In this document: piece after piece, positions 1-64,000 of the stretch | Layout of the letters: the number at the start of each line of letters is the position of its first letter | Numbering within the stretch: the stretch's first letter is position 1 | DNA from: Aplectana chamaeleonis | Lineage: Eukaryota; Nematoda; Chromadorea; Rhabditida; Cosmocercidae | Assembly (NCBI GenBank): GCA_029168955.1 | Contig: JAPDOI010000185.1 | Coordinates: 310,001-374,000 of the forward strand | Direction of reading: 5' to 3' | DNA length: 64,000 bases | Notes under the pieces: generated by a model | Told to the model about the DNA's origin: nothing | The model's database searches: none | The model's input: the letters and a program-made list of their open reading frames with translations, nothing else | Translations under genes and position numbers: made by a program

Positions 1-159
1 CGACGAAAGTTATGGAATTAAACGCGACTTTGAAGAGAACAGTAAAACAAAATAGAACGCCTCTATTTTGAAGAAATAATTAGGAAGGGTCAAGATAATA
101 ATGATTTGAAGTTGTGAGGCATCCATCCATGATAATGCTAAAATATGCATCCGAAACTA

Positions 160-300
160 AGAAAGAAAGAAAGGAGGAAGGAAAAAAGAGAAAGGAAGGA
201 AGGAAACATAAAAGGAAGTAAGGAAAAAGAAGAGAAAGAATAAGAAGAAGAAAATGATTACAAAAAAAAAGGGAAAACAAGGAACAAATGAAAGAAAGCA
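160..300. repeat. purine-rich low-complexity tract
   Basis: The plus strand is almost only G and A, in GAAA/GGAA runs. It faces a pyrimidine-rich tract at 1060-1385, so the two could pair as an imperfect inverted pair flanking the element at 316-872. Open frames here come from composition only. Confidence 0.8.
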
Positions 301-315
301 GAATGCTATATAACC

Positions 316-872
316 TTTAGGCCCCGGTCATAGTCGGTGGATCTACTGAGTCCCACCGGGTCGATACGCATCGAATTCGTGGAAAACGGGTGCAAAAAAA
401 TCAACCGATTGAGTCCCACTGTGACCGTCTGATGCCCACCGCAATCCCCCCGGTCGATACTGATGGTTCTCATGCGTACAAGGGCGGGGCCAATGCACCG
501 ACTGAGTCCCACCGGAACCATCCTCACCCCACCCGTTCGATTTAGGTGTTTTTCACGTGATTTGGGTGCATTTTTTTCGGCCGACTGCGACCTGCCGAGT
601 CCCGCCGCATCTCGACTCTCGCCGTCTGCGCTCTGCCTCACGTACTGCTGATACGGAAATCAGATTCAGACATGTTTAAAACAAGAAAAATCAGCCACCA
701 AACACGTTCCGATTCACAGCTGAGGTGATAATCGTCACTATCAATTGCGTGTTTCGCAGAGGAGTTGGTTGGCGCTGGGGGCAACCGGACTCAGTGGGAC
801 TCAGCAGGTTTTTCCACCCCGGACTCACTCGGACTCAGCAGGTTTTTCGACGAAGTCTGACGGGGGCCTTAG
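316..872. mobile_element. non-autonomous element with inverted ends (TTAGGCCCC...GGGGGCCTTA)
   Basis: The left end reads TTAGGCCCCGGTCA and the right end is the reverse complement of TAAGGCCCCCGTCA. Both ends continue inward with GACTGAGTCCCACCGG-type motifs, repeated several times inside. A related but incomplete copy sits at about 31000-31310. No transposase frame and no clear target duplication are visible, so the class is not assigned. Confidence 0.5.
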
Positions 873-1059
873 GGAGAAGTATTCGAGTAGGCAGTTAGGT
901 GTCATGGAACTTTGATTGAACTTGAATGTTTTTCGTGTTCTTATCTTGCTTCAACCCACTGAAGTCGAATGCGATCACCATTTACTATGTTTTCCGGTTT
1001 GCATTTAACACCTAAATACTAGAATTTTTCGATTTTAACCCAACATTTTGTTGTAGTAT

Positions 1060-1385
1060 CATCATCAATTTCTTCAGCCACTTCTCCTTCATCTCTAAAT
1101 TTCTCTTCCTTCTTTTCTCTATATTTTCCTTTCGCTTTTTTGTTCTTATTCATTTTCTTCAACATCTTATCTGCTACGTCTCCATTTCTTCAGCCTATTC
1201 AAATTTTCTTCTTTTCCTTTCTGATTTGGTTTGTTGTTCTCCATATCCATCTTTTTTCGCTTTTTCTTCTCTTCCTTCAACCTTCTTCTCCATCCTCTTC
1301 TTCTTTTCTCTCTTCTGCTTTTCTGTTCTGCTCATTTTTTGTCTTTTTGTTCCCACTATTTTTCTCTTATATTCCCTTTTCTTGA
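1060..1385. repeat. pyrimidine-rich low-complexity tract
   Basis: This is a TTC/CTT-dominated stretch. The Phe/Leu/Ser-rich frames in it are composition artefacts. The roughly 700 bp after it, up to 2115, contain nothing I can assign. A 67-codon frame at 1640-1843 matches nothing I recognise. Confidence 0.75.
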
Positions 1386-2114
1386 TTTTCGCTCTAATTA
1401 TATATTTCGTTAAGTAAATAAGCATGAAAACTGTATGTTCAACGATGATTCAAAATCGATCGCTGATTAAATGAATAAAGCAACTCGGATATTTTAATCT
1501 TCGAGTTTCGTAAAGAGGAGAAACTTCTCTCAAGTCGTACTATAAGGAGTGAACTCATCTTAAATACTACCCAGGAAACGCGGTAAACTCGCAACTAGAA
1601 TAGAGCATCAAGAGCATCCCTTGGGATCAAAACTATGAAATGCAGATGAACAAGAGCTATTCAACCTACATAAAGTTGTTACAGTCGTGTTTGCACTCGT
1701 TTGGAACCTCTGAAGTTTCATTTTCGCTCTTTAGCAATAAATATTTTAGAGCCTACATGAAGTGTTCAAAAAGCGACACCCTTTTGCAGAACAATGCGGA
1801 GCTCAACCTCAAAAAAATGTTCGAGATTTTTATTGAGAAATGATGTGAGGTACCGGTCACTACATTGAGCAATCGATGAGAGCAACTGACGTCAACTGCT
1901 CACGTGAAAATCATACCTTTACGAAATCCTCCACCGCTCTCTGGAGAATCCTCCTAATGCAGGCATAGCGCCGACCGACCAGCTGCTGGCGGCAGGCTCG
2001 TTCGGCAGCCGACCTGTTGGCCACACTCCGTCTCTGCGCGCTGACTCTCTTTCTCGGACGCAGCACCCATCGCGCGAGACGGGGGCTGCCGCGCCGTCGT
2101 GGGGTGGTAAGTGA

Positions 2115-2325
2115 CCGAAGACGCATTTTGGCGTAATTCTTTACAAGAGTGCACCAACTCCACAAAGCTTTCAGCTTTGTGATCACCTAGGAAGCCGTGG
2201 ACAACTGCAACAAAACTGCTCCAAACCGCTCTCGCCGTTCTGTGCAGCTGCTTTGCGAAATTCCTCATTTTATGATCCTCGTGATCTGTGGGCCGACGAA
2301 TATACCAGCCCTGACCTTAGCCTCG
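2115..2325 (-). pseudogene. fragment of an uncharacterised repeat-associated protein (VGPQI...VWSSF..VVHGFLG type)
   Basis: Read on the minus strand, the segment gives SEAKVRAGIFVGPQI followed, after a one-base frame change near 2268, by VWSSFVAVVHGFLGDHKAE and ELVHSCKELRQNAS. I recall this order from hypothetical proteins amplified in arthropod and some nematode genomes, where a stretch of the type FLGN.RA.NY..LV..L precedes a MSLK.HFL.SHLDFFP block. That second block is absent here. The frameshift and isolation argue for a relic, perhaps carried by a transposon. The molecular function of the family is unknown to me. The match is from memory of the pattern, so confidence is modest. Confidence 0.4.
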
Positions 2326-2559
2326 GACAGAGTCGTTACCGAGGACAGTATAACAAAAACATGATGAGGGACCACATTTGGGTGCAACTTCGAGAGAGTG
2401 ATTCACAGTAAAATCGTAAATCTAGAAAATCTACGCATTTCTGAACCTTGTTGAGTGCTTTCCGACTGTGTTTGTCTAGTCCTTGTGCATTTTTTGTTAA
2501 GCTGTTCATAATACCGAAAATCAATAAAAATCCTTCTATTTTCACAAAAAACGGGTTTT

Positions 2560-2794
2560 ATACGTGCTGTTGTGGTGTAAGCGAGGTTTGTTCTTAATGA
2601 AGTCATTTTTTTTCACATACTTTGGACATGAGCAATTGAAATATAACACTTTGAAGCCAGGAACGAAAATCGTGTTACATAGTGTTATTGAAGCACTTGT
2701 CCTAGTTATTCGGTTTTCAAATGGCGCAACCCTATTGGCTATGAGTTCTGTTCTCTCCGAAAATTACGGTTAAGTGCTTAGCAAAACTAAGACT
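2560..2794 (-). pseudogene. CR1-like LINE reverse transcriptase fragment, C-terminal side
   Basis: The minus-strand reading just below the P1 insertion (SLSFAKHLTVIF, then frames with many breaks) continues the DLGFTITR end of the fragment at 9532-9830. The two pieces join across the target duplication of P1, so they are one LINE copy split by later insertions. The reading frame is repeatedly broken. Confidence 0.45.
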
Positions 2795-2869
2795 CCTAGT
2801 AATGGTTTTCTTCTTCTTCTTTGCAGCCACATTGAGGGTTTTGTCATAGGTTGAGAAACTGGGCGACCA

Positions 2870-5860
2870 GTAACGGATTCGTCCATAAGTCCATTACGGT
2901 CAGCGTGGTGGGTCTCTCCGGACATTTGAAAAGGTGTGCAGTATCATGGCCAAGGCAGCCACAATCCGGGCAAACATCTGATTTGCTGCTGTCTATTTTG
3001 CTGGCGTAGGACATAAGCATGGTAGAATGACCACAGCGCAGCGATGCCAGGGTGCACCTGGCCCTTCTTCCGAGTTGAATTTACTCTCAGTATGGGATTA
3101 ATGGCCGCCTTTTCCAGATGGCACCGTACGAACTGAGTATGCTCCTCGCGCAACAGACGGAGTCGTTCTTGCTGTGAGTCGTGCCATCTTTGCAGATTGA
3201 CTTTGCTGGGAGCATCGGCGAATGGTTTTCTGACGCCTCTCTCTCTCCCTCTCTGACGGGGTCTAGCACTCTCCAAGACGGGTGATTTGGTTGTTTGACA
3301 ATGTTGATGAAAAATTGTTGGGCCTGGAGCTGACAGTGCTCCCTTACTGGTAATAAGCGGGTCTCAGAATGCAAGTGATCGACTTAGGAACTTCTTGCAC
3401 ATCCGGTGGCGATTCGAAGAGCTGCATTCTATATGCGTTGCATCTTAGTCCAAGAAGATTCCGAAACTAGATGCTGCCAGACTGGTGCGGCGTATTCTAG
3501 TGCAGGCTGGAGAATCGCCTTATACGTTGTGCTAATGGTTTCTTTGCTACTACCCCATGAGGTACCACCCAGGGCTCTAAGCACGTTAAGCTTCGCTTTC
3601 ACGATAGCCTGCTTCTGTTCCGTGTTCTTATGGAACTTGAGCGATGGATCGAACACGAGTCCGAGAAGTTTTGGGAAGCGGGCCGCAGGCAAACGATCTC
3701 CATTCCATATGACATACGGATGTGCGCTGTGTTCAGATGGGTTTGTTGTGAGTACGGATACCGATGACTTTGAGGCAGAAATCTTCAGCATTTTGCGGTC
3801 GAAGAAACTTTTCAGTGTGATCAAGTACCCGTTAATCTTAGCGGCGGCCACATTTATGTCCCGATCACGACACAAGACAGTCATATCGTCAGCGTAAGCG
3901 ACCACCCTGATATCCTGGGGAGGGGCGGGCATATCTTCGAGGTACGGACTGAAGAGAGCAGGCGACAATACGCCGCCCTGTGCGACTCCAGCTGCAATCG
4001 GAATGCTGTTTGAGACATGATTCTGGGACATCACTCTAGCCCGTCTTCCCTTAGTGAATGCAGCTATCCAGCGCTTTTGCCATGGCGGGATTGATGACTC
4101 CAGTAAGTTGTTTGATAAGATACCAAGATTCACTGTGTCGAAAGCCTTAGTGAGATCCAAGGCAACTGCTACAGTTCTTTGCGGCTTATAGGCGTTGAAA
4201 CCATCAATTGCATAGCTCGTAATTTCTAACAATGCAGTCGTGGTGGAATGCAGTCTTCTGAATCCATGCTGAAACACCTGTCTCTCGTTATACTCAGCCA
4301 GGTCCTTGACGATCAGCTTTTCAGCTACTTTAGCAAAAGAAGACAGCAAGCTAATGGGCCGATATCCCTTGACTGAAGCTTGGGGCTTGCCAGGCTTGGG
4401 CAGCGGAACGACGTTTGCCTTCTTCCAATTCTGCGGGATAGTACACGACCTGAACGAGGAGTTTATCACATCAGTGAGAAGCGGTAGTAAGTCAGTGGGT
4501 ATCTTCTTCGAAACAGCAGGACATATCCCATCAGGACCAATAGCTCTAGAGTTCCGTATTTCCTTTATAATCTTCTCAACTTGCGCCGTAGTAAAAGCTT
4601 CGGCCGTGCTCATAAGCGGGAGGCGGCACAGCTCTCTTACAGTCACTCTATTCTGCGGACCTTGTTTAGCACTGGTGATGAAAAAACTTTTCCCGAGCGC
4701 ATAAGCGGCTTCCTTTCCTGATTTGAATACACCGTTGTCGAATTCGATTGTGGAGACGGTGGCGGGTGAGCTTTTACCCGAAAGCTTCCGTAAAACCTTC
4801 CAAGTGGCTGCACTGTCTGTCTTAAAATCCAACTGCCCGGTGAACTTCTCCCACTCTTCTTTCTTAAGTCTGTCCAAATCCTTTTTTGATCTCACTGTCA
4901 AGCTCAGCAACCACGGGGTCCAGATGATTAACCGCTCTCCTCGCATCTCGTTCTAATTTTGTCGAGGATGTCTCTGTTGACATTTGGATAGAACGTCTTG
5001 ACGCGACCGATAGGAATAGCCGCATTCATGGCGTTGCGGATTGCGTCAGATAAATGGCACTCTTCCTGGTGCACGCTTCCATTCCACGGGTAATCTGCCG
5101 ATAGGCGAAGCGCAACTTCACTGAACAGGCGCCAGTCTGCTCGGCCTAATTTAAGATAAGAACGTTGGCGAACACCAGAAAAGGGAGCGAGAGAATTGGA
5201 TAGATCGATGTGGACGAAGACAGGAACATGGTCACTTGGCAAAGTCGTCGAGGTAGACCATGAGCAGCAGCTAGAAAGGTTGGACGAGACAAGAGATATG
5301 TCTGGGCTAGAAGATCGGCCGTTGGCAGGGAGACGAGTGGGCTGATCATCGTCTAAAATGACCAGGTCGCACTCATCTGCCCATTCTTCGACGTCATTTC
5401 TTCTAACATCAGGACCGAGAGACGAGCAAAAGGTGTGAGCGTTGAAATCACCCGCGAAAACGACCGAGGATGAGAGGGAGCAGTCGCTCAGCTGCTTGAG
5501 AAGTGGGATAGGACTGTAAGATGAAGGGCATGAAGTTGTAGGTGGAATGTATATGTTGAAAAGAGAAAGGGGTGTTTTTAGGGGGAGATGGATTGGGAGG
5601 TACTCGAGAGTACCGTCCGTGGGGGTGCTGGGGATGAGGTGTGAGGGAAGTGAAGATAGAACAAAAGTAGAAACTCCACCGCCGAGAGATGACCTTGGAG
5701 CATGGTAAGAAGTATAGCCTGGGATATTGGGATGAGGATAGGTAGGGGATGGAGAGAGCTTGGTTTCTTGAACCATGATCACGTCTGGATGGTAGGTACG
5801 TGCGAAGAGAGAGAGTTCAGAAAGCTTGGCACGAAGGCCGTTTAGATTGATATGCACAAT
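2870..5860 (-). pseudogene. P1 endonuclease-reverse transcriptase body
   Basis: Two overlapping open stretches (4928-5860 and 3429-4946) encode the APE endonuclease (VQETKLSPSP, FAGDFNAH, SDHVPVFVHID) and the RT. RT motifs are KAFDTVNLG, GVAQGGVLSPALF (usually GVPQGG) and AYADDMTVL. A C-terminal stretch with breaks reaches about 2870 and ends at the WTNPLL-type tail. The zinc-finger and 2A end lies beyond the RTE at 9151-9511. Confidence 0.9.
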
Positions 5861-5870
5861 GGAAAGGGGG

Positions 5871-8800
5871 GTGTGTATACAAGTCTGTTGGTACCTGCTC
5901 GTTGGTGCCCCTGCTTCTACTGAACCCAGCAGACGTTTGAGTGTACACAGGGAACGTTCGAGCGATATAGCGTGCACAACTATATCGCGAAAGTATCCCG
6001 CACATTGCATAAAGGTGTCGCCGTCCGGCACACCAAGGCCTCTGGTCCATAACACCTTAGGATCCGTACCTAAGGAGTCATGGAGTCTTTGGCCACAAGC
6101 CACAATTTCGCCACCCTGAACTGTCGATCGCTGTCGAGTGATATCCAAAAAACTGCGCTATCCAGGCTTCTGAGCTATTTCCATGCACCGTTTACGGCTT
6201 TGCAGGAAACCCGCCTCAAGGATAGACCCGTCATCAGCGTCGGAGAGTACACCATCTACTGCGGTAACGCTGACGATAGGAGAGTGGGAGGCTGTGCAAT
6301 AGCTGTAAGGAAGGATTTCAATGGTATGGTCAAGGAGTTTGGCTCAACGTCGTGCCGGAATGCATTCGTACGACTGCGGGATCACAGAGGATTCAATCTG
6401 TGGATAGTGAGTGCTCATGCGCCTACTGAAACCGCCGAAGACAATTCGAAGGATGCGTTTTATGAGGAACTCAATACGTTGCTGGCCAGGATACCTTGTC
6501 AACATGCTGTTGTCGTGGGGATTGACGCAAATGCGAAGATGGGACTTGATCAGGAATCCGAAGTACTCGGTAAATGGTTCTACCCAGTGGAGCAAACATC
6601 GGACAATGGCTACCGCCTTGTCGACTTTTGTGAACGCAGTGGTCTGATTATTGCATCGACATTCAAGAGGAATCATCGCCGCCATCAGCTTACGTGGCAG
6701 GGACCAACCCGGCTATCTTCAGAAGAGCAGCGGAAGCGGAAGATGACAACTTTGAAGCTACAGCTTGACTATGTCCTGACGAGGAATATTCCAGTATCGG
6801 ACATTCGAAGGTCTAGAGCTGTGTGGGATGTCGCTTTCGATTCGGATCACCGTCCTGTTCTGTTGAACTTCACTGCGAGGATTCATAAGAGGAAGCGAGG
6901 GGCTCGGCCTCTCCAGAGGATTGACATGACAAGTCTCAGTGATGAAGAGTACAGAAGGAATTTTCGACAACGCGTTTCTATTCACATCGGAGTACGGACT
7001 AAGAAGAAACTTTGCGACGCGGATTCTTTTGTCAAGTGCATCCAGGACGCTTCGAAAGAGGCACTCCCGGTTGTACAGCCTAAGAAGAAGTTCGCCTACG
7101 TCTCAGAAGAAACTACATCTACCTACAACAGAGTATGTGCTCTCCAAACTGCAGGAAACTTCTTGGAGGAGAAGCGTCTGAGGAGGAAGTTGCGTCGGCA
7201 GCTTCAAAAGGACCGCGAACGAGAGTGGACGTGTAGAGCTAAGGAGTTCGAGAAGGCTTGGGAGGAGAAGAATCCGAGGAAAGTCTACACGTTGCTGCGA
7301 CAGTATAGCGGGAAGATGAAGAGATGTTCTCCTGTCCTGAACACTACCAATGGAGTTGCAGTTGGTGATGCGACGCTGCCAATATGGAAGGGTTACTTCA
7401 GTTCACTACTGAATCGTCCAGCGCCATCAGTACCTGAGCTCCCGCATGTTCAGAGAGCACATTACGATGTCAGTGAGGAACCGCCGACTGATTCTGAAGT
7501 TTTGGATTGTGTCCGGAAAATGAAGAATGGAAAGGCAGGTGGAGATGACAACATCACTGCTGAAATGCTGAATGCTCTTCCTCCGTCTGGGATTCGTGAA
7601 ATGACCAACACCATCCGTGCTATATGGATGAGCGAAAGGATACCCGATTCGTGGAGACATGCGATCATCGTACCTCTTCACAAGAAGCTATCCGTCACGG
7701 ATCCTAAGAACTACAGAGGAATCTCTCTACTTCGTGTAATGTACAAGGTTTTAGAACGTATCATTCTCGAGCGACTTATCAAACATCGTGAAGGAACGAT
7801 CAGAGATGAGAAAGCCGGTTTTCGACCTGGAAGATCGACCATCGACCAAGTGTTCGTCGTGAGAAGAGTAATTGAATCGTGGCAGCGGTTTTCGAAGCCA
7901 TTACAGCTTGCTTTTTTGGACTTTGAAGTCTGACTCTCCTCATCGTGATTGATTGCTCAATGCTCTGCGAGCAGATGGAGTCCCGGAAAAGTATGTTCGG
8001 TTAATCGAGGACATGAACAAAGGAACAACAGCAGCAGTTCGTACACCCGTCGGATTTACGTCAGCTTTCGAGGTGAAAACAGGAGTAAGGCAAGGAGCCG
8101 TTGCAGGACCTTTTCTTTTCAACTTCGCCGTTGATGACATCATGCGTAGAGTTGCAGAACAGTTTCCTGCGGATGTGATCCTAACACCATTAGGACGCTC
8201 CCTTGTCGACCTTGAGTACGCCGACGACATTGTGTTATTCGCTGAAAACAACGCAAAACTGCAAAGGATTGTGAACCTCGTTTCGGAGTATGCCACAGCC
8301 TATGGACTTCGTCTTCGTCCCGACAAATGCAAGCAGATGTGGGTCTCTCAGAGGCCTTCAACGGGAGTTTGTGTGGACGGACAACGTATCGAACTGGTGG
8401 ACGATTTCTGTTATTTGGGCTGTTTGCTGAAGAACGATGATAGTTATGCAGCGGATATTCGACAACGATGTGCGAAAGCTACGTCTGCATTCAATTCTCT
8501 AACCAAGTGTTTGTGGTCTACCACCATCGCGAAGGAAGTCAAGTTGCGCGTCTACCTATCCGCTATTCGCCCTATCATGATGTACGGATCGGAGACGTGG
8601 GCAGCACCGAAGACGCAGATGGAAAGGTTGGATTGCACGGAGAGGAAGCTTTTTAGGCGTTTGCTTGGATATTTCTGGCCACGTGTATGCCATAACGAAG
8701 ACCTTTACAAGGAAATCGACGCAGTACATCAACGCTTGACACGAGGGAGGTGCCAGCATCTCCTAACGCCATCTCAAGCAGCAATGGAAAGTCGACTTCG

Positions 8801-9140
8801 ACTGCTCGGGCATATACTAAGAAGAACGCCGGATCGTCTCGTACAACACGCTTTAAAAATGCTTCCAAATCCTGTCTGGAAACGGCCACCTGGGCGTAGG
8901 CGAAAGTTTTGGACGGATGTGGTTAAAGAGGATTTGAAGTCACTCGGCATCGAAAGACAGTTCAGGCGCCATGTTTCGTTCCGCAGGAAATGGAATAGTG
9001 ACAGCTGGATGTAATGTGTTCAAATTGTGGCTGAAGACCGTGAAGAATGGACACGGCTGGCTACTAAGACGGCACACCTCGGTGAAGATGCGGAATGACC
9101 GCTTCAGGCGAAAGCCAACCGATTAAGTCAAGTAAGTCAA
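5871..9140 (+). mobile_element. RTE-type non-LTR retrotransposon, copy A
   Basis: It is full length and inserted in P1, with the 10-bp target duplication GGAAAGGGGG on both sides (5861-5870 and 9141-9150). It starts GTGTGTATAC and ends with GATTAAGTCAAGTAAGTCAA. A 5' leader of about 210 nt precedes the ATG at 6080. The leader carries a 7-bp stem (CCTTAGG/CCTAAGG) ending a few bases before that ATG. A sister copy is at 33487-36533. Confidence 0.95.
6080..9014 (+). pseudogene. RTE endonuclease-reverse transcriptase, copy A (broken in RT motif A)
   Basis: The open frame 6080-7933 encodes an N-terminal APE endonuclease and the fingers of the RT. Endonuclease landmarks are LNCRSLSS, LQETRLKD, VSAHAPTE, GIDANAKMG, LDYVLTRN and SDHRPV. 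RT landmarks are WRHAIIVPLHKK, NYRGISLL and AGFRPGRSTIDQ. The second frame, 7953-9014, carries motif B (TGVRQGAVAGPFLF), motif C (LEYADDIVLF) and a C-terminal domain ending near KFWTDVVKEDLKSLG. Between them the motif A segment is lost: LDFE is kept, but the AAFDS bases are replaced by a short out-of-frame stretch, and CGA has become TGA eight codons later. Copy B keeps LDFEAAFDSPHRDRL here. This copy therefore cannot make an active RT. Confidence 0.93.
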
Positions 9141-9150
9141 GGAAAGGGGG

Positions 9151-9511
9151 CGATTTGAGATAGAGGAATCTGAGTTGGAAGGTGAGGAGCATAATACACA
9201 ACGAAATCATGAGTTATGATGCCTCACAGAACTGAGACCCGAACAGGAGAAGTGCACCCACCTTTGGCATCCGAAGCACTTGACGCTGGTATGTCTCCAG
9301 TTAACATCATTGCCGCACGTGGCGCATAGATACTTCTGAGCGGGTCCAGGATTCCTCTCCACGCCGGCCCTTTGCAGGAGAATCCGAAGGAGAGCTGCGG
9401 CCGGCCAGCACCTCTCCCATGACAAAAACCCTCTTTGTGGAGGGTATGATGTCGGTTTGCACGGAGGCGATCTTCTTTCCTCCACACTGCCACGGCACGA
9501 ACGTACGACAT
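9151..9511 (-). pseudogene. P1 5' leader: overlapping frame, 2A-like motif and PHD-like finger
   Basis: This is the 5' part of P1 beyond the RTE. The first AUG (9511, minus) opens a 95-codon frame to 9224 (MSYVRAVAVWRKED...). The main frame overlaps it, contains LLQRAGVERNPGP, and continues into CATCGNDV...CFGCQRWVHFSCSG, a C4HC3-like finger. The main frame has no ATG before these motifs. Confidence 0.85.
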
Positions 9512-9531
9512 CTCGGCAGCCTAGTAATGGT

Positions 9532-9830
9532 GAACCCTAGATCAATCATCTGGTAAACTTTTTGAATTTGACAGCCAGTAACACTGTAATTACTGTTAGC
9601 ATTGTTATTACGCAAATGGAGAACCCTCGTCTTTTCTTTTCCAACAGGAGATTCCAATCGCGAGACCGAATAGTAACAACGTCAGTAGACTGCTGTAGCA
9701 AGATACAGTTCTCCGGTCGGGAAACACCCAGATAGATATTGATATCTTCTGCAAATGCACCGAAACCGGTGCTGTAGGTACTTATAAGACTATTGATTTC
9801 GTGAGTGTAGATGTTGAAAAGTATCGGTTC
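9532..9830 (-). pseudogene. CR1-like LINE reverse transcriptase fragment
   Basis: The minus-strand reading contains PILFNIYTHEINSL, then FGAFAEDINIY (motif C, with FADD changed to FAED), LEKKRRVLHLR and DLGFTITR. This is the palm and thumb order of CR1-group RTs. It continues at 2794 on the far side of P1. Its 5' side ends only about a dozen bases before the splice acceptor of the DHHC exon at 9843. Confidence 0.6.
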
Positions 9831-9842
9831 AAATGATTTCAG

Positions 9843-9942
9843 GGAGACTGGACTATGTGTACTAGATGTGAGTCATTCAGACCTCCTCGCGCTCATCATT
9901 GTCGTGTCTGTCGTCGATGCATTCGCAAAATGGATCATCATT
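9843..9942 (+). CDS. DHHC palmitoyltransferase (ZDHHC3/7-like), exon with the zinc-binding CRD
   Basis: A protein S-acyltransferase transfers palmitate from acyl-CoA to cysteines of membrane proteins, usually at the Golgi. After a TTTCAG acceptor the exon reads [33 protein letters not shown]. This is the cysteine-rich domain up to the catalytic DHHC, closest by eye to ZDHHC3/7 ([21 protein letters not shown]). The exon ends after the first base of the catalytic Cys codon (phase 1; donor GTGTGT). Earlier exons coding the first two membrane segments are not seen in the window. The sequence upstream of the acceptor is antisense LINE debris. Confidence 0.88.
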
Positions 9943-10041
9943 GTGTGTTCACCTACATTTTCAAGAAATTTCATAGTTTCTTGTTTATTATGATATTATC
10001 GTTCTCATGTATTTTTCACCATTACTTTTTTTCTGTTTTAG

Positions 10042-10135
10042 GTCCATGGGTGAACAACTGTGTTGGAGAATTTAATCAAAAATTTTTCTTACAATTTCTT
10101 TTCTACGTCGGATTGTCCAGCACTTACTCAATCTT
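10042..10135 (+). CDS. DHHC palmitoyltransferase, exon 2 of the visible part
   Basis: A 99-bp intron (9943-10041, GTGTGT...TTTTAG) joins this exon and restores [19 protein letters not shown], followed by a hydrophobic stretch ([11 protein letters not shown]), the start of membrane segment 3. The exon ends at a good donor (GTGAGT at 10136) in phase 2. The next intron is very long, and I could not find the exon that should encode the loop between segments 3 and 4. Confidence 0.87.
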
Positions 10136-10296
10136 GTGAGTACAGTTGTCGAGTTTTACCTTCAATCGCGGCTGGCTTTTCTTCAGCAGCGTATTCCATC
10201 CATAACAACAAAGAAAAATATCATGCGGCGTGGAAATTATGTCAGTCCCTGGCGGCCCTCTGAAATTCTTTTTTTTTCTGGATTGAGGATAAAATA

Positions 10297-10455
10297 TAGT
10301 TCAGTTCCGCAATCACGTTCAGTCCTCATTATCACAATCGTAGAAGCGAAGCGGTTGTTTTTAAAAAATTCAACCAAATTCATTCTTAAAACAACCGCTT
10401 CGCATCTACGATAGTGATAATGAGACTTTGCGGACTGAACACCATTGCGAAACTA
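10297..10455. mobile_element. MITE with inverted arms in the DHHC intron
   Basis: The left arm (TAGTTCAGTTCCGCAATC...) and right arm (...ATTGCGAAACTA) are reverse complements with small gaps. The centre is an almost perfect stem around GAAGCGGTTGTTTT. The tips resemble the CAGTTCAACTCCGC family at 32644 and 53575, so this is probably an older relative. Confidence 0.7.
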
Positions 10456-10480
10456 GATCATACATAGTTTTTACACAGTG

Positions 10481-11200
10481 CTCTTCTTCTTTTTGGCCGC
10501 AAAGAGGGTGTTGCTAAAGGTTCAGAAACTGCGCCACCAGTGACATTCCTTCATAAGTCCATTGTAGTCAGTGTGGTGGGTCTGCTCCGAACAGTTGAAT
10601 AAGTGCGCGGGATCATGGCGAGACAACCGCAGTCCGGGCATGCATCGGATTTGCTGATTTCGATCTTGGTAACGTATTCTCTGCAAAAAAATCGAAATTC
10701 TCATCACTCGACGCGCTGCGTGATCGCGATGCTCTCTCCATCTGCCATGATGCTCTCCATCCCTCGCTGTCTCTACCTCCCCCTTCGCACGCGAAAGAAC
10801 ATGGGTTTTCTGTTTTTACGGCCTGTAGGACATCAGCGTAGTTGAGTGACCACAGCGCAGCGATGCTAGGGTGCATCTGGTCCTTCTCCCAAGTTGTTAC
10901 TCGGATGCATAGACTGGGGGCGGGACTTCTCCTAGTATAGGATTCGTGGCTGCCTTTTCAAGATGACGCTGTACGAACTGAGTGTGCTCCTCGAGCAACA
11001 GGTGGAGTCGTTCTTGCTGTGAGTCGTGTCATCTTTGCAAATTTACTTTGCCAGGAGCATCAGCAAAAGGCTTTCCGAACGGGGTTAAGCACTCTCTAAG
11101 ACGGTTGGTTGGGTCGTTTGATAATATTGATAAATCGTTGCTGGGCCTGGAGCTGACAATGCTTCTTTACTGGTAATAAACGGGTCTCAGCATGCAAGTG
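10481..11200 (-). pseudogene. old 3' fragment of LINE family P
   Basis: Minus-strand similarity to the last 700 bp of the P copies is clear at nucleotide level: the CTTCTTCTTT tail, the reverse complement of the GGTCTGTCCGGACA region, and AACGGGTCTCAGCATGCA. It is riddled with changes and holds an extra segment at about 10685-10825. It lies in the long DHHC intron. Confidence 0.7.
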
Positions 11201-11227
11201 CAACTTAGCGCCTCTTCCAGCGCCGAG

Positions 11228-11390
11228 CGCCTGGGTTGTAGTAATCAAAGGCATACTACTGCGCATCTTTTCAATTGCCCGATGAGACCGATTTCGTTGA
11301 CGACAATGGATCTTTTAACGAATCCTACGCTGGTTGCCCAGTTCCTGAACCTATAACCAGACCCTCTTTGTGGCTGCAGAAGAAGAAGAA
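11228..11390 (+). pseudogene. 3' tail of a second old P-family LINE, opposite orientation
   Basis: Plus-strand sequence equivalent to the P C-terminus and 3' tail (LFNCPMRP..., then TGGTTGCCCAGTTCCTGAAC, then GCTGCAGAAGAAGAAG). It abuts the fragment at 10481-11200 head to head. Confidence 0.65.
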
Positions 11391-11476
11391 GTGCCTCACC
11401 CCCGTCCCTACCCCGCCTCCGCGGTTATACATCCTACCACATTCCTCGTTCATCTTAAGGTGGCGACGTCCTGATT

Positions 11477-12520
11477 AAAGATGTGCCCATCTCGAACTCC
11501 TTGCCGATGACTGTGACCTGATTCTTATTAATGAGAATGCTCCAAGTCGTCTGCGGTCGATGGGTAGGCCCTCCTCGTCGGACATCGCATTTGTATCCTC
11601 TTCTCTTGCCATGTCTTGTAAATGGTCCTTTGATCTTCCTATGTCTAGCGACAATGTTCCTTTATGCATATTTCTGGATTTTCCCTTATCAGTCAACTTG
11701 CTCCTTTCACAGGTTCCCATGGTAAAGCCTACAGCAGTGATCGTGAGACCAACTGGGTCCTCTATAAGAAGGTGATACTCAGTCTGGCTGTCAATTACTC
11801 GCAAACCGGCACTGTGCGCGAAAATGAGAAGTTCATCGTCGAATCCGGTCGCAGTGCCTACAGAACATCTATTCCGAGCAGTCGTGTTAGAGCACCATAA
11901 TGTACCAAAGGAAGCCGTGGAGCTAATCACGCAGAGTAAGGGCAGACGCAGAGCAGATCCTATCGAACCGTCCATATTGCAGCTGTCTTAGGAGGTCACT
12001 ACATTGCTGAATGATTTCAAACAGAAACGCTGGAGAGAATTCAGTGAGTCCATCAACTTCACCACGGATGCGAAGAAAGCATGGAGCACCCTTAGGCGGC
12101 TCTCTGGCAAAAAGATGGCTGCTGAACGAAATGCACTTGAATTTCCCCCGGGCAAATTTGTGTAAGGTTACAAGGGGGCCTGTAAACTGGGAAAGCTCTC
12201 TGCTTCCGTATTTTCGCGTCGTCACCGTCGTCCCAGATACACTTTGCGCGCTATTAGGAAACTCAGTCGCCATAAAGTTCCTGCTATTACTGCTTCTGCT
12301 GTATCGGACATGATCAAATCTATGAAGAATTCGAGGGCTGAAGGACCAGACGGCAGCATCTCAGCCATTCTTCTTAAGCACTTGCCGGAACAGTACACGG
12401 AACTGCTCAGGGACCCACCTTACTCATCCTTCAGCACTGGTGTCATCTCGGCACGTTGGAAACAAGCTATTGTTCTATTTTCGAGCTTGGCAACTAGAGG
12501 AGAAGGCAACTTCGCATCGG
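11477..12520 (+). pseudogene. diverged P-like LINE fragment, endonuclease to RT fingers
   Basis: Translated pieces in three frames follow the P order. They are DDCDLILINENAPSRL, GRPSSSDIAFVSS and SSDNVPLCIFLD (endonuclease C-terminus), then REFSESINFTTDAKKAWSTL, then MIKSMKNSRAEGPDG (RT motif region 0/1). Identity to P1-P4 is far lower than among those copies, so this is an old or distinct subfamily. It stops before the palm motifs. Confidence 0.7.
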
Positions 12521-12589
12521 TCTATTTCCCTACTCTCCCCAATCGCTAGGTTGGTGGAGTGCACAATCATATCGCTTCTTAAGGTGATA

Positions 12590-13390
12590 TTTTAAAGCGC
12601 CTCCTGAGAACTACTCCACCATTCCTTGGTAGTTGTTCGCTGCGTAGGCGTGCCCAAAAACATTTTAGGGCGTGCAAAGAAGTTCCAGAAAAGCTGGGCG
12701 GACACGGTTAAAAAATTCAAGGACAATGTTTTCGAAATAATTGAGTGATTCGTAAGAATCCAAGGAGCCGCACAGTTGCTATCGCAGAAGGGGGGAGGGG
12801 GGCACCAGGCCATCGTATTTGACCACACCTCAACTATTCTGAAGTTTACGGGCACACTTTTAATTCAGGCGCAAATTTGACCATAACCCTGGGGTTCAAT
12901 TTGACCTAAGATAGATAGTATGGAAAATTCATTTCTTGCTACCATTAACTCTCCTGATTTTAGAAGGGGAAGAAAAACCCGGAATAGTGTCAAATTTGCT
13001 CCTGAATCCAAAGTTCACGCGTAACCTTCGAAACCATTGCGGCGCGGAAAAGGGACGTGGCCTGGTGCATCTTCATCTGCGATAACTTCGCCGCACGAAA
13101 ACCGGTGCTAATACAGCAGGAGGGGGGTACCTGGCCATCGCACTTGGCGATGTCCATTTTCCCGTGCCGACGCGCAATCAGAAAACTCTCCTTCCAAAAT
13201 GGGGAAAGTCGTTGCGGCACAGAAATATGGGCTTGGCCAAGTTCCCCCCCCCCTTGCCGCCGAAGCACCAACACTCAAAAACCTGCATCATATCTCTCAA
13301 AGAAAGACATTCAGGGTATTGGTCCTATCCTGGGTGTACGACGACGAGTTTGCGTCCACTGGACTTAAAGGCCCTTTTGGAGAGAACGCG
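12590..13390. repeat. unclassified repeat debris in the DHHC intron
   Basis: This contains TGCTATCGCAGAAGG-like and GGCCA..CACTT-like motifs shared with the MITE at 55801-55982, plus related GTGGCC/GGCCAC segments at 13030-13260. No coherent coding frame or complete inverted ends were found. Confidence 0.4.
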
Positions 13391-13480
13391 CACCATGCTA
13401 AAGTGTGAGTTTTTTGTTCCAGCTTTTTTTGTCTTGTCTATTGTAAATCCCCAGCTTATCCTCACGTATATTTTTTGCAG

Positions 13481-13553
13481 TTTGCATTCAATTTTTCTCT
13501 CTATGGAAAGCGCACTTTTCGGAATGTTCGTAGTAGCCGTATCATGCGATCAG
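13481..13553 (+). CDS. DHHC palmitoyltransferase exon (membrane segment 4)
   Basis: After a TTTTTTGCAG acceptor the exon reads LHSIFLSMESALFGMFVVAV, SCDQ, a hydrophobic segment that aligns with ZDHHC3 EGLLFLIFTSVMFGTQ. It ends in CAG before a GTTTTC donor. The frame is also open upstream to about 13394, so an earlier acceptor (GTTCCAG near 13411) is possible and the exon could be longer. Confidence 0.75.
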
Positions 13554-13609
13554 GTTTTCATTCGGTTTCTTGTGTTTTAATGGTCGTTTTCGGGATTTTC
13601 TTATTTCAG

Positions 13610-13730
13610 TTGGGTGCCATCTTTTCTGAAGAAACAGCTGTTGAGGCGGTTCAGCGACGTTCTAAGCAGGCGTACAAAAGAAGTCGGCGAAGAGGGAAAT
13701 TTTCGCTTTTGAAAGAAGTCTGTGGAGGAG
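13610..13730 (+). CDS. DHHC palmitoyltransferase exon (cytosolic tail)
   Basis: A 56-bp intron (13554-13609) precedes this exon. It reads LGAIFSEETAVEAVQRRS, then a basic stretch KQAYKRSRRRGKFSLLKEVC, GG. The order matches ZDHHC3 VHSICTDETGIEQLKKEE...MKAVFGH. It ends in phase 1 at a GTAATC donor. Confidence 0.85.
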
Positions 13731-13835
13731 GTAATCATTTCCGGATTAACGTAACATAAACTTGTGGACGTCTAGCAATCTCTTTTTTACTATTTTTCTA
13801 GTTTTCCTGTTATTTTCGTGATCGCCTCTCTTCAG

Positions 13836-13930
13836 GATCTCTGTTTTCGTGGCTCAGTCCTTGCTCGTCATCTCCGTCTGGTCGGGACTTTTCAGTAAAT
13901 CCAAAGAGCTTGGATCATTTTGATGTATAA
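13836..13930 (+). CDS. DHHC palmitoyltransferase last exon
   Basis: After CTCTTCAG the split Gly codon is restored and the protein ends SLFSWLSPCSSSPSGRDFS, VNPKSLDHFDV, stop TAA at 13928-13930. The SLFSWLSP piece corresponds to HPFSLGWASPF near the end of ZDHHC3. This fixes the gene orientation and its 3' end in this window. Confidence 0.85.
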
Positions 13931-15614
13931 TTAAGCTTTGGCAGCTCACTGCTTTGTTTATTTAGAGGAGTTTTGAACAGCCAAAGGCCTCTAATTGTCC
14001 AAATTTGTATCGAATCGGTGTTCTCTTGCTGCGTTTGTGATATTGCTTCTAAGCAGTTGATATTGTGCATGGTACTTTAACCTAAGTTACCGTTTCTCGG
14101 GTAGTTATTATCTGCAAGAGTTATCATTCGCTAATTCATGAGTATGCATACATATTTCCGTTACCGCTCATTTTGTTCCTTTACCATCTCTAGAGGGCAA
14201 GCGTCGTCGTTTAGTCAGTCAATACTCTTAACTCAACGCTAATTTGTCAGCCGTAAGGGGCTATTTTTCCACAGGGCTTGGGCCAATAACTGTCTGTGGC
14301 CCGCCGCCAAAGACGAACCCTGTTGAAATACTTTAATTCGAGGTAGTGATAGTCAACACTGCGTGCGTTATTGGCTGAACGAGAATGATGAGGGAGCATA
14401 ATGGGACAACATGCTCTCTAAGAAGCAGGTCGGTACAATGTGCTGCCTTCGCTATTCTTGTGAAGGTGATAGTCTTTTAAGCTCTCTCTTAATCGCACGG
14501 TCAGGCGGATACTGCCCCGCGAGACAACGGGTGTTGGGGGTCGTAAAAATTTTGGCCCGAAAACGAGTTTGTGGGGGGGGGGCGTAGAAATTTTTGCCTG
14601 AAAACGGAAACTTGAGGGGGCCTTTAAATTTAACTGAATTTTCGGTCATGACGGGGGATAGCATCGTTGAGATACTAGGGTGACTTCCTCGACTCTGCTT
14701 AGTTGGCCGGCACGTGTTGAAGCACAGCCCGGCCGCAGTCCCTGTGGCTCAGAGCTTTCTCCTTCTCGATTAAAGTACCTCAAGGTACTCGGGAAAGAGT
14801 ATTATCGAGGAATACCATCTTTAAGACAAAGGCATTTATTTATCCGCGTAAAAAATTCGGAATAGACTATTTATGAGAACGAAGAACTTCACTGATGCAA
14901 GGACAATGTTCTAAAAATAGGTTAAAAAACAAAATGAAGTTACAAGAAAAGTAGCACCTCGCTGAGCTGCTATCCCTTTCCATTGGTTTCAAGACCAATA
15001 AATTCTTGCGATCCCCAATGCCGAATCCCCCTTACCTTACAGCGGATTGTTTTTAAGGTTTTTATAAAATGGTGCATACTGTGACACAATGCCAGACCAA
15101 TGAACTTCTTTTGTTATTTATGATCTTCTATTTCCAAAAAAGACGCTTTGGACTACATGTGTTCGACAAGGGATGCGATTTATTACACTCTAACATGTAG
15201 AAAGGCAATCACTGTAAGGATATGGTACTGGGGTTCTCTTACAAGGGAGCGTTGCACACATAAGATGGAGTTTCGAGATGCAACTTTACTATGTTCTGGG
15301 GGGAGCACAGTGCTCCAATATTCCATACTCAGAATTGACTAAATGCCTCAGAGGTTCACAAGAGATTTCGAAAAGTGGGCATTTCCATAGATTTGGGTAG
15401 ATAAAAGGCGTACGCGAATGGCAATTTTTAGGTTGTTCAAAAAATTGTCTCAGATTGAGCCTAAAACTTGTTTCTGGGGGTCGTCCTGGGTGCTGATTAC
15501 GAATCTGAGGCCCATTTGTCAATACTTCAAAAAAAACGTCTGATTTGGTTCGAAGCTTCAAAAGGGGGGAATTTTGCTGCCCAAACTCGACTTTTGACGA
15601 TTTCGACAATCCTA
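13931..15614. other. 3' untranslated and intergenic DNA, nothing assigned
   Basis: This follows the DHHC stop codon. It is mostly AT-rich unique-looking sequence with G-runs around 14570-14625. An AATAAA at 14997 is far from the stop and is not offered as the poly(A) signal. No exon-like match was found. Confidence 0.5.
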
Positions 15615-16056
15615 CGATAGTTAAGAAAGTTTAGTGGTATTTAGCCACTTATGCACCCGGGTTAAACACGAACTTATAAAATTTATATAAAGCAACAGAA
15701 AATTTACAAACAAATGGCAAAATCAATACAATGTGCAAGGTGTGTGCGAAAAACTCAACGAGAACCTAGCAAATAGAGAGCACGGAGTGGAGACTCGAAA
15801 AAGGGGGAAATCTCAGTCAGAAATAGCCCTACCTAACCCTAGAGGGAAGAGCGTCCTTTTTGGACAGTGTAGAGAGGAGGACGGTGACGGGAACGGCGGG
15901 TAGACGGGAGAAAATCCGGAGTGACGAAGTAGTTTTTGCGGCCTAATTTTTTTTTATAACGGCGGAAAGGCGCCAAAACGGTGCGACGCCGCGCGCGGCG
16001 AGATCATGCGGCGCGGCCATGACTGGCCACACCGCCTCTCGCCGCCTTCACAGTGA

Positions 16057-19000
16057 GGGGTATGGTATACTTTGTCGCTGTAATGAGCGACAGACATGCA
16101 ATCTAACACAAATCGCGGCGGGACCCGCATCGGAGCAATGGCAACGGCTGTCGTGGGAACAGATGTCGCGTGTGGGTCGCAGCGACGTGTCGCGGAGGGC
16201 TGACATACTGCAAATGTGCCATAGCCTGTCGCTACCACTGTCGCTGTCGCTGTGCAGTGCACGGCGAAAGCGAGAGATTTAAAGGGCGGGAGGCGGTCGC
16301 TGTCGCTGTGCAGAGCGACGCGACCGTGTGTCTTCTTCTTCTTCTTTGCAGCCACATCGAGGGTTTTGTCATAGGTGAAGAAACTGGGCGACCAGTAGTG
16401 GATTCGTCCATAGATCCATTATGGTCAGCGTGGTAGGTCTTTCCGGACAGCGAAATAAATGTGCTGTATCATGGCCGATAGTACCGCAGTCCGGACAGAC
16501 ATCAGATTTGCTGCTGTCGATTTTGCTGACGTAGGACATGAGCATTGACGAGTGACCGCAGCGCAACGATGCCAGTGTGCATCTAGACCTTCTTCCGAGT
16601 TGAGTCTCGGATTCGCAGACTGGGGGCGGTACTTCTCCTAGTATAGGATTCACTGCCGCCTTCTCAAGATGACACCGTACGAACTTGGTGTGCTCCTCGC
16701 GCAAAAGACGGAGTCGTTCTTGCTGTGAGTCGTGCCATCTCTGCAAGTTAACTTTGCATGGAGCATCGGCAAATGGCATTCTTTTGGCTCTCTCTCTAAC
16801 GGGGTTAAGCACTCTCCAGGACGGGTGGTTTGGTTGCTTAATAATATTGATTCGTAATTGTTGGGCTTGCAGCTGACAGTGCTCCTTCACAGGCAATAGA
16901 CGGGCTTCGGCATGCAGATGCTCGACTGGGGAACTCTTTGCACATCCGGTGGCAATGCGAAGAGCGGCATTTTGTACGCGTTGCATCTGAAACCAGGAAG
17001 ATTCTGAAACTAGATGCTGCCAAACCGGTGCGGCGTATTCCATGGCTGGCTGAAGAATCGCCTTATACGTCATGAGTATCGTTTCCTTGCTGCTACCCCA
17101 TGAGGTACCGCCTAGGGCCCTGAGAACATTGAGTTTGGCTTTAACGACAGCCTGCTTCTGCTCGGTATTTTTATGAAACTTGAGCGACGGATCGAGCACA
17201 AGACCGAGTAGTTTTGGAAATCGAGCAGCAGGCAGACGTTCTCCATCCCACTCTACCTCCGGATGAGCTCTGTGCTCGGATGGGTCCGTTGTGAGGACGG
17301 ATACTGATGATTTCGATGCGGAGATCTTTAGCATCTTGTCGTCGAAGAACCTCTTCAGCGTCTTCAGGTACTCGTTGATCTTGGTGGCGGCTACCTTTAT
17401 ATCCCGGTCTCGACACATGATTGTTATATCATCGGCGTAGGCGACAGTCTTGATATCCTGTGGTGGTTCAGGCATATCTTCTAGATACAGACTGAAGAGA
17501 GCTGGTGATAAAACACCGCCCTGGGGGACTCCAGCTGCCATAGGAATACTGTTGGAGACATGGTTCTGGAACATGACTCTTGCCCGTCGACCTTTGATAA
17601 AGGCCGATATCCAGCGCTTTTGCCACGGTGGTATTGACGACTCCAAAACGTTTCTCGACAGGATTCCTAGGTTAACCGTATCGAAAGCCTTGGTGAGATC
17701 CAACGCGACAGCAACAGTTCTCAATGGCTTCAAAGCGTTGAACCCGTCGATTGCATAGCTAGTAATTTCTAGCAACGCAGTAGTTGTAGAATGCAGCCTT
17801 TTGAACCCGTGTTGAAACAATTGTTTCTCGTTATGCTCTGCTAAATTCTCCACAATGAGCTTTTCGGCTACCTTAGCGAAAGGTGACATCAAGCTAATGG
17901 GTCGATAACCTTTTACTGACGACTGAGGTTTGCCTGGCTTCGGCAACGGGATGACGTTGGCTGTCTTCCAGTTTTGGGGAATAATGCACGAGCTGAATGA
18001 AGTGTTAATCACATCAACGACGAGTGGGAGGATCTCAGTCGGGAGCTTCTTCAGTACAGCAGGACAAATGCCGTCGGGACCGACAGCTTTGGAGTTCCGC
18101 ATGTCCTTTATGATCTTCTCTACGTGCGCCACAGTGTACGCATCGGCCGTGCTCATGAGCGGGAGGCGGCACAGCTCTCTAACTGTCACTCTATTCTGCG
18201 GACCACGCCGTGTACTTGTGACAAAGAAGCTTTTTCCAAGAGAGTAGGCGGCTTCCTTACCCGTCTTGAAAACGTTATTATCAAATTCAATGGTGGATAC
18301 GGTAGCTGGCGAGCTCTTTCCAGATAGCTTCCGTAGTACCTTGCACTGTCCGCCTTGAAATCCAACTGTCCCGTGAACTTTTCCCATTCTTCTTTCTTGT
18401 GCCTGTCCAGATCTTTTCTGATCTCGTCATCGAGTTGAGCAACGACAGGGTCTAGATGGTCGGCTGCTCTCCTGGCATCTCTAGTCCTAATCTTTTGGAG
18501 AATTTCTCTGGTGACGTTTGGATAGAACGTCTTAACGCGGCCAACAGGAATAGCCGCCTTCATGGCCCGGCGGATTACATCAGACAGGTGGTGCTCTTTT
18601 GATGCACATTGCCGTTCCACGGATAGTCAGCCGCTAGGCGGAGCGCAACCTCGCTGAACAGGCACCAGTCTGCTTGGCCTAAATTGAGATAAGAACGTTG
18701 TCGAACACCAGAATAAGGAGCAAGAGAATTTGAGAGATCGATGTGCACAAAGACAGGAATATGATCACTAGACAATGTAGTCGAGGTAGACCATGAGCAG
18801 GTGTTTGAAAGGTTGGAAGAGACAAGAGTTATGTCTGGGCTAGAAGATCGGCCGTTGGCAGGGAGGCGAGTGGGCTGATCATCGTTTAGTATGACCAGGT
18901 CGCACTCCTCCGCCCATTCCTCGACGTCAGTTCCTCTAGCATCAGAGCCAAGAGACGAGCAAAATGTATGAGCATTAAAATCGCCCGCAAATATAGACGA

Positions 19001-19808
19001 AGATGAGAGGGAGCAGTCGTAAAGCTGCCTGAGGAGTAGAATAGGATCATAGGATGGAGGGCATGATGTGGTAGGGGGAATATAGATGTTGAAGAGAGAA
19101 AGGGGAGTTTTGAGGGGGAGATGGACCGGGAGGTACTCGAGAGTACCGTCCGTGGGAGTGTTAGGTATGAGGTGTGAGGGAAGAGTAGATAATACAAAAG
19201 TAGAAACTCCTCCGCCAAGATTTGACCTTGGAGCATGGTAAGAAGTATAGCCCGGGATATTGGGATGAGGAGTTGTAGGGGATGGAGAGAGCTTGGTTTC
19301 CTGAACCATGATCACGTCTGGATGGTAAGTACGTGCAAAGAGAGATAGCTCAGAAAGCTTGCCACGAAGGCCGTTGAGATTTATATGTACAATGGAAAGG
19401 GGGCGATTGGAGTTTGAGGAATCAGAGTTGGTAGGTGAGGAGCACAAAACACATCGAAAAGAAGAGTTATGATGCCTCACAGAGCAGAGACCCGAACGGG
19501 AGAGATGCACCCACCTTTGGCATCCGAAGCACTGGACGCTGGTATGTCTCCTGGTAACATCCTTGCCGCACGCGGCGCATAGGTACTTCTGAGCGGGTCC
19601 AGGATTCCTCTCCACGCCGGCCCTTTGCAGGAGAATCCGAAGGAGAGCTGCGGCCGGCCAGCACCTCTCCCATGACAAAAACCCTCTTCGTGGAGGGGAT
19701 GACGTCGGTTTGCACGGAGATGATCTTCTTTCCTCCACACTGCCACGGCACGAACGTACGACATCTCGGCAGCACGCGACCGTGTGTCGCAGAAGTATAC
19801 CATACCCC
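16057..19808. mobile_element. MITE with GGGGTATGGTATACT ends and 3-bp duplication, carrying P2
   Basis: The ends GGGGTATGGTATACT and AGTATACCATACCCC are inverted and flanked by TGA on both sides, inside the LTR. Without P2 the element is about 300 bp. It contains several CGCTGTCGCTGT-type short repeats. A 3-bp duplication with a G-rich tip suggests PIF/Harbinger, but the duplication is TGA rather than the usual TWA, so the class is tentative. Confidence 0.75.
16333..19773 (-). mobile_element. LINE family P, copy P2 (full length)
   Basis: 3441 bp, with the 15-bp target duplication ACGCGACCGTGTGTC on both sides (16318-16332 and 19774-19788). Open stretches 18575-19738 (2A-like motif, zinc finger, endonuclease) and 16369-18387 (RT to C-terminus) are separated by two lesions. 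One is a one-base deletion in the A-run near 18600. The other is a 10-bp deletion near 18340. RT motifs KAFDTVNLG, GVPQGGVLSPALF and AYADDITIM are intact, and the C-terminal CPDCGTIGHDTAHLFRC knuckle is present. The heptamer GGGTTTT (19678-19684, minus) and pseudoknot are identical to P1 and P3. It belongs with P3 in a subfamily (ISLMSPFAK). Confidence 0.94.
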
Positions 19809-19888
19809 TGAGTTCTCTCTTTTTTTTATTAGCATTCACAACATGCCCGGGGTAAAAAAATGTATGGCTCCACTCCATACTCTACCAC

Positions 19889-21007
19889 TTAAACATCCAA
19901 ATGCTCTAACTCCTTATTAATTGCACGCTCCTTATCCCTAAGCCTGCTCAATGCACGCCTACGATGCTTCCTAATGTTCTTGCCACTAGGGCCCGCTTCG
20001 GCTTCCGGCTCGATCGGCATACCAGATCGCTTCCTCTTGTTGGCTCTGAAGGGCGTCAGCGTCAGCTGTTCCAGGGTGAGCAATGGCTGTACTTGTACCA
20101 TGAGCGAGTTGTAGAACTTCTGGGTCTCATCCTCACTGACCCATTCCACTGCATCAGAAAGAGACCGTACTGCGGTCCAGGCGGCATTCGGGTCGATTGT
20201 GCCCGGGTCCTGAAGCAGATCGACAATCAGGTTCGCCTTTTCCGGCCTATTGTCCAGATACGCCAGTAGATGGCCTCTCATCTTCTTCGTTACATGCTCC
20301 CAACTAGCATGGTTGACAGTTCTGGGTCCGCTGACGAGAATAACTTTCACTCCACAAGTTACCCATAAGTCAATCGACGACATGATTGCGAGCCACGACG
20401 TGACCCTTCTGGGTTCTTCCGGTGGAAAGACGACGATTACCGCATGGAGGTTGTCGTTGAACAGCGAATCATTACGAGTGCGCACTAGGGCGAAATCAGA
20501 GTAGAAGAACACGTTCGTGTGAGATCCACCCTTCATGAAAGCAATCCGTCTCAGTATCGACGGCACGACTATCAGTATGCGATTGTGGACAGTGGTGTAG
20601 ACTGAATTCTGCGAGATTTCAGCCACGTTCAGCTTCTTTGACATAGACCATGCCAGCTCAAACAGCCTTTTCGGAGGGGTCGACCATCCACCAGAGAGAT
20701 TTCCGTGACGCATAATCGACGCAGGAAAAACGGCTCTGGCCATGTTGGTGACATGCGCACAACGAGGTATGAACAAAGCGTAGGCGTATGCGAGTGATCG
20801 TGGATCCAAAACTCGAACGTTGATGTCACCAATCTGCTGCACCTTGGCGGCGAATGATCCAGTTCCCGACCATATGGACAGCACGCGTGCGGCATCGAGC
20901 ACACACTCGATCGGCAATTCGCAAATAGGCGGCGGCACAGCACTTATTATGGCACCAACATCAAATGAACCAGAAACATGACATGTATCAAGAGGGAAGC
21001 TCGGGCC
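19889..21007 (-). CDS. third ORF of the LTR element, downstream of pol
   Basis: This is a frame of about 370 codons directly after the integrase tail, in the same frame and separated from it only by the TGA at 21008-21010. No ATG lies near its beginning (a tool start at 20938 is GTG). The protein has no domain I recognise. It has mixed hydrophobic and charged stretches (RILIVVPSILRRI, VTCGVKVILVSGP) and a strongly basic C-terminus (KNIRKHRRRALSRLRDKE) that could bind nucleic acid or act as a nuclear signal. No convincing membrane-anchored env layout is visible. It ends just before the 3' LTR. Confidence 0.6.
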   Translation of the reverse strand, partial: GPSFPLDTCHVSGSFDVGAIISAVPPPICELPIECVLDAARVLSIWSGTGSFAAKVQQIGDINVRVLDPRSLAYAYALFIPRCAHVTNMARAVFPASIMRHGNLSGGWSTPPKRLFELAWSMSKKLNVAEISQNSVYTTVHNRILIVVPSILRRIAFMKGGSHTNVFFYSDFALVRTRNDSLFNDNLHAVIVVFPPEEPRRVTSWLAIMSSIDLWVTCGVKVILVSGPRTVNHASWEHVTKKMRGHLLAYLDNRPEKANLIVDLLQDPGTIDPNAAWTAVRSLSDAVEWVSEDETQKFYNSLMVQVQPLLTLEQLTLTPFRANKRKRSGMPIEPEAEAGPSGKNIRKHRRRALSRLRDKERAINKELEHLDV

Positions 21008-21332
21008 TCATTTCATAGCTGGAAACATCTGACCACGGCATCGGAACTGAACATGAAGACAATGCCGATCATCGGGGACCTCGAACTCGTCTTCCTCTCT
21101 GAAATGAGCAGAGTCAGTTCGGGTAACGGTCATTTTCAAAACCTTTTTCACTCTCTTTCTTTTCGTTTTCCCACTCACAGTTTGCTCAGGGATTTCATGG
21201 GGACACTTCAGAAGCATATCAAATTGGACTTCTAGAGCCTCTTCGTCACCCCCTATCTTGGTGATGACCGCAGACGTGTCCTTGGTCTGTAGAACTCTGT
21301 AGGGTCCTTCCCAATCAACGGCTTGGCCCCCA
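21008..21332 (-). pseudogene. integrase C-terminal end of the LTR element's pol
   Basis: The minus-strand frame begins right at the LTR boundary with GQAVDWEGPYRVLQTKDTSA and runs to FPAMK, then TGA. The WEGPYRV motif is typical of the DNA-binding end of gypsy-like integrases. The tail is basic (GKTKRKRVKKVLK). The abrupt start at the LTR marks a large internal deletion. Confidence 0.7.
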
Positions 21333-21803
21333 AGTTAAGAAAGTTTAGTGGTATTTAGCCACTTATGCACCCGGGTCAAACACGAACTTATAAAATTTAT
21401 ATAAAGCAACAGAAAATTTACAAACAAACAGCAAAATCAATACAGTGTGCAAGGTGTGTGCGAAAAACTCAACAAGAACCTAGCAAATAGAGAGCACGGA
21501 GTGGAGACTCGAAAAGGGGGGAAATCTCAGTCAGAAATAGCCCTACCTAACCCTAGAGGGGAGAGCGTCCTTTTTGGACAATGTAGAGAGGAGGACGGTG
21601 ACGGGAACGGCGGGTTGACGGGAGAAAATCCGGAGTGACGAAGTTGTTCTTGCGGCCTAAAATTTCCTTTTATAACGGCGGAAAGGCGCCAAAACGGTGC
21701 GACGCCGCGCGCGGCGAGATCATGCGGCGCGGCCATGACTGGCCACACCGCCTCTCGCCGCCTTCACAGTGAGTTCTCTCTTTTTTTATTAGCATTCACA
21801 ACA
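21333..21803 (-). repeat. 5' LTR with TATA box
   Basis: 471 bp, intact. On the minus strand it begins TGTTGTGAATGC and ends CTTAACT. A TATAAAAG box sits at about 21667-21675 downstream of a very GC-rich segment (GCCGCGCGCGGCG), a plausible promoter for minus-strand transcription into the deleted interior. Confidence 0.85.
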
Positions 21804-22481
21804 CGATCAAATCGCCTCAAAACTTGTACATAGGGGCTATTCAGGCTGCCTCACACGGATCCGCAAACCGTTTATCAATTTTCGATGGATGACGGTAGGC
21901 ATATGGTAGCTCGGTCAAAGTCTCAGATTTGACTCAAAATTGCACTGTGGTCTTTATTTGAGCACGAGTTTGATGGCCCCTTTTTCGATTTTCGAAATTT
22001 TGAGATAGGTGTCGCGTGCTAAAAGGCATTATGGCTACCGTTACCTACAGTAAGCCCAAGTCTGGCGCGGAATAGACCCCAAATTCGGGTTCAGCGCCCT
22101 AAATAACCCCTAGTTGAACGTTTTGAGCCGAATCCGAATTTTCTTTCTGAACGGCCCAAAAATTCCCTGATGGGTAGGTACCAGGGCTGCGCGGAAATCT
22201 TTTTCAAGATTTTCGGAAACGGAAGAAAAATGGTCAAAAAAGCCGGAAACGGAAGAAAAATGGTCAAAAAAGCCGGAAACGGAAGAGATCAAAAAGCTAT
22301 GAGTTGCCTCATTCTCACGTTGCGTCGCTACCCATCGGTTACAGATCTCATTCGATAACCTATGGTTTCAGTCGATAAATCAATAATTATTCAAACTACA
22401 TAAAATCACTATGAGGAATTCCACAATTTCGGATCCTTGCCCCAGAAAAAAAATTGAAAGGGCAGTTTTAAAAATTGGTTA

Positions 22482-22730
22482 CAGGCCATAAAATGGCCAA
22501 AGTCTCACCGTCGACTGCGTACCACGCGCTGCGCGACCGCACGCGCGTCGGAAGCAGACGAGTTTTGGCCACCGCGCGACGAGTTTCGGTCGCCGCGCGG
22601 AGGCCGAAACGTCGCGCGGCGGCCGGAACTCGTCGCGCGGCGGCCAAAACTCGTCTGCTTCCGACGCGCGTGCGGTGGCTCAGCTCGTGGTACGCAGTCG
22701 ACGGTGAGACTTTGGCCGTTTTATGGCCTG
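22482..22730. mobile_element. TA-flanked GC-rich foldback MITE
   Basis: 249 bp, flanked by TA on both sides, tips CAGGCCATAAAA/TTTTATGGCCTG. The two arms pair over about 100 bp each, including CTCACCGTCGACTGCGTACC and GGAAGCAGACGAGTTTTGGCC. TA flanks and CAG tips suggest mobilisation by a Tc1/mariner transposase. The open frame through it comes from its GC content. Confidence 0.85.
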
Positions 22731-22865
22731 TATGCAGCGACCCCTCCGAATTAGCGAACAGCCTATCCTTCAGAAAGAAGTCCAGGCTGAACCACGTGCA
22801 GATGAAGCGGGCGGCCGCGCTGCGTGTTCAAGACCGATGGAGATGAACCTCCAGCTTCTCACCGA

Positions 22866-24204
22866 CAATCAATCAATCAATCGCTTTATTTTGCAATAAA
22901 GAAACATACATGGTGTATGTGAAGAGGTAGTAGCTTCACATGTACGGTAAAATAAAATAAAAGAAATGAATGAATTGAGGTAGTCCACCCATGCAAGTAA
23001 ACAGGTAGACAAGTAGGAAAACACACGTAAAACGACTCGTAAAAGTGATAGCACTCTGAACTTAAAGCTCTAACAAAATGAATGGCCGTCTGTCCCATGT
23101 ATTGACCTGAGATCAAACTTGGACAGGCGACATTTGAAAATCGAAAAGTTTTTTGCTTCGACAATTTCCAGAGGCAATTTGTTCCAAATTCGTATAACCC
23201 GGTAGGCAAAGGAATGCAGTACGCCGGATTTGGTGGTGAATGCACGTTCGAGCTGGAAACCGTGTTGGCGAGAGCGAGCACAGTGGCGAGTAAACGCAAA
23301 AGTGCTCTCAAAAGGAATGTCACTGAAACCATTAACTATCTTATAACATAAATGTAGATCAAACTCAGTTCTCCTGTATCGTAAGGTTTCAATCCCTAAC
23401 ATTTTTAATCTAGTCGTATAATCTGGCACTTCTCGCTCAGGAAATAATTTGATAAAACGCATTTTGAGTATCGTCTTTGCACGTTTGCAACGATTTCGTC
23501 ATCTTCACGCGAAGATGGTGACCAAACCTGGGTGCAGTATTCCAACAATGGCCGGCAGTAGACAATGAATGCTTTCCTATAATGCTCGAGGCAGGGGTGT
23601 TGCAGGGACCTGAGTATACAATTAGCCACACGAGAAGCTTTTTCGAGATTTCTTTGCAGTGGGTTTCCCACCGGAGGTCGGTTCTAATGAGCACACCCAG
23701 GTCCCTGATAGTCTCGCGCACCGGAAGCACAACATTGTTCAGGCGTAAGATGCATTCGTGTTGGAAATTGATGTGCAACAAGTTGCATTTCTCCTCAGAT
23801 AGCTGCAACTGCCATTGTTTGGACCAGTCGGCAAGCCGATTCAAGTCACATTGAAGTTCGTGAAAATCGATAGCGGGATTTCGAAGAGGGCGATATATTT
23901 TGAGATCATCAGCGAAAAGCTTACATGTGCTAGACAATTCGTCCGAGATATCGTTCACATAGATAAGGAATAGTAATGGACCCAAAACGCTACCCTGTGG
24001 TACCCCGCTGGCGATTTGACAGGGATGAGAGCAAAAGTTGCCAATTTTGACTTTGAAATCACGAGATGTCAGAAAGGATTCCAACCACTTCAAAATGTCT
24101 CCGCAAATGCCGTACCCCTCGAGTTTGAGAAGCAATTTAGAATGACTGACCGTGTCAAAAGCTTTGGCATAGTCGATGTACACAATATCTGTCTGACAGT
24201 CTTC
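22866..24204 (-). pseudogene. CR1-type LINE, 5'-truncated, RT to 3' end
   Basis: The minus-strand RT carries motif A (IDYAKAFDTVSHSKLL), motif B (SGVPQGSVLGPLLF) and motif C (CKLFADDLKIYRPL), then the thumb (LSEEKCNLLHIN, DLGVLIRTDLRW) and the C-terminal domain with RRTEFDLHLCYKIVNG and FAYRVIRIWNKLP. Two frameshifts, near 23660 and 23440, split it into three frames. The 3' end carries (ATTG)n-like short repeats after AATAAAGCG, as CR1 elements do. The 5' side ends exactly at the foldback element. Confidence 0.88.
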
Positions 24205-25200
24205 GGGGGAGGACGGAGTACGGGGTGGCGTCGGCACCAGCCGGCTGGCAGCAGTGGCCGCTCTCGGCCGAGTCTACCCGACAGCGAGATTGATGGCCCG
24301 CTCGCTCGTTGATTGGCGATCGGCGGAGATCACGCACGCAAGATCAGAGCCTGTGCGTGGAGAACGATAGTTTTTCTTAACAAAAAGGTTGACGACTTCC
24401 TATATTGGAGCAGTAAGCCCTGGCTTTTTGGGGCTGAAGTCGTTTTCATGTCAGAATCTCGCCCACCCGGGGTTCCAGCCCCCTGAAAAAATTCAAGAAA
24501 ATTTCGCACTCATGTGAGAATCTCGCCGACCCGGAGTTCCGACCCCTTGAAAAAATCGGGAAAACTTCGCACTCATGTCAGAATCTCGCCCACCCGGAGT
24601 TCCAACCCCTTGAAAAAATCGGGAAAACTTCGCACTCATGTCAGAATCTCGCCCACCCAGGGTTCCAACCCCTTGAAAAAATCCAAGAAAATTTCGCACT
24701 ACTGTGAGAATCTCGCCCACCCGGGGTTCCAACCCCTTGAAAAAATCTAATAAAGTTTCGCACTCATATGAGAATCTCGCCCACACGGGGTTCCAACCCC
24801 TTGAAAAAATCTAAGAAAATTTCGCACTCAAGTGAGAATCTCGCCCACCCGGGGTTCCAACCCCTTGAAAAAATCTAAGAAAATTCCGCACTCATGTCAG
24901 AATCTCGCCCACCCGAGGTTCCAACTCCTTGGAAAGCCGGAGATTGTGTTTTCCCAACCAAAGACTTCAACCCCCCAAAAACTCAGGGACTGTTTGCTTT
25001 AATATAGAAAATCGTCACTTTTTCTTTGAAAAAACGACTGATTCACCCGCACAGGCCCTGATCTCGCGTGAGTGATCTCCTGCGATCGCCCATCAACGAG
25101 CCAGCAAGCCGTCGATCTCGCTGTCTGGGCGACTCGGCCGAGCGCGGCCACTGCTGCCAGCCCGCTGGTGCCGACGCCACCCCGTACTCCGTCCTCCCCC
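24205..25200. mobile_element. 996-bp foldback element with internal 63-bp tandem array
   Basis: Arms of roughly 240 bp (24205-24440 and 24960-25200) are imperfect reverse complements starting GGGGGAGGACGGAG and including GGGGTGGCGTCGGCACCAG. The loop is an array of a 63-bp unit. No clear target duplication. The array gives a 21-residue repeat frame on the minus strand that I do not regard as a gene. Confidence 0.85.
24448..24945. repeat. 63-bp tandem repeat, about 8 copies
   Basis: Units contain AGAATCTCGCCCACCCGG, GTTCCAACCCCTTGAAAAAA and a variable TC/TT-rich end with TTTCGCACTCATGT. The period is a multiple of three, so frames stay open through it. Confidence 0.9.
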
Positions 25201-25471
25201 TGTACCCTATTTTCTTCCGGTTCCGGGCTTAAAAAGTCGGAAACGGAAGCGGAACGGAACAGCTCAAAAACACCGGAAGTACGGAAACGGGATCGGAACA
25301 CTTCCGCACAGCCCTGGTAGGTACCCTTACCTTTTTTAAAGCAATAAAAATGCCGGTTCTGGAATCCCCGTAGCCATTTAGTCAATTTCAAGCACGGGTC
25401 ATTTATATACTCTTAAAGACCTACCGCAACGACAATATGATTTTCCTAATCACCACCGGAAAGCTGCCGAG

Positions 25472-25759
25472 ATGTCGTACGTTCACGCCGTGGCAGTGTG
25501 GAGGAAAGAAGATCACCTCTATGCAAACCGACGTCACCCCCTCCGCGAAGAGGGTTTTTGTCATGGGAGAGGTGCTGGCCGGCCGCAGCTCTCCTTCGGA
25601 TTCTCCTGCAAAGGGCCGGCGTGGAGAGGAATCCTGGACCCGCTCAGAAGTACCTATGCGCCACGTGCGGCAAGGATGTTACCAGGAGACATACCAGCGT
25701 CCAGTGCTTCGGATGCCAAAGGTGGGTGCATCTCTCCTGTTCGGGTCTCTGCTCTGTGA
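25472..25759 (+). CDS. P-family first-AUG overlapping frame (possible frameshift donor)
   Basis: This 95-codon frame opens at the first AUG of the element, 10 nt from its 5' end. It overlaps the main frame, which is -1 relative to it and lacks any ATG before the 2A-like motif. Equivalent frames exist in P1 (9511-9224), P2 and P4 (38452-38736). The peptide (MSYVHAVAVWRKEDHL..., later RGAGRPQLSFGFSCKG) has no domain I recognise. Codons 28-29 (GGT TTT, preceded by G) form a slippery heptamer. Whether the rest of the frame is translated as a product or only serves as an entry to the main frame is unknown. Confidence 0.55.
   Translation: MSYVHAVAVWRKEDHLYANRRHPLREEGFCHGRGAGRPQLSFGFSCKGPAWRGILDPLRSTYAPRAARMLPGDIPASSASDAKGGCISPVRVSAL
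25552..25620 (+). promoter_or_regulatory. predicted -1 ribosomal frameshift signal (slippery site and pseudoknot)
   Basis: Heptamer G GGT TTT at 25552-25558 in the first-AUG frame; spacer TGTCATG (25559-25565); stem 1 GGAGAG 25566-25571 with CTCTCC 25589-25594; stem 2 GCCGGCC 25578-25584 (inside the loop of stem 1) with GGCCGGC 25614-25620. This is H-type pseudoknot geometry. A -1 shift continues as TTG TCA TGG, i.e. LSWERCW of the main frame. P1 and P2 are identical here. P4 has lost three bases in the heptamer region. Confidence 0.6.
25618..25641 (+). other. 2A-like ribosome-skipping motif in the P main frame
   Basis: The main frame reads AALLRILLQRA then GVERNPGP. The consensus for 2A is D(V/I)ExNPGP, preceded by a leucine-rich helix. 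Only the first Asp is replaced, by Gly. 2A-like sequences are established in APE-type LINEs of trypanosomes and several animals. Separation would occur between the final Gly and Pro, releasing the zinc-finger/endonuclease/RT protein from a short leader. Confidence 0.65.
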
Positions 25760-28700
25760 GGCATCATAACTCTTCTTTCCGATGTGTTTTGTGCTCCTCA
25801 CCTACCAACTCTGATTCCTCAAACTCCAATCGCCCCCTTTCCATTGTACATATCAATCTCAACGGCCTTCGTACTAAACTTTCTGAGCTCTCTCTCTTCG
25901 CACGTACTTACCATCCAGACGTGATCATGGTTCAAGAAACCAAGCTCTCTCCATCCCCTACCTATCCTCATCCTAATATCCCGGGCTACACTGCCTTCCA
26001 TGCTCCAAGGTCAGCTCTTGGCGGAGGAGTTTCAACCTTTGTTTTATCCTCTCTCCCCTCCCACCTCATACCAAACACCCCCACGGATGGTACTCTCGAG
26101 TACCTTCCAATCCATCTCCCCCTTAAAACTCCCCTTTCTCTGTTTAACATCTATATTCCCCCTACCACCTCATGCCCCTCCTCCTACAATCCCATTCCTC
26201 TTCTCAAACAACTCAACGATTATTCCCTCTCATCATCAGTTGTTTTCGCGGGCGACTTTAATGCCCACACCTTCTGCTCGTCCCTTGGTTCTGATGCTAG
26301 AGGAGAAGAAGTCGAAGAATGGGCTGAGGAGTGCGACCTGTCTTAAACGATGATCAGCCCACTCGTCTCCCTGCCAACGGCCGATCTTCTAGCCCAGACA
26401 TAACTCTTATCTCGTCCAACCTTTCCAACGCTTGCTCATGGTCTACCTCAACAACATTGTCTAGTGATCATGTTCCCGTCTTTGTGCACATCGATCTCTC
26501 AAATTCTCTTGCTCCTTATTCTGGTGTTCGTCAACGTTCTTATCTCAATTTAGGCCAAGCAGACTGGTGCCTGTTCAGTGAGGTTGCGCTACGCCTAGCG
26601 GCTGATTACCCGTGGAATGGCAATGTGCACCAGAAGGAGCATCACTTATCTGATGCAATTCGCAGGGCCATGAAGGCGGCTATCCCTGTTGGCCGAGTTA
26701 AGACGTTCTATCCAAACGTCACCAGAGAAATTCTTCAGAAAATCAGGACTAGAGATGCCAGAAGAGCAGTTGACCATCTAGACCCTGTCGTCGCTCAGCT
26801 GGATGGTGAGATCAGAAAAGATCTCGACCAGCACAAGAAAGAACAGTGGGAAAAATTCACAGAACAGTTGAATTTCAAGACGGACAGTGGAGCTACTTGG
26901 AAGGTGCTTCGGAAACTATCGGGAAAGAGCTCGCCAGCCACCATCTCCACTATTGAGTTCGGTAATAACGTTTTCAAGTCAGGAAAGGAAGCCGCCTACT
27001 CTCTCGGTAAAAGTTTCTTTGTCACGAGTACAAGGCGAGGTCCGCGAAATAGAGTGACAGTAAGAGAGCTGTGCCGCCTCCCGCTCATGAGCACGGCCGA
27101 AGCGTACACTGCGGCGCAAGTAGAGAAGATTATAAAGGACATGCGGAACTCCAAAGCTGTCGGTCCGGACGGCATTTGTCCTGCTGTACTGAAGAAACTC
27201 CCGACTGAGATCCTTCCGCTCATCGTTGATATGATTAACACTTCGTTTAGCTCTTGCACTATTCCGCAAAACTGGAAGACAGCCAACGTCATCCCGTTGC
27301 CCAAGCCTGGCAAACCTCAGTCATCAGTAAAGGGATATCGTCCCATTAGCTTGATGTCACCTTTCGCCAAGGTGGCCGAAAAGCTCATTGTCAAGGATCT
27401 AGCGGAGCACAACGAGAAGCAGTTGTTTCAACATGGGTTCAGGAGGCTACATTCCACAACTACGGCGTTGCTAGAAATTACCAGCTATGCTATCGACGGG
27501 TTCAACTTTAACAAGCCATTGAGAACTGTAGCTGTTGCGTTGGATCTCACCAAGGCATTTGATACGGTTAACCTTGGAGTCCTGTCAAGCAACATTCTGG
27601 AGTCGTCAATACCATCTTGGCAGAAGCGCCGGATATCGGCCTTTATTAAAGGTCGGCGGGCAAGAGTCATGTTTCAGAACCATGTCTCCAACAGTATTCC
27701 TATGGCAGCTGGAGTCCTCAGGGCGGAGTTCTATGGCCAGCCCTCTTCAATCTGTACCTCGGAGATATGCCTGAGCCTCCACAGGACATCAAGGTCGTCG
27801 CGTATGCCGATGACATAACAATCATGTGTCGAGATCGGGACTTACAGGTGGCCGCCAATAAGATCAACGAGTACCTGATCACACTAAAGAGTTTTTTCGA
27901 CCGCAAGATGCTAAGTATCTCTGCAGCCAAGTCGTCAGTGTCCGTTCTCACGACGGACCCATCCGAGCACAGCGCTCATCCGGATGTCGTGTGGGATGGA
28001 GACCGTTTGCCTGCTGCTCGCTTTCCAAAGCTGCTCGGTCTTGTGCTCGATCCGTCACTCAAGTTTCGTAAGAATACCGAGCAGAAGCAGGCAGTCGTTA
28101 AAGCTAAGCTCAACGTTCTCAGGGCCCTGGGCGGCACTTCGTGGGGTAGCAGCAAGGAGACTATACTCACAACGTATAAGGCAATTCTGCAGCCCCCCCT
28201 GGAGTATGCCGCACCGGTTTGGCAGCATCTCGTCTCAGAATCCTCCTGGACAAAGATGCAACGAGTACAAAATGCTGCTCTCCGTATCGCCACCGGATGT
28301 GCAAGGAGTTCCCCAATCGAGCACCTGCATGCTGAGACCCGTCTATTACCAGTGAAGGAGCCCTGTCAGCTCCAGGCCCAGCAATTCCGGATTAACATTA
28401 TAAAACAACCAAATCACCCGTCGCGGAGAGTACTAAACCCCGTGAGAGAGAGAAGTATAAGAAAGCCATTCGCCGATGCTCCAAACAAAGTCAATTTGCA
28501 AAGATGGCACGACTCACAGCAAGAACGACTCCGTCTTTTGCGCGAGGAGCACACCAAGTTGGTACGGTGTCATCTTGTGAAGGTGGCCATAAATCCTATA
28601 CTAGGAGATATACCGCCCCCCGTCTGCACCTCAGAGTCAACTCGGAAGAAGGGCGAGATGCACGCTCGCATCATTACGCTGTGGTCACTCTACAATGCTA

Positions 28701-28916
28701 ATGTCTTATGTCAGCAAGATTGACAGCAGCGAATCTGATGTGTGCCCGGACTGCGGTATCGTCGGCCATGATACCGCACATTTATTCAACTGTCCGGAGA
28801 GACCTACCACGCTGACACCAATGGACCTATGGACGAATCCACTACTGGTCGCCCAGTTCCTCCGCCTATGACAAAACCCTCTATGTGGCTGCAAAGAAGA
28901 AGAAGACCACCGGAAA

Positions 28917-29130
28917 GTAATAAGCCTCCCTTGCCAGCAGCAGAAAACCCTTGAAATCCAAAGTGAGACAAGAGAGTGAGATTAGGGGGAAGGAGAATCA
29001 AACCACATATCATCTGACATTGGAGAATCAGTGTTGACACTTCTACCCATCTCACAAAAAACATCTCTAGCAAAAGAACAACAAGTTAGATGTCTAGAAC
29101 ATTTATTTCTCGAGTGAGTCATTATAGACA
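28917..29130. other. unassigned DNA between P3 and a MITE
   Basis: AT-balanced sequence with no exon-like or repeat match that I can name. Confidence 0.4.
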
Positions 29131-29298
29131 TATGGTTAAGTCCGTGGCTTGTCTCTCAAGAAGAAAACATTTAGATTCAAACTGCGGCTGGCGCGGCGGT
29201 TTAAATCTCACCAGAAGCTGGCTGACAATTACCAGCCAGCCGTGGTTTGAATTTAAATGTTTTTTTTTCTTGAGGAACAAGCCACGGACCTAACTATA
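29131..29298. mobile_element. MITE just beyond the syf-2 3' end
   Basis: Inverted arms of about 65 bp. The left arm has GGTTAAGTCCGTGGCTTGT and the right arm ACAAGCCACGGACCTAAC, with inner CAAACTGCGGCTGGC and GCCAGCCGTGGTTTG. No target duplication was identified. Confidence 0.8.
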
Positions 29299-29330
29299 CA
29301 TATACTGGATGACTACATGGTGAGGCGATA

Positions 29331-29336
29331 TTTATT
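29331..29336 (-). terminator. syf-2: probable poly(A) signal of syf-2
   Basis: AATAAA on the minus strand, about 160 nt after the syf-2 stop codon and before the MITE. It is the first canonical hexamer in the right orientation. Confidence 0.55.
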
Positions 29337-29496
29337 CCAAGCAGCCGTTGAGCTGTTGGGAGAGAGCCGGGAGCTTTTTAACGCACATGTACAGATGAAA
29401 CTAAGCGATGTAATCGACATCAGAGGTTGATGAGAGGAATCAGGTGATTCACGCCGCCGCAGGATAATCAAATTGCTGAGTAACACTCATCTCGCA

Positions 29497-29526
29497 TCAG
29501 ATCGCAGTGCCACGTTCGAGATCCTC
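29497..29526 (-). CDS. syf-2: syf-2 exon 7 (last)
   Basis: After TTATTCAG the exon encodes EDLERGTAI and TGA (29499-29497). It matches the invariant C-terminus of SYF2 proteins (human NLERGTAV). Exon 6 ends in phase 0, so the join gives TEDIKEDLERGTAI. Confidence 0.92.
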   Translation of the reverse strand, partial: EDLERGTAI

Positions 29527-30003
29527 CTGAATAAATTGATTCGGAAGTGTAACGACACAGTTTGCCGACCTATGTATATAGCTGAATTACAACTATGCGG
29601 AGGTTAGTGAATAAATTATCTTAAAAACTCCACCTAATGCCCAACCGGTTTCTATCCCATTAATTGAGAAAAGTGCGCTGTGTGCCCCCCTCCCCAGAGA
29701 ATGGTTGCGAATTTCAACCTGTGACTCGTGTCATTTTATTGGAGAAGACGCAACGCAGCAATGATATCGTTATTTTGGAAGCGAGGGGGTTTCTTCTCCC
29801 TCCCAACCTTTCTATTTTTTTATAGCAGTAACACTTGCTTTCTGCTATAATGGTTTCACGGCTAGGGGGTGGTTTCCTAAAAAATGACACAGATGATATT
29901 TTTTCAGTGAAACAGCGATCACTATTTTCAGATGGTAGCGAGCGATCCCTTCGATATGCGAAGCATGGGACCATAAAATAAGATAGTGGTGAAAACGCCC
30001 CAC

Positions 30004-30139
30004 CTTGATATCTTCTGTATACTGTCCGTAGAACTTCTCCAATTTTTTATTGAACCGCATGTTTTTGTCGTTGATGTAATCGATAGGAGCATCAGGATCA
30101 AACAGGCGCCGGCGGTGGAACTGCTCTCGACGTTTCGAT
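30004..30139 (-). CDS. syf-2: syf-2 exon 6
   Basis: Encodes [45 protein letters not shown]. Human SYF2 has KRDKYSRRRPYNDDADIDYI, NERNAKFNKKAERFYGKYT. Acceptor ATATCTAG completes the Gln codon begun in exon 5. Donor is AAG/GTGGGG. Confidence 0.95.
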
Positions 30140-30200
30140 CTAGATATCAGGTGGAGATAGAAAAGCGTAAGGAAAGTTTAGTGATAAAACAAGTACTTAC

Positions 30201-30302
30201 TGTCCTTGTACGTCCTGAGCTAGCTTCTCCATAGCAGCCGAAGTAGGGTAGTGTGATCCGTGGATCAATGTATTTGCAGTAGGATAAAACTGGTCTTCAC
30301 CA
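30201..30302 (-). CDS. syf-2: syf-2 exon 5
   Basis: Encodes [20 protein letters not shown] then [14 protein letters not shown], the counterpart of human GEEFFPTSNSLLHGTHVPST. The acceptor is TTGTTTAG and the donor GTAAGT. The intron to exon 6 is only 61 bp. Confidence 0.95.
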
Positions 30303-30492
30303 CTAAACAAGAATTTTTCGCATTTTTAACATGATCAGAAACATAAGGAACGGTTTTCTTTTCGTATTCGATTAAAAAACTGCAGACTCACCAAAGCCAA
30401 AAAAATAGTGACCACTGGAACTTGCACTAATTACAACAACTGCCTAGGCCTACCATGTAGTACGGAATTATTCAATCGATGATGAAGTTTTT

Positions 30493-30538
30493 AGAATATA
30501 CTCCGTCTCCACTTTTTGATGGAGACGGAGTATATTCT
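30493..30538. repeat. perfect 18-bp hairpin in syf-2 intron 4
   Basis: AGAATATACTCCGTCTCC and its exact reverse complement are separated by 10 bp. No target duplication, arms too short for an assigned MITE. It would form a strong stem in the intron RNA. Confidence 0.8.
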
Positions 30539-30989
30539 GAGTTATCAAAGCGCGTTAATTCTGCGGTGGCTGGCTTGGACAGGAGCGTGGCAGTTACCTT
30601 TTTCACCTTTCTAATTACGAAACCTGACTAACCAAAAAAATGACTTGGTGTCGAAGTAATTTTCGGGAAAAAAATAGGAATTTAGAGGGCAATCGTAGAT
30701 TTTCGTGGTGAAATTTTTCAAGGAGCGTCTGAAGCAGGAGAAAATGAAAATTTTGAGAAAGTTGTTGTAGAAGACTTTAGGAATATGCTTTACCTTCGAT
30801 ACTTTTCATTTTTTTCAGAGCAGCATTGAAAAAAAAATGGTGGCGAAATTTCTTCGAAATAAACTCAACGCAGGGAAGACCCTCTGTCGAGACTCTTGCC
30901 AATGGGCAGCTGGCCCCTGACACATATTTTTCAAGTCACCAGTCTCTTACTTTTTTCGATTCGAATGACAAGCTGTTTGTTGGTGCCTA

Positions 30990-31310
30990 TGCAAGAGTCG
31001 ACTGCGCAAAGCCACAGGCAGACCTGAGGCAACGCTCAAAGTTGATCGACCGGCTGAGTCCCACCCGGCTGATATGCACCAAAAACGTCGCAAACGGGTG
31101 CAAAAAAAAAACCTGGCGAGTTCGTCTGCGTCCGTTCGTAGCCTACCTGGTAGATACATATTGATCATTTGTACGCAGACCCAGCCTGCGAAAATACACC
31201 CTCTACGTCCGCATGCGTCCCGGAGCCATATGTTGTGTATGGTTATCGACCGGGTGGGACTAGGCCAGACTCAGACGGGTTTTCGGCCGACTGCGACGGG
31301 GACCTAAGAA
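30990..31310. repeat. partial copy of the repeat seen at 316-872
   Basis: It shares GGCTGAGTCCCACC, AACGGGTGCAAAAAAA and the end GTTTTCGGCCGACTGCGACGGGGACCTAAG with the first element. The right end is clear. The left end is degraded. It lies in syf-2 intron 4. Confidence 0.55.
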
Positions 31311-32013
31311 CGGGGGGCCAGCCGTAAAGGCACAGTCCAACCTCCAGGTCGTTTTTTGGTTCTCCTGCTTCCTTTGTTAAAAATTTCGCACTAATCACAA
31401 TGGTATCTCCAGAAACGCTCAAAATCCACTACGAAAGATGTTTCGGGCCCTCAAAAATTGTGAATTCGAACGGTGAGAATTTCGCGAACGAGTTGAATCA
31501 GGTCTGCCTTTTCTCCCCATTCGCAGCTATCGCACTGGAGCAAGCTACAATATGAAGGTAGACGAAGACAAATGGATGAATATGAATTTTCCACGCATGT
31601 AGCTTCTACTGAGGTCTAAAACTTGTCGGTACGCGTAACCCACTTTTTCTTGTCTGGGGGCATGGTCGACTTTTTCCTCGCCTTTTCTTGTTTATTTTAG
31701 CGAATTAAGAATTCTCGCTAGGCAGGGTTGCTATCCACGGTAGTCGGACCATAACATCAAAAATTACACCTGAGGTTGGACTGTGAATTGAACATTCGAT
31801 CAATAGTCATCATGATCATGCAGACAACTCTTCCACAGTACTCGAAGATCCAGACAATGGAACAAACGATGTTTTGAGAAACACAATATGCTACTCGAAT
31901 TAACAGCGCACCAAAAATAAAGCCACGGGATACACGATGGCGACAACAAGCAAAGAATTTTCGAACAACCCAAAATGATGGGAAGAGCGATAAAAGGTAT
32001 TGATTGCACTTAC

Positions 32014-32104
32014 ACAACATCTCTCATTCTTTTATATGACTCGCCGTCAACCTTGAGAGCAGTCGTAAGACGGGTGTGTTGACGCAATGTCATGTCCTCA
32101 TAGC
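32014..32104 (-). CDS. syf-2: syf-2 exon 4
   Basis: Encodes (S)[20 protein letters not shown] then [10 protein letters not shown], matching human [22 protein letters not shown]. Acceptor TTTCAG/GC completes a Ser codon from exon 3. Donor GTAAGT, phase 2, joins exon 5 as DVVGEDQF. Confidence 0.94.
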
Positions 32105-32254
32105 CTGAAAGTCTTGGGGTGGTTACCAGAATTCAATCAATACTCAGGAAATATGTACTGTAGGAAAGGTAACTAAATACTAAAAAAAAATCGGCAATAA
32201 ATGATGGTCATGCCAACAAAAGAAAATGATTGTCGGTGACGACAATGGTCCTAC

Positions 32255-32375
32255 TGGAAAATCCTTGATCGGGGTTCTTCTTCCGCTTTCTCTTCATTTC
32301 AATTCTAGAAGCGACATCAGCTGGGGTGTTCAAAGCTTTTAGTCGTTCATAATCCAGGCCTTCCTCCTCAGCTTT
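32255..32375 (-). CDS. syf-2: syf-2 exon 3
   Basis: Encodes KAEEEGLDYERLKALNTPAD then VASRIEMKRKRKKNPDQGFS, matching human RGEDYEKVKLLEISAEDAER and KKKRKNPDLGFS. The acceptor is GGTTTTAG. The sequence just upstream on the minus strand is only 77 bp from a hAT-type element. The donor is A/GTAGGA, which is weaker than the others. Confidence 0.94.
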
Positions 32376-32643
32376 CTAAAACCATTCACAATTAATGAAA
32401 ATTCCTGATAGTCATCGCCACTTCGCATAACCAACTACTCTGCCATCACCGCCAGGGATATGCGGGAAAAATATTTTTGGAAACAGAAAACCTAGTTTGA
32501 CAGAAAACATAAAACAGAAAAAAATCTCCAAAAATGGGCAGAAAACAGAAAATTTTCAAAAAATCAATAACGGGTGTTCAGCGTACACTAAACGAAATTT
32601 TTCAAAACATTCAACTTTTTTTATAAATTCTTTGACTGATCTA

Positions 32644-32894
32644 CAGTTCAACTCCGCATTGCCGTTCAGTCCGCAAAGTGCACGCTTATTGCGAAAGCTT
32701 GCTGCGGCGCGGTTGTGAGTATCCTCAGACAGGGATGTGGGATCATCCGGGAGGAGGGATCACCCGGGCACCAAGGGCAAAAACTGCCCGGGTGATCCCA
32801 CATCCCTGTCTGAGAATATTCGCAATCGCGCCGCAGCACTCTTTCGCAATCACCGTGCACTTTGCGGACTGAACGGCAATGCGGAGTTGAACTG
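32644..32894. mobile_element. TA-flanked MITE (CAGTTCAACTCCGC family), copy 1
   Basis: 251 bp between TA dinucleotides, with nearly fully palindromic arms (CAGTTCAACTCCGCATTGCC at the tip; centre GGGATGTGGGATCA). CAGT tips and TA duplications point to Tc1/mariner mobilisation. Sister copy at 53575-53807. Confidence 0.9.
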
Positions 32895-33486
32895 TATGTT
32901 TATTTAATTGAATTTTCAATCCTTACAGTTGGCCAGAGCAAAAAGTATAGACGCTCAAGTAATGCAGATTATGAGTGCGATGAGATGACAAATGTTCATC
33001 GAACCTTCCTTTTCCCAGGCAATAAAAGCTCGATTACTCTGTTAGAAGCTCAATACATATGTATGTCTGTGCAAGGAGTCGGAGCGAGCTTTCCGTTTCT
33101 TAGTGTACATATGTTGACACTGGTTGTGAGATAACTGCTGGTTTGAACACTGTACTACTCTTCAGAGCTGACAGTTACGCCCGCACCGCGCGCCTGTGCT
33201 GTTAGAGTATAACTAACCTGAGGCGCTGTTCGCTCCACGTTGAGAGCCTCTCGTACCGCTGTGGCAGAATTATCACCTGCCTCATAGCCTCAACATCAAC
33301 TTCTTGGCGCTTCATCTTAACTGAATTCTGTGCCATCTGAGTTGCAGTGAGATAAAACACGCATTTAAAGTTTTGCGTGCATGGCACAGTTGGGGCCAAC
33401 ATTACCCCGCTCCACCAAAGCAGGTACGCTGGGGAGCGGGTATGAATAGTGGGCGTTGAGTATTTACTATCAGTATTAATGGCTTG

Positions 33487-36400
33487 GGGGTGTGTATACA
33501 AGTCTGTTGGTACCTGCTCGTTGGTGCCCCTGCTTCTACTGAACCCAGCAGACGTTTGAGTGTACACAGGGAACGTTCGAGCGATATAGCGTGCACAACT
33601 ATATCGCGAAAGTATCCCACACATTGCATAAAGGTGTCGCCGTCTGGCACACTAAGGCCTCTGGTCCATAACACCTTAGGATCCGTACCTAAGGAGTCAT
33701 GGAGTCTTTGGCCACAAGCCACAATTTCGCCACCCTGAACTGTCGATCGCTGTCGAGTGATATCCAAAAAACTGCGCTATCCAGACTTCTGAGCTATTTC
33801 CATGCACCGTTTGCTGCTTTGCAGGAAACCCGCCTCAAGGATAGACCCGTCATCAGCGTCGGAGAGTACACCATCTACTGCGGTAACGCTGACGATAGGA
33901 GAACGGGAGGCTGTGCAATAGCTGTAAGGAAGGATTTCAATAGTATGGTCAAGGAGTTTGGCTCAACGTTGTGCCGGAATGCATTCGTACGACTGCGGGA
34001 TCACAGAGGATTCAATCTGTGGATAGTGAGTGCTCATGCGCCCACTGAAACCGCCGAAGACAATTCGAAGGATGCGTTTTATGAGGAACTCAATACGTTG
34101 CTGGCCAGGATACCTTGTCAACATGCTGTTGTCGTGGGGATTGACGCAAATGCGAAGATGGGACTTCATCAGTGGAGCAAACATCGGACAATGGCTACCG
34201 CCTTGTCGACTTTTGTGAACGCAGTGGTCTGATTATTGCATCGACATTCAAGAGGAATCATCGCCGCCATCAGCTTACGTGGCAGGGACCAACCCAGCTA
34301 TCTCCAGAAGAGCAGCGGAAGCGGAAGATGACAACTTTGAAACTACAGCTTGACTATGTCCTGACGAGGAATATTCCAGTATCGGACATTCGAAGATCTA
34401 GAGCTGTACGGGATGTCGCATTCGATTCGGATCACCGTCCTGTTCAGTTGAACTTCACTGCGAGGATTCATAAGAGGAAGCGAGGGGCTCAGCCTCTCCA
34501 GAGGATTGACATGACAAGTCTCAGAGATGAAGAGTGCAGAAGGAATTTTCGACAACGCGTTTCTATTCACATCGGAGTACGGACCAAGAAGAAATTTTGC
34601 GACGCGGATTCTTTTGTCAACAAAGTGACCGCGAACGAGAGTGGACGTGTAGAGCTAAGGAGTTCGAGAAGGCTTACCAGAAGAAGAATCCGAAGAAAGC
34701 CTACACGTTGCTGCGACAGTATAGTGGGATGATGAAGAGATGTTCTCCTGTCTTGAACACTACCAATGGAGTTGCAGTTGGTGATGCGACGCTGCCAATA
34801 TGGAAGGATTACTTCAGTTCACTACTGAATCGTCCAGCGCCATCAGTACCTGAGCTCCCGCATGTTCAGAGAGCACATCACGATGTCAGTGAGGAACCGC
34901 CGAGTCTGAAGTTTTGGATTGTGTCCAGAAAATGAAGAATGGAAAGGCAGGTGGAGGTGACAACATCACTGCTGAAATGCTGAAAGCTCTTCCTCCGCAT
35001 GGGATTCGTGAAATGACCAACACCATCCGTGCCATATGGATGAGCGAAAGGATACCCGATTTGTGGAGACATGCGATCATCGTACCTCTTCACAAGAAGC
35101 TATCCGTCGCGGATCCTATGAACTACAGGGGAATCTCTCTACTTCGTGTCATGTACAAGGTTTTAGAACGTATCATTCTCGAGCGACTTATCAAACATCG
35201 TGAAGGAACGACCAGAGATGAGCAAGCCGGTTTTCGACCTGGAAGACCGACCATCGACCAAGTGTTCGTCGTGAGAAGAGTAATTGAATCGTGGCAGCGG
35301 TATTCGAAGCCATTACAGCTTGCTTTTTTGGATTTTGAAGCCGCGTTCGACTCTCCTCATCGTGATCGATTGCTCAATGCTCTGCTAGCAGATGGAGTCC
35401 CGGAAAAGTATGTTCGGTTAATCGAGGACATGAACAAAGGAACAACAGCAGCAGTTCGTACACCAGTCGGATTTACGTCAGCTTTCGAGGTGAAAACAGG
35501 AGTAAGGCAAGGAGCCGTTGCAGGACCTTTTCTTTTCAATTTCGCCGTTGATGACATCATGCGTAGAGTTGCAGAACAGTTTCCTGCGGATGTGATCCCA
35601 ACACCATCAGGACGCTCCCTTGTCGACCTGGAGTACGCCGACGACATTGTGTTATTCGCTGAAAACAACGCAAAACTGCAAAGGATTGTGAACCTCGTTT
35701 CGAAGTATGCCGCAGCCTATGGACTTCGTCTTTGTCCCGACAAATTCAACCAGATGTGGGTCTCTCAGAGGCCTTCAACGGGAGTTTGTGTGGACGGACA
35801 ACGTATCGAACTGGTTGACGATTTCTGTTATTTGGGCTGTTTGCTGAAGAACGATGGTAGTTATGCAGCGGATATTCGACAACGATGTGCGAAAGCTACG
35901 TCTGCATTTAATTCTCTAACAAAGTGTTTGTGGTCTACCACCATCGCGAAGGAAGTCAAGTTGCGCGTCTACCTATCCGCTATTCGCCCTATCATGATGT
36001 ACGGATCGGAGACAAGGGCAGCACCGAACACGCAGATGTAAAGGTTGGATTGCACGGAGAGGGAGCTTTTTAGGCGTTTGCTTGGATATTTCTGGCCGCG
36101 TGTATGCCATAACGAAGACCTTTACAAGGAAATCGACGCAGTACATCAACGCTTGACACGAGGGAGGTGCCTGCATCTCCTAAAGCCATCTCAAGCAGCA
36201 ATGGAAAGTCGACTTCGACTGCTGGGGCATATACTAAGAAGAACGCCGGATCGTCTCGTACAACACGCTCTGAGAATGCTTCCAAATCCTGTCTGGAAAC
36301 GGCCACTTCTGGACGGATGTGGTTAAAGAGGATTTAAAGTCACTCGGCACCGAAAGACAGTTCAGGCGCGATGTTTCGTTTCGCAGGAAATGAAATAGTG

Positions 36401-36533
36401 ACAGCTGGGTGGAATGTGTTCAAATTGTGGCTGAAGACCGTGAAAAATGGACACGGCTGACTACTAGGACGGCAAACCTCGGTGAAGATGCGGAATGACC
36501 GCGTCAGGCGAAAGCCAGCCGATTAAGGTAAGG
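33487..36533 (+). mobile_element. RTE-type LINE, copy B
   Basis: Flanked by the 12-bp duplication ATTAATGGCTTG (33475-33486 and 36534-36545). Nearly the same 5' leader as copy A. The ATG frame opens at 33699 and breaks at a 35-nt deletion near 34170. A deletion of about 180 nt near 34620 removes the linker between endonuclease and RT. Motif A (LDFEAAFDSPHRDRL), motif B (TGVRQGAVAGPFLF) and motif C (LEYADDIVLF) are intact in frame 34914-36041, which ends at a TAA. A further deletion is at about 36305. Confidence 0.94.
33699..36326 (+). pseudogene. RTE endonuclease-RT, copy B (deleted)
   Basis: Endonuclease 33699-34230 and 34172-34600, RT 34914-36041, C-terminal part 36045-36326. The RT catalytic Asp residues are present (FDS and YADD), unlike copy A, but the large deletions make the protein non-functional. 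Confidence 0.92.
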
Positions 36534-36599
36534 ATTAATGGCTTGTTATTGTTAGTATAGAGTCACATTGCATTTTTTTCCACTTGACTGCTTTGCGTT

Positions 36600-36915
36600 A
36601 CATTTGAGGGATTCGTCAACGATAAACCTCTGGGTAAGAGTATCCACTATAAGATAAAAATAAGAAATCGGCTTCCTGAATTCCTATTGGGTTGCGCAGC
36701 GCATTCGACGTCGTATTCGTAGAAGGCTTGACTCTGAGAGAAACTGCCGCTGCGGCTGCGCGATAGCGCCGCTTTGGCGCATACAGGAACCGAAGCGGCA
36801 CTATCGCGAAGCCGCGGCGACTCGACCACGGAGCCGTAGCGGGGACCCGACAGTGCCGCTTCGGCTCCGCGATGACGCCGCAACGGTTCCGGGAGCGTCT
36901 CTGATATGAAGTTAT
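36600..36915. repeat. GCCGC-rich unclassified repeat
   Basis: Clusters of GCCGCTTCGGCTCCGCGAT-like motifs. Similar GCGGAGCCG motifs recur at 37610-37740, so the two may be parts of one repeat. No clear ends. Confidence 0.4.
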
Positions 36916-36919
36916 TTAA

Positions 36920-37404
36920 AGGCAGTGTTCACGATGATTTGCGTCAGCGAGTTTTTCACATGAAACAAAGCGTTGGCCTCCAAGTGTTACCCAAATCACG
37001 ACGAAATGGCAAAAAAACACATTAAAACCCCGTATTTCAGTGACACTATTCTAAAACATGGACTAGTTGTCCGGTTGGATGAACATGTTCATGGTGGTTG
37101 TCACCAGTGGGAAATTGGGTCAATCGAAAATAGAAGAGTATTTTATGCAAAGCAGGGTTAGTTAGGGTTCTAAGGAAAGAACGGAGCAATAGAGAGTAGA
37201 GAATTGCAAAGGACGGGTCCACAAAAGATTTCATTGTCACAAATTACAGTTCCTGTGAGAGTAAAGTGGCGGGGTGAGAGTAAAGGATTTCGTGCCCTTC
37301 TGAAGCGTTTTCCTTCATTTCTTCATCATTTCAGTTCTACTCGGGGGCCAAACAGTCGATACACCGATCAATCTCAAAACTGAAGATTAACGTGAACACT
37401 GTCT
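36920..37404. mobile_element. TTAA-flanked MITE, copy 1
   Basis: Tips AGGCAGTGTTCACG and CGTGAACACTGTCT, with TTAA immediately outside on both sides (36916-36919 and 37405-37408). TTAA duplication is the hallmark of piggyBac-type transposition. Sister copy at 62509-62968. Confidence 0.75.
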
Positions 37405-37744
37405 TTAAGAATTATAAGACAACTAGGGTGGGGGGGGGCTAATTGTAAGAACAAAAATTTGCACCTGCGGTCGTATCGTCCTTTGTGTGATGAGGACAGA
37501 GCCTACCGCCGCTCTTGCGCACAAGGAAATACGGAATGTACCTCAAAATTGGGTATGTTGAACCGGCGACAATTTCGTTTTACCACATAGGACAGTACAT
37601 CGTACTCCACGCGGGTTCGCTGCTGCATCCTCGCGGAGCCGGCGCGGTCCTAACGCGGAGCTGCTGCGATACTATCGCGGCGATGTCGAGGCTCAAGACA
37701 CGGCAACAAAATCGCCTGATCACGGAGCCGCTGCGGCGGTAAAT

Positions 37745-37950
37745 TTTTTCAGAGGAATGGGCCTCGTGCTTATTTAGCGGCTTGCAGGGGCCAGCCAACT
37801 TCCCAACGAGTGCCTTTATCTCCGTACATGAATCTGTTTCCAATTGAAGGACCCCGGAGGGTTGGTTGGTTTGGTTCAGCTCGGCGAGAATCGAACCCGA
37901 CCGTGTACATCGAACAGCACCGTTTCCTTCCACCACGCCACACGTGCCCT
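37745..37950 (-). repeat. tRNA-derived SINE-like sequence
   Basis: On the minus strand a pol III A-box-like TGGCGTGGTGGA is followed about 35 nt later by a B-box GGGTTCGATTC (plus 37887-37897). The sequence then continues into a non-tRNA body. The cloverleaf is not complete, so it is not a functional tRNA. Confidence 0.5.
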
Positions 37951-38442
37951 AATGGATAACCACTACAGCGAGATAAAAGCGTCTGGTGGGGGGAACTGCA
38001 GAGAGCCTAGGTGAAGTACACCCTTAACCTATCGGCTTAGATTTGATTAATCCGACCACTTTTTTCTAGGGCATTCCTGCTCCAAATCGCGAATCGTGTT
38101 TTTTTCTGTTTTCTGTCCAATTTTTGCCCATTTTTACAAAAAACAGAAAAAATGGCCAAAAATGGGCAGAAAACAGGAAATTCCGCACATCCCTGATCAC
38201 CACCACGGATGCGCGAAAATCTCCGTCTTCCGTCTTTATCGTATTTCTATTCCGTTTCAGGTATTTCCAGCAGTAACCTCATAAAATGTTCTCAACAACA
38301 GTATCGTGGCACTGGCGTACTACATGCCAACACCGCCGATGGAGAACTAGACAAGACCTAAATTTCAACTCACCATAAACTTTGGAACAGGTTAGAGCTA
38401 CCCTTTCCTTCCAGAATCAAGTTTAGCCTTCAGAACTGCGGA

Positions 38443-41400
38443 GCTGCCAAGATGTCGTACGTTCGTGCCGTGGCAGTGTGGAGGAAAGAAGATCGCCTCC
38501 GTGCAAACCGACGTCATCCCCTCCACAAAGGTTTTTGTCATGGGAGAGGTGCTGGCCGGCCGCAGCTCTCATTCGGATTCTCCTGCAAAGGGCCGGCGTG
38601 GAGAGGAATCCTGGACCCGCTCAGAAGTATCTATGCGCCACGTGCGGCAATGAGGTTAACTGGAGACATACCAGCGTCCAGTGCTTCGGATGCCAAAGGT
38701 GGGTGCACTTCTCCTGTTCGGGTCTCAGTTCTGTGAGGCATCATAACCCATCTTTTCGTTGTGTATTATGCTCCTCACCTTCCAACTCAGATTCCTCTAT
38801 CGCAAATCGCCCCCTTTCAATTTTGCATATATTTTGCTAAACGGCCTTCGTGCCAAGCTTTCTGAACTCTCTCTCTTCGCACGTACCTACCATCCAGACG
38901 TTATCATGGTTCAAGAAACCAAGCTCTCTCCATCCCCTACCTATCCTCATCCCAATATCCCAGTCTATACTTCTTACCATGCTCCAAGGTCATCTCTCGG
39001 CGGTGGAGTTTCTACTTTTGTTCAATCTTCACTTCCCTCACACCTCATCCCCAGCACCCCCACGGACGGTACTCTCGAGTACCTCCCAATCCATCTCCCC
39101 CTAAAAACACCCCTTTCTCTTTTCAACATATACATTCCACCTACAACTTCATGCCCTTCATCTTACAGTCCTATCCCACTTCTCAAGCAGCTGAGCGACT
39201 GCTCCCTCTCATCCTCGGTCGTTTTCGCGGGTGATTTCAACGCTCACACCTTTTGCTCGTCTCTCGGTCCTGATGTTAGAAGAAATGACGTCGAAGAATG
39301 GGCAGATGAGTGCGACCTGGTCATTTTAGACGATGATCAGCTCACTCGTCTCCCTGCCAACGGCCGATCTTCTAGCCCAGACATATCTCTTGTCTCGTCC
39401 AACCTTTCTAGCTGCTGCTCATGGTCTACCTCGACGACTTTGCCAAGTGACCATGTTCCTGTCTTTGTCCACATCGATCTATCCAATTCTCTCGCTCCCT
39501 TTTCTGGTGTTCGCCAACGTTCTTATCTTAATTTAGGCCGAGCAGACTGGCGCCTGTTCAGTGAAGTTGCGCTTCGCCTATCGGCAGATTACCCGTGGAA
39601 TGGAAGCGTGCACCAGAAAGAGTGCCATTTATCTGACGCAATCCGCAAGGCCATGAATGCGGCTATTCCTATCGGTCGCGTCAAGACGTTCTATCCAAAT
39701 GTCAACAGAGACATCCTCGACAAAATTAGAACGAGAGATGCGAGGAGAGCGGTTAATCATCTGGACCCCGTGGTTGCTGAGCTTGACAGTGAGATCAAAA
39801 AGGACTTGGACAGACTTAAGAAAGAAGAGTGGGAGAAGTTCACCGGGCAGTTGGATTTTAAGACGGACAGTGCAGCTACTTGGAAAGTTTTACGGAAGCT
39901 TTCGGGTAAAAGCTCACCCGCCACCGTCTCCACAATCGAATTCGACAACGGTGTATTCAAATCAGGAAAGGAAGCCGCTTATGCGCTCGGGAAAAGTTTT
40001 TTCATCACCAGTGCTAAACGAGGTCCGCAGAATAGAGTGACTGTAAGAGAGCTGTGCCGCCTCCCGCTTATGAGCACGGCCGAAGCATTTACTACGGCGC
40101 AAGTTGAGAAGATTATAAAGGAAATACGGAACTCCAGAGCTATTGGTCCTGATGGGATATGTCCTGCTGTCTTGAAGAAGATACCCACTGACTTACTACC
40201 GCTTCTCACTGAGGTGATAAACTCCTCGTTCAGGTCGTGTACTATCCCGCAGAATTGGAAGACGGCAAACGTCGTTCCGCTGCCCAAGCCTGACAAGCCC
40301 CAAGCTTCAGTGAAGGGATATCGGCCCATTAGCTTGTTGTCTTCTTTTGCTAAAGTAGCTGAAAAGCTGATCGTCAAGGACCTGGCTGAGTATAACGAGA
40401 GACAGGTGTTTCAGCATGGATTCAGAAGACTGCATTCCACCACGACTGCATTGTTAGAAATTACGAGCTATGCAATTGATGGTTTCAACGCCTATAAGCC
40501 GCAAAGAACTGTAGCAGTTGCCTTGGATCTCACTAAGGCTTTCGACACAGTGAATCTTGGTATCTTATCAAACAACTTACTGGAGTCATCAATCCCGCCA
40601 TGGCAAAAGCGCTGGATAGCTGCATTCACTAAGGGAAGACGGGCTAGAGTGATGTTCCAGAATCATGTCTCAAACAGCATTCCGATTGCAGCTGGAGTCC
40701 CACAGGGCGGCGTATTGTCGCCTGCTCTCTTCAGTCTGTACCTCGAAGATATGCCCGCCCCTCCCCAGGATATCAAAGTGGTCGCTTACGCTGACGATAT
40801 GACTGTCTTGTGTCGTGATCGGGACATAAATGTGGCCGCCGCTAAGATTAACGGGTACTTGATCACACAGAGAAGTTTCTTCGACCGCAAAATGCTGAAG
40901 ATTTCTGCGTCAAAGTCATCGGTATCCGTACTCACAACGGACCCATCTGAACACAGCGCACATCCGTATGTCATATGGAATGGAGATCGTTTGCCTGCGG
41001 CCCGCTTCCCAAAACTTCTCGGACTCGTGTTCGATCCATCGCTTAAGTTCCATAAGAACACGGAACAGAAGCAGGCTATCGAGAAAGCGAAGCTTAACGT
41101 GCTTAGAGCCCTGGGCGGTACTTCATGGGGTAGTAGCAAAGAAACCATTATTACAACGTATAAGGCGATTCTCCAGCCTGCACTAGAATACGCCGCACCA
41201 GTCTGGCAGCATCTAGTTTCGGAATCTTCTTGGACTAAGATGCAACGCATACAGAATGCAGCTCTTCGAATCGCCACCGGATGTGCAAGAAGTTCCTAAG
41301 TCGATCACTTGCATTCTGAGACCCGCTTATTACCAGTAAGGGAGCACTGTCAGCTCCAGGCCCAACAATTTTTCATCAACATTGTCAAACAACGAAATCA

Positions 41401-41893
41401 CCCGTCTTGGAGAGTGCTAGACCCCGTCAGAGAGAGAGAGGCGTCAGAAAACCATTCTCCGATGCTCCCAGCAAAGTCAATCTGCAAAGATGGCACGACT
41501 CACAGCAAGAACGACTCCGTCTGTTGCGCGAGGAGCATACTCAGTTCGTACAGTGCCATCTGGAAAAGGCGGCCATTAATCCCATATTGGGGGTAGTGCC
41601 GCCCCAAGTCTGCACATCCGAGGCTGAACTCGGAAGAAGGGCCAGGTGCACCCTGGCATCGCTGCGCTGCGGTCATTCTACCATGCTTATGTCCTACGTC
41701 AACAAAATAGACAGCATCAAATCAGATGTTTGCCCGGACTGTGGCTGCCTCGGCCATGATACTGCACACCTTTTCAAATGTCCGGAGAGACCCACCACGC
41801 TGACCGTAATGGACTTATGGACGAATCCGTTACTGGTCGCCCAGTTTCTCAACCTATGACAAAACCCTCAATGTGGCTGCAAAGAAGAAGAAG
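38443..41893 (+). mobile_element. LINE family P, copy P4
   Basis: From GCTGCCAAGATG to the GAAGAAGAAG tail, about 3.45 kb. I found no clear target duplication. It belongs with P1 in a subfamily (ISLLSSFAK) and shares P1's TAA in the C-terminal region (AGTTCCTAAGTC). The leader has lost three bases at the slippery site (AGGTTTT instead of GGGTTTT), and stem 1 has one mismatch. Confidence 0.93.
38452..41859 (+). pseudogene. P4 zinc finger-endonuclease-RT (longest surviving P frame)
   Basis: This is the best view of the protein. The leader has LLQRAGVERNPGP. A PHD-like finger (CATCGNEV...CFGCQRWVHFSCSG...FRCVLCSS) follows. A frame change near 38838 leads into the APE endonuclease (HPDVIMVQETKLSPSP, FAGDFNAHTFCSS, SSPDISLVSSNL, SDHVPVFVHIDLSN). 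The RT has motif 1-2 NVVPLPKPDKP, KGYRPISLL; motif A ALDLTKAFDTVNLG; motif B AGVPQGGVLSPALFSLYLED; and motif C VVAYADDMTVL. The C-terminus has a CPDCGCLGHDTAHLFKC knuckle and the end WTNPLLVAQFLNL. The domain order (finger, APE, RT, knuckle, no RNase H seen) suggests a jockey/ingi/Vingi-like clade. Breaks: frameshift near 38838, TAA at 41297, GA-run slip near 41435. Confidence 0.92.
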
Positions 41894-42249
41894 GAGGTAA
41901 TTCATTATCTGTCAGGGCATTTGCCCGTGAAGGACGTCTGAATCTGTCGGATGAGCTCTGGCGAGTACCAGAGGATGCTAGAAAGACGCCCACCTTCAAT
42001 TCCTCATTTTTCTGCGCGCCAATGTTGCAGTTTCTAGCAAGACAATGTGAGCCTTCACGTGAGCAAGTCTGATGTGAACTTCTGAGGCGGTATTAAGTAT
42101 CGAGGTGGCGCGCGCCAGAACAAGCGCAAACGCGCTAAGCGGAGAAGGGAGTGTGTGAAGAATGAGACACCGACGTGCATAGCAGCCCGAAATCAGTGAT
42201 AGCGCGCGCTACCGTGATTCTTAATGCCGCCTCTGTGTTCGGCGAACAC
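41894..42249. other. unassigned intronic DNA
   Basis: Between P4 and the Tc1-like fragment. It may contain more of the eroded transposon, but I see no convincing frame. Confidence 0.35.
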
Positions 42250-42420
42250 TATTTTGTCTAGAGTGGATCGTCTTTAGTCCTGATCATAACCCAATAAAGA
42301 ATCTCTGGAATTTTGGTTTGCCGGGTCTCAGCTAGTGGTCGCGATCGCCTTATTTCTGCACTACAACAGTCCAAAACCGAGGAACTCTCGACCGTAAGAT
42401 TTGTGATAACACATAAATGC
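42250..42420 (+). pseudogene. Tc1/mariner transposase C-terminal fragment
   Basis: Plus-strand reading gives WIVFSPDHNPIKNLWNF and, after a one-base frame change, RVSASGRDRLISALQQ, SKTEEL. SPDLNPIENLW is the signature around the last catalytic acidic residue of Tc1-type DDE transposases. Here that Glu is Lys, so the fragment is inactive. Confidence 0.65.
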
Positions 42421-44225
42421 GACACAACCAAAGGCGTCCTATCTTTTTGATACGCGACATATAGCATGAAATTATTGTAGGGAAGTGCACAAAAGCTTAA
42501 TCCTACTCAAGACAGGTATACGGGCTTTTTTTGTCCATGTTTCTCAGTATAGCTCTCACTAAGGGTACAACTGGATTGTCCACCTATAGAAATCATGGAA
42601 ACAAACAACAAAATTTGTCCTGAACGCTGCCTTTGACGCAGTTCAACGCCAAATAATGTTAGCCTTGGAGACTTCGAGTCTTCTGCGGTGCACAATGAGC
42701 CCGAAAGTTTTCTAGTTTTTCCCTTGACTTATCCCTATTTTGATTCGATCTTAGCTATAGATGACGAGAAATTCCTTCTGAAGCGTTATTTGATTTTGAT
42801 AATTTATGAGCTCCCGCCAAATCCATTTCCAACATATTCACTTCATTTGAACGATTTCATTTTCTGCATATCCCAAAAACGGCCAAACCAATTTAACAAT
42901 TATGAAAAATTTAGTTGAAAGTCAAATCCAGTAAAACGAATGTCACCACATCTTACAACAACGCCAAATCCTTACCCTTTATTGCGGAGCCTAATTTAAA
43001 GAATCCGTATAGCATTCGAGATCAGCACCTTAAAGAGTCACCCTAGGTAATGTTTAGGCTTAATCTATCATATCGACCCACCACGGTGCAAGAACCGTGA
43101 CTTACCAATCTAAAATCACGTTGTCTAGGCCGAAAACTACCATCCGCGCAAAATCGTTCACGTTCAGAGCTGGCGGCGCTTCTCTTAGAGCCACGAAGAA
43201 TGCTTCAGCCACTGATAGCATGACCTATGCTCAGTTTAAGCGGAGAATGTTAAACCTTTTGAATAGCTACGAGCTATCATAGTTTGTTGTCTGTTAACGA
43301 CTGCACATTGTCTCACATTATCACTATAATTATTCTGATACACTGCGCTATTGCAAGTTTCAGAGGGTCATTGTCGTGTATACCTTTTTCACGCTTTCCT
43401 TATGTGAGCGTAATAATAAAATATGCTAGTACCATAATCTTCCGTCAAACCGTAAACGATGTCAGAATCATGTTTAGCACCAGGAATAACCCCTTAGGCA
43501 GACATTGTGCGGAAATTTTTCTTCGACCCCTGTAGTCGTGAGGAGGAAAGTGGTATTGGTATAACAGTGACCTTAGCCATGGACCAGTTTTCCGGCGATG
43601 TGGCTTACGGGTTACGGACGCGAAATCGTCAGATATAAGATTCGTTGAAATTCCGCATGTACAGAAAATGCACGGTACAGGGGTAGATGGGTGTATGGGC
43701 CGAAGTTATTCCATCCATCGGCCAATCGGCGGATGTATATCCACCCCCTAGCACGTTCTAGAAGGTTCGACGAAGGGGATAACCGCGCCACGCACTGTAC
43801 CGGAGCCAAAAATATTTTCGATAAGCCAATTTGATCCTGTGACTTGTAAGCAATGGTCTTCTGTAAAAAGTCGAAAGTCATATCACTCATCGCGCGTGCG
43901 TGAGCGCGCAATGCTGCTCCCCCAGTTTGCACTCCGCTTTCTCCAACATCCGCCCCGCAAAAGATCTACGGGCAGGATCAAGTGAACCGTTGTGTAATAC
44001 GTCAGCGGAACCACGATTCCCTCCGTTGGATGACCAAAATTTTCGAAATTTCTACGACTCCTCCCCGAAATTTGCTTTTGAGACGGAATCCTAATGATTC
44101 CCACCCGGAATTTTCATTTTTTTAACTAAATTTTCTACGACAGCTACCACCGCCCATTAAGAAAATAGACAATCGCGCTTACCCGGTTCTACGGTCATTT
44201 CGTTCTTTTACAGCCTATACTGCCT
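42421..44225. other. unassigned intronic DNA
   Basis: AT-rich sequence with short frames only. The 61-codon frame at 43097-43282 and the 106-codon minus frame at 43612-43932 match nothing I know and lack supporting splice or family evidence. Confidence 0.4.
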
Positions 44226-45150
44226 CTTAAGGACGTTTGCAGCTCACGGAGCTTGACCTTTTGGCTCCTGGCAATGCGCCAGCAATGTGTAACGGTAGTC
44301 GTTGCAGGACCACAGCCGCGCGTCGGCAACGCACCTTCAGCCTTCACAGTGCAATTCTTCACATCACTGGATCAATTTTCATCCAGAAGGAAATAGAAAC
44401 GCTTTTCTTTGCTACACGATTCATCACTGACATCTATGGCCCCTCAAAAAAATTATATTATAAAGGTCAAAACTGGTCCTTTAACTGAAGCGAAGCTATT
44501 GTGGAATTTTCGCTCACAATTGACTGAAGCCATAAGCTTCATTACTTTGAAATACAAGCTCAATGTTCAATCCTCGACAGTTGAAGCATAAAGCTAGAAA
44601 ACTGTCCTAAAAATCCAATTCTTAGAAATAGTCGAAGAATTGTGCCGAGATACATTAACGAGCTATCCACCGCACATACAGGTTAGCTTCCTCGGATGAG
44701 CCCGGGCGGATCAAGCAGCGGAGCGGTCGTTCATCGCAAAATACAACAGTGATAAGGGGATTTTAACGTGATAAGCTCGAAAAGCCTTGCTTCGACTGGC
44801 TCAAAATGAGCGAGAAAAGCTTTAAGTGATCATATGTTTTCATTTTTCTACTGTGGTAATAATTGTGTACTCTCTGGAGCCCCGAATCTCATGGAAATCA
44901 ACGGGAAGAAAGTTGAGCGCCTTTCAGGTTCAGAACAGCAATGCTAGGCTTAAAGCCGACAAGCAGCTGTGGTCGCGCAACGACACAAGACGTTGAACCC
45001 AGGGGAAAAACATTTTGTCCCCGAAACTACCGTACCCACAATCGTGTCAGGACCCATTTAAAACCGCGGCGCGTCCGCACTGGCTGGCGCTTTGCCAACC
45101 TTCTCCGGCCAGCACCGAGAGAAGGTTGGCAAAGCCGATAACACAAAGGA
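44226..45150 (+). repeat. dispersed repeat, copy 1 (interrupted)
   Basis: 44240-44315 (GAGCTTGACCTTTTGGCTCC, GTAGTCGTTGC) and 44975-45110 (ACAAGACGTTGAACC, CCCCGAAACTACCGTACCC, GGCTGGCGCTTTGCCAA) match one continuous stretch in reverse at 54790-54590. About 650 bp therefore appear inserted at the GTCGTTGC point. Confidence 0.6.
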
Positions 45151-45568
45151 TTAGCGGCAAGGATCAATGGGGAGGCGGACTCGAAAGTTTCTTCTTTGTC
45201 CAGCGTTTTTGAAGTTTTTTTATCAGAATTTCCGTCAAACTGCATGACAAAAGTCCCTTTTTGAACATCTGCTTTTATATATTGTGATTCAGAGTTTTTG
45301 AAAGTTTTTTTTCTCGGTTTTCTTAACATCGAATGAAGTTCATTTTTCTTTCCGCTATTTTTGGTATAATATGATGTAAATCTTTTAATATGAAGCTTTT
45401 GCCATCGAGGATCATTTTGAAAACCGTTAAAAGCTCCGTGAATGCAGTTTGCATTTTCACATTAGATTAAGGGTTACGGAAGCCCTCCTAGACGGAAAAC
45501 TATTTCATAGAGCATTAATTCAGATTTACATTGCTATTCATCTGCCCTTTTTATTAATGACTGGCTAC

Positions 45569-46971
45569 TATACTTCGGACCGAATTATATTATTCGAAAA
45601 TTATTCGAATGATTTTTCGAATTTCGAATCATTCAAAATTCGAAAATTTTCGTTTTCGAATAATATTCGAAATTCGAATATTTCAAAAACAGGCTCTCGA
45701 ATAATATTCGAAATTCGAATATTTCAAAAACCGGCTCTCGAATATTATTCGAAATTCGAATATTTCAAAAACAGGCTCTCGAATAATATTCGAAATTCGA
45801 ATATTTCAAAAACAGGCTCTCGAATAATATTCGAAATTCGAATACTTGTGTATGGATTTATTCGAATTATTCGTCATTTCGAATAAATTGAGCGGACAAC
45901 AATTCGTGGCTCAACCACATCCATTGAGAAGTGGTCTTCTGAGGAGAGTACGGATTCGTATACATCTGTACGAGTCTAATTAGGGAGGCCGTCATTAGCG
46001 TGGTTCGCACCTTCGTTCACACCTAATTATCTGCGCTCGCACCTCCATCGTTAATGAGGCCAGCAAAGCTCGTGCAGAAGAATCCTGGCGCTCAACCAAG
46101 GCCCCAATATTGATTGTTCAAATAGCGGATCAAGTGTTAACCCACTCGAGATTTCATAAAGGAAGTTGAAAGATTGTTTTTTTATCAGCTGCTGTAATTG
46201 CAAAGTGGCGCAATATATGAGCAGGCAGTGTAAAGGGAAAGCATTGAAGAAAATACAGATTTGTAAATTGATGACAACAATGATTTGTAGAAAATAAAAA
46301 TTCTATATTGGTGATTGAAATATGATATGTGACTGTAATGATAAAGTGCTTCAAAATGTAAACAAGCAGAAAAGTGTGCAAGGTCGTTTTTCGGGAGGGA
46401 TCGGTTCGGCTTTAGTGGTGTTTTTTTCTCTCATTTATCGGCCATTTTTTTCTGTGTTTGTGTGTTTTCTTATTGCTTGCTTTGTATTTGTGATTTTTTT
46501 TCGCGCACTTGCCTTATGTAAATGTAATGAACATAAACACATAAACATAAGGTAAACAATGAACTTATAAAAACGCGTAGATGCAACGATCTCGACTAAT
46601 TGTCGCACTTTTGATTTTGTGCAATGCACTAGTTGTTTGTTTTAACAATAGTGGCTCAAGACCAATAAAAATACTGTTTTTCTGTTAGCTTTTCTTTTCT
46701 TGGCGGGTGCTTGCTGATCCACTTCCTTATTTGTTCAGTCGTTGTGTATGACAAGTCGAATGTTATTTGGAAACCCCGAGAATCTGTCAAAAAATTGCAA
46801 TTTATCCGAAAATTCGAAAAAAAATATTCGAAATTCAAAAAATCGGATTTTCGAATATATTCGAAAATTTGAAATTCAAAAATCTGGATTTTCGAATATA
46901 TTCGAAAATTCGAATTTTTCGTTTTCGAATAATATTCGAAATTCGAAAATTTTGACCTATGCCCAAGTATA
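45569..46971. mobile_element. 1.4-kb element with 8-bp duplications and TATACTT ends
   Basis: A perfect 8-bp duplication CTGGCTAC flanks it (45561-45568 and 46972-46979). The tips TATACTTCGG and CCCAAGTATA are inverted. Both subtermini are packed with TTCGAA/ATTCGAAT palindromic units. An 8-bp duplication suggests a hAT-group transposase. No coding capacity. Confidence 0.75.
45658..45845. repeat. 41-bp tandem repeat of nested palindromes
   Basis: Between four and five units of ATAATATTCGAAATTCGAAT plus ATTTCAAAAACAGGCTCTCGA. Each unit contains ATTCGAAAT/ATTCGAAT palindromes. It lies just inside the left end of the element at 45569. Confidence 0.92.
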
Positions 46972-47144
46972 CTGGCTACCCTGATTTCGGCTGTATAGCC
47001 TTTTCTAGATATGCGGGTTTTAGAGCACCTCTTTTGATAACTACCACGAACGTCTGACTATCGTTCGTTATTTTGAACGAAGACGAGAAGAAAGAGGAAG
47101 GACTCCTGATCAAAGTACTCCACGTGACGTATGGCCCCTCTCCC

Positions 47145-47206
47145 CCATTTTTATCCAGTCGAAGTAGGTGATATCCATTTTTATCCAGTCGAAGTAGGTG
47201 ATATCG
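47145..47206. repeat. 30-bp tandem duplication
   Basis: CCATTTTTATCCAGTCGAAG and the following TAGGTGATAT occur twice head to tail. Confidence 0.9.
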
Positions 47207-47379
47207 AGTTACTAAGAGCCGGGCACAAAATAATCGAAAGGAGAGCCGGCTGGCAATTATCGATTAGGCAATGATTCATACTCAGGCACCGTTTCGGTTT
47301 GAGCGCCGTCAGAACGAGGTTGGACCGTTGAACCGCTCTGGCTCGAAACGAAAAAAGGGGCGGGGTCAACCCGAAACGT

Positions 47380-47770
47380 GGCTCGTTCGTTTCGGGAATG
47401 ACATCGGTCCACCTCTTAGAGCCGGGATTGCAGTCTCGACGATTTCGTAACTACTCCGTGGATCGTATGTCGGTCCACCTGTCATAGCCGGGACTGCAGT
47501 CTCGATGATGACGTCATTACCTCGTGGATCGCGCATCGGTCCACCTTTCATAGCAGGGATTCTAATGAGATGATGACGTCATCATTTTGTTACCATCGAT
47601 TCCAAGTCCTATACCCTTCATAGCTGTTATCGCGATGACGTCATCCTTGATTTTAGTAGCATGATGGCTATATGGCTTTGCCACAATGCTCGAAAAATCA
47701 AGGATGACGTCGTCGCGGTGACCGCTATGGGTGTAGGGCGTAGAATCGATGCTAACAAGATGCTGGCGTC
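47380..47770. repeat. 66-bp repeats and foldback rich in TGACGTCA
   Basis: Units with GGTCCACCT...ATAGC.GGGA and CTCGATGATGACGTCAT are repeated 2-3 times, then fold back (ATGACGTCATCCTTGATTTT against AAAATCAAGGATGACGTCGT). Three perfect TGACGTCA palindromes and two near-matches lie within about 250 bp. Minus-strand open frames of 22-residue repeats result from the period. Confidence 0.75.
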
Positions 47771-49089
47771 ATCATCCCGGTTGTGACCGTGGGAATCCTA
47801 CACTTCAACTAATATTTGAATTTAATAACACTCAAGAAAAAGTTTTTCAGTGATTCCTTTAAACTGATTCATGGTTCAGAGCTTTTGTTCATTCTTGCCC
47901 TGTTCTGCTTCTCATATGGTAGTTTTCGGAGCTAAACTCCGGTCCGCAATGGCGGATTACGACTCTTGCATCATGCAACACGATGTTAATCGTGCTGGAA
48001 GAAGGGTGAATTGTAGATTAATTAGTGCGAAATTGGTGCAGTTCTCTGCGTTTTCACCGTAGTGGTAGATCTCATATAACATCAAATAGCGCAAAAGAGC
48101 ATATTTTTTACCGAAAAAAGCGAAGAGCTCAATATTTCCTCGGTTTCCCATTATGCTTCTTTTCTCATCTTAAAAAGGACAAAAATTGACTAACACACTT
48201 TCTCGAGTATTAAGCTTTCATTCGTATTTTTAACAATGTTCACATCCACGCCGCTTCGCGGCGTACTTGTAGGCGTGTATAATGACGCATAAAATAATCG
48301 AATCATTGCCAAATGAGAACTTAGTTATTAGCGTTTCTCGAAACCCAGTCTGGTCTCTAACACTTCCCCCAGCGCGTGGCGCACTCCTAGTTGGGTCCCA
48401 AACACTTTTCTTTTCTCGGCGCTTGGCGCACTCGCAGTTGTATCCTTCACGTCTAAACATGTTGATGGTCCTGATATCGCATCCACGAAAATGCCTTCAA
48501 CGTGAAATTCCCGCAGGCGAGCCCCTTTTCTCCTCGCCTCGCCTCATTCGAGTCCCCGCACTCAATTTCTATCCTCGGATCAGCCTCAACGCCCAAAATT
48601 ACCTCGGGTCGCCCTCTACGAATAGCTGAGATGTCGTCGTATCGCTGAAAACACAGAATAACCAATTTATTGCAGCTTCTTCGGAAAAATGAGTGATACC
48701 ACAAACAGATTACCGTATTATAAGACGAGTCCGCAACCGCACCATGTCCTTTTAACATAGCGGTAAACTATATGTACGTTTGCAGTTTAAACTAGGTTCT
48801 CTAACGATGAATGTTTTGTGTTTTTAATGGGCATGAATGTTTTGTAAAATATATATATCTTGATGCTTTCCTTCTCTTTCTATTCATAGAAGCTTTTTTT
48901 CTGCCTCAACTTTGCTAATTTTCAAAGCTAAAATTCTGCCCCCTAGTATCAGATTGGCCCCTCCACTGAGGTGATTCTGCTAGCTTGCTACCCATATGCC
49001 TGACATACTTCGACTTCTTCACCCTCGAATCCACAGGAATACGGGCAGTAGGCTGGCGGAATTACTTGAATAGCAGTAGAGGGCAATCT
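47771..49089. other. unassigned intronic DNA
   Basis: No family match. Short frames at 48282-48629 and on the minus strand have no supporting features. Confidence 0.4.
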
Positions 49090-50781
49090 GGGGCCGTATT
49101 CATCAATGATTTACCCGCGAGGTAAGTGTAAAGTCCTTCGAATTTGGCAATTACCCGGTATTCACACGCTTACTTACTCGCGACTTTCGAGTAAAAATCC
49201 AGGTAAAATTTACCCGACGTATGGAGCCTGGTAAATTTTATTCCCAGCCCGCTACAGCTGCACTCACCGCGGAAACAGCAATGGAACGCATTATTTTCAT
49301 CGATAATTAAAACTACTCGTTTCATTATAGGTTATTTTGACTTTTTTATGATTAATTCAATATTTCTTTCCACAAACAGAAAGTTATAAATGTTTTTTCA
49401 TGCAAGTTCTCCTTGGATTTTGTTGTCTGTCGTGAAAAAGCGGGAGACTTTCCTTGGTTCTGTCCACTAGATTTCTTTACCAAATTTTGAATGCATAGGA
49501 AATGCAACTAAAGATTTTCTTTTCGGCTTTATACTCCTCGTGCCATTGTTCACCGAACTCTTACTGAGTTAGGTTATATTGTGCTGAATCGAAAGTAATA
49601 GTTTGAGAAAACAATATCCTTGGCCCGATTGAATTTCTCAGGTCATATGTTAATAGTGTAGCTGCCGAGAACGCTGTCGTTCCTTTATCTAATACTTTTG
49701 ACGCTCCTTCTAGAAAATGATAACCTGTGATCCTAACGCTCGAATTCAATTTATGGCTTAAGTACTCAACATTTTCGCATTTCGAACTTTTTTTCTGTGC
49801 AATGAGTTTGGACCTCAAATCTCACAGTACATTTGTACAGGTAATATTCTCATCCACCATAGATAATTTGAGAATAGTCAACTTTCTGCCACCAATTTCT
49901 GCTTTTTCTTCGAATTTTGAAAGAAAAATACTTGACAATTCGCAATGAAGTGATTTTTAGAAGAAAACTTCCAGCAGTATACGACAGAGGGAGAGCCGCC
50001 TTTCTAATGCCAAAATTTATTGTGCCGAATAAATAATGGGTTTGAGTTTTTTCTCCACAATTAAATAAGCACGAGGCAATACATGTAGAAGAATCCTTTG
50101 GCTTTTTTCGTCGATTTGTATTACGCACGAAAGGGCATATTTATCGTTGGCCGATCGGTGAACATTTGCAAAAAAAATTTACCAAATTTTCCCCTGAAAC
50201 TCGTGACACACCAATAGTAGCTGAGAGCTCAAAAAAATCTTAGATAGGAACAAATTGGCGCTTTTAAACGGTGTATCAAATTTGGTTGAAAAACTGGACC
50301 GAGAAAGACGAAGATGAGTAGTGGGTAGCTTTATCTACAACCTAATACTCCTAGAGGAAAAATTCCATCATAGAGTAATCCTCCACTAGAGTAGGACAGC
50401 GATAAGAAAAAAAAATTGACGAGTGCCTTTGGGAGAATCTCGCTAGAAGAAATTGAATAGTCAGTAATGTTAAATGATGCTATTTTCTATATAGGCGGGG
50501 CCCCCTATGATGTACTTCAAAGTTTTCATTAATCATCAAACCAATGCACTTCTCTTTAGCCCCTTTGAATAAAAAAAAAGTATGAATCGGCGAAAGAATT
50601 TCAAATTAACGACGCCTATTCAGTGTTTCGGTAAGTGCACAATAAACACATTTTGCGCGGGATCTTACCCGGGTAAGTAAGTGTGTGATGAATACCGTTT
50701 CGCAGTGAGTAAGTTATCGGCTCCGGGTAAGGTAAATGTAAAGTGAGATTTACCCGGCATTTCAATGATGAATACGGCCCC
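49090..50781. mobile_element. 1.7-kb element with GGGGCCGTATTCATCA ends
   Basis: The left end GGGGCCGTATTCATCAATGA and the right end (reverse complement GGGGCCGTATTCATCATTGA) are inverted. Subterminal regions hold inverted ATTTACCCG and CTTACTTAC/GTAAGTAAG motifs over about 130 bp. Similar tips occur in PIF/Harbinger-related transposons. The target duplication is ambiguous. No transposase frame. Confidence 0.75.
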
Positions 50782-51377
50782 TGGTACACGCTGTGCGGCC
50801 GCGCAGCGACAGCTTCAACTCAGTACCGCCCGGCTTAGTCATCGCAGGCTTGACGGCACGGTGCCGGGCTGGCAATCAGAAAGGCGTTGAAGGAAAGAAA
50901 TTTATCTGGAGACGAAAGAAGTGAATTGATAGCACCAAAACGGAGCAAAGGGCCTAAAATCGAAAAAGATAGAAATTATTTAGCATATAGCAATGCGTCC
51001 CCAGCTAACTTTTTTTTTTCATTTTTTTCTCGGAAATACAGCAGAATATAAGCGCAAAAAAGGCCGGAAAGCAGAAAACAGACGGCGAAATTTGCTTCAC
51101 ATCCCTGGTATCGTTGATCTTTGGATGTGGGGAAACCAACTGAGAGCGCGCGTATCGTGCGTGCAGGGTGGCCCCGTTACGGGCTAAATACGATAGATAT
51201 CGCTCGCCGCTAATTTTCCGATGATTAACATTCTCCATTTTTTTTCGGTAAATATGGTAAAAACGGTAAATTCGGTTAAAGTCTCTAGATCTCGGTTTTT
51301 CTACATACTTAATGCGAGCAAAAGAATCTTGAAAAAACCGTCATGCATGGAAGAGCGTAGTATCACATATGTACACT
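50782..51377. other. unassigned DNA with one solitary hAT-like end
   Basis: CAAATTTGCTTCACATCCCTGG-like sequence around 51088-51109 resembles the right tip of the hAT-type family, next to GCAGAAAACAGACGG. I found no partner left tip. Confidence 0.4.
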
Positions 51378-51515
51378 CGGCATGAATCCTAGTGATACTT
51401 TGCGTTCCCTACTGAAAGTTGGTGTAAACTCGGTGCCATATGCTACCAAATAGGTGCACCGAATTTGCCCCAACCTTCAATAGGGAACGCTCAAGTATCA
51501 CTGAGATCCATGCCG
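51378..51515. mobile_element. foldback MITE, 138 bp
   Basis: Arms of about 60 bp: CGGCATGAATCCTAGTGATA and GCGTTCCCTACTGAAAGTTG on the left have imperfect reverse complements on the right. Confidence 0.8.
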
Positions 51516-52438
51516 ACAAACCTCTTAGTCACTGACTCCTAACAACGGAATGTCAATTTAATACAAGAAACGAAGTCCCGAAATGCTCGATTCCCAATAG
51601 TCCTTCGGTTTTTGAGAGGGGGATCGCGGTGAAAGGTTTTAAGGTCGCAGGATAGAGGACCGTTTTGATCAATCTTCTTGACAACAGTATTGGGAAAATC
51701 AGCAAGAATTTGGTGAGAAAAATATGAAAAGTCTCATTTTTGAGAATGACACATGGAGCTCACAGCTATTTCAAAACACGGTCTCTCTTTTCCACCCAAT
51801 ACCTACCATTTGGAGTGCAAGTAGCATTCACGAAAACTTGCCATTTGGTCGTGGAGTACCAGTTTAGAAAGGTGTAATGCCAGAATTAACAGGACGTTTT
51901 TATTTGTTTAGACACTTTCGCAGCAATCTTCTCCAAATTTTCGCAACACTAAGGATCCAAGCTTTCCTTCAGAAAAAACTCAGAAATTTTTCTTATCGCG
52001 GCCCTGCCGGATTTATACTCACCAAACGGATCCGATTTTTTACTTTCAGCGGGAAATCAAAAAGAGATAAAGATCGGCCGCCCTAATGTAACTCACTGAC
52101 TAACGGTAGAGAAAGAAATGAGTGAATAATCCTTTATGAAGGATCTGAGTACATTTCGTATTGCACGAGACAAGAGAAGCCAATGACAGCTACATCTGTT
52201 CAAAACGTGTTGGCAACCAGGGGTGTGCGGAAATTTCTGTTTTCTGATTTCTGTTTTCTGGCCGTTTTGGCCTTTCTGTTTTCTGATTTCTGTTTTCTGA
52301 AAAATCTGCGAAAAACAGAAAAAAAATCAGAAAAAATCAACGAAATCCGGATCTGTGGAACAGCGCAGCTTATATAGTCCTTTACGAGGTACTACTTGTG
52401 AGAATTGATCTGTCACGAAGTCTCATGTTTGTTCCGAA

Positions 52439-52607
52439 ATGTTTATTACAAGAGTGTGAAAAATGAGGCTCCAAAAGTTTCAATTTATTTAATTATTGAA
52501 TTTCAGGTCTGACGAAGGTGTTAAGCACCGAAAGCTAGCCGACGAGTTTTTTTCGCATTCGTTTGAAACTTTTGGAGCCTCATTTTTCACACTATTGTAA
52601 TAAACAT
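52439..52607. mobile_element. MITE inside hAT-type element C
   Basis: 45-bp almost perfect inverted ends (ATGTTTATTACAAGAGTGTG... and ...CACACTATTGTAATAAACAT). The centre has TCTGACGAAGGTGTTAAGCA. Confidence 0.88.
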
Positions 52608-52842
52608 TTAGGTACTACTTGTGTTCAATGGTGCGATTGCTGCTAAAGGTAGGGCTTGCCATAAGAAACGGTTGTTATGGTATCCTCATGAGAAGGTAGA
52701 CATGATCATCACAAAAGTAAAAATAGGTGAAAACTCAGAGGGAAAACGCTCAGGAACAAAATATGGCTGGTTGTTACCTTACCCACAATTAACTTAATTT
52801 CTATGTATGTTTGTTTTGCCGTCTTCCGCCTTTCTGTTACAC

Positions 52843-52991
52843 CCTATTCATACATTTGCGAGGCGGCAAATGCCGCGGATAATCACTAGAAAATGAGAAA
52901 TCAGATGCTCGGTAACGGTATCAAACATCTGATTTCTAATTTTTCTACTGATATTGCGCGGCATTTGCCGCTTCCGGAAAGCATGAATAGG
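52843..52991. mobile_element. MITE inside hAT-type element C
   Basis: Inverted arms of about 70 bp beginning CCTATTCATAC and ending GCATGAATA GG, with inner GGCGGCAAATGCCGCG and a terminal hairpin GAAATCAGATG...CATCTGATTTC. Confidence 0.85.
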
Positions 52992-53200
52992 TTGCTAAAC
53001 GAAATCCAGCACCCCTGTGAATCTTGTTTGTTGGGCCCTGCGACCACCCACCAAATAGCTGTTGCAAGCTGTTTTTGTGCGTTTCTCCTGCAACTTTTCC
53101 TTTTTCTCACTTTTTTGATGGCGAAACCTGCATTCTAATGAAGAGAACTCAGCAACTGATTTTATCGCGAACCCTGTTCACCTACTCAGTACTTCGGCAT

Positions 53201-53379
53201 AGTAGGGGTTGCATCCCAGGGCAAAGATCGAGTGCAAACCTTCGCTGTCAACAGCGGCTGCTGCTGACAGCGGTATATGATTCCAACAATTGCTGGGGTT
53301 AAACCCCTCGATATCAATAACAACTGCTGCTGTTAGCTGTCAGCTGCAGCTGCTGACTACGAGGGATGCAACCCCTACT
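53201..53379. mobile_element. MITE inside hAT-type element C
   Basis: 17-bp inverted ends AGTAGGGGTTGCATCCC and GGGATGCAACCCCTACT. The centre is rich in CAGCTGCTGC-type repeats. Target duplication not clear. Confidence 0.8.
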
Positions 53380-53574
53380 GTGCTGACGTACTGGCGTTCT
53401 CTGGGAAATTCACCCGATCAATAGACAATAAATAGCCAAGAAATGCCTGCTTTCTGCGTGATAGCCGGAAAATGGTCGGGAAGTTGCTGGAGTGCCGCGT
53501 AATAGCCTAGAAATGACCGCCAAAAAATGTTCGCCCCCGAATTGGACGCCAAATAATGCTCTCCAAGGGATGTA

Positions 53575-53807
53575 CAGTTCAACTCCGCATTGCCGTTCAA
53601 TCCGCAAACTGCATGTTGATTCCGAAAGGGCGCTGCGGGGCGGTTTCAAGTATCTCAGACAGGGGTGGGGGATCACCTGGGCACCAAAGGCGAAAACCGC
53701 CCGAGCAACCCTACATTTCTGTCTGGGGATACTCGCAACCGCGCCGCAGCACGCTTCCGCAGTCAGCTTGCACTTTCCGGACTGAACGGCAAAACGGAGT
53801 TGGACTG
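53575..53807. mobile_element. TA-flanked MITE (CAGTTCAACTCCGC family), copy 2
   Basis: 233 bp between TA dinucleotides, with the same tips as copy 1 at 32644-32894 and the same arm order (GCCGTTCAATCCGCAAA, CTGCGGGGCGG, GGGGGATCACC). It is less symmetrical and probably older. Confidence 0.88.
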
Positions 53808-54399
53808 TACACCACGCATTCCTGAGGCATGATTTGGATGTCAACACCGCTGTCGGTTCCAATCCACCCAAGTTGGCGGTACTTGGACCCCGCCTAGCAT
53901 CAGGAGGCCCGCCGAGCTGCAGGAGGCCAAGACGGCTGCTCGGCGAGCCGGGAAACGCCGCGTCGCGTGTTGGAACCACAACATGATCTTGGCCGCCTAA
54001 TAATCCAGAAACAATCAAGGAATACTCGAGAAATAGCACATCAAGAACCGCTTTGGAGCCTAGTGGGCTATTTCTCTGCTAAAACTCTCAAAGAGACCTG
54101 TCATTGACGTGCCATCGCTAATATCAATGTCTTATTAGTTAATTGTCCAGTCTCGTAGATATTGTATTACAGGTATAGCAAAGATGGTCAGAATCACACT
54201 CTCCTTCCTCTTGAAAAAAAGTCAGAATGCAATGAGTATTTTTTCTGAAAATTTTCTGTTTTCTGATTTCTGTTTTCTGTTTTCTGGCCGTTTTGGCCTT
54301 TCTGTTTTCTGATTTCTGTTTTCTGACAAACTCGATTTTCTGTTTTCTGAAATTTTTTGAAATTTTTCCGCACACCCCTGTTGGCAACCCTTCCCAAAT

Positions 54400-54800
54400 T
54401 TCGCAATGTTTCGTTTTGCTGTCGGTCCAATCGAGCTGATTGATCAGTACGGCGCCAACCCCCGACGTCTCCCGTTTCTCTCGTGGAAACCGGGAAGGCG
54501 GAGCTTTGCCGAAACGTCTCTCGTTCGCCCCGACTTGGCAGAAAAAAGCGGTTCGGCCATCGGTCGAATCGAACTGGTGCCTGAGTACACTGGCCGGAGA
54601 AGTTTGGCAAAGCGCCAGCCAGCGCCGTCGCGCCACACGAGCGTCTCGGTTTTTGGTGGGTCCTGACACGATTGTGGGTACGGTAGTTTCGGGGACAAAA
54701 ATTTTTTCCCCCGGATTCAACGTCTTGTCGCAACGACTACCGTAGTCCACTCCTGGCGCATCGCCAGGAGCCAAAAGGTCAAGCTCCGTAAGCTATATAA
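54400..54800 (-). repeat. dispersed repeat, copy 2
   Basis: Reverse-oriented, uninterrupted counterpart of the repeat at 44226-45150. Its minus-strand frame (MAPGDAPGVDYGSRCDKTLN...) is open for about 200 codons but runs into TCTGTTTTC-type hAT subterminal repeats, so I do not treat it as a gene. Confidence 0.6.
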
Positions 54801-54833
54801 AACGTTAGGACGAAACAAGCTTCATAAAGAAAC

Positions 54834-54959
54834 CTTTCTCTCTTCCATCTCCTGCAATTCCCATTCCTCTCGAACTTTCTTCGCTTCATAATTCGCCGGC
54901 AGCTTCTTTTTTCTGTCTTCCTCCACAACTTGCTCATGGTTTGCTTTTCGTGACTGCTG
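54834..54959 (-). CDS. syf-2: syf-2 exon 2
   Basis: 42 codons: QQSRKANHEQVVEEDRKKKL then PANYEAKKVREEWELQEMEE, RK. Human SYF2 has EARKLNHQEVVEEDKRLKLP and ANWEAKKARLEWELKEEEKK. Acceptor CTTCTTAAG, donor AAG/GTTTCT, both phase 0. Confidence 0.95.
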
Positions 54960-55022
54960 CTTAAGAAGTATACAAAATATAGTAAAGCAAATACTTATAA
55001 GGATTAAAACTTTGAAACTGAC

Positions 55023-55112
55023 CCTTAGCTGATGCAACTTTCGAAAACGTTCGTTGAAGTTTATTGAAGGTTTTGATGAAGATGGTTTGTCAGCAGCTGC
55101 TGCATCCCCCAT
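55023..55112 (-). CDS. syf-2: syf-2 exon 1: SYF2 pre-mRNA splicing factor
   Basis: SYF2 (p29, GCIP-interacting protein) is a nuclear protein of the NineTeen/XAB2-associated spliceosome. The seven exons found here (90, 126, 121, 91, 102, 136 and 30 bp) total 696 nt, giving 231 aa plus stop, against 243 in human. All junction phases agree. Exon 1 encodes MGDAAAADKPSSSKPSINFN then ERFRKLHQLR. The start was chosen because it is the first ATG after a trans-splice-like acceptor, and the next 30 codons run cleanly into a 63-bp intron. The protein is basic, with a coiled-coil-prone middle. Nothing in the coding sequence looks broken, so the gene is probably functional despite its 22.5-kb intron 2. 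Confidence 0.95.
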
Positions 55113-55127
55113 AATTTGAAGAAATTT

Positions 55128-55134
55128 CTGAAAA
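55128..55134 (-). promoter_or_regulatory. syf-2: probable spliced-leader acceptor of syf-2
   Basis: TTTTCAG on the minus strand, 15 nt before the ATG. It fits the nematode trans-splice consensus UUUUCAG, with a short untranslated leader. No upstream coding exon pairs with it. Confidence 0.65.
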
Positions 55135-55800
55135 GAAGGATGTCTACACGATAAAGGGGACACGCGGATTTCTCCCATAAGATACTTTGCACACGAAGCT
55201 AAAAACAAGATCATTACGTGAAGTCGTGAATATCTTCATAAAATTCACATATGTATCTATATAAGGTACATAGTTAGCTAAATGCGTAAATGTGCGAAAA
55301 AAAATGAAAAAAACACAAGACGCACAAAAAAAACCTGGCGGCGGTTGCGTCACGGTCGACGTTGTTACAGCGCACTGACTCGTGGCTGATGACTCACGCT
55401 CAGGCAGGAATGGGAACCCAACTGGGCAACGTCATGGTCACTCACCAATAGCATATAAGCGGGGGCCAGTGACGCCTAGGTGCGGGGGTGCCCAGACTAG
55501 TGATGACGTGGCAACGCGCCCGGGTGACAGGCAATACGTTGCCCGGGTGGTTGTCTCCTGGTAGAGCGTTCCATTGAGAAGCAGTGAACCGGTTCATTCC
55601 CATATTGTTGACCGGTTCTGTCCCCAAGTTCTTACTAGGACTTTACACGTCGGCTGACCGGGTCTGTTCCTTTCGGTAGAGTAGTCGATTAGCGGGTCGT
55701 TTACCGGTTGATCGTCATCTTGTTGACCGGTTCTGTCCCCTCTCATGTAGCGGGTCGTTCACCAAACGGGCAACGCTTTTAGAATCTAGCACAGAAAATG
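55135..55800. other. region upstream of syf-2
   Basis: Contains several copies of TTGTTGACCGGTTCTGTCCCC-like words (55600-55745), which look like a decayed repeat. No TATA box or other promoter element can be defended. Confidence 0.4.
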
Positions 55801-55982
55801 TGCTATCGCAGAAGGAGGGCGTCATAGTGTCACACTTGGCCACGCCCCTTTTTCCACGCCGCAAGGTAATTTGGACATCAAACCGAGGTTTTCTCCCCTT
55901 TAAAAACTAGAATAGTCGTTGCGGTGCGGAAAAATGGGCGTGGCCAAATGTGATACTATGGTGCCCCACTGATGCGATAGCA
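55801..55982. mobile_element. MITE with TGCTATCGCA ends
   Basis: Inverted ends TGCTATCGCAGAAGG and the reverse complement of TGCTATCGCATCAGT, followed by inverted CACTTGGCCACGCCC. Fragments of the same family occur at 12770-13260. Confidence 0.8.
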
Positions 55983-56145
55983 CTCATACAACGAGAAATA
56001 ATAGTTACCAATTTTCATTAATTATTCGGCAGAAATTGATTACACAGTGAAAAAAGGCAACAACATTATTAGCAAAATAGATACAATGCATCACCAGCAT
56101 CATTAACAAGAAATCTCAGTGAATATGAATACTCATATAATTAAC

Positions 56146-56250
56146 ACAAGAAATATAATCTTCAACTGCTCCATCTTGATCCACCAACGCACCAAAGGAA
56201 GCTTCGTTAAAATCCGTGGGATAAGCAATAGCCATCACGCGCACTTCACC
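56146..56250 (-). pseudogene. emb-5: SPT6-like exon (YqgF/Tex-like core start)
   Basis: After TTGTTATAG the exon reads GEVRVMAIAYPTDFNEAS then FGALVDQDGAVEDYI. Human SPT6 has [20 protein letters not shown] then LVNGEGEVTDFL. It joins in phase 0 to the exon at 59552-59635. Its 3' limit is uncertain (GTTAAT or GTGTTA). The following HFTKRR segment and about 900 further residues of SPT6 are not found before syf-2 begins 1 kb away. Confidence 0.82.
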
Positions 56251-56848
56251 CTATAACAAACATCAAGTAGTAAAATTACTATTACCGAACCGAATATAAA
56301 TACAGTTTTAGTTTAAAATGTCTCCAAACTCCTCGAAAACTATTTCTTATCAGTCCTTTTTGGTCTGCAGGGCCGTCAAGTTCCAGACAGACCGCTGACC
56401 CATAACTCGACGCAGCTACATACCTCTTCCACTTGTGACCAAAATTCTTTGGAAATGTCGGAAATTTTCACTTCAGCCTAAAAAATTTTTTCCGAAAACG
56501 TTGAACTTGAAATTTTTGGAAAAAAAAACTGTTTCAGAACTCATTCTTGATTTTTTTGTAATTGACACTACACTTTTTACCTTGAAGGCAGTGGTCACGA
56601 TGAAAAACGTTATCCAAAAAACTATAAAAATCAGCTCAGATCAAAAACAGCTCAAAACTATGAAGGTAGCGCGCTGAAAAACGGGTTAGAATTAGAAATG
56701 CAATTTTACCAAATAAAAACAGCTGAGCAATTAAAGAAAGCACTCCAGTCAATCTTTCTGACTAGATAAGTAATGCTCATTGATTGGAATTCAATTTCAA
56801 GCCAGCTGATGTTTTTGATATTAGAGATCATCGATGCCGATGATGTGC

Positions 56849-58242
56849 TCAGATAGAGACATCACACTTCCCGCGGTATCACTCGCCGACGTCCCGTAAC
56901 CCCTCCCGCGGAAGGCCAATAGATCGGTCGCGGGCAGTCGGCAGCGCTGTTTCGTTGACTGCCCGTATACGGTGAACACGCACTCTGCGGCCCTTCTGCC
57001 ACCGCCTTACGGCTAATCTGAAGACGGACAGAAGACAGTCCTAAAACAGTTTGCGGCACATTTAAAAATCACCCTTTAAATAAAGGTCTCTCCTAACAAA
57101 ATTCGAAAAATCCGCTCCTGGGGATTTCATCTTGAACTGCATTTGACAAGTAAGGAGTGAGCTTCTACGGGCAAGCTTCTTACACTCACTGCTTCTTGCA
57201 GCCTTCCCATTAGCAGATGACATTATCGGACAGTGGTTCACCTGCCCAAGGCCAGCGTCGCACATAGCGCGGGTTTTGGAAAGAGTCTCAACACAGCGTT
57301 CTCTGCTCAGCAATTGTTCATTGGCTCCACTCCAGTCTGTGGTGCAATGATGATTCCAATGTGGGAATCGATGAGTGAGTGTTCGATGACCCCCAGGAAT
57401 AGCCGACTGCCCGCCGACACTCCGCGGAAAGACGGTAGAGCCTCTCTGTCAGCGGGAAGTGGGGCGCTGTGCCACGCCCACAAAATTGGGGCCGCGCGAA
57501 GTCGACTACTCAGATAGAGACATCACACTTCCCGCGGTATCACTCGCCGACGTCCCGTAACCCCTCCCGCGGAAGGCCAATAGATCGGTCGCGGGCAGTC
57601 GGCAGCGCCATTTCGTTGACTGCCCGTATACGGTGAACACGCACTCTGCGGCCCTTCTGCCACCGCCTTACGGCTAATCTGAAGACGGACAGAAGACAGT
57701 CCTAAAACGGTTTGCGGCACATTTAAAAATCACCCTTTAAATAAAGGTCTCTCCTAACAAAATTCGAAAAATCCGCTCCTGGGGATTTCATCTTGAACTG
57801 CATTTGACAAGTAAGGAGTGAGCTTCTACGGGCAAGCTTCTTACACTCACTGCTTCTTGCAGCCTTCCCATTAGCAGATGACATTAACGGACAGTGGTTC
57901 ACCTGCCCAAGGCCAGCGTCGCACATAGCGCGGGTTTTGGAAAGAGTCTCAACACAGCGTTCTCTGCTCAGCAATTGTTCATTGGCTCCACTCTAGTCTG
58001 TGGTGCAATGATGATTCCAATGTGGGAATCGATGAGTGAGTGTTCGATGACCCCCAGGAATAGCCGACTGCCCGCGGAAAGACGGTAGAGCCTCTCTGTC
58101 AGCGGGAAGTGGGGCGCTGTGCCACGCCCACAAAATTGGGGCCGCGCGAAGTCGACTAGCCCGACTTGGCCGGCGGGAAGTGGGCTGTTTTTATCTGAGT
58201 AGCCCGACTTGGCCGGCGGGAAGTGGGCTGTTTTTATCTGAG
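56849..58242. mobile_element. TIR element with a 661-bp internal tandem duplication
   Basis: The left tip CTCAGATAGAGACATCACAC, TTCCCGC and the right tip (reverse complement CTCAGATAAAAACAGCCCAC, TTCCCGC) are inverted. The block 56849-57509 is repeated almost exactly at 57510-58160 (a few substitutions and one 11-bp difference). The right tip itself is doubled in 44-bp steps (58155-58242). It sits inside the intron between two SPT6 exons. Confidence 0.8.
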
Positions 58243-58944
58243 TGGAGTGGGCTCGTCCACCATCAAAAGACAGGAGAGTTCAAGCTTCAAATTTGGCCCG
58301 AAAGAGTGTTTTTTTCGCGATTTTTTCTCATAGGTCCTACTATTCTGAACCCAGAAAAGGGTTTGGAGATTAAAAGAGGACAAGCATATTTTTCATCGCG
58401 GCCACTGCCTTTAATAGTCAGTCTAGGGAAAGCTTTTCATTTTTGACCCTGAATCTATACGTCCCACCAAAATTTCTGCTTTCAGCTATTTTTTACGCCT
58501 CCCCATGTCCCGAGAGACATTTGGCAACCGACTAACACGGTTTCTTCCACTGGCCACACTGATATTGTGGTGTTCCAGTACTAGAGTGTTATAGAGCAAG
58601 TTAGTAGTAGGTCTTCAGCAGGTTTTCATGGACTTGTTGCGTAAATTGCGAATCCTATCGGATGGGCTACTCCACTTTGAGGAAAAATTGAACCGGACAA
58701 GAACGCCGTTCACAAGCGATCCACTCAGCGCAGCGTCTGCAGAAAAGCCTGCGTTTCGAATTTCGCCACAATCATGTGGTCGTGTTGCATGCTACTCACA
58801 GCTACATCATGAAGCGTTTCCGATGTAGCAGTGGAAGGCAAACGCTCGCTATTAGTGGTGTAAGGTGTAGAGCCCTATGAAAAAAGCCTCAAACCTTCTG
58901 ATTTGCTTCATTCATTATAAAATTTTGAGTATGGTTGTAATTGT

Positions 58945-59106
<162 letters not shown>

Positions 59107-59198
59107 GCAGTTGTATTGTTGAACTGAACCACGAGGTTGATAGATCTTTTACTTGGCTTACGCACGTTTCGGCGGGATCGCCGTCTTCAGAGCCTGAA

Positions 59199-59548
59199 AG
59201 GAACAAATCAGAAATGTGCTTATTCGGCCAAATGTCGACTAAACCTTACTAAAATTCGAGAGAAGTTCTTTCAAAACGTGGTCAATAACAGAGAAACTAG
59301 TAAGTATATAGCTTAAACTCAAGCCCTACCTCAGACTCGCATTCTAACGTCGAGAGGTAGCGGTTTCGATCTGTGCTCCGCCATCCGCCAACCGTTCTAT
59401 GCTGCTGGTCCTCTAGCGAGTTTCCTGGCAAGGTGCGGTAACTTCCTAGTTTCTCTGTTATTGATCACGTTTTGAAAGAACTTCTCTCGAATTTTAGTAA
59501 GGTTTAGTCGACATTTGGCCGAATAAGCACATTTCTGATTTGTTCCTT
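59199..59548. mobile_element. 350-bp inverted-repeat element next to an SPT6 splice donor
   Basis: Arms of about 105 bp (AAGGAACAAATCAGAAATGT ... ATAACAGAGAAACTAG and reverse complement) surround a 130-bp loop. The right arm ends within a few bases of the donor of the exon at 59552. The loop holds a B-box-like GGTTTCGATC but no tRNA fold. Confidence 0.8.
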
Positions 59549-59551
59549 AAC

Positions 59552-59635
59552 CTCTTCATCCTCGTCTTCGAGTTGATCCTCACTTGGGTGGTATACTGCA
59601 GGCTCCAAACGAGTGTACATTGCTTGCGCACATTT
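59552..59635 (-). pseudogene. emb-5: SPT6-like exon (acidic linker)
   Basis: After TTTTCAG, 28 codons KCAQAMYTRLEPAVYHPSED then QLEDEDEE, donor GAG/GTTAAG. Human SPT6 has [20 protein letters not shown] then QVEEDDDFMDENQ. Both ends are in phase 0 and fit the neighbouring exons. Confidence 0.85.
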
Positions 59636-59697
59636 CTGAAAACTAATTGCGTCAGGAAAGATTTTCAACGCGAATTGACTCAAAATTAATTACTGAC

Positions 59698-59819
59698 CGA
59701 GACGACGATCTCTTTTGCCTCATCGAGAAGTTTTTGCTCAAGTTCTGTCACCAAAAATCAAAGCAGGATCTCCTCAATAGCCATCTTTGTCGCATTTTTG
59801 CGTATAAAGTTCCACTCTC
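59698..59819 (-). pseudogene. emb-5: SPT6-like exon with an in-frame TGA
   Basis: SPT6 is a histone chaperone and transcription elongation factor that travels with RNA polymerase II. After TTGCAG the exon reads EWNFIRKNATKMAIEEILL, stop, FLVTELEQKLLDEAKEIVVS, donor TCG/GTCAGT. Human SPT6 has YELRVQCLDRALEQLLYPQM then [20 protein letters not shown]. The alignment runs without gaps across the TGA, so the stop is a point change or an error, not a missed intron (no GT-AG pair removes it cleanly). Upstream exons were not found. With the missing 3' two thirds, this indicates a partial non-functional copy. Confidence 0.8.
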
Positions 59820-60244
59820 CTGCAATTAGTCGAAAATCGAACAGCCAAAGTTTGGTAAAAATATCATAATTTGGCTCAAAGCGTAATTTTGAGAGTTGAT
59901 TTCTCGATTTTCGAATTATTTAGGTAGGTAACGCCCCCTAAATGGCAATATATACTTATCACCACCCTAGCCTACCGTAAACCTCTGGATATCGACGAAG
60001 CCCCAGATTCGTGTTCAGCACCCTACGTTTCCATTGCTGTAGACCAGTAAATAACAACCACACAGAAGTTTTGAGTCCAATTGGAAAAGATTTTCTGAAA
60101 CACACCGAAAATTGACCGATACCCCTACCTTTACGCAAAGGTTGGAAATTTCCTGAAAACTCGTTTGAAAGTGTTCTGAGCAAGATGCGATTTTGGAGCT
60201 GGAGGAGCAGGCCAGAATCAACCAGAAAGCCTTCACCATCTTTC
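59820..60244. repeat. dispersed repeat related to 22050-22181
   Basis: 59965-60140 shares, in order, CCGT..ACCT, CCCCA.ATTCG.GTTCAGC.CCCTA, GTTTTGAG.C and a GATACCCCTACCTTTACGCAAAGG-like end with the DNA on either side of hAT-type element A. The rest is unassigned. Confidence 0.5.
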
Positions 60245-60404
60245 AACTGCTTTCACAACAACATGCTCCCACTTTCCTCTGAGAAAACAAAGGTTCTGCA
60301 TTTAGGTGCTTCGAATACTGAGGCAAGGTATAGTCTAAATGGCACCACACTTAGTTCGGCTGATTCAGTCAAAGACCTAGGTTTTGTAATCAATTCCAAA
60401 GTTT
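60245..60404 (+). pseudogene. CR1-like LINE, RT thumb (part 1 of 3)
   Basis: Plus-strand reading NNMLPLSSEKTKVLHLGASN then DSVKDLGFVINSK, the segment after motif C in CR1-group RTs. It stops where a 2-kb insertion begins. Confidence 0.78.
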
Positions 60405-60406
60405 GA

Positions 60407-61039
60407 TTCCTGAAAGTCTAGGTTCCTGGCAAAAGTTAAGATTTGGCATGGTCATAAAAATATACTCAGTTGAAAAGGGAAAATAAAGAAGAATGAAAAA
60501 AGGTTTTGAAATATTCCTGAGAACCATTTGGCGTAGAATAATTTGTTTTTCGGGAAATGAAGTGAAATAGTTGAAAGTATGATTTGGCAGTCGAGTTTGA
60601 ACCAACTATTGATAAGAGTTGTGCAAAACGAGAGATCGCCTTGTCTGTGCTTATCCGTAGAACATATCAAAGCGAAATCACGCGTATTGATTTTGCTTCA
60701 CCTAATACGTGAAGACCGCCGCATTACAGCTCCCGAAAATGTTTTGATGCTTCCCATTTCACGCGTGATTTCGCTTTGATATGTTCTACGGATAAGCTCA
60801 TACAATGCGATCCCTCGTTTTGCACAACTCTTATCAATAGTTGGTTCAAACTCGACTGCCAAATCATACTTTCAACTATTTCACTTCATTTCCCGAAAAA
60901 CAAATTATTCTACGCCAAATCGTTCTCAGGAATATTTCAAAACCTTTTTTCATTTTTCTTTATTTTCCCTTTTCAACTGAGTATATTTTTATGACCATGC
61001 CAAATCTTAACTTTTGCCAGGAACCTAGACTTTCAGGAA
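60407..61039. repeat. long foldback: two 279-bp arms, 75-bp spacer
   Basis: 60407-60685 and 60761-61039 are reverse complements with 6 mismatches and no gaps by my alignment. The outer tips are TTCCTGAAAGTCTAGG/CCTAGACTTTCAGGAA. Part of the insertion that splits the LINE. Confidence 0.93.
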
Positions 61040-61129
61040 TTTCATTTTATTTTCCTAAAGGTTTCCTTTCTAACATGATTCATGCCTGGTGGTGTTAGAT
61101 GAAAGTAAACCCACTGAAGTCCTGCCCCC

Positions 61130-61880
61130 CCCCCTTCTATGACGTCCTGCGCACTCCAACTGATAGCCTGTGCACTTTCTATGACGTCCTGCACACGCCC
61201 ACTGATGTCCTGCACTCTTCCACTGATGTCCTACACACTTTCTATAAGGTGCTGCACACTCCCACTATAGTCCTGCACACTCTCACTGATGTCCTGCACG
61301 CTTTCTATGACATCCTGCACACTCCCACTAATGTCCTGCGCACATTCTGTTACATCTTGCACACTCCCACTGATGTCCTGCACACTTTCTACGGCGTTCT
61401 GCGCACACCCATTTGGGTCCTACACACTTTCTACGGCGTCCGGCGCACTCTCATTTGGGTCCCACACACTTTCTAGGGCGTTCTGCGCACACCCATTTGG
61501 GTCCCGCACACTTTCTACGGCCTCCGGCGCACTCCCACTTGGGTCCCGCACACTTTCTACGGCGTCCGGCGCACTCTCATTTGGGTCCCACACACTTTCT
61601 AGGGCGTTCTGCGCACACCCATTTGGGTCCCGCACAATTTCTACGGCGTCCGGCGCACTCCCACTTGGGTCCCGCACACTTTCTACGGCGTTCTGCGCAC
61701 ACCCATTTGGGTCCCACACACTTTCTACGGCGTTCTGCGCACACCCATTTGGGTACCGCACACTTTCTACGGCGTCCGGCGCAGTCCTACTTCGGTCACA
61801 CACACATGTTCTACGACGTCTTTCGCACTCCTGCTGGGGTCCCGCACAGTATCTACGGCGTTCTGTGGCGCGCTTCTGAG
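61130..61880. repeat. 42-bp minisatellite, about 18 units
   Basis: Units alternate two 21-bp halves, GTCC(T/C)GCACACTTTCTA(C/T)G and GC(G/A)TTCTGCGCACACCCATTTG-like. The period is a multiple of three, so long frames stay open on both strands (61289-61879, 61413-61901, 61884-61420). These are not genes. Confidence 0.93.
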
Positions 61881-62419
61881 TCACACAGTGCGGCGTTTTG
61901 ATTGAAGCGTTGCCCCGTCAAATCCTGAGCAAAAGCCTATCAGTAACGGTGTTTATTTCACTAGTTCATTTTTACGAATAAGCAAACGTCGGTTGGTTTT
62001 TAATAACATGTTTACGTGTTTTTGTCTTTCTTTACCCTCAATTTTGAGGTTCCGCAAAAATTGAGCTACCAACTTCAAAATTTGACAGGAGCTAGGTGCA
62101 AACAACACCAGCTCCCTGGCCAAATATGAGCTCTCTAGCTCAACGATAAGTGTTCCAACAAGATCGTGAACGCCAACTGAAAAAAAAAGGAGATGAACAT
62201 TTTTTCGACCAAAATGACGTGGTTTTGACAGTTTTTCTCCAATCTCAGGTAACCATTTCGGACCATTTTTTTAACAGTTATTCACCTTTCTAAAGTGTAC
62301 TAAATGCAAAAAGAACGGTCTTCCTACGTTTACTCTGGACCCTGATACTGAGATCAGGGGGTTGCGCGATGGCGAATCAAAGCCAAATCTGGTGAGCGCT
62401 TCGCGCTCACCACAATAAG

Positions 62420-62508
62420 CACTTAAGAAGTATAAAAGCTAAAGCAGAACACCGACTTTTCCTTTTGTTCAAATCCCTCAGGACTAAAAATCCAATTCTC
62501 CTCATTAA
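62420..62508 (+). pseudogene. CR1-like LINE (part 2 of 3)
   Basis: Reads KAEHRLFLLFKSLRTKNPIL then LIK. Reading through the TTAA of the next insertion it continues directly as AYKMYVRSILEYGT. Upstream of about 62420 the frame leaves the family at a hairpin (GGTGAGCGCTTCGCGCTCACC-like). Confidence 0.72.
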
Positions 62509-62968
62509 AGGCAGTGTTCACGATAAAAGTCGTTTTTCTGTTCTTCCGCCTATCTTGAAAACGGTCGCATGCTGATTCCAATGATGTCCCTGGAATCGTA
62601 CAAGACTCTCTGGAAACGGAGTTATGGACCTCAAAATTCAGCAAGGAAAATTGTGGACGAGTTGTCCGAGGCTTGTAACTCCCGTTTTTTGCAGCCGATG
62701 TGTGCGAGCTGACCTGAGTAAAGAGAGACGTTGAGAATGAAGGGAAGAACGGGGCTTTTGATCGGAAAGCATCGCTCATTTAACCACAAATTCAGGAGAA
62801 CTGTTATAGGACGTGGGCGGAGTGGCCCAATGGGTCGGCTGGCCCACGAGTTTTTCACCCACTTACCGGCCGTTTTTCGTCTCACTTACGTTCTTAATCT
62901 TCTTATAGGGACCCAAAGCTTACGTTTTAGCCAAAAAAGGGGAAACTTTTTCTCCGTGAACACTGCCT
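62509..62968. mobile_element. TTAA-flanked MITE, copy 2, inside the LINE
   Basis: 460 bp, tips AGGCAGTGTTCACG/CGTGAACACTGCCT, TTAA on both sides (62505-62508 and 62969-62972). Removing it with one TTAA restores the LINE frame exactly, which confirms both ends. Confidence 0.88.
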
Positions 62969-63441
62969 TTAAAGCGTATAAAATGTACGTCCGTTCAATT
63001 CTGGAATACGGAACTTGCATTAACTTTCCAAATAAGAAGACCATGGTCAACAAACTGGAAAAGGTACAGAATAGTTTTACCAGAAAGTTGTTCATTCGTT
63101 CGTTGGGATTCACGTACGCGAGTATCCCACGTTGGCTGATAGGAAACAGAATGCTTAATCTGGAAACGTTAGACCTTATGTGCAGGAAAAATGATCTGAT
63201 TATGGTATATAACATTCTTGATCGAAAAATAGGTCTCAAAGGTAGAATTTTTTCCGAGTTAGCATTATCCAGAACGAGAGGTGAGCGGTTCAAAATTGTT
63301 TTTCATCAGCCTGGAACTTCGCTAAGGCGCGGCTTTTTCACTTGTCGAGCTGGTTCGGAGTACGCAAGGATGAGCAGGGCTACACAAATTTCGGACAGTC
63401 TTGCCATTTTCGGAAAACAGCTGTCTTGTTACCTGCACTAG
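62969..63441 (+). pseudogene. CR1-like LINE, C-terminal domain (part 3 of 3)
   Basis: Open to the natural stop at 63439-63441: AYKMYVRSILEYGTCINF, NKLEKVQNSFTRKLFIRSLG, LETLDLMCRKNDLIMVYNIL and the tail GFFTCRAGSEYARM...LAIFGKQL. This is the standard carboxy end of CR1-group LINEs. The 3' untranslated part with AATAAATTTG follows to about 63620. Confidence 0.82.
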
Positions 63442-63573
63442 GGTTATTCATTCGTTTTCCGTGGCTTTTAGGTTTTCCTTGTTGAATATGACTTTGAAAT
63501 TCCATCGCTCCCTTTTTCATTGTGCGTCTAGCATGTTTTAATTTTTTTACTCTCTTCTCATTGCTATTTTGTT

Positions 63574-63858
63574 TTGCTACGTTTTACATGTGCATCACAT
63601 TTAATAAATTTGAAAACAAATTTGGGACATCCGTACTGCGGACAAGCTGCAGCTATCACTACAGTATGCCAGCTCCGCCCTACGCCGGACTCTCCAGGCC
63701 GCTTCGCCGCGGTCGTGTCGAGGGTTGCAGCGGCCGCAATGGATCTCCATAGAGCTCTCATTTGGCGCTTCCTCGACATTACAGGAGCCGAGTTTGTGGT
63801 CAAAGCCGTTCTTAGCGAGAAAAAAAACGACCACGATGATATAGCCAAAACATACTAG
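63574..63858 (+). other. open frame of unknown nature
   Basis: 95 codons with an Ala/Arg-rich middle. Both strands are open here because the segment is GC-rich. No family recognised. The minus strand at 63840-64000 also has a Cys- and Lys/Glu-rich frame (CEQCAHCKLGKLRKEEKEEE) that I cannot place. The window ends here. Confidence 0.25.
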
Positions 63859-64000
63859 AAGCTATGCTAGTGCATTTGGGAGTGAAAGGCGCTGCGATAG
63901 AGACATTGCCAAACCTCGTGATAGATGTGCGTTCCTCTTCCTTCTCTTCTTTCCTAAGTTTTCCAAGTTTACAATGCGCACACTGCTCACAGAAGGATGT

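What the first reader, a model, noticed from the sequence alone, without database searches (positions are those of the whole stretch)
25472..25641. Retrotransposon family P appears to use -1 programmed frameshifting: slippery heptamer plus H-type pseudoknot
The main frame of P (2A-like motif, zinc finger, endonuclease, RT) has no ATG at its start. The first AUG, 10 nt from the element 5' end, opens a different frame. At codons 28-29 of that frame is G GGT TTT (25552-25558), a canonical X XXY YYZ site. It is followed by a 7-nt spacer, a 6-bp stem (25566-25571/25589-25594) and a 7-bp second stem joining its loop to 25614-25620. A -1 shift lands in the main frame at LSWERCW. About 110 nt around this are identical in P1, P2 and P3, although the flanks of P1 and P3 differ at a dozen or more sites. 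P4 has a 3-base deletion in the heptamer and one stem mismatch. I know of no described nematode LINE with this arrangement.
Basis: partly seen in the sequence, partly recalled or inferred. Interest (0 to 1): 0.88.

Follow-up and report, generated by a model that had tools for sequence, protein, structure and literature searches.

The report
Ribozyme-headed nematode LINE without AUG
A very abundant jumping gene of a roundworm starts with what looks like a self-cutting RNA and then makes its enzyme from a reading frame that has no normal start; an unusually well preserved RNA signal beside it may make ribosomes slip back one letter into that frame.

Summary
In detail: 25552-25558 is G GGT TTT, in frame with the AUG at 25472; a -1 shift enters the AUG-less main frame, and the stems exist. 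Subfamilies from the whole genome add three things. (1) The first 73 nt (25463-25535) fold as an HDV-like self-cleaving ribozyme starting at the element's 5' end; the AUG lies inside its P2 helix. (2) Behind it lie two hairpins, HP0 (25539-25554) and HP1 (25565-25595). Across 10 subfamily-level sequences 0 of 28 arm sites vary against 14 of 29 unpaired sites (P=1.5e-5; P=3.5e-4 and 1.3e-3 with other arm definitions), and the heptamer is invariant (0 of 7) while its spacer varies (3 of 7). Synonymous change in the main frame is suppressed there. (3) The second pseudoknot stem varies like a loop. No frame upstream of the 2A-like motif shows protein-level selection. So an RNA signal is real; -1 frameshifting, stimulated by a bulged hairpin rather than a proven pseudoknot, is the best single explanation (about 0.5), with ribozyme-linked non-AUG initiation as chief rival. 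The organism is a nematode (SL1 leader found). No translation data exist here.

The parts
25463..28906 (+). LINE copy P3 (APE-type endonuclease, RT; 2A-like motif; weak PHD-finger match); this copy is broken by frameshifts
   Evidence: blastn against the other copies; frames; Pfam and PDB search on the open frame of sister copy L062
25463..25535 (+). HDV-like ribozyme fold: P1 25463-25468/25492-25497, P2 25471-25477/25529-25535, P3 25479-25481/25489-25491, P4 25500-25504/25516-25520, L3 25482-25488, catalytic C 25524 in GCAAA
   Evidence: descriptor hits the 5' end of 4 of 4 window copies; 246 of 249 pair cells formed in 12 sequences; paired 5 of 42, core 0 of 11 sites variable in 10 sequences
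25472..25474 (+). first AUG, inside P2; opens the frame one base ahead of the main frame
25498..25500 (+). GUG, the only near-cognate start codon in the main frame (up to element nt 134) shared by all 10 representatives; A at -3 in 9 of 10 (C in E), G at +4 in 10 of 10
25539..25554 (+). hairpin HP0: CCCUC 25539-25543 / GAGGG 25550-25554, loop 25544-25549
   Evidence: pairs in 10 of 10 representatives; arms 0 of 10, loop 5 of 6 sites variable
25552..25558 (+). slippery heptamer GGGUUUU
   Evidence: invariant in 10 of 10 representatives
   Evidence: outer arms 0 of 12 and my inner arms 0 of 6 sites variable; fold -18.2 kcal/mol in A, -14.3 in F
25614..25620 (+).
25591..25641 (+). 2A-like motif LLRILLQRAGVERNPGP in the main frame
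   Evidence: 13 of 15 substitutions synonymous at element nt 131-176, 5.4 expected
16334..19773 (-). LINE copy P2
9141..9520 (-). 5' piece of LINE copy P1, cut by a nested element; rest at 2809-5870
38443..41893 (+). LINE copy P4 with a private 3-base deletion in the heptamer region

Best explanation
The 5' end of this LINE is a compact RNA device. A co-transcript cuts itself at the element's first base through an HDV-like ribozyme (fold shown, cleavage inferred). The AUG inside P2 then starts a throw-away leader peptide once the ribozyme is unwound (inferred). At GGGUUUU, followed after 7 nt by the bulged hairpin HP1 and preceded by hairpin HP0, a share of ribosomes slips -1 into the AUG-less main frame (inferred; the signal's RNA-level conservation is shown). 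The 2A-like motif lets the ribosome drop the leader, so the enzyme starts at the same proline whatever preceded it (inferred); this would explain why no frame upstream of 2A is under protein selection.
For: Heptamer 0 of 7 sites variable, spacer 3 of 7; hairpin arms 0 of 28 against unpaired 14 of 29, P=1.5e-5; outer stems only 0 of 22 against 14 of 35, P=3.5e-4; pairs of the RNAalifold consensus 3 of 34 against 11 of 23, P=1.3e-3. Main-frame synonymous third positions variable 1 of 13 in nt 87-133 against 24 of 34 in nt 134-235 in 7 representatives, P=1.6e-4. AUG frame open to the heptamer in 10 of 10. AUG-less ribozymes occur as 23 scattered copies of three kinds (12 ACG, 7 AAG, 4 AGG), no sign of an AUG-less subfamily (the exact pattern excludes subfamily A, and AUG-bearing copies were not counted). 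GGGUUUU is the slippery site of barley yellow dwarf virus and gave 112% of wild-type shifting in PEMV; known stimulators include large bulged hairpins, and removing an upstream hairpin raised basal shifting there (PMC4737148, passages). Ribozyme. SL1 trans-splicing could not supply a start codon: the genome's SL1 holds no AUG.
Against: The AUG is 9 nt from a presumably uncapped 5' end and in a helix. The AUG-frame peptide shows no purifying selection (8 synonymous of 25 substitutions, 6.3 expected, P=0.28). GGG is also an arm of HP0 and the AUG part of P2, so both have other reasons to be kept. No two-sided covariation in any helix. In F the hairpin is not in the minimum-energy fold of nt 90-160, though it is in that of nt 74-135. 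Some single copies have a broken heptamer with the 2A region readable (L102, L103; second copy in L007), though fetched members of the L007 and L103 groups keep it (6 and 2 members). The AUG at 25563-25565 is invariant too and unexplained.
Confidence: 0.5

Rival explanations
1. Ribozyme-linked, cap-independent initiation directly in the main frame at a non-AUG codon, as proposed for R2 and suggested for L1Tc; HP0, the linker and HP1 are the ribosome-loading structure and the heptamer is incidental.
For: Precedent: R2 has an HDV-like ribozyme, a proposed cap-independent translation and a conserved 5' pseudoknot thought to act in initiation (PMC12203849, passages; PMC3414825, passages); in L1Tc the RNA just behind the 77-nt ribozyme is proposed to switch structure for translation (PMC4035085, Background section). 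Main frame open before the heptamer in 10 of 10; GUG at 25498 conserved in 10 of 10, with A at -3 in 9 of 10.
Against: The only conserved near-cognate is inside the ribozyme and loses its good context in subfamily E; UUG at 25558 is lost in F. Does not explain why UUUU of the heptamer is kept while the next bases change. The heptamer-plus-stem coincidence is about 0.2%.
Confidence: 0.3
2. The hairpin block serves the RNA life of the element (ribozyme attenuation, binding by the element's protein, reverse transcription), and the main frame is entered by some other route.
For: RNA-level conservation without frame preference; R2 5' RNA regulates integration (PMC12203849, passages).
Against: Leaves the AUG-less frame unexplained.
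Confidence: 0.15
3. A spliced or trans-spliced exon supplies the start.
For: Nematode with SL1 genes.
Against: The element begins at 25463, SL1 has no AUG, I saw no U-rich AG acceptor in nt 1-130 of the window copy (by eye; no splice-site program was run), and the first in-frame ATG is codon 156, inside the endonuclease.
Confidence: 0.05

Closest known systems
L1Tc/ingi LINEs of trypanosomatids
   Same: 77-nt HDV-like ribozyme at the 5' end, structured RNA behind it, AP endonuclease and RT (PMC4035085, Background section); 2A at the N-terminus (recalled)
   Different: P lacks an in-frame AUG and has an invariant slippery heptamer between two hairpins; other host; kinship not tested
R2 retrotransposons
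   Same: HDV-like 5' ribozyme, cap-independent translation proposed, conserved structure behind it
   Different: R2 inserts into 28S rRNA genes and has another endonuclease type (the latter recalled); P has an APE-type endonuclease and unlike flanks
BYDV/PEMV-type -1 frameshift signals
   Same: GGGUUUU heptamer (BYDV), short spacer, bulged hairpin, hairpin upstream (PMC4737148, passages)
   Different: No stop codon next to the heptamer; zero-frame leader of only 28 codons; no long-range partner sought; activity unknown
APE-type non-LTR elements with 2A-like sequences (Odon 2013, seen only as a reference title)
   Same: 2A-like motif in an APE-type LINE
   Different: Octapeptide here is GVERNPGP, not D(V/I)ExNPGP

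Membership tests
HDV-like ribozymes | nested pseudoknot of P1, P2, P3, P4 with P1 at the cleavage site | tested here: met
   9 of 10 representatives form all 21 pairs, subfamily E has one P1 and one P4 mismatch
HDV-like ribozymes | catalytic C in J4/2 followed by NAA (motif recalled) | tested here: met
   GCAAA at 25523-25527, core 0 of 11 sites variable
HDV-like ribozymes | P1.1 mini-helix | tested here: inconclusive
   C22-G36 possible, neighbouring U21/U37 is no standard pair (by eye)
HDV-like ribozymes | match to a curated Rfam model (a practical test, not part of the definition) | tested here: not met
   0 matches at gathering score in the window and 0 at E<=10 in 25400-25700; a trypanosomatid survey calls an earlier set of search rules too restrictive (PMC4035085, passages)
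HDV-like ribozymes | self-cleavage at 25462/25463 | not testable with these tools
   needs in vitro transcription; 71 of 75 copies with flank start exactly there
-1 programmed frameshifting | X XXY YYZ heptamer in the zero frame | tested here: met
   10 of 10
-1 programmed frameshifting | stable structure 5-9 nt downstream | tested here: met
   stem 1 after 7 nt pairs 6 of 6 in 10 of 10; in F it is not in the minimum-energy fold of nt 90-160 but is in that of nt 74-135
   pairs formed in 95.5% of cells but no two-sided change; stem 2 varies like a loop
-1 programmed frameshifting | shifted product | not testable with these tools
   needs reporter, peptide or ribosome-profiling data
2A/StopGo | D(V/I)ExNPGP | tested here: not met
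   GVERNPGP in the 8 of 10 representatives read that far (L118 and L119 were fetched only to nt 140). DVE-type codons occur at 54 exact pattern matches in the genome; the 8 fetched are unlike single copies. A G at this place is active in some viral 2As (recalled)
APE-type LINE | Exo_endo_phos endonuclease and RT | tested here: met
   PF14529 4.7e-13, PF03372 2.5e-9; LINE-1 ORF2p is the best solved match, over RT

The most novel reading that the evidence does not exclude
An animal LINE whose whole enzyme is made only after a -1 frameshift out of a leader frame that starts inside a self-cleaving ribozyme, with a 2A-like motif discarding the leader: ribozyme, frameshift signal and StopGo packed into 180 nt.
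Probability: 0.4. Interest if true: 0.85.

Novelty: new variant of a known kind. Interest (0 to 1): 0.62.

Why it matters
How ribozyme-processed, uncapped LINE RNAs are translated is an open question. Here a 180-nt segment of a family with thousands of first-look candidates and several young subfamilies offers a small testable module in which ribozyme, frame choice and 2A can be separated by point mutations that keep pairing.

Tried and rejected
Rejected: UUG at 25558 as start (lost in subfamily F); the AUG at 25563 as start (its frame shows no coding signal, and it would need a +1 shift); an AUG-less subfamily (none seen in the 23 matches); a heptamer-less subfamily E, suspected from one copy: six fetched members keep GGGUUUU, as do two members each of G and of the L103 group.

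Led nowhere: protein homologs elsewhere (2 weak hits of 24-26% identity among 8000 scored candidates); viral and prokaryote contigs (no relative confirmed); Rfam; energy z-scores of the pseudoknot stretch (0.33 in A, 0.76 in F, -1.02 in C); covariation (none). The first structure counts mix old single copies among 12 rows; the later test uses 10 rows, of which P19, P9 and D2 are single copies. My inner helix of HP1 is not the register RNAalifold prefers; the test was repeated without it and with RNAalifold's pairs.

Papers: Ruminski 2011, the L1Tc ribozyme paper and Odon 2013 are not held; they are known here only from reference lists, others' passages or recall. Searches for a prior report of such an arrangement; I saw none in the listings, in an open-licence library only, and read none of the listed papers in full.

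Full report
Numbering: element nt e = window position minus 25462.

What is there. The window lies in a 1.037-Gb, 2087-contig eukaryote genome, contig C1035. It is a nematode: the genome holds GGTTTAATTACCCAAGTTTGAG followed by GT, the nematode spliced leader SL1 (sequence recalled), in 3 SL1-like matches of 45.6-50 bits, below Rfam's cut-off of 75; two were read. The window holds four P copies. A 451-nt 5' query has 4231 first-look candidates, of which the 40 scored match at 96-100%. Further queries showed more groups: C, B, D, F, E, G and the L103 group; each listing is capped at 40 scored candidates. In B, E, F, G and the L103 group many members score alike, and the fetched members are nearly identical over the stretch read (F: 6 of 6 over 241 nt; E: 6 of 6 over the first 150 nt), hence recently active. 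The protein frame has a 2A-like motif, a weak PHD-finger match (20.5 bits, cut-off 24), an APE-type endonuclease and RT. Of 75 distinct copies with at least 12 nt of flank, 71 begin exactly at GCTGCC, with unlike flanks.

Ribozyme. e1-73 fold as an HDV-like nested pseudoknot. A descriptor (P1, J1/2, P2, P3, L3, P1', P4, CNAA, P2') finds the 5' end of 4 of 4 window copies within 1 nt; its other 4 hits in the window lie in two AT-rich repeat places. Markov sequences gave 262 hits in 421 strands of 64 kb, 0.62 each. I wrote the descriptor after seeing the sequence. P1 is 6 bp with a 2-nt J1/2; published ribozymes lose activity without a spacer there (PMC4908430, passages). Among 10 subfamily-level sequences the L3/J4-2 core has 0 of 11 variable sites, paired sites 5 of 42, L4 5 of 11. 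Of the five paired changes, those at 57, 58 and 71 keep pairing; 54 is kept in P19 but broken in E; 33 breaks P1 in E. So E may have a weaker ribozyme. Rfam does not recognise it.

RNA block. Consensus folding of e74-135 in 9 sequences gives HP0 and HP1. With my arms, 0 of 28 arm sites vary and 14 of 29 unpaired sites of e77-133 do (P=1.5e-5); with HP0 and the outer stem alone 0 of 22 against 14 of 35 (P=3.5e-4); with RNAalifold's own pairs 3 of 34 against 11 of 23 (P=1.3e-3). Heptamer 0 of 7, against 14 of 25 unpaired sites outside it (P=0.010), spacer 3 of 7. Sites share one phylogeny, so P values are guides. Over 7 representatives, main-frame synonymous third positions vary 1 of 13 in e87-133 and 24 of 34 in e134-235, P=1.6e-4.

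Frames. In e10-96, 25 substitutions: synonymous 8 in main (7.5 expected), 8 in the AUG frame (6.3), 4 in the third (6.9); no frame is selected (with 7 representatives 20 substitutions, same result). In e97-132 main has 2 synonymous of 11 (2.0 expected). In e131-176 main has 13 of 15, 5.4 expected, 0 of 5000 simulations as high. Protein selection thus begins at the 2A-like region. The AUG and main frames are free of stops before the heptamer in 10 of 10; so is the third as read, so openness alone says little.

Pseudoknot. Both stems form in 95.5% of cells but without two-sided change. Stem 2: 4 of 14 sites vary in 7 representatives, a fifth (e122) in G. Four of the five are C/T differences that keep a G-U pair, three of them at CpG; e152 in C breaks the end pair. 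Duplex energy falls from -15.0 (A) to -9.9 (F) and -10.5 (C) kcal/mol, and in F the predicted hairpin pairs e116 with the changed e123, which excludes stem 2. I judge it inconclusive, leaning against. A bulged hairpin suffices in known signals.

Mechanism. Two routes into the AUG-less frame remain. Frameshifting uses the first AUG, explains the invariant UUUU beside a changing spacer, and fits a known slippery site; the heptamer-plus-stem coincidence is about 0.2%. Against it: AUG and GGG are each needed by another RNA helix, the AUG is 9 nt from a presumably uncapped end, and a 28-codon unselected leader gives no evident benefit, save that 2A may discard it. Non-AUG initiation has the precedent of R2 and L1Tc but only one conserved near-cognate, GUG 25498, whose A at -3 is lost in E. 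Frameshifting in a non-LTR element is on record for HeT-A gag (PMC5009743, passages).

Verdict.

Noticed in passing
25563-25565 (e101-103): AUG in a GNNAUGG context, invariant in 10 of 10 representatives, third frame, no coding signal behind it; reason for its conservation unknown.
   Followed up: partly
25592-25597 (e130-135): Right behind hairpin HP1 the AUG frame ends after 41 codons, at TGA in B, C, F and the L103 group and at TAA in E and G; A, D, P19 and P9 have no stop there.
   Followed up: partly
5870-9141: Copy P1 is split by a nested LINE of about 3.3 kb whose sister lies at about 33486-36532.
   Followed up: no
61103-61858: Tandem array with 21/42-nt spacing; beside it an inverted repeat 60406-60685/60761-61040.
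   Followed up: no
56848-57147 and 57509-57808: 300-nt stretch repeated at 661 nt distance, 99% identical.
   Followed up: no
L109, L110: SL1-like genes: the 22-nt leader is the nematode SL1 (recalled) while the match as a whole scores below Rfam's cut-off.
   Followed up: partly
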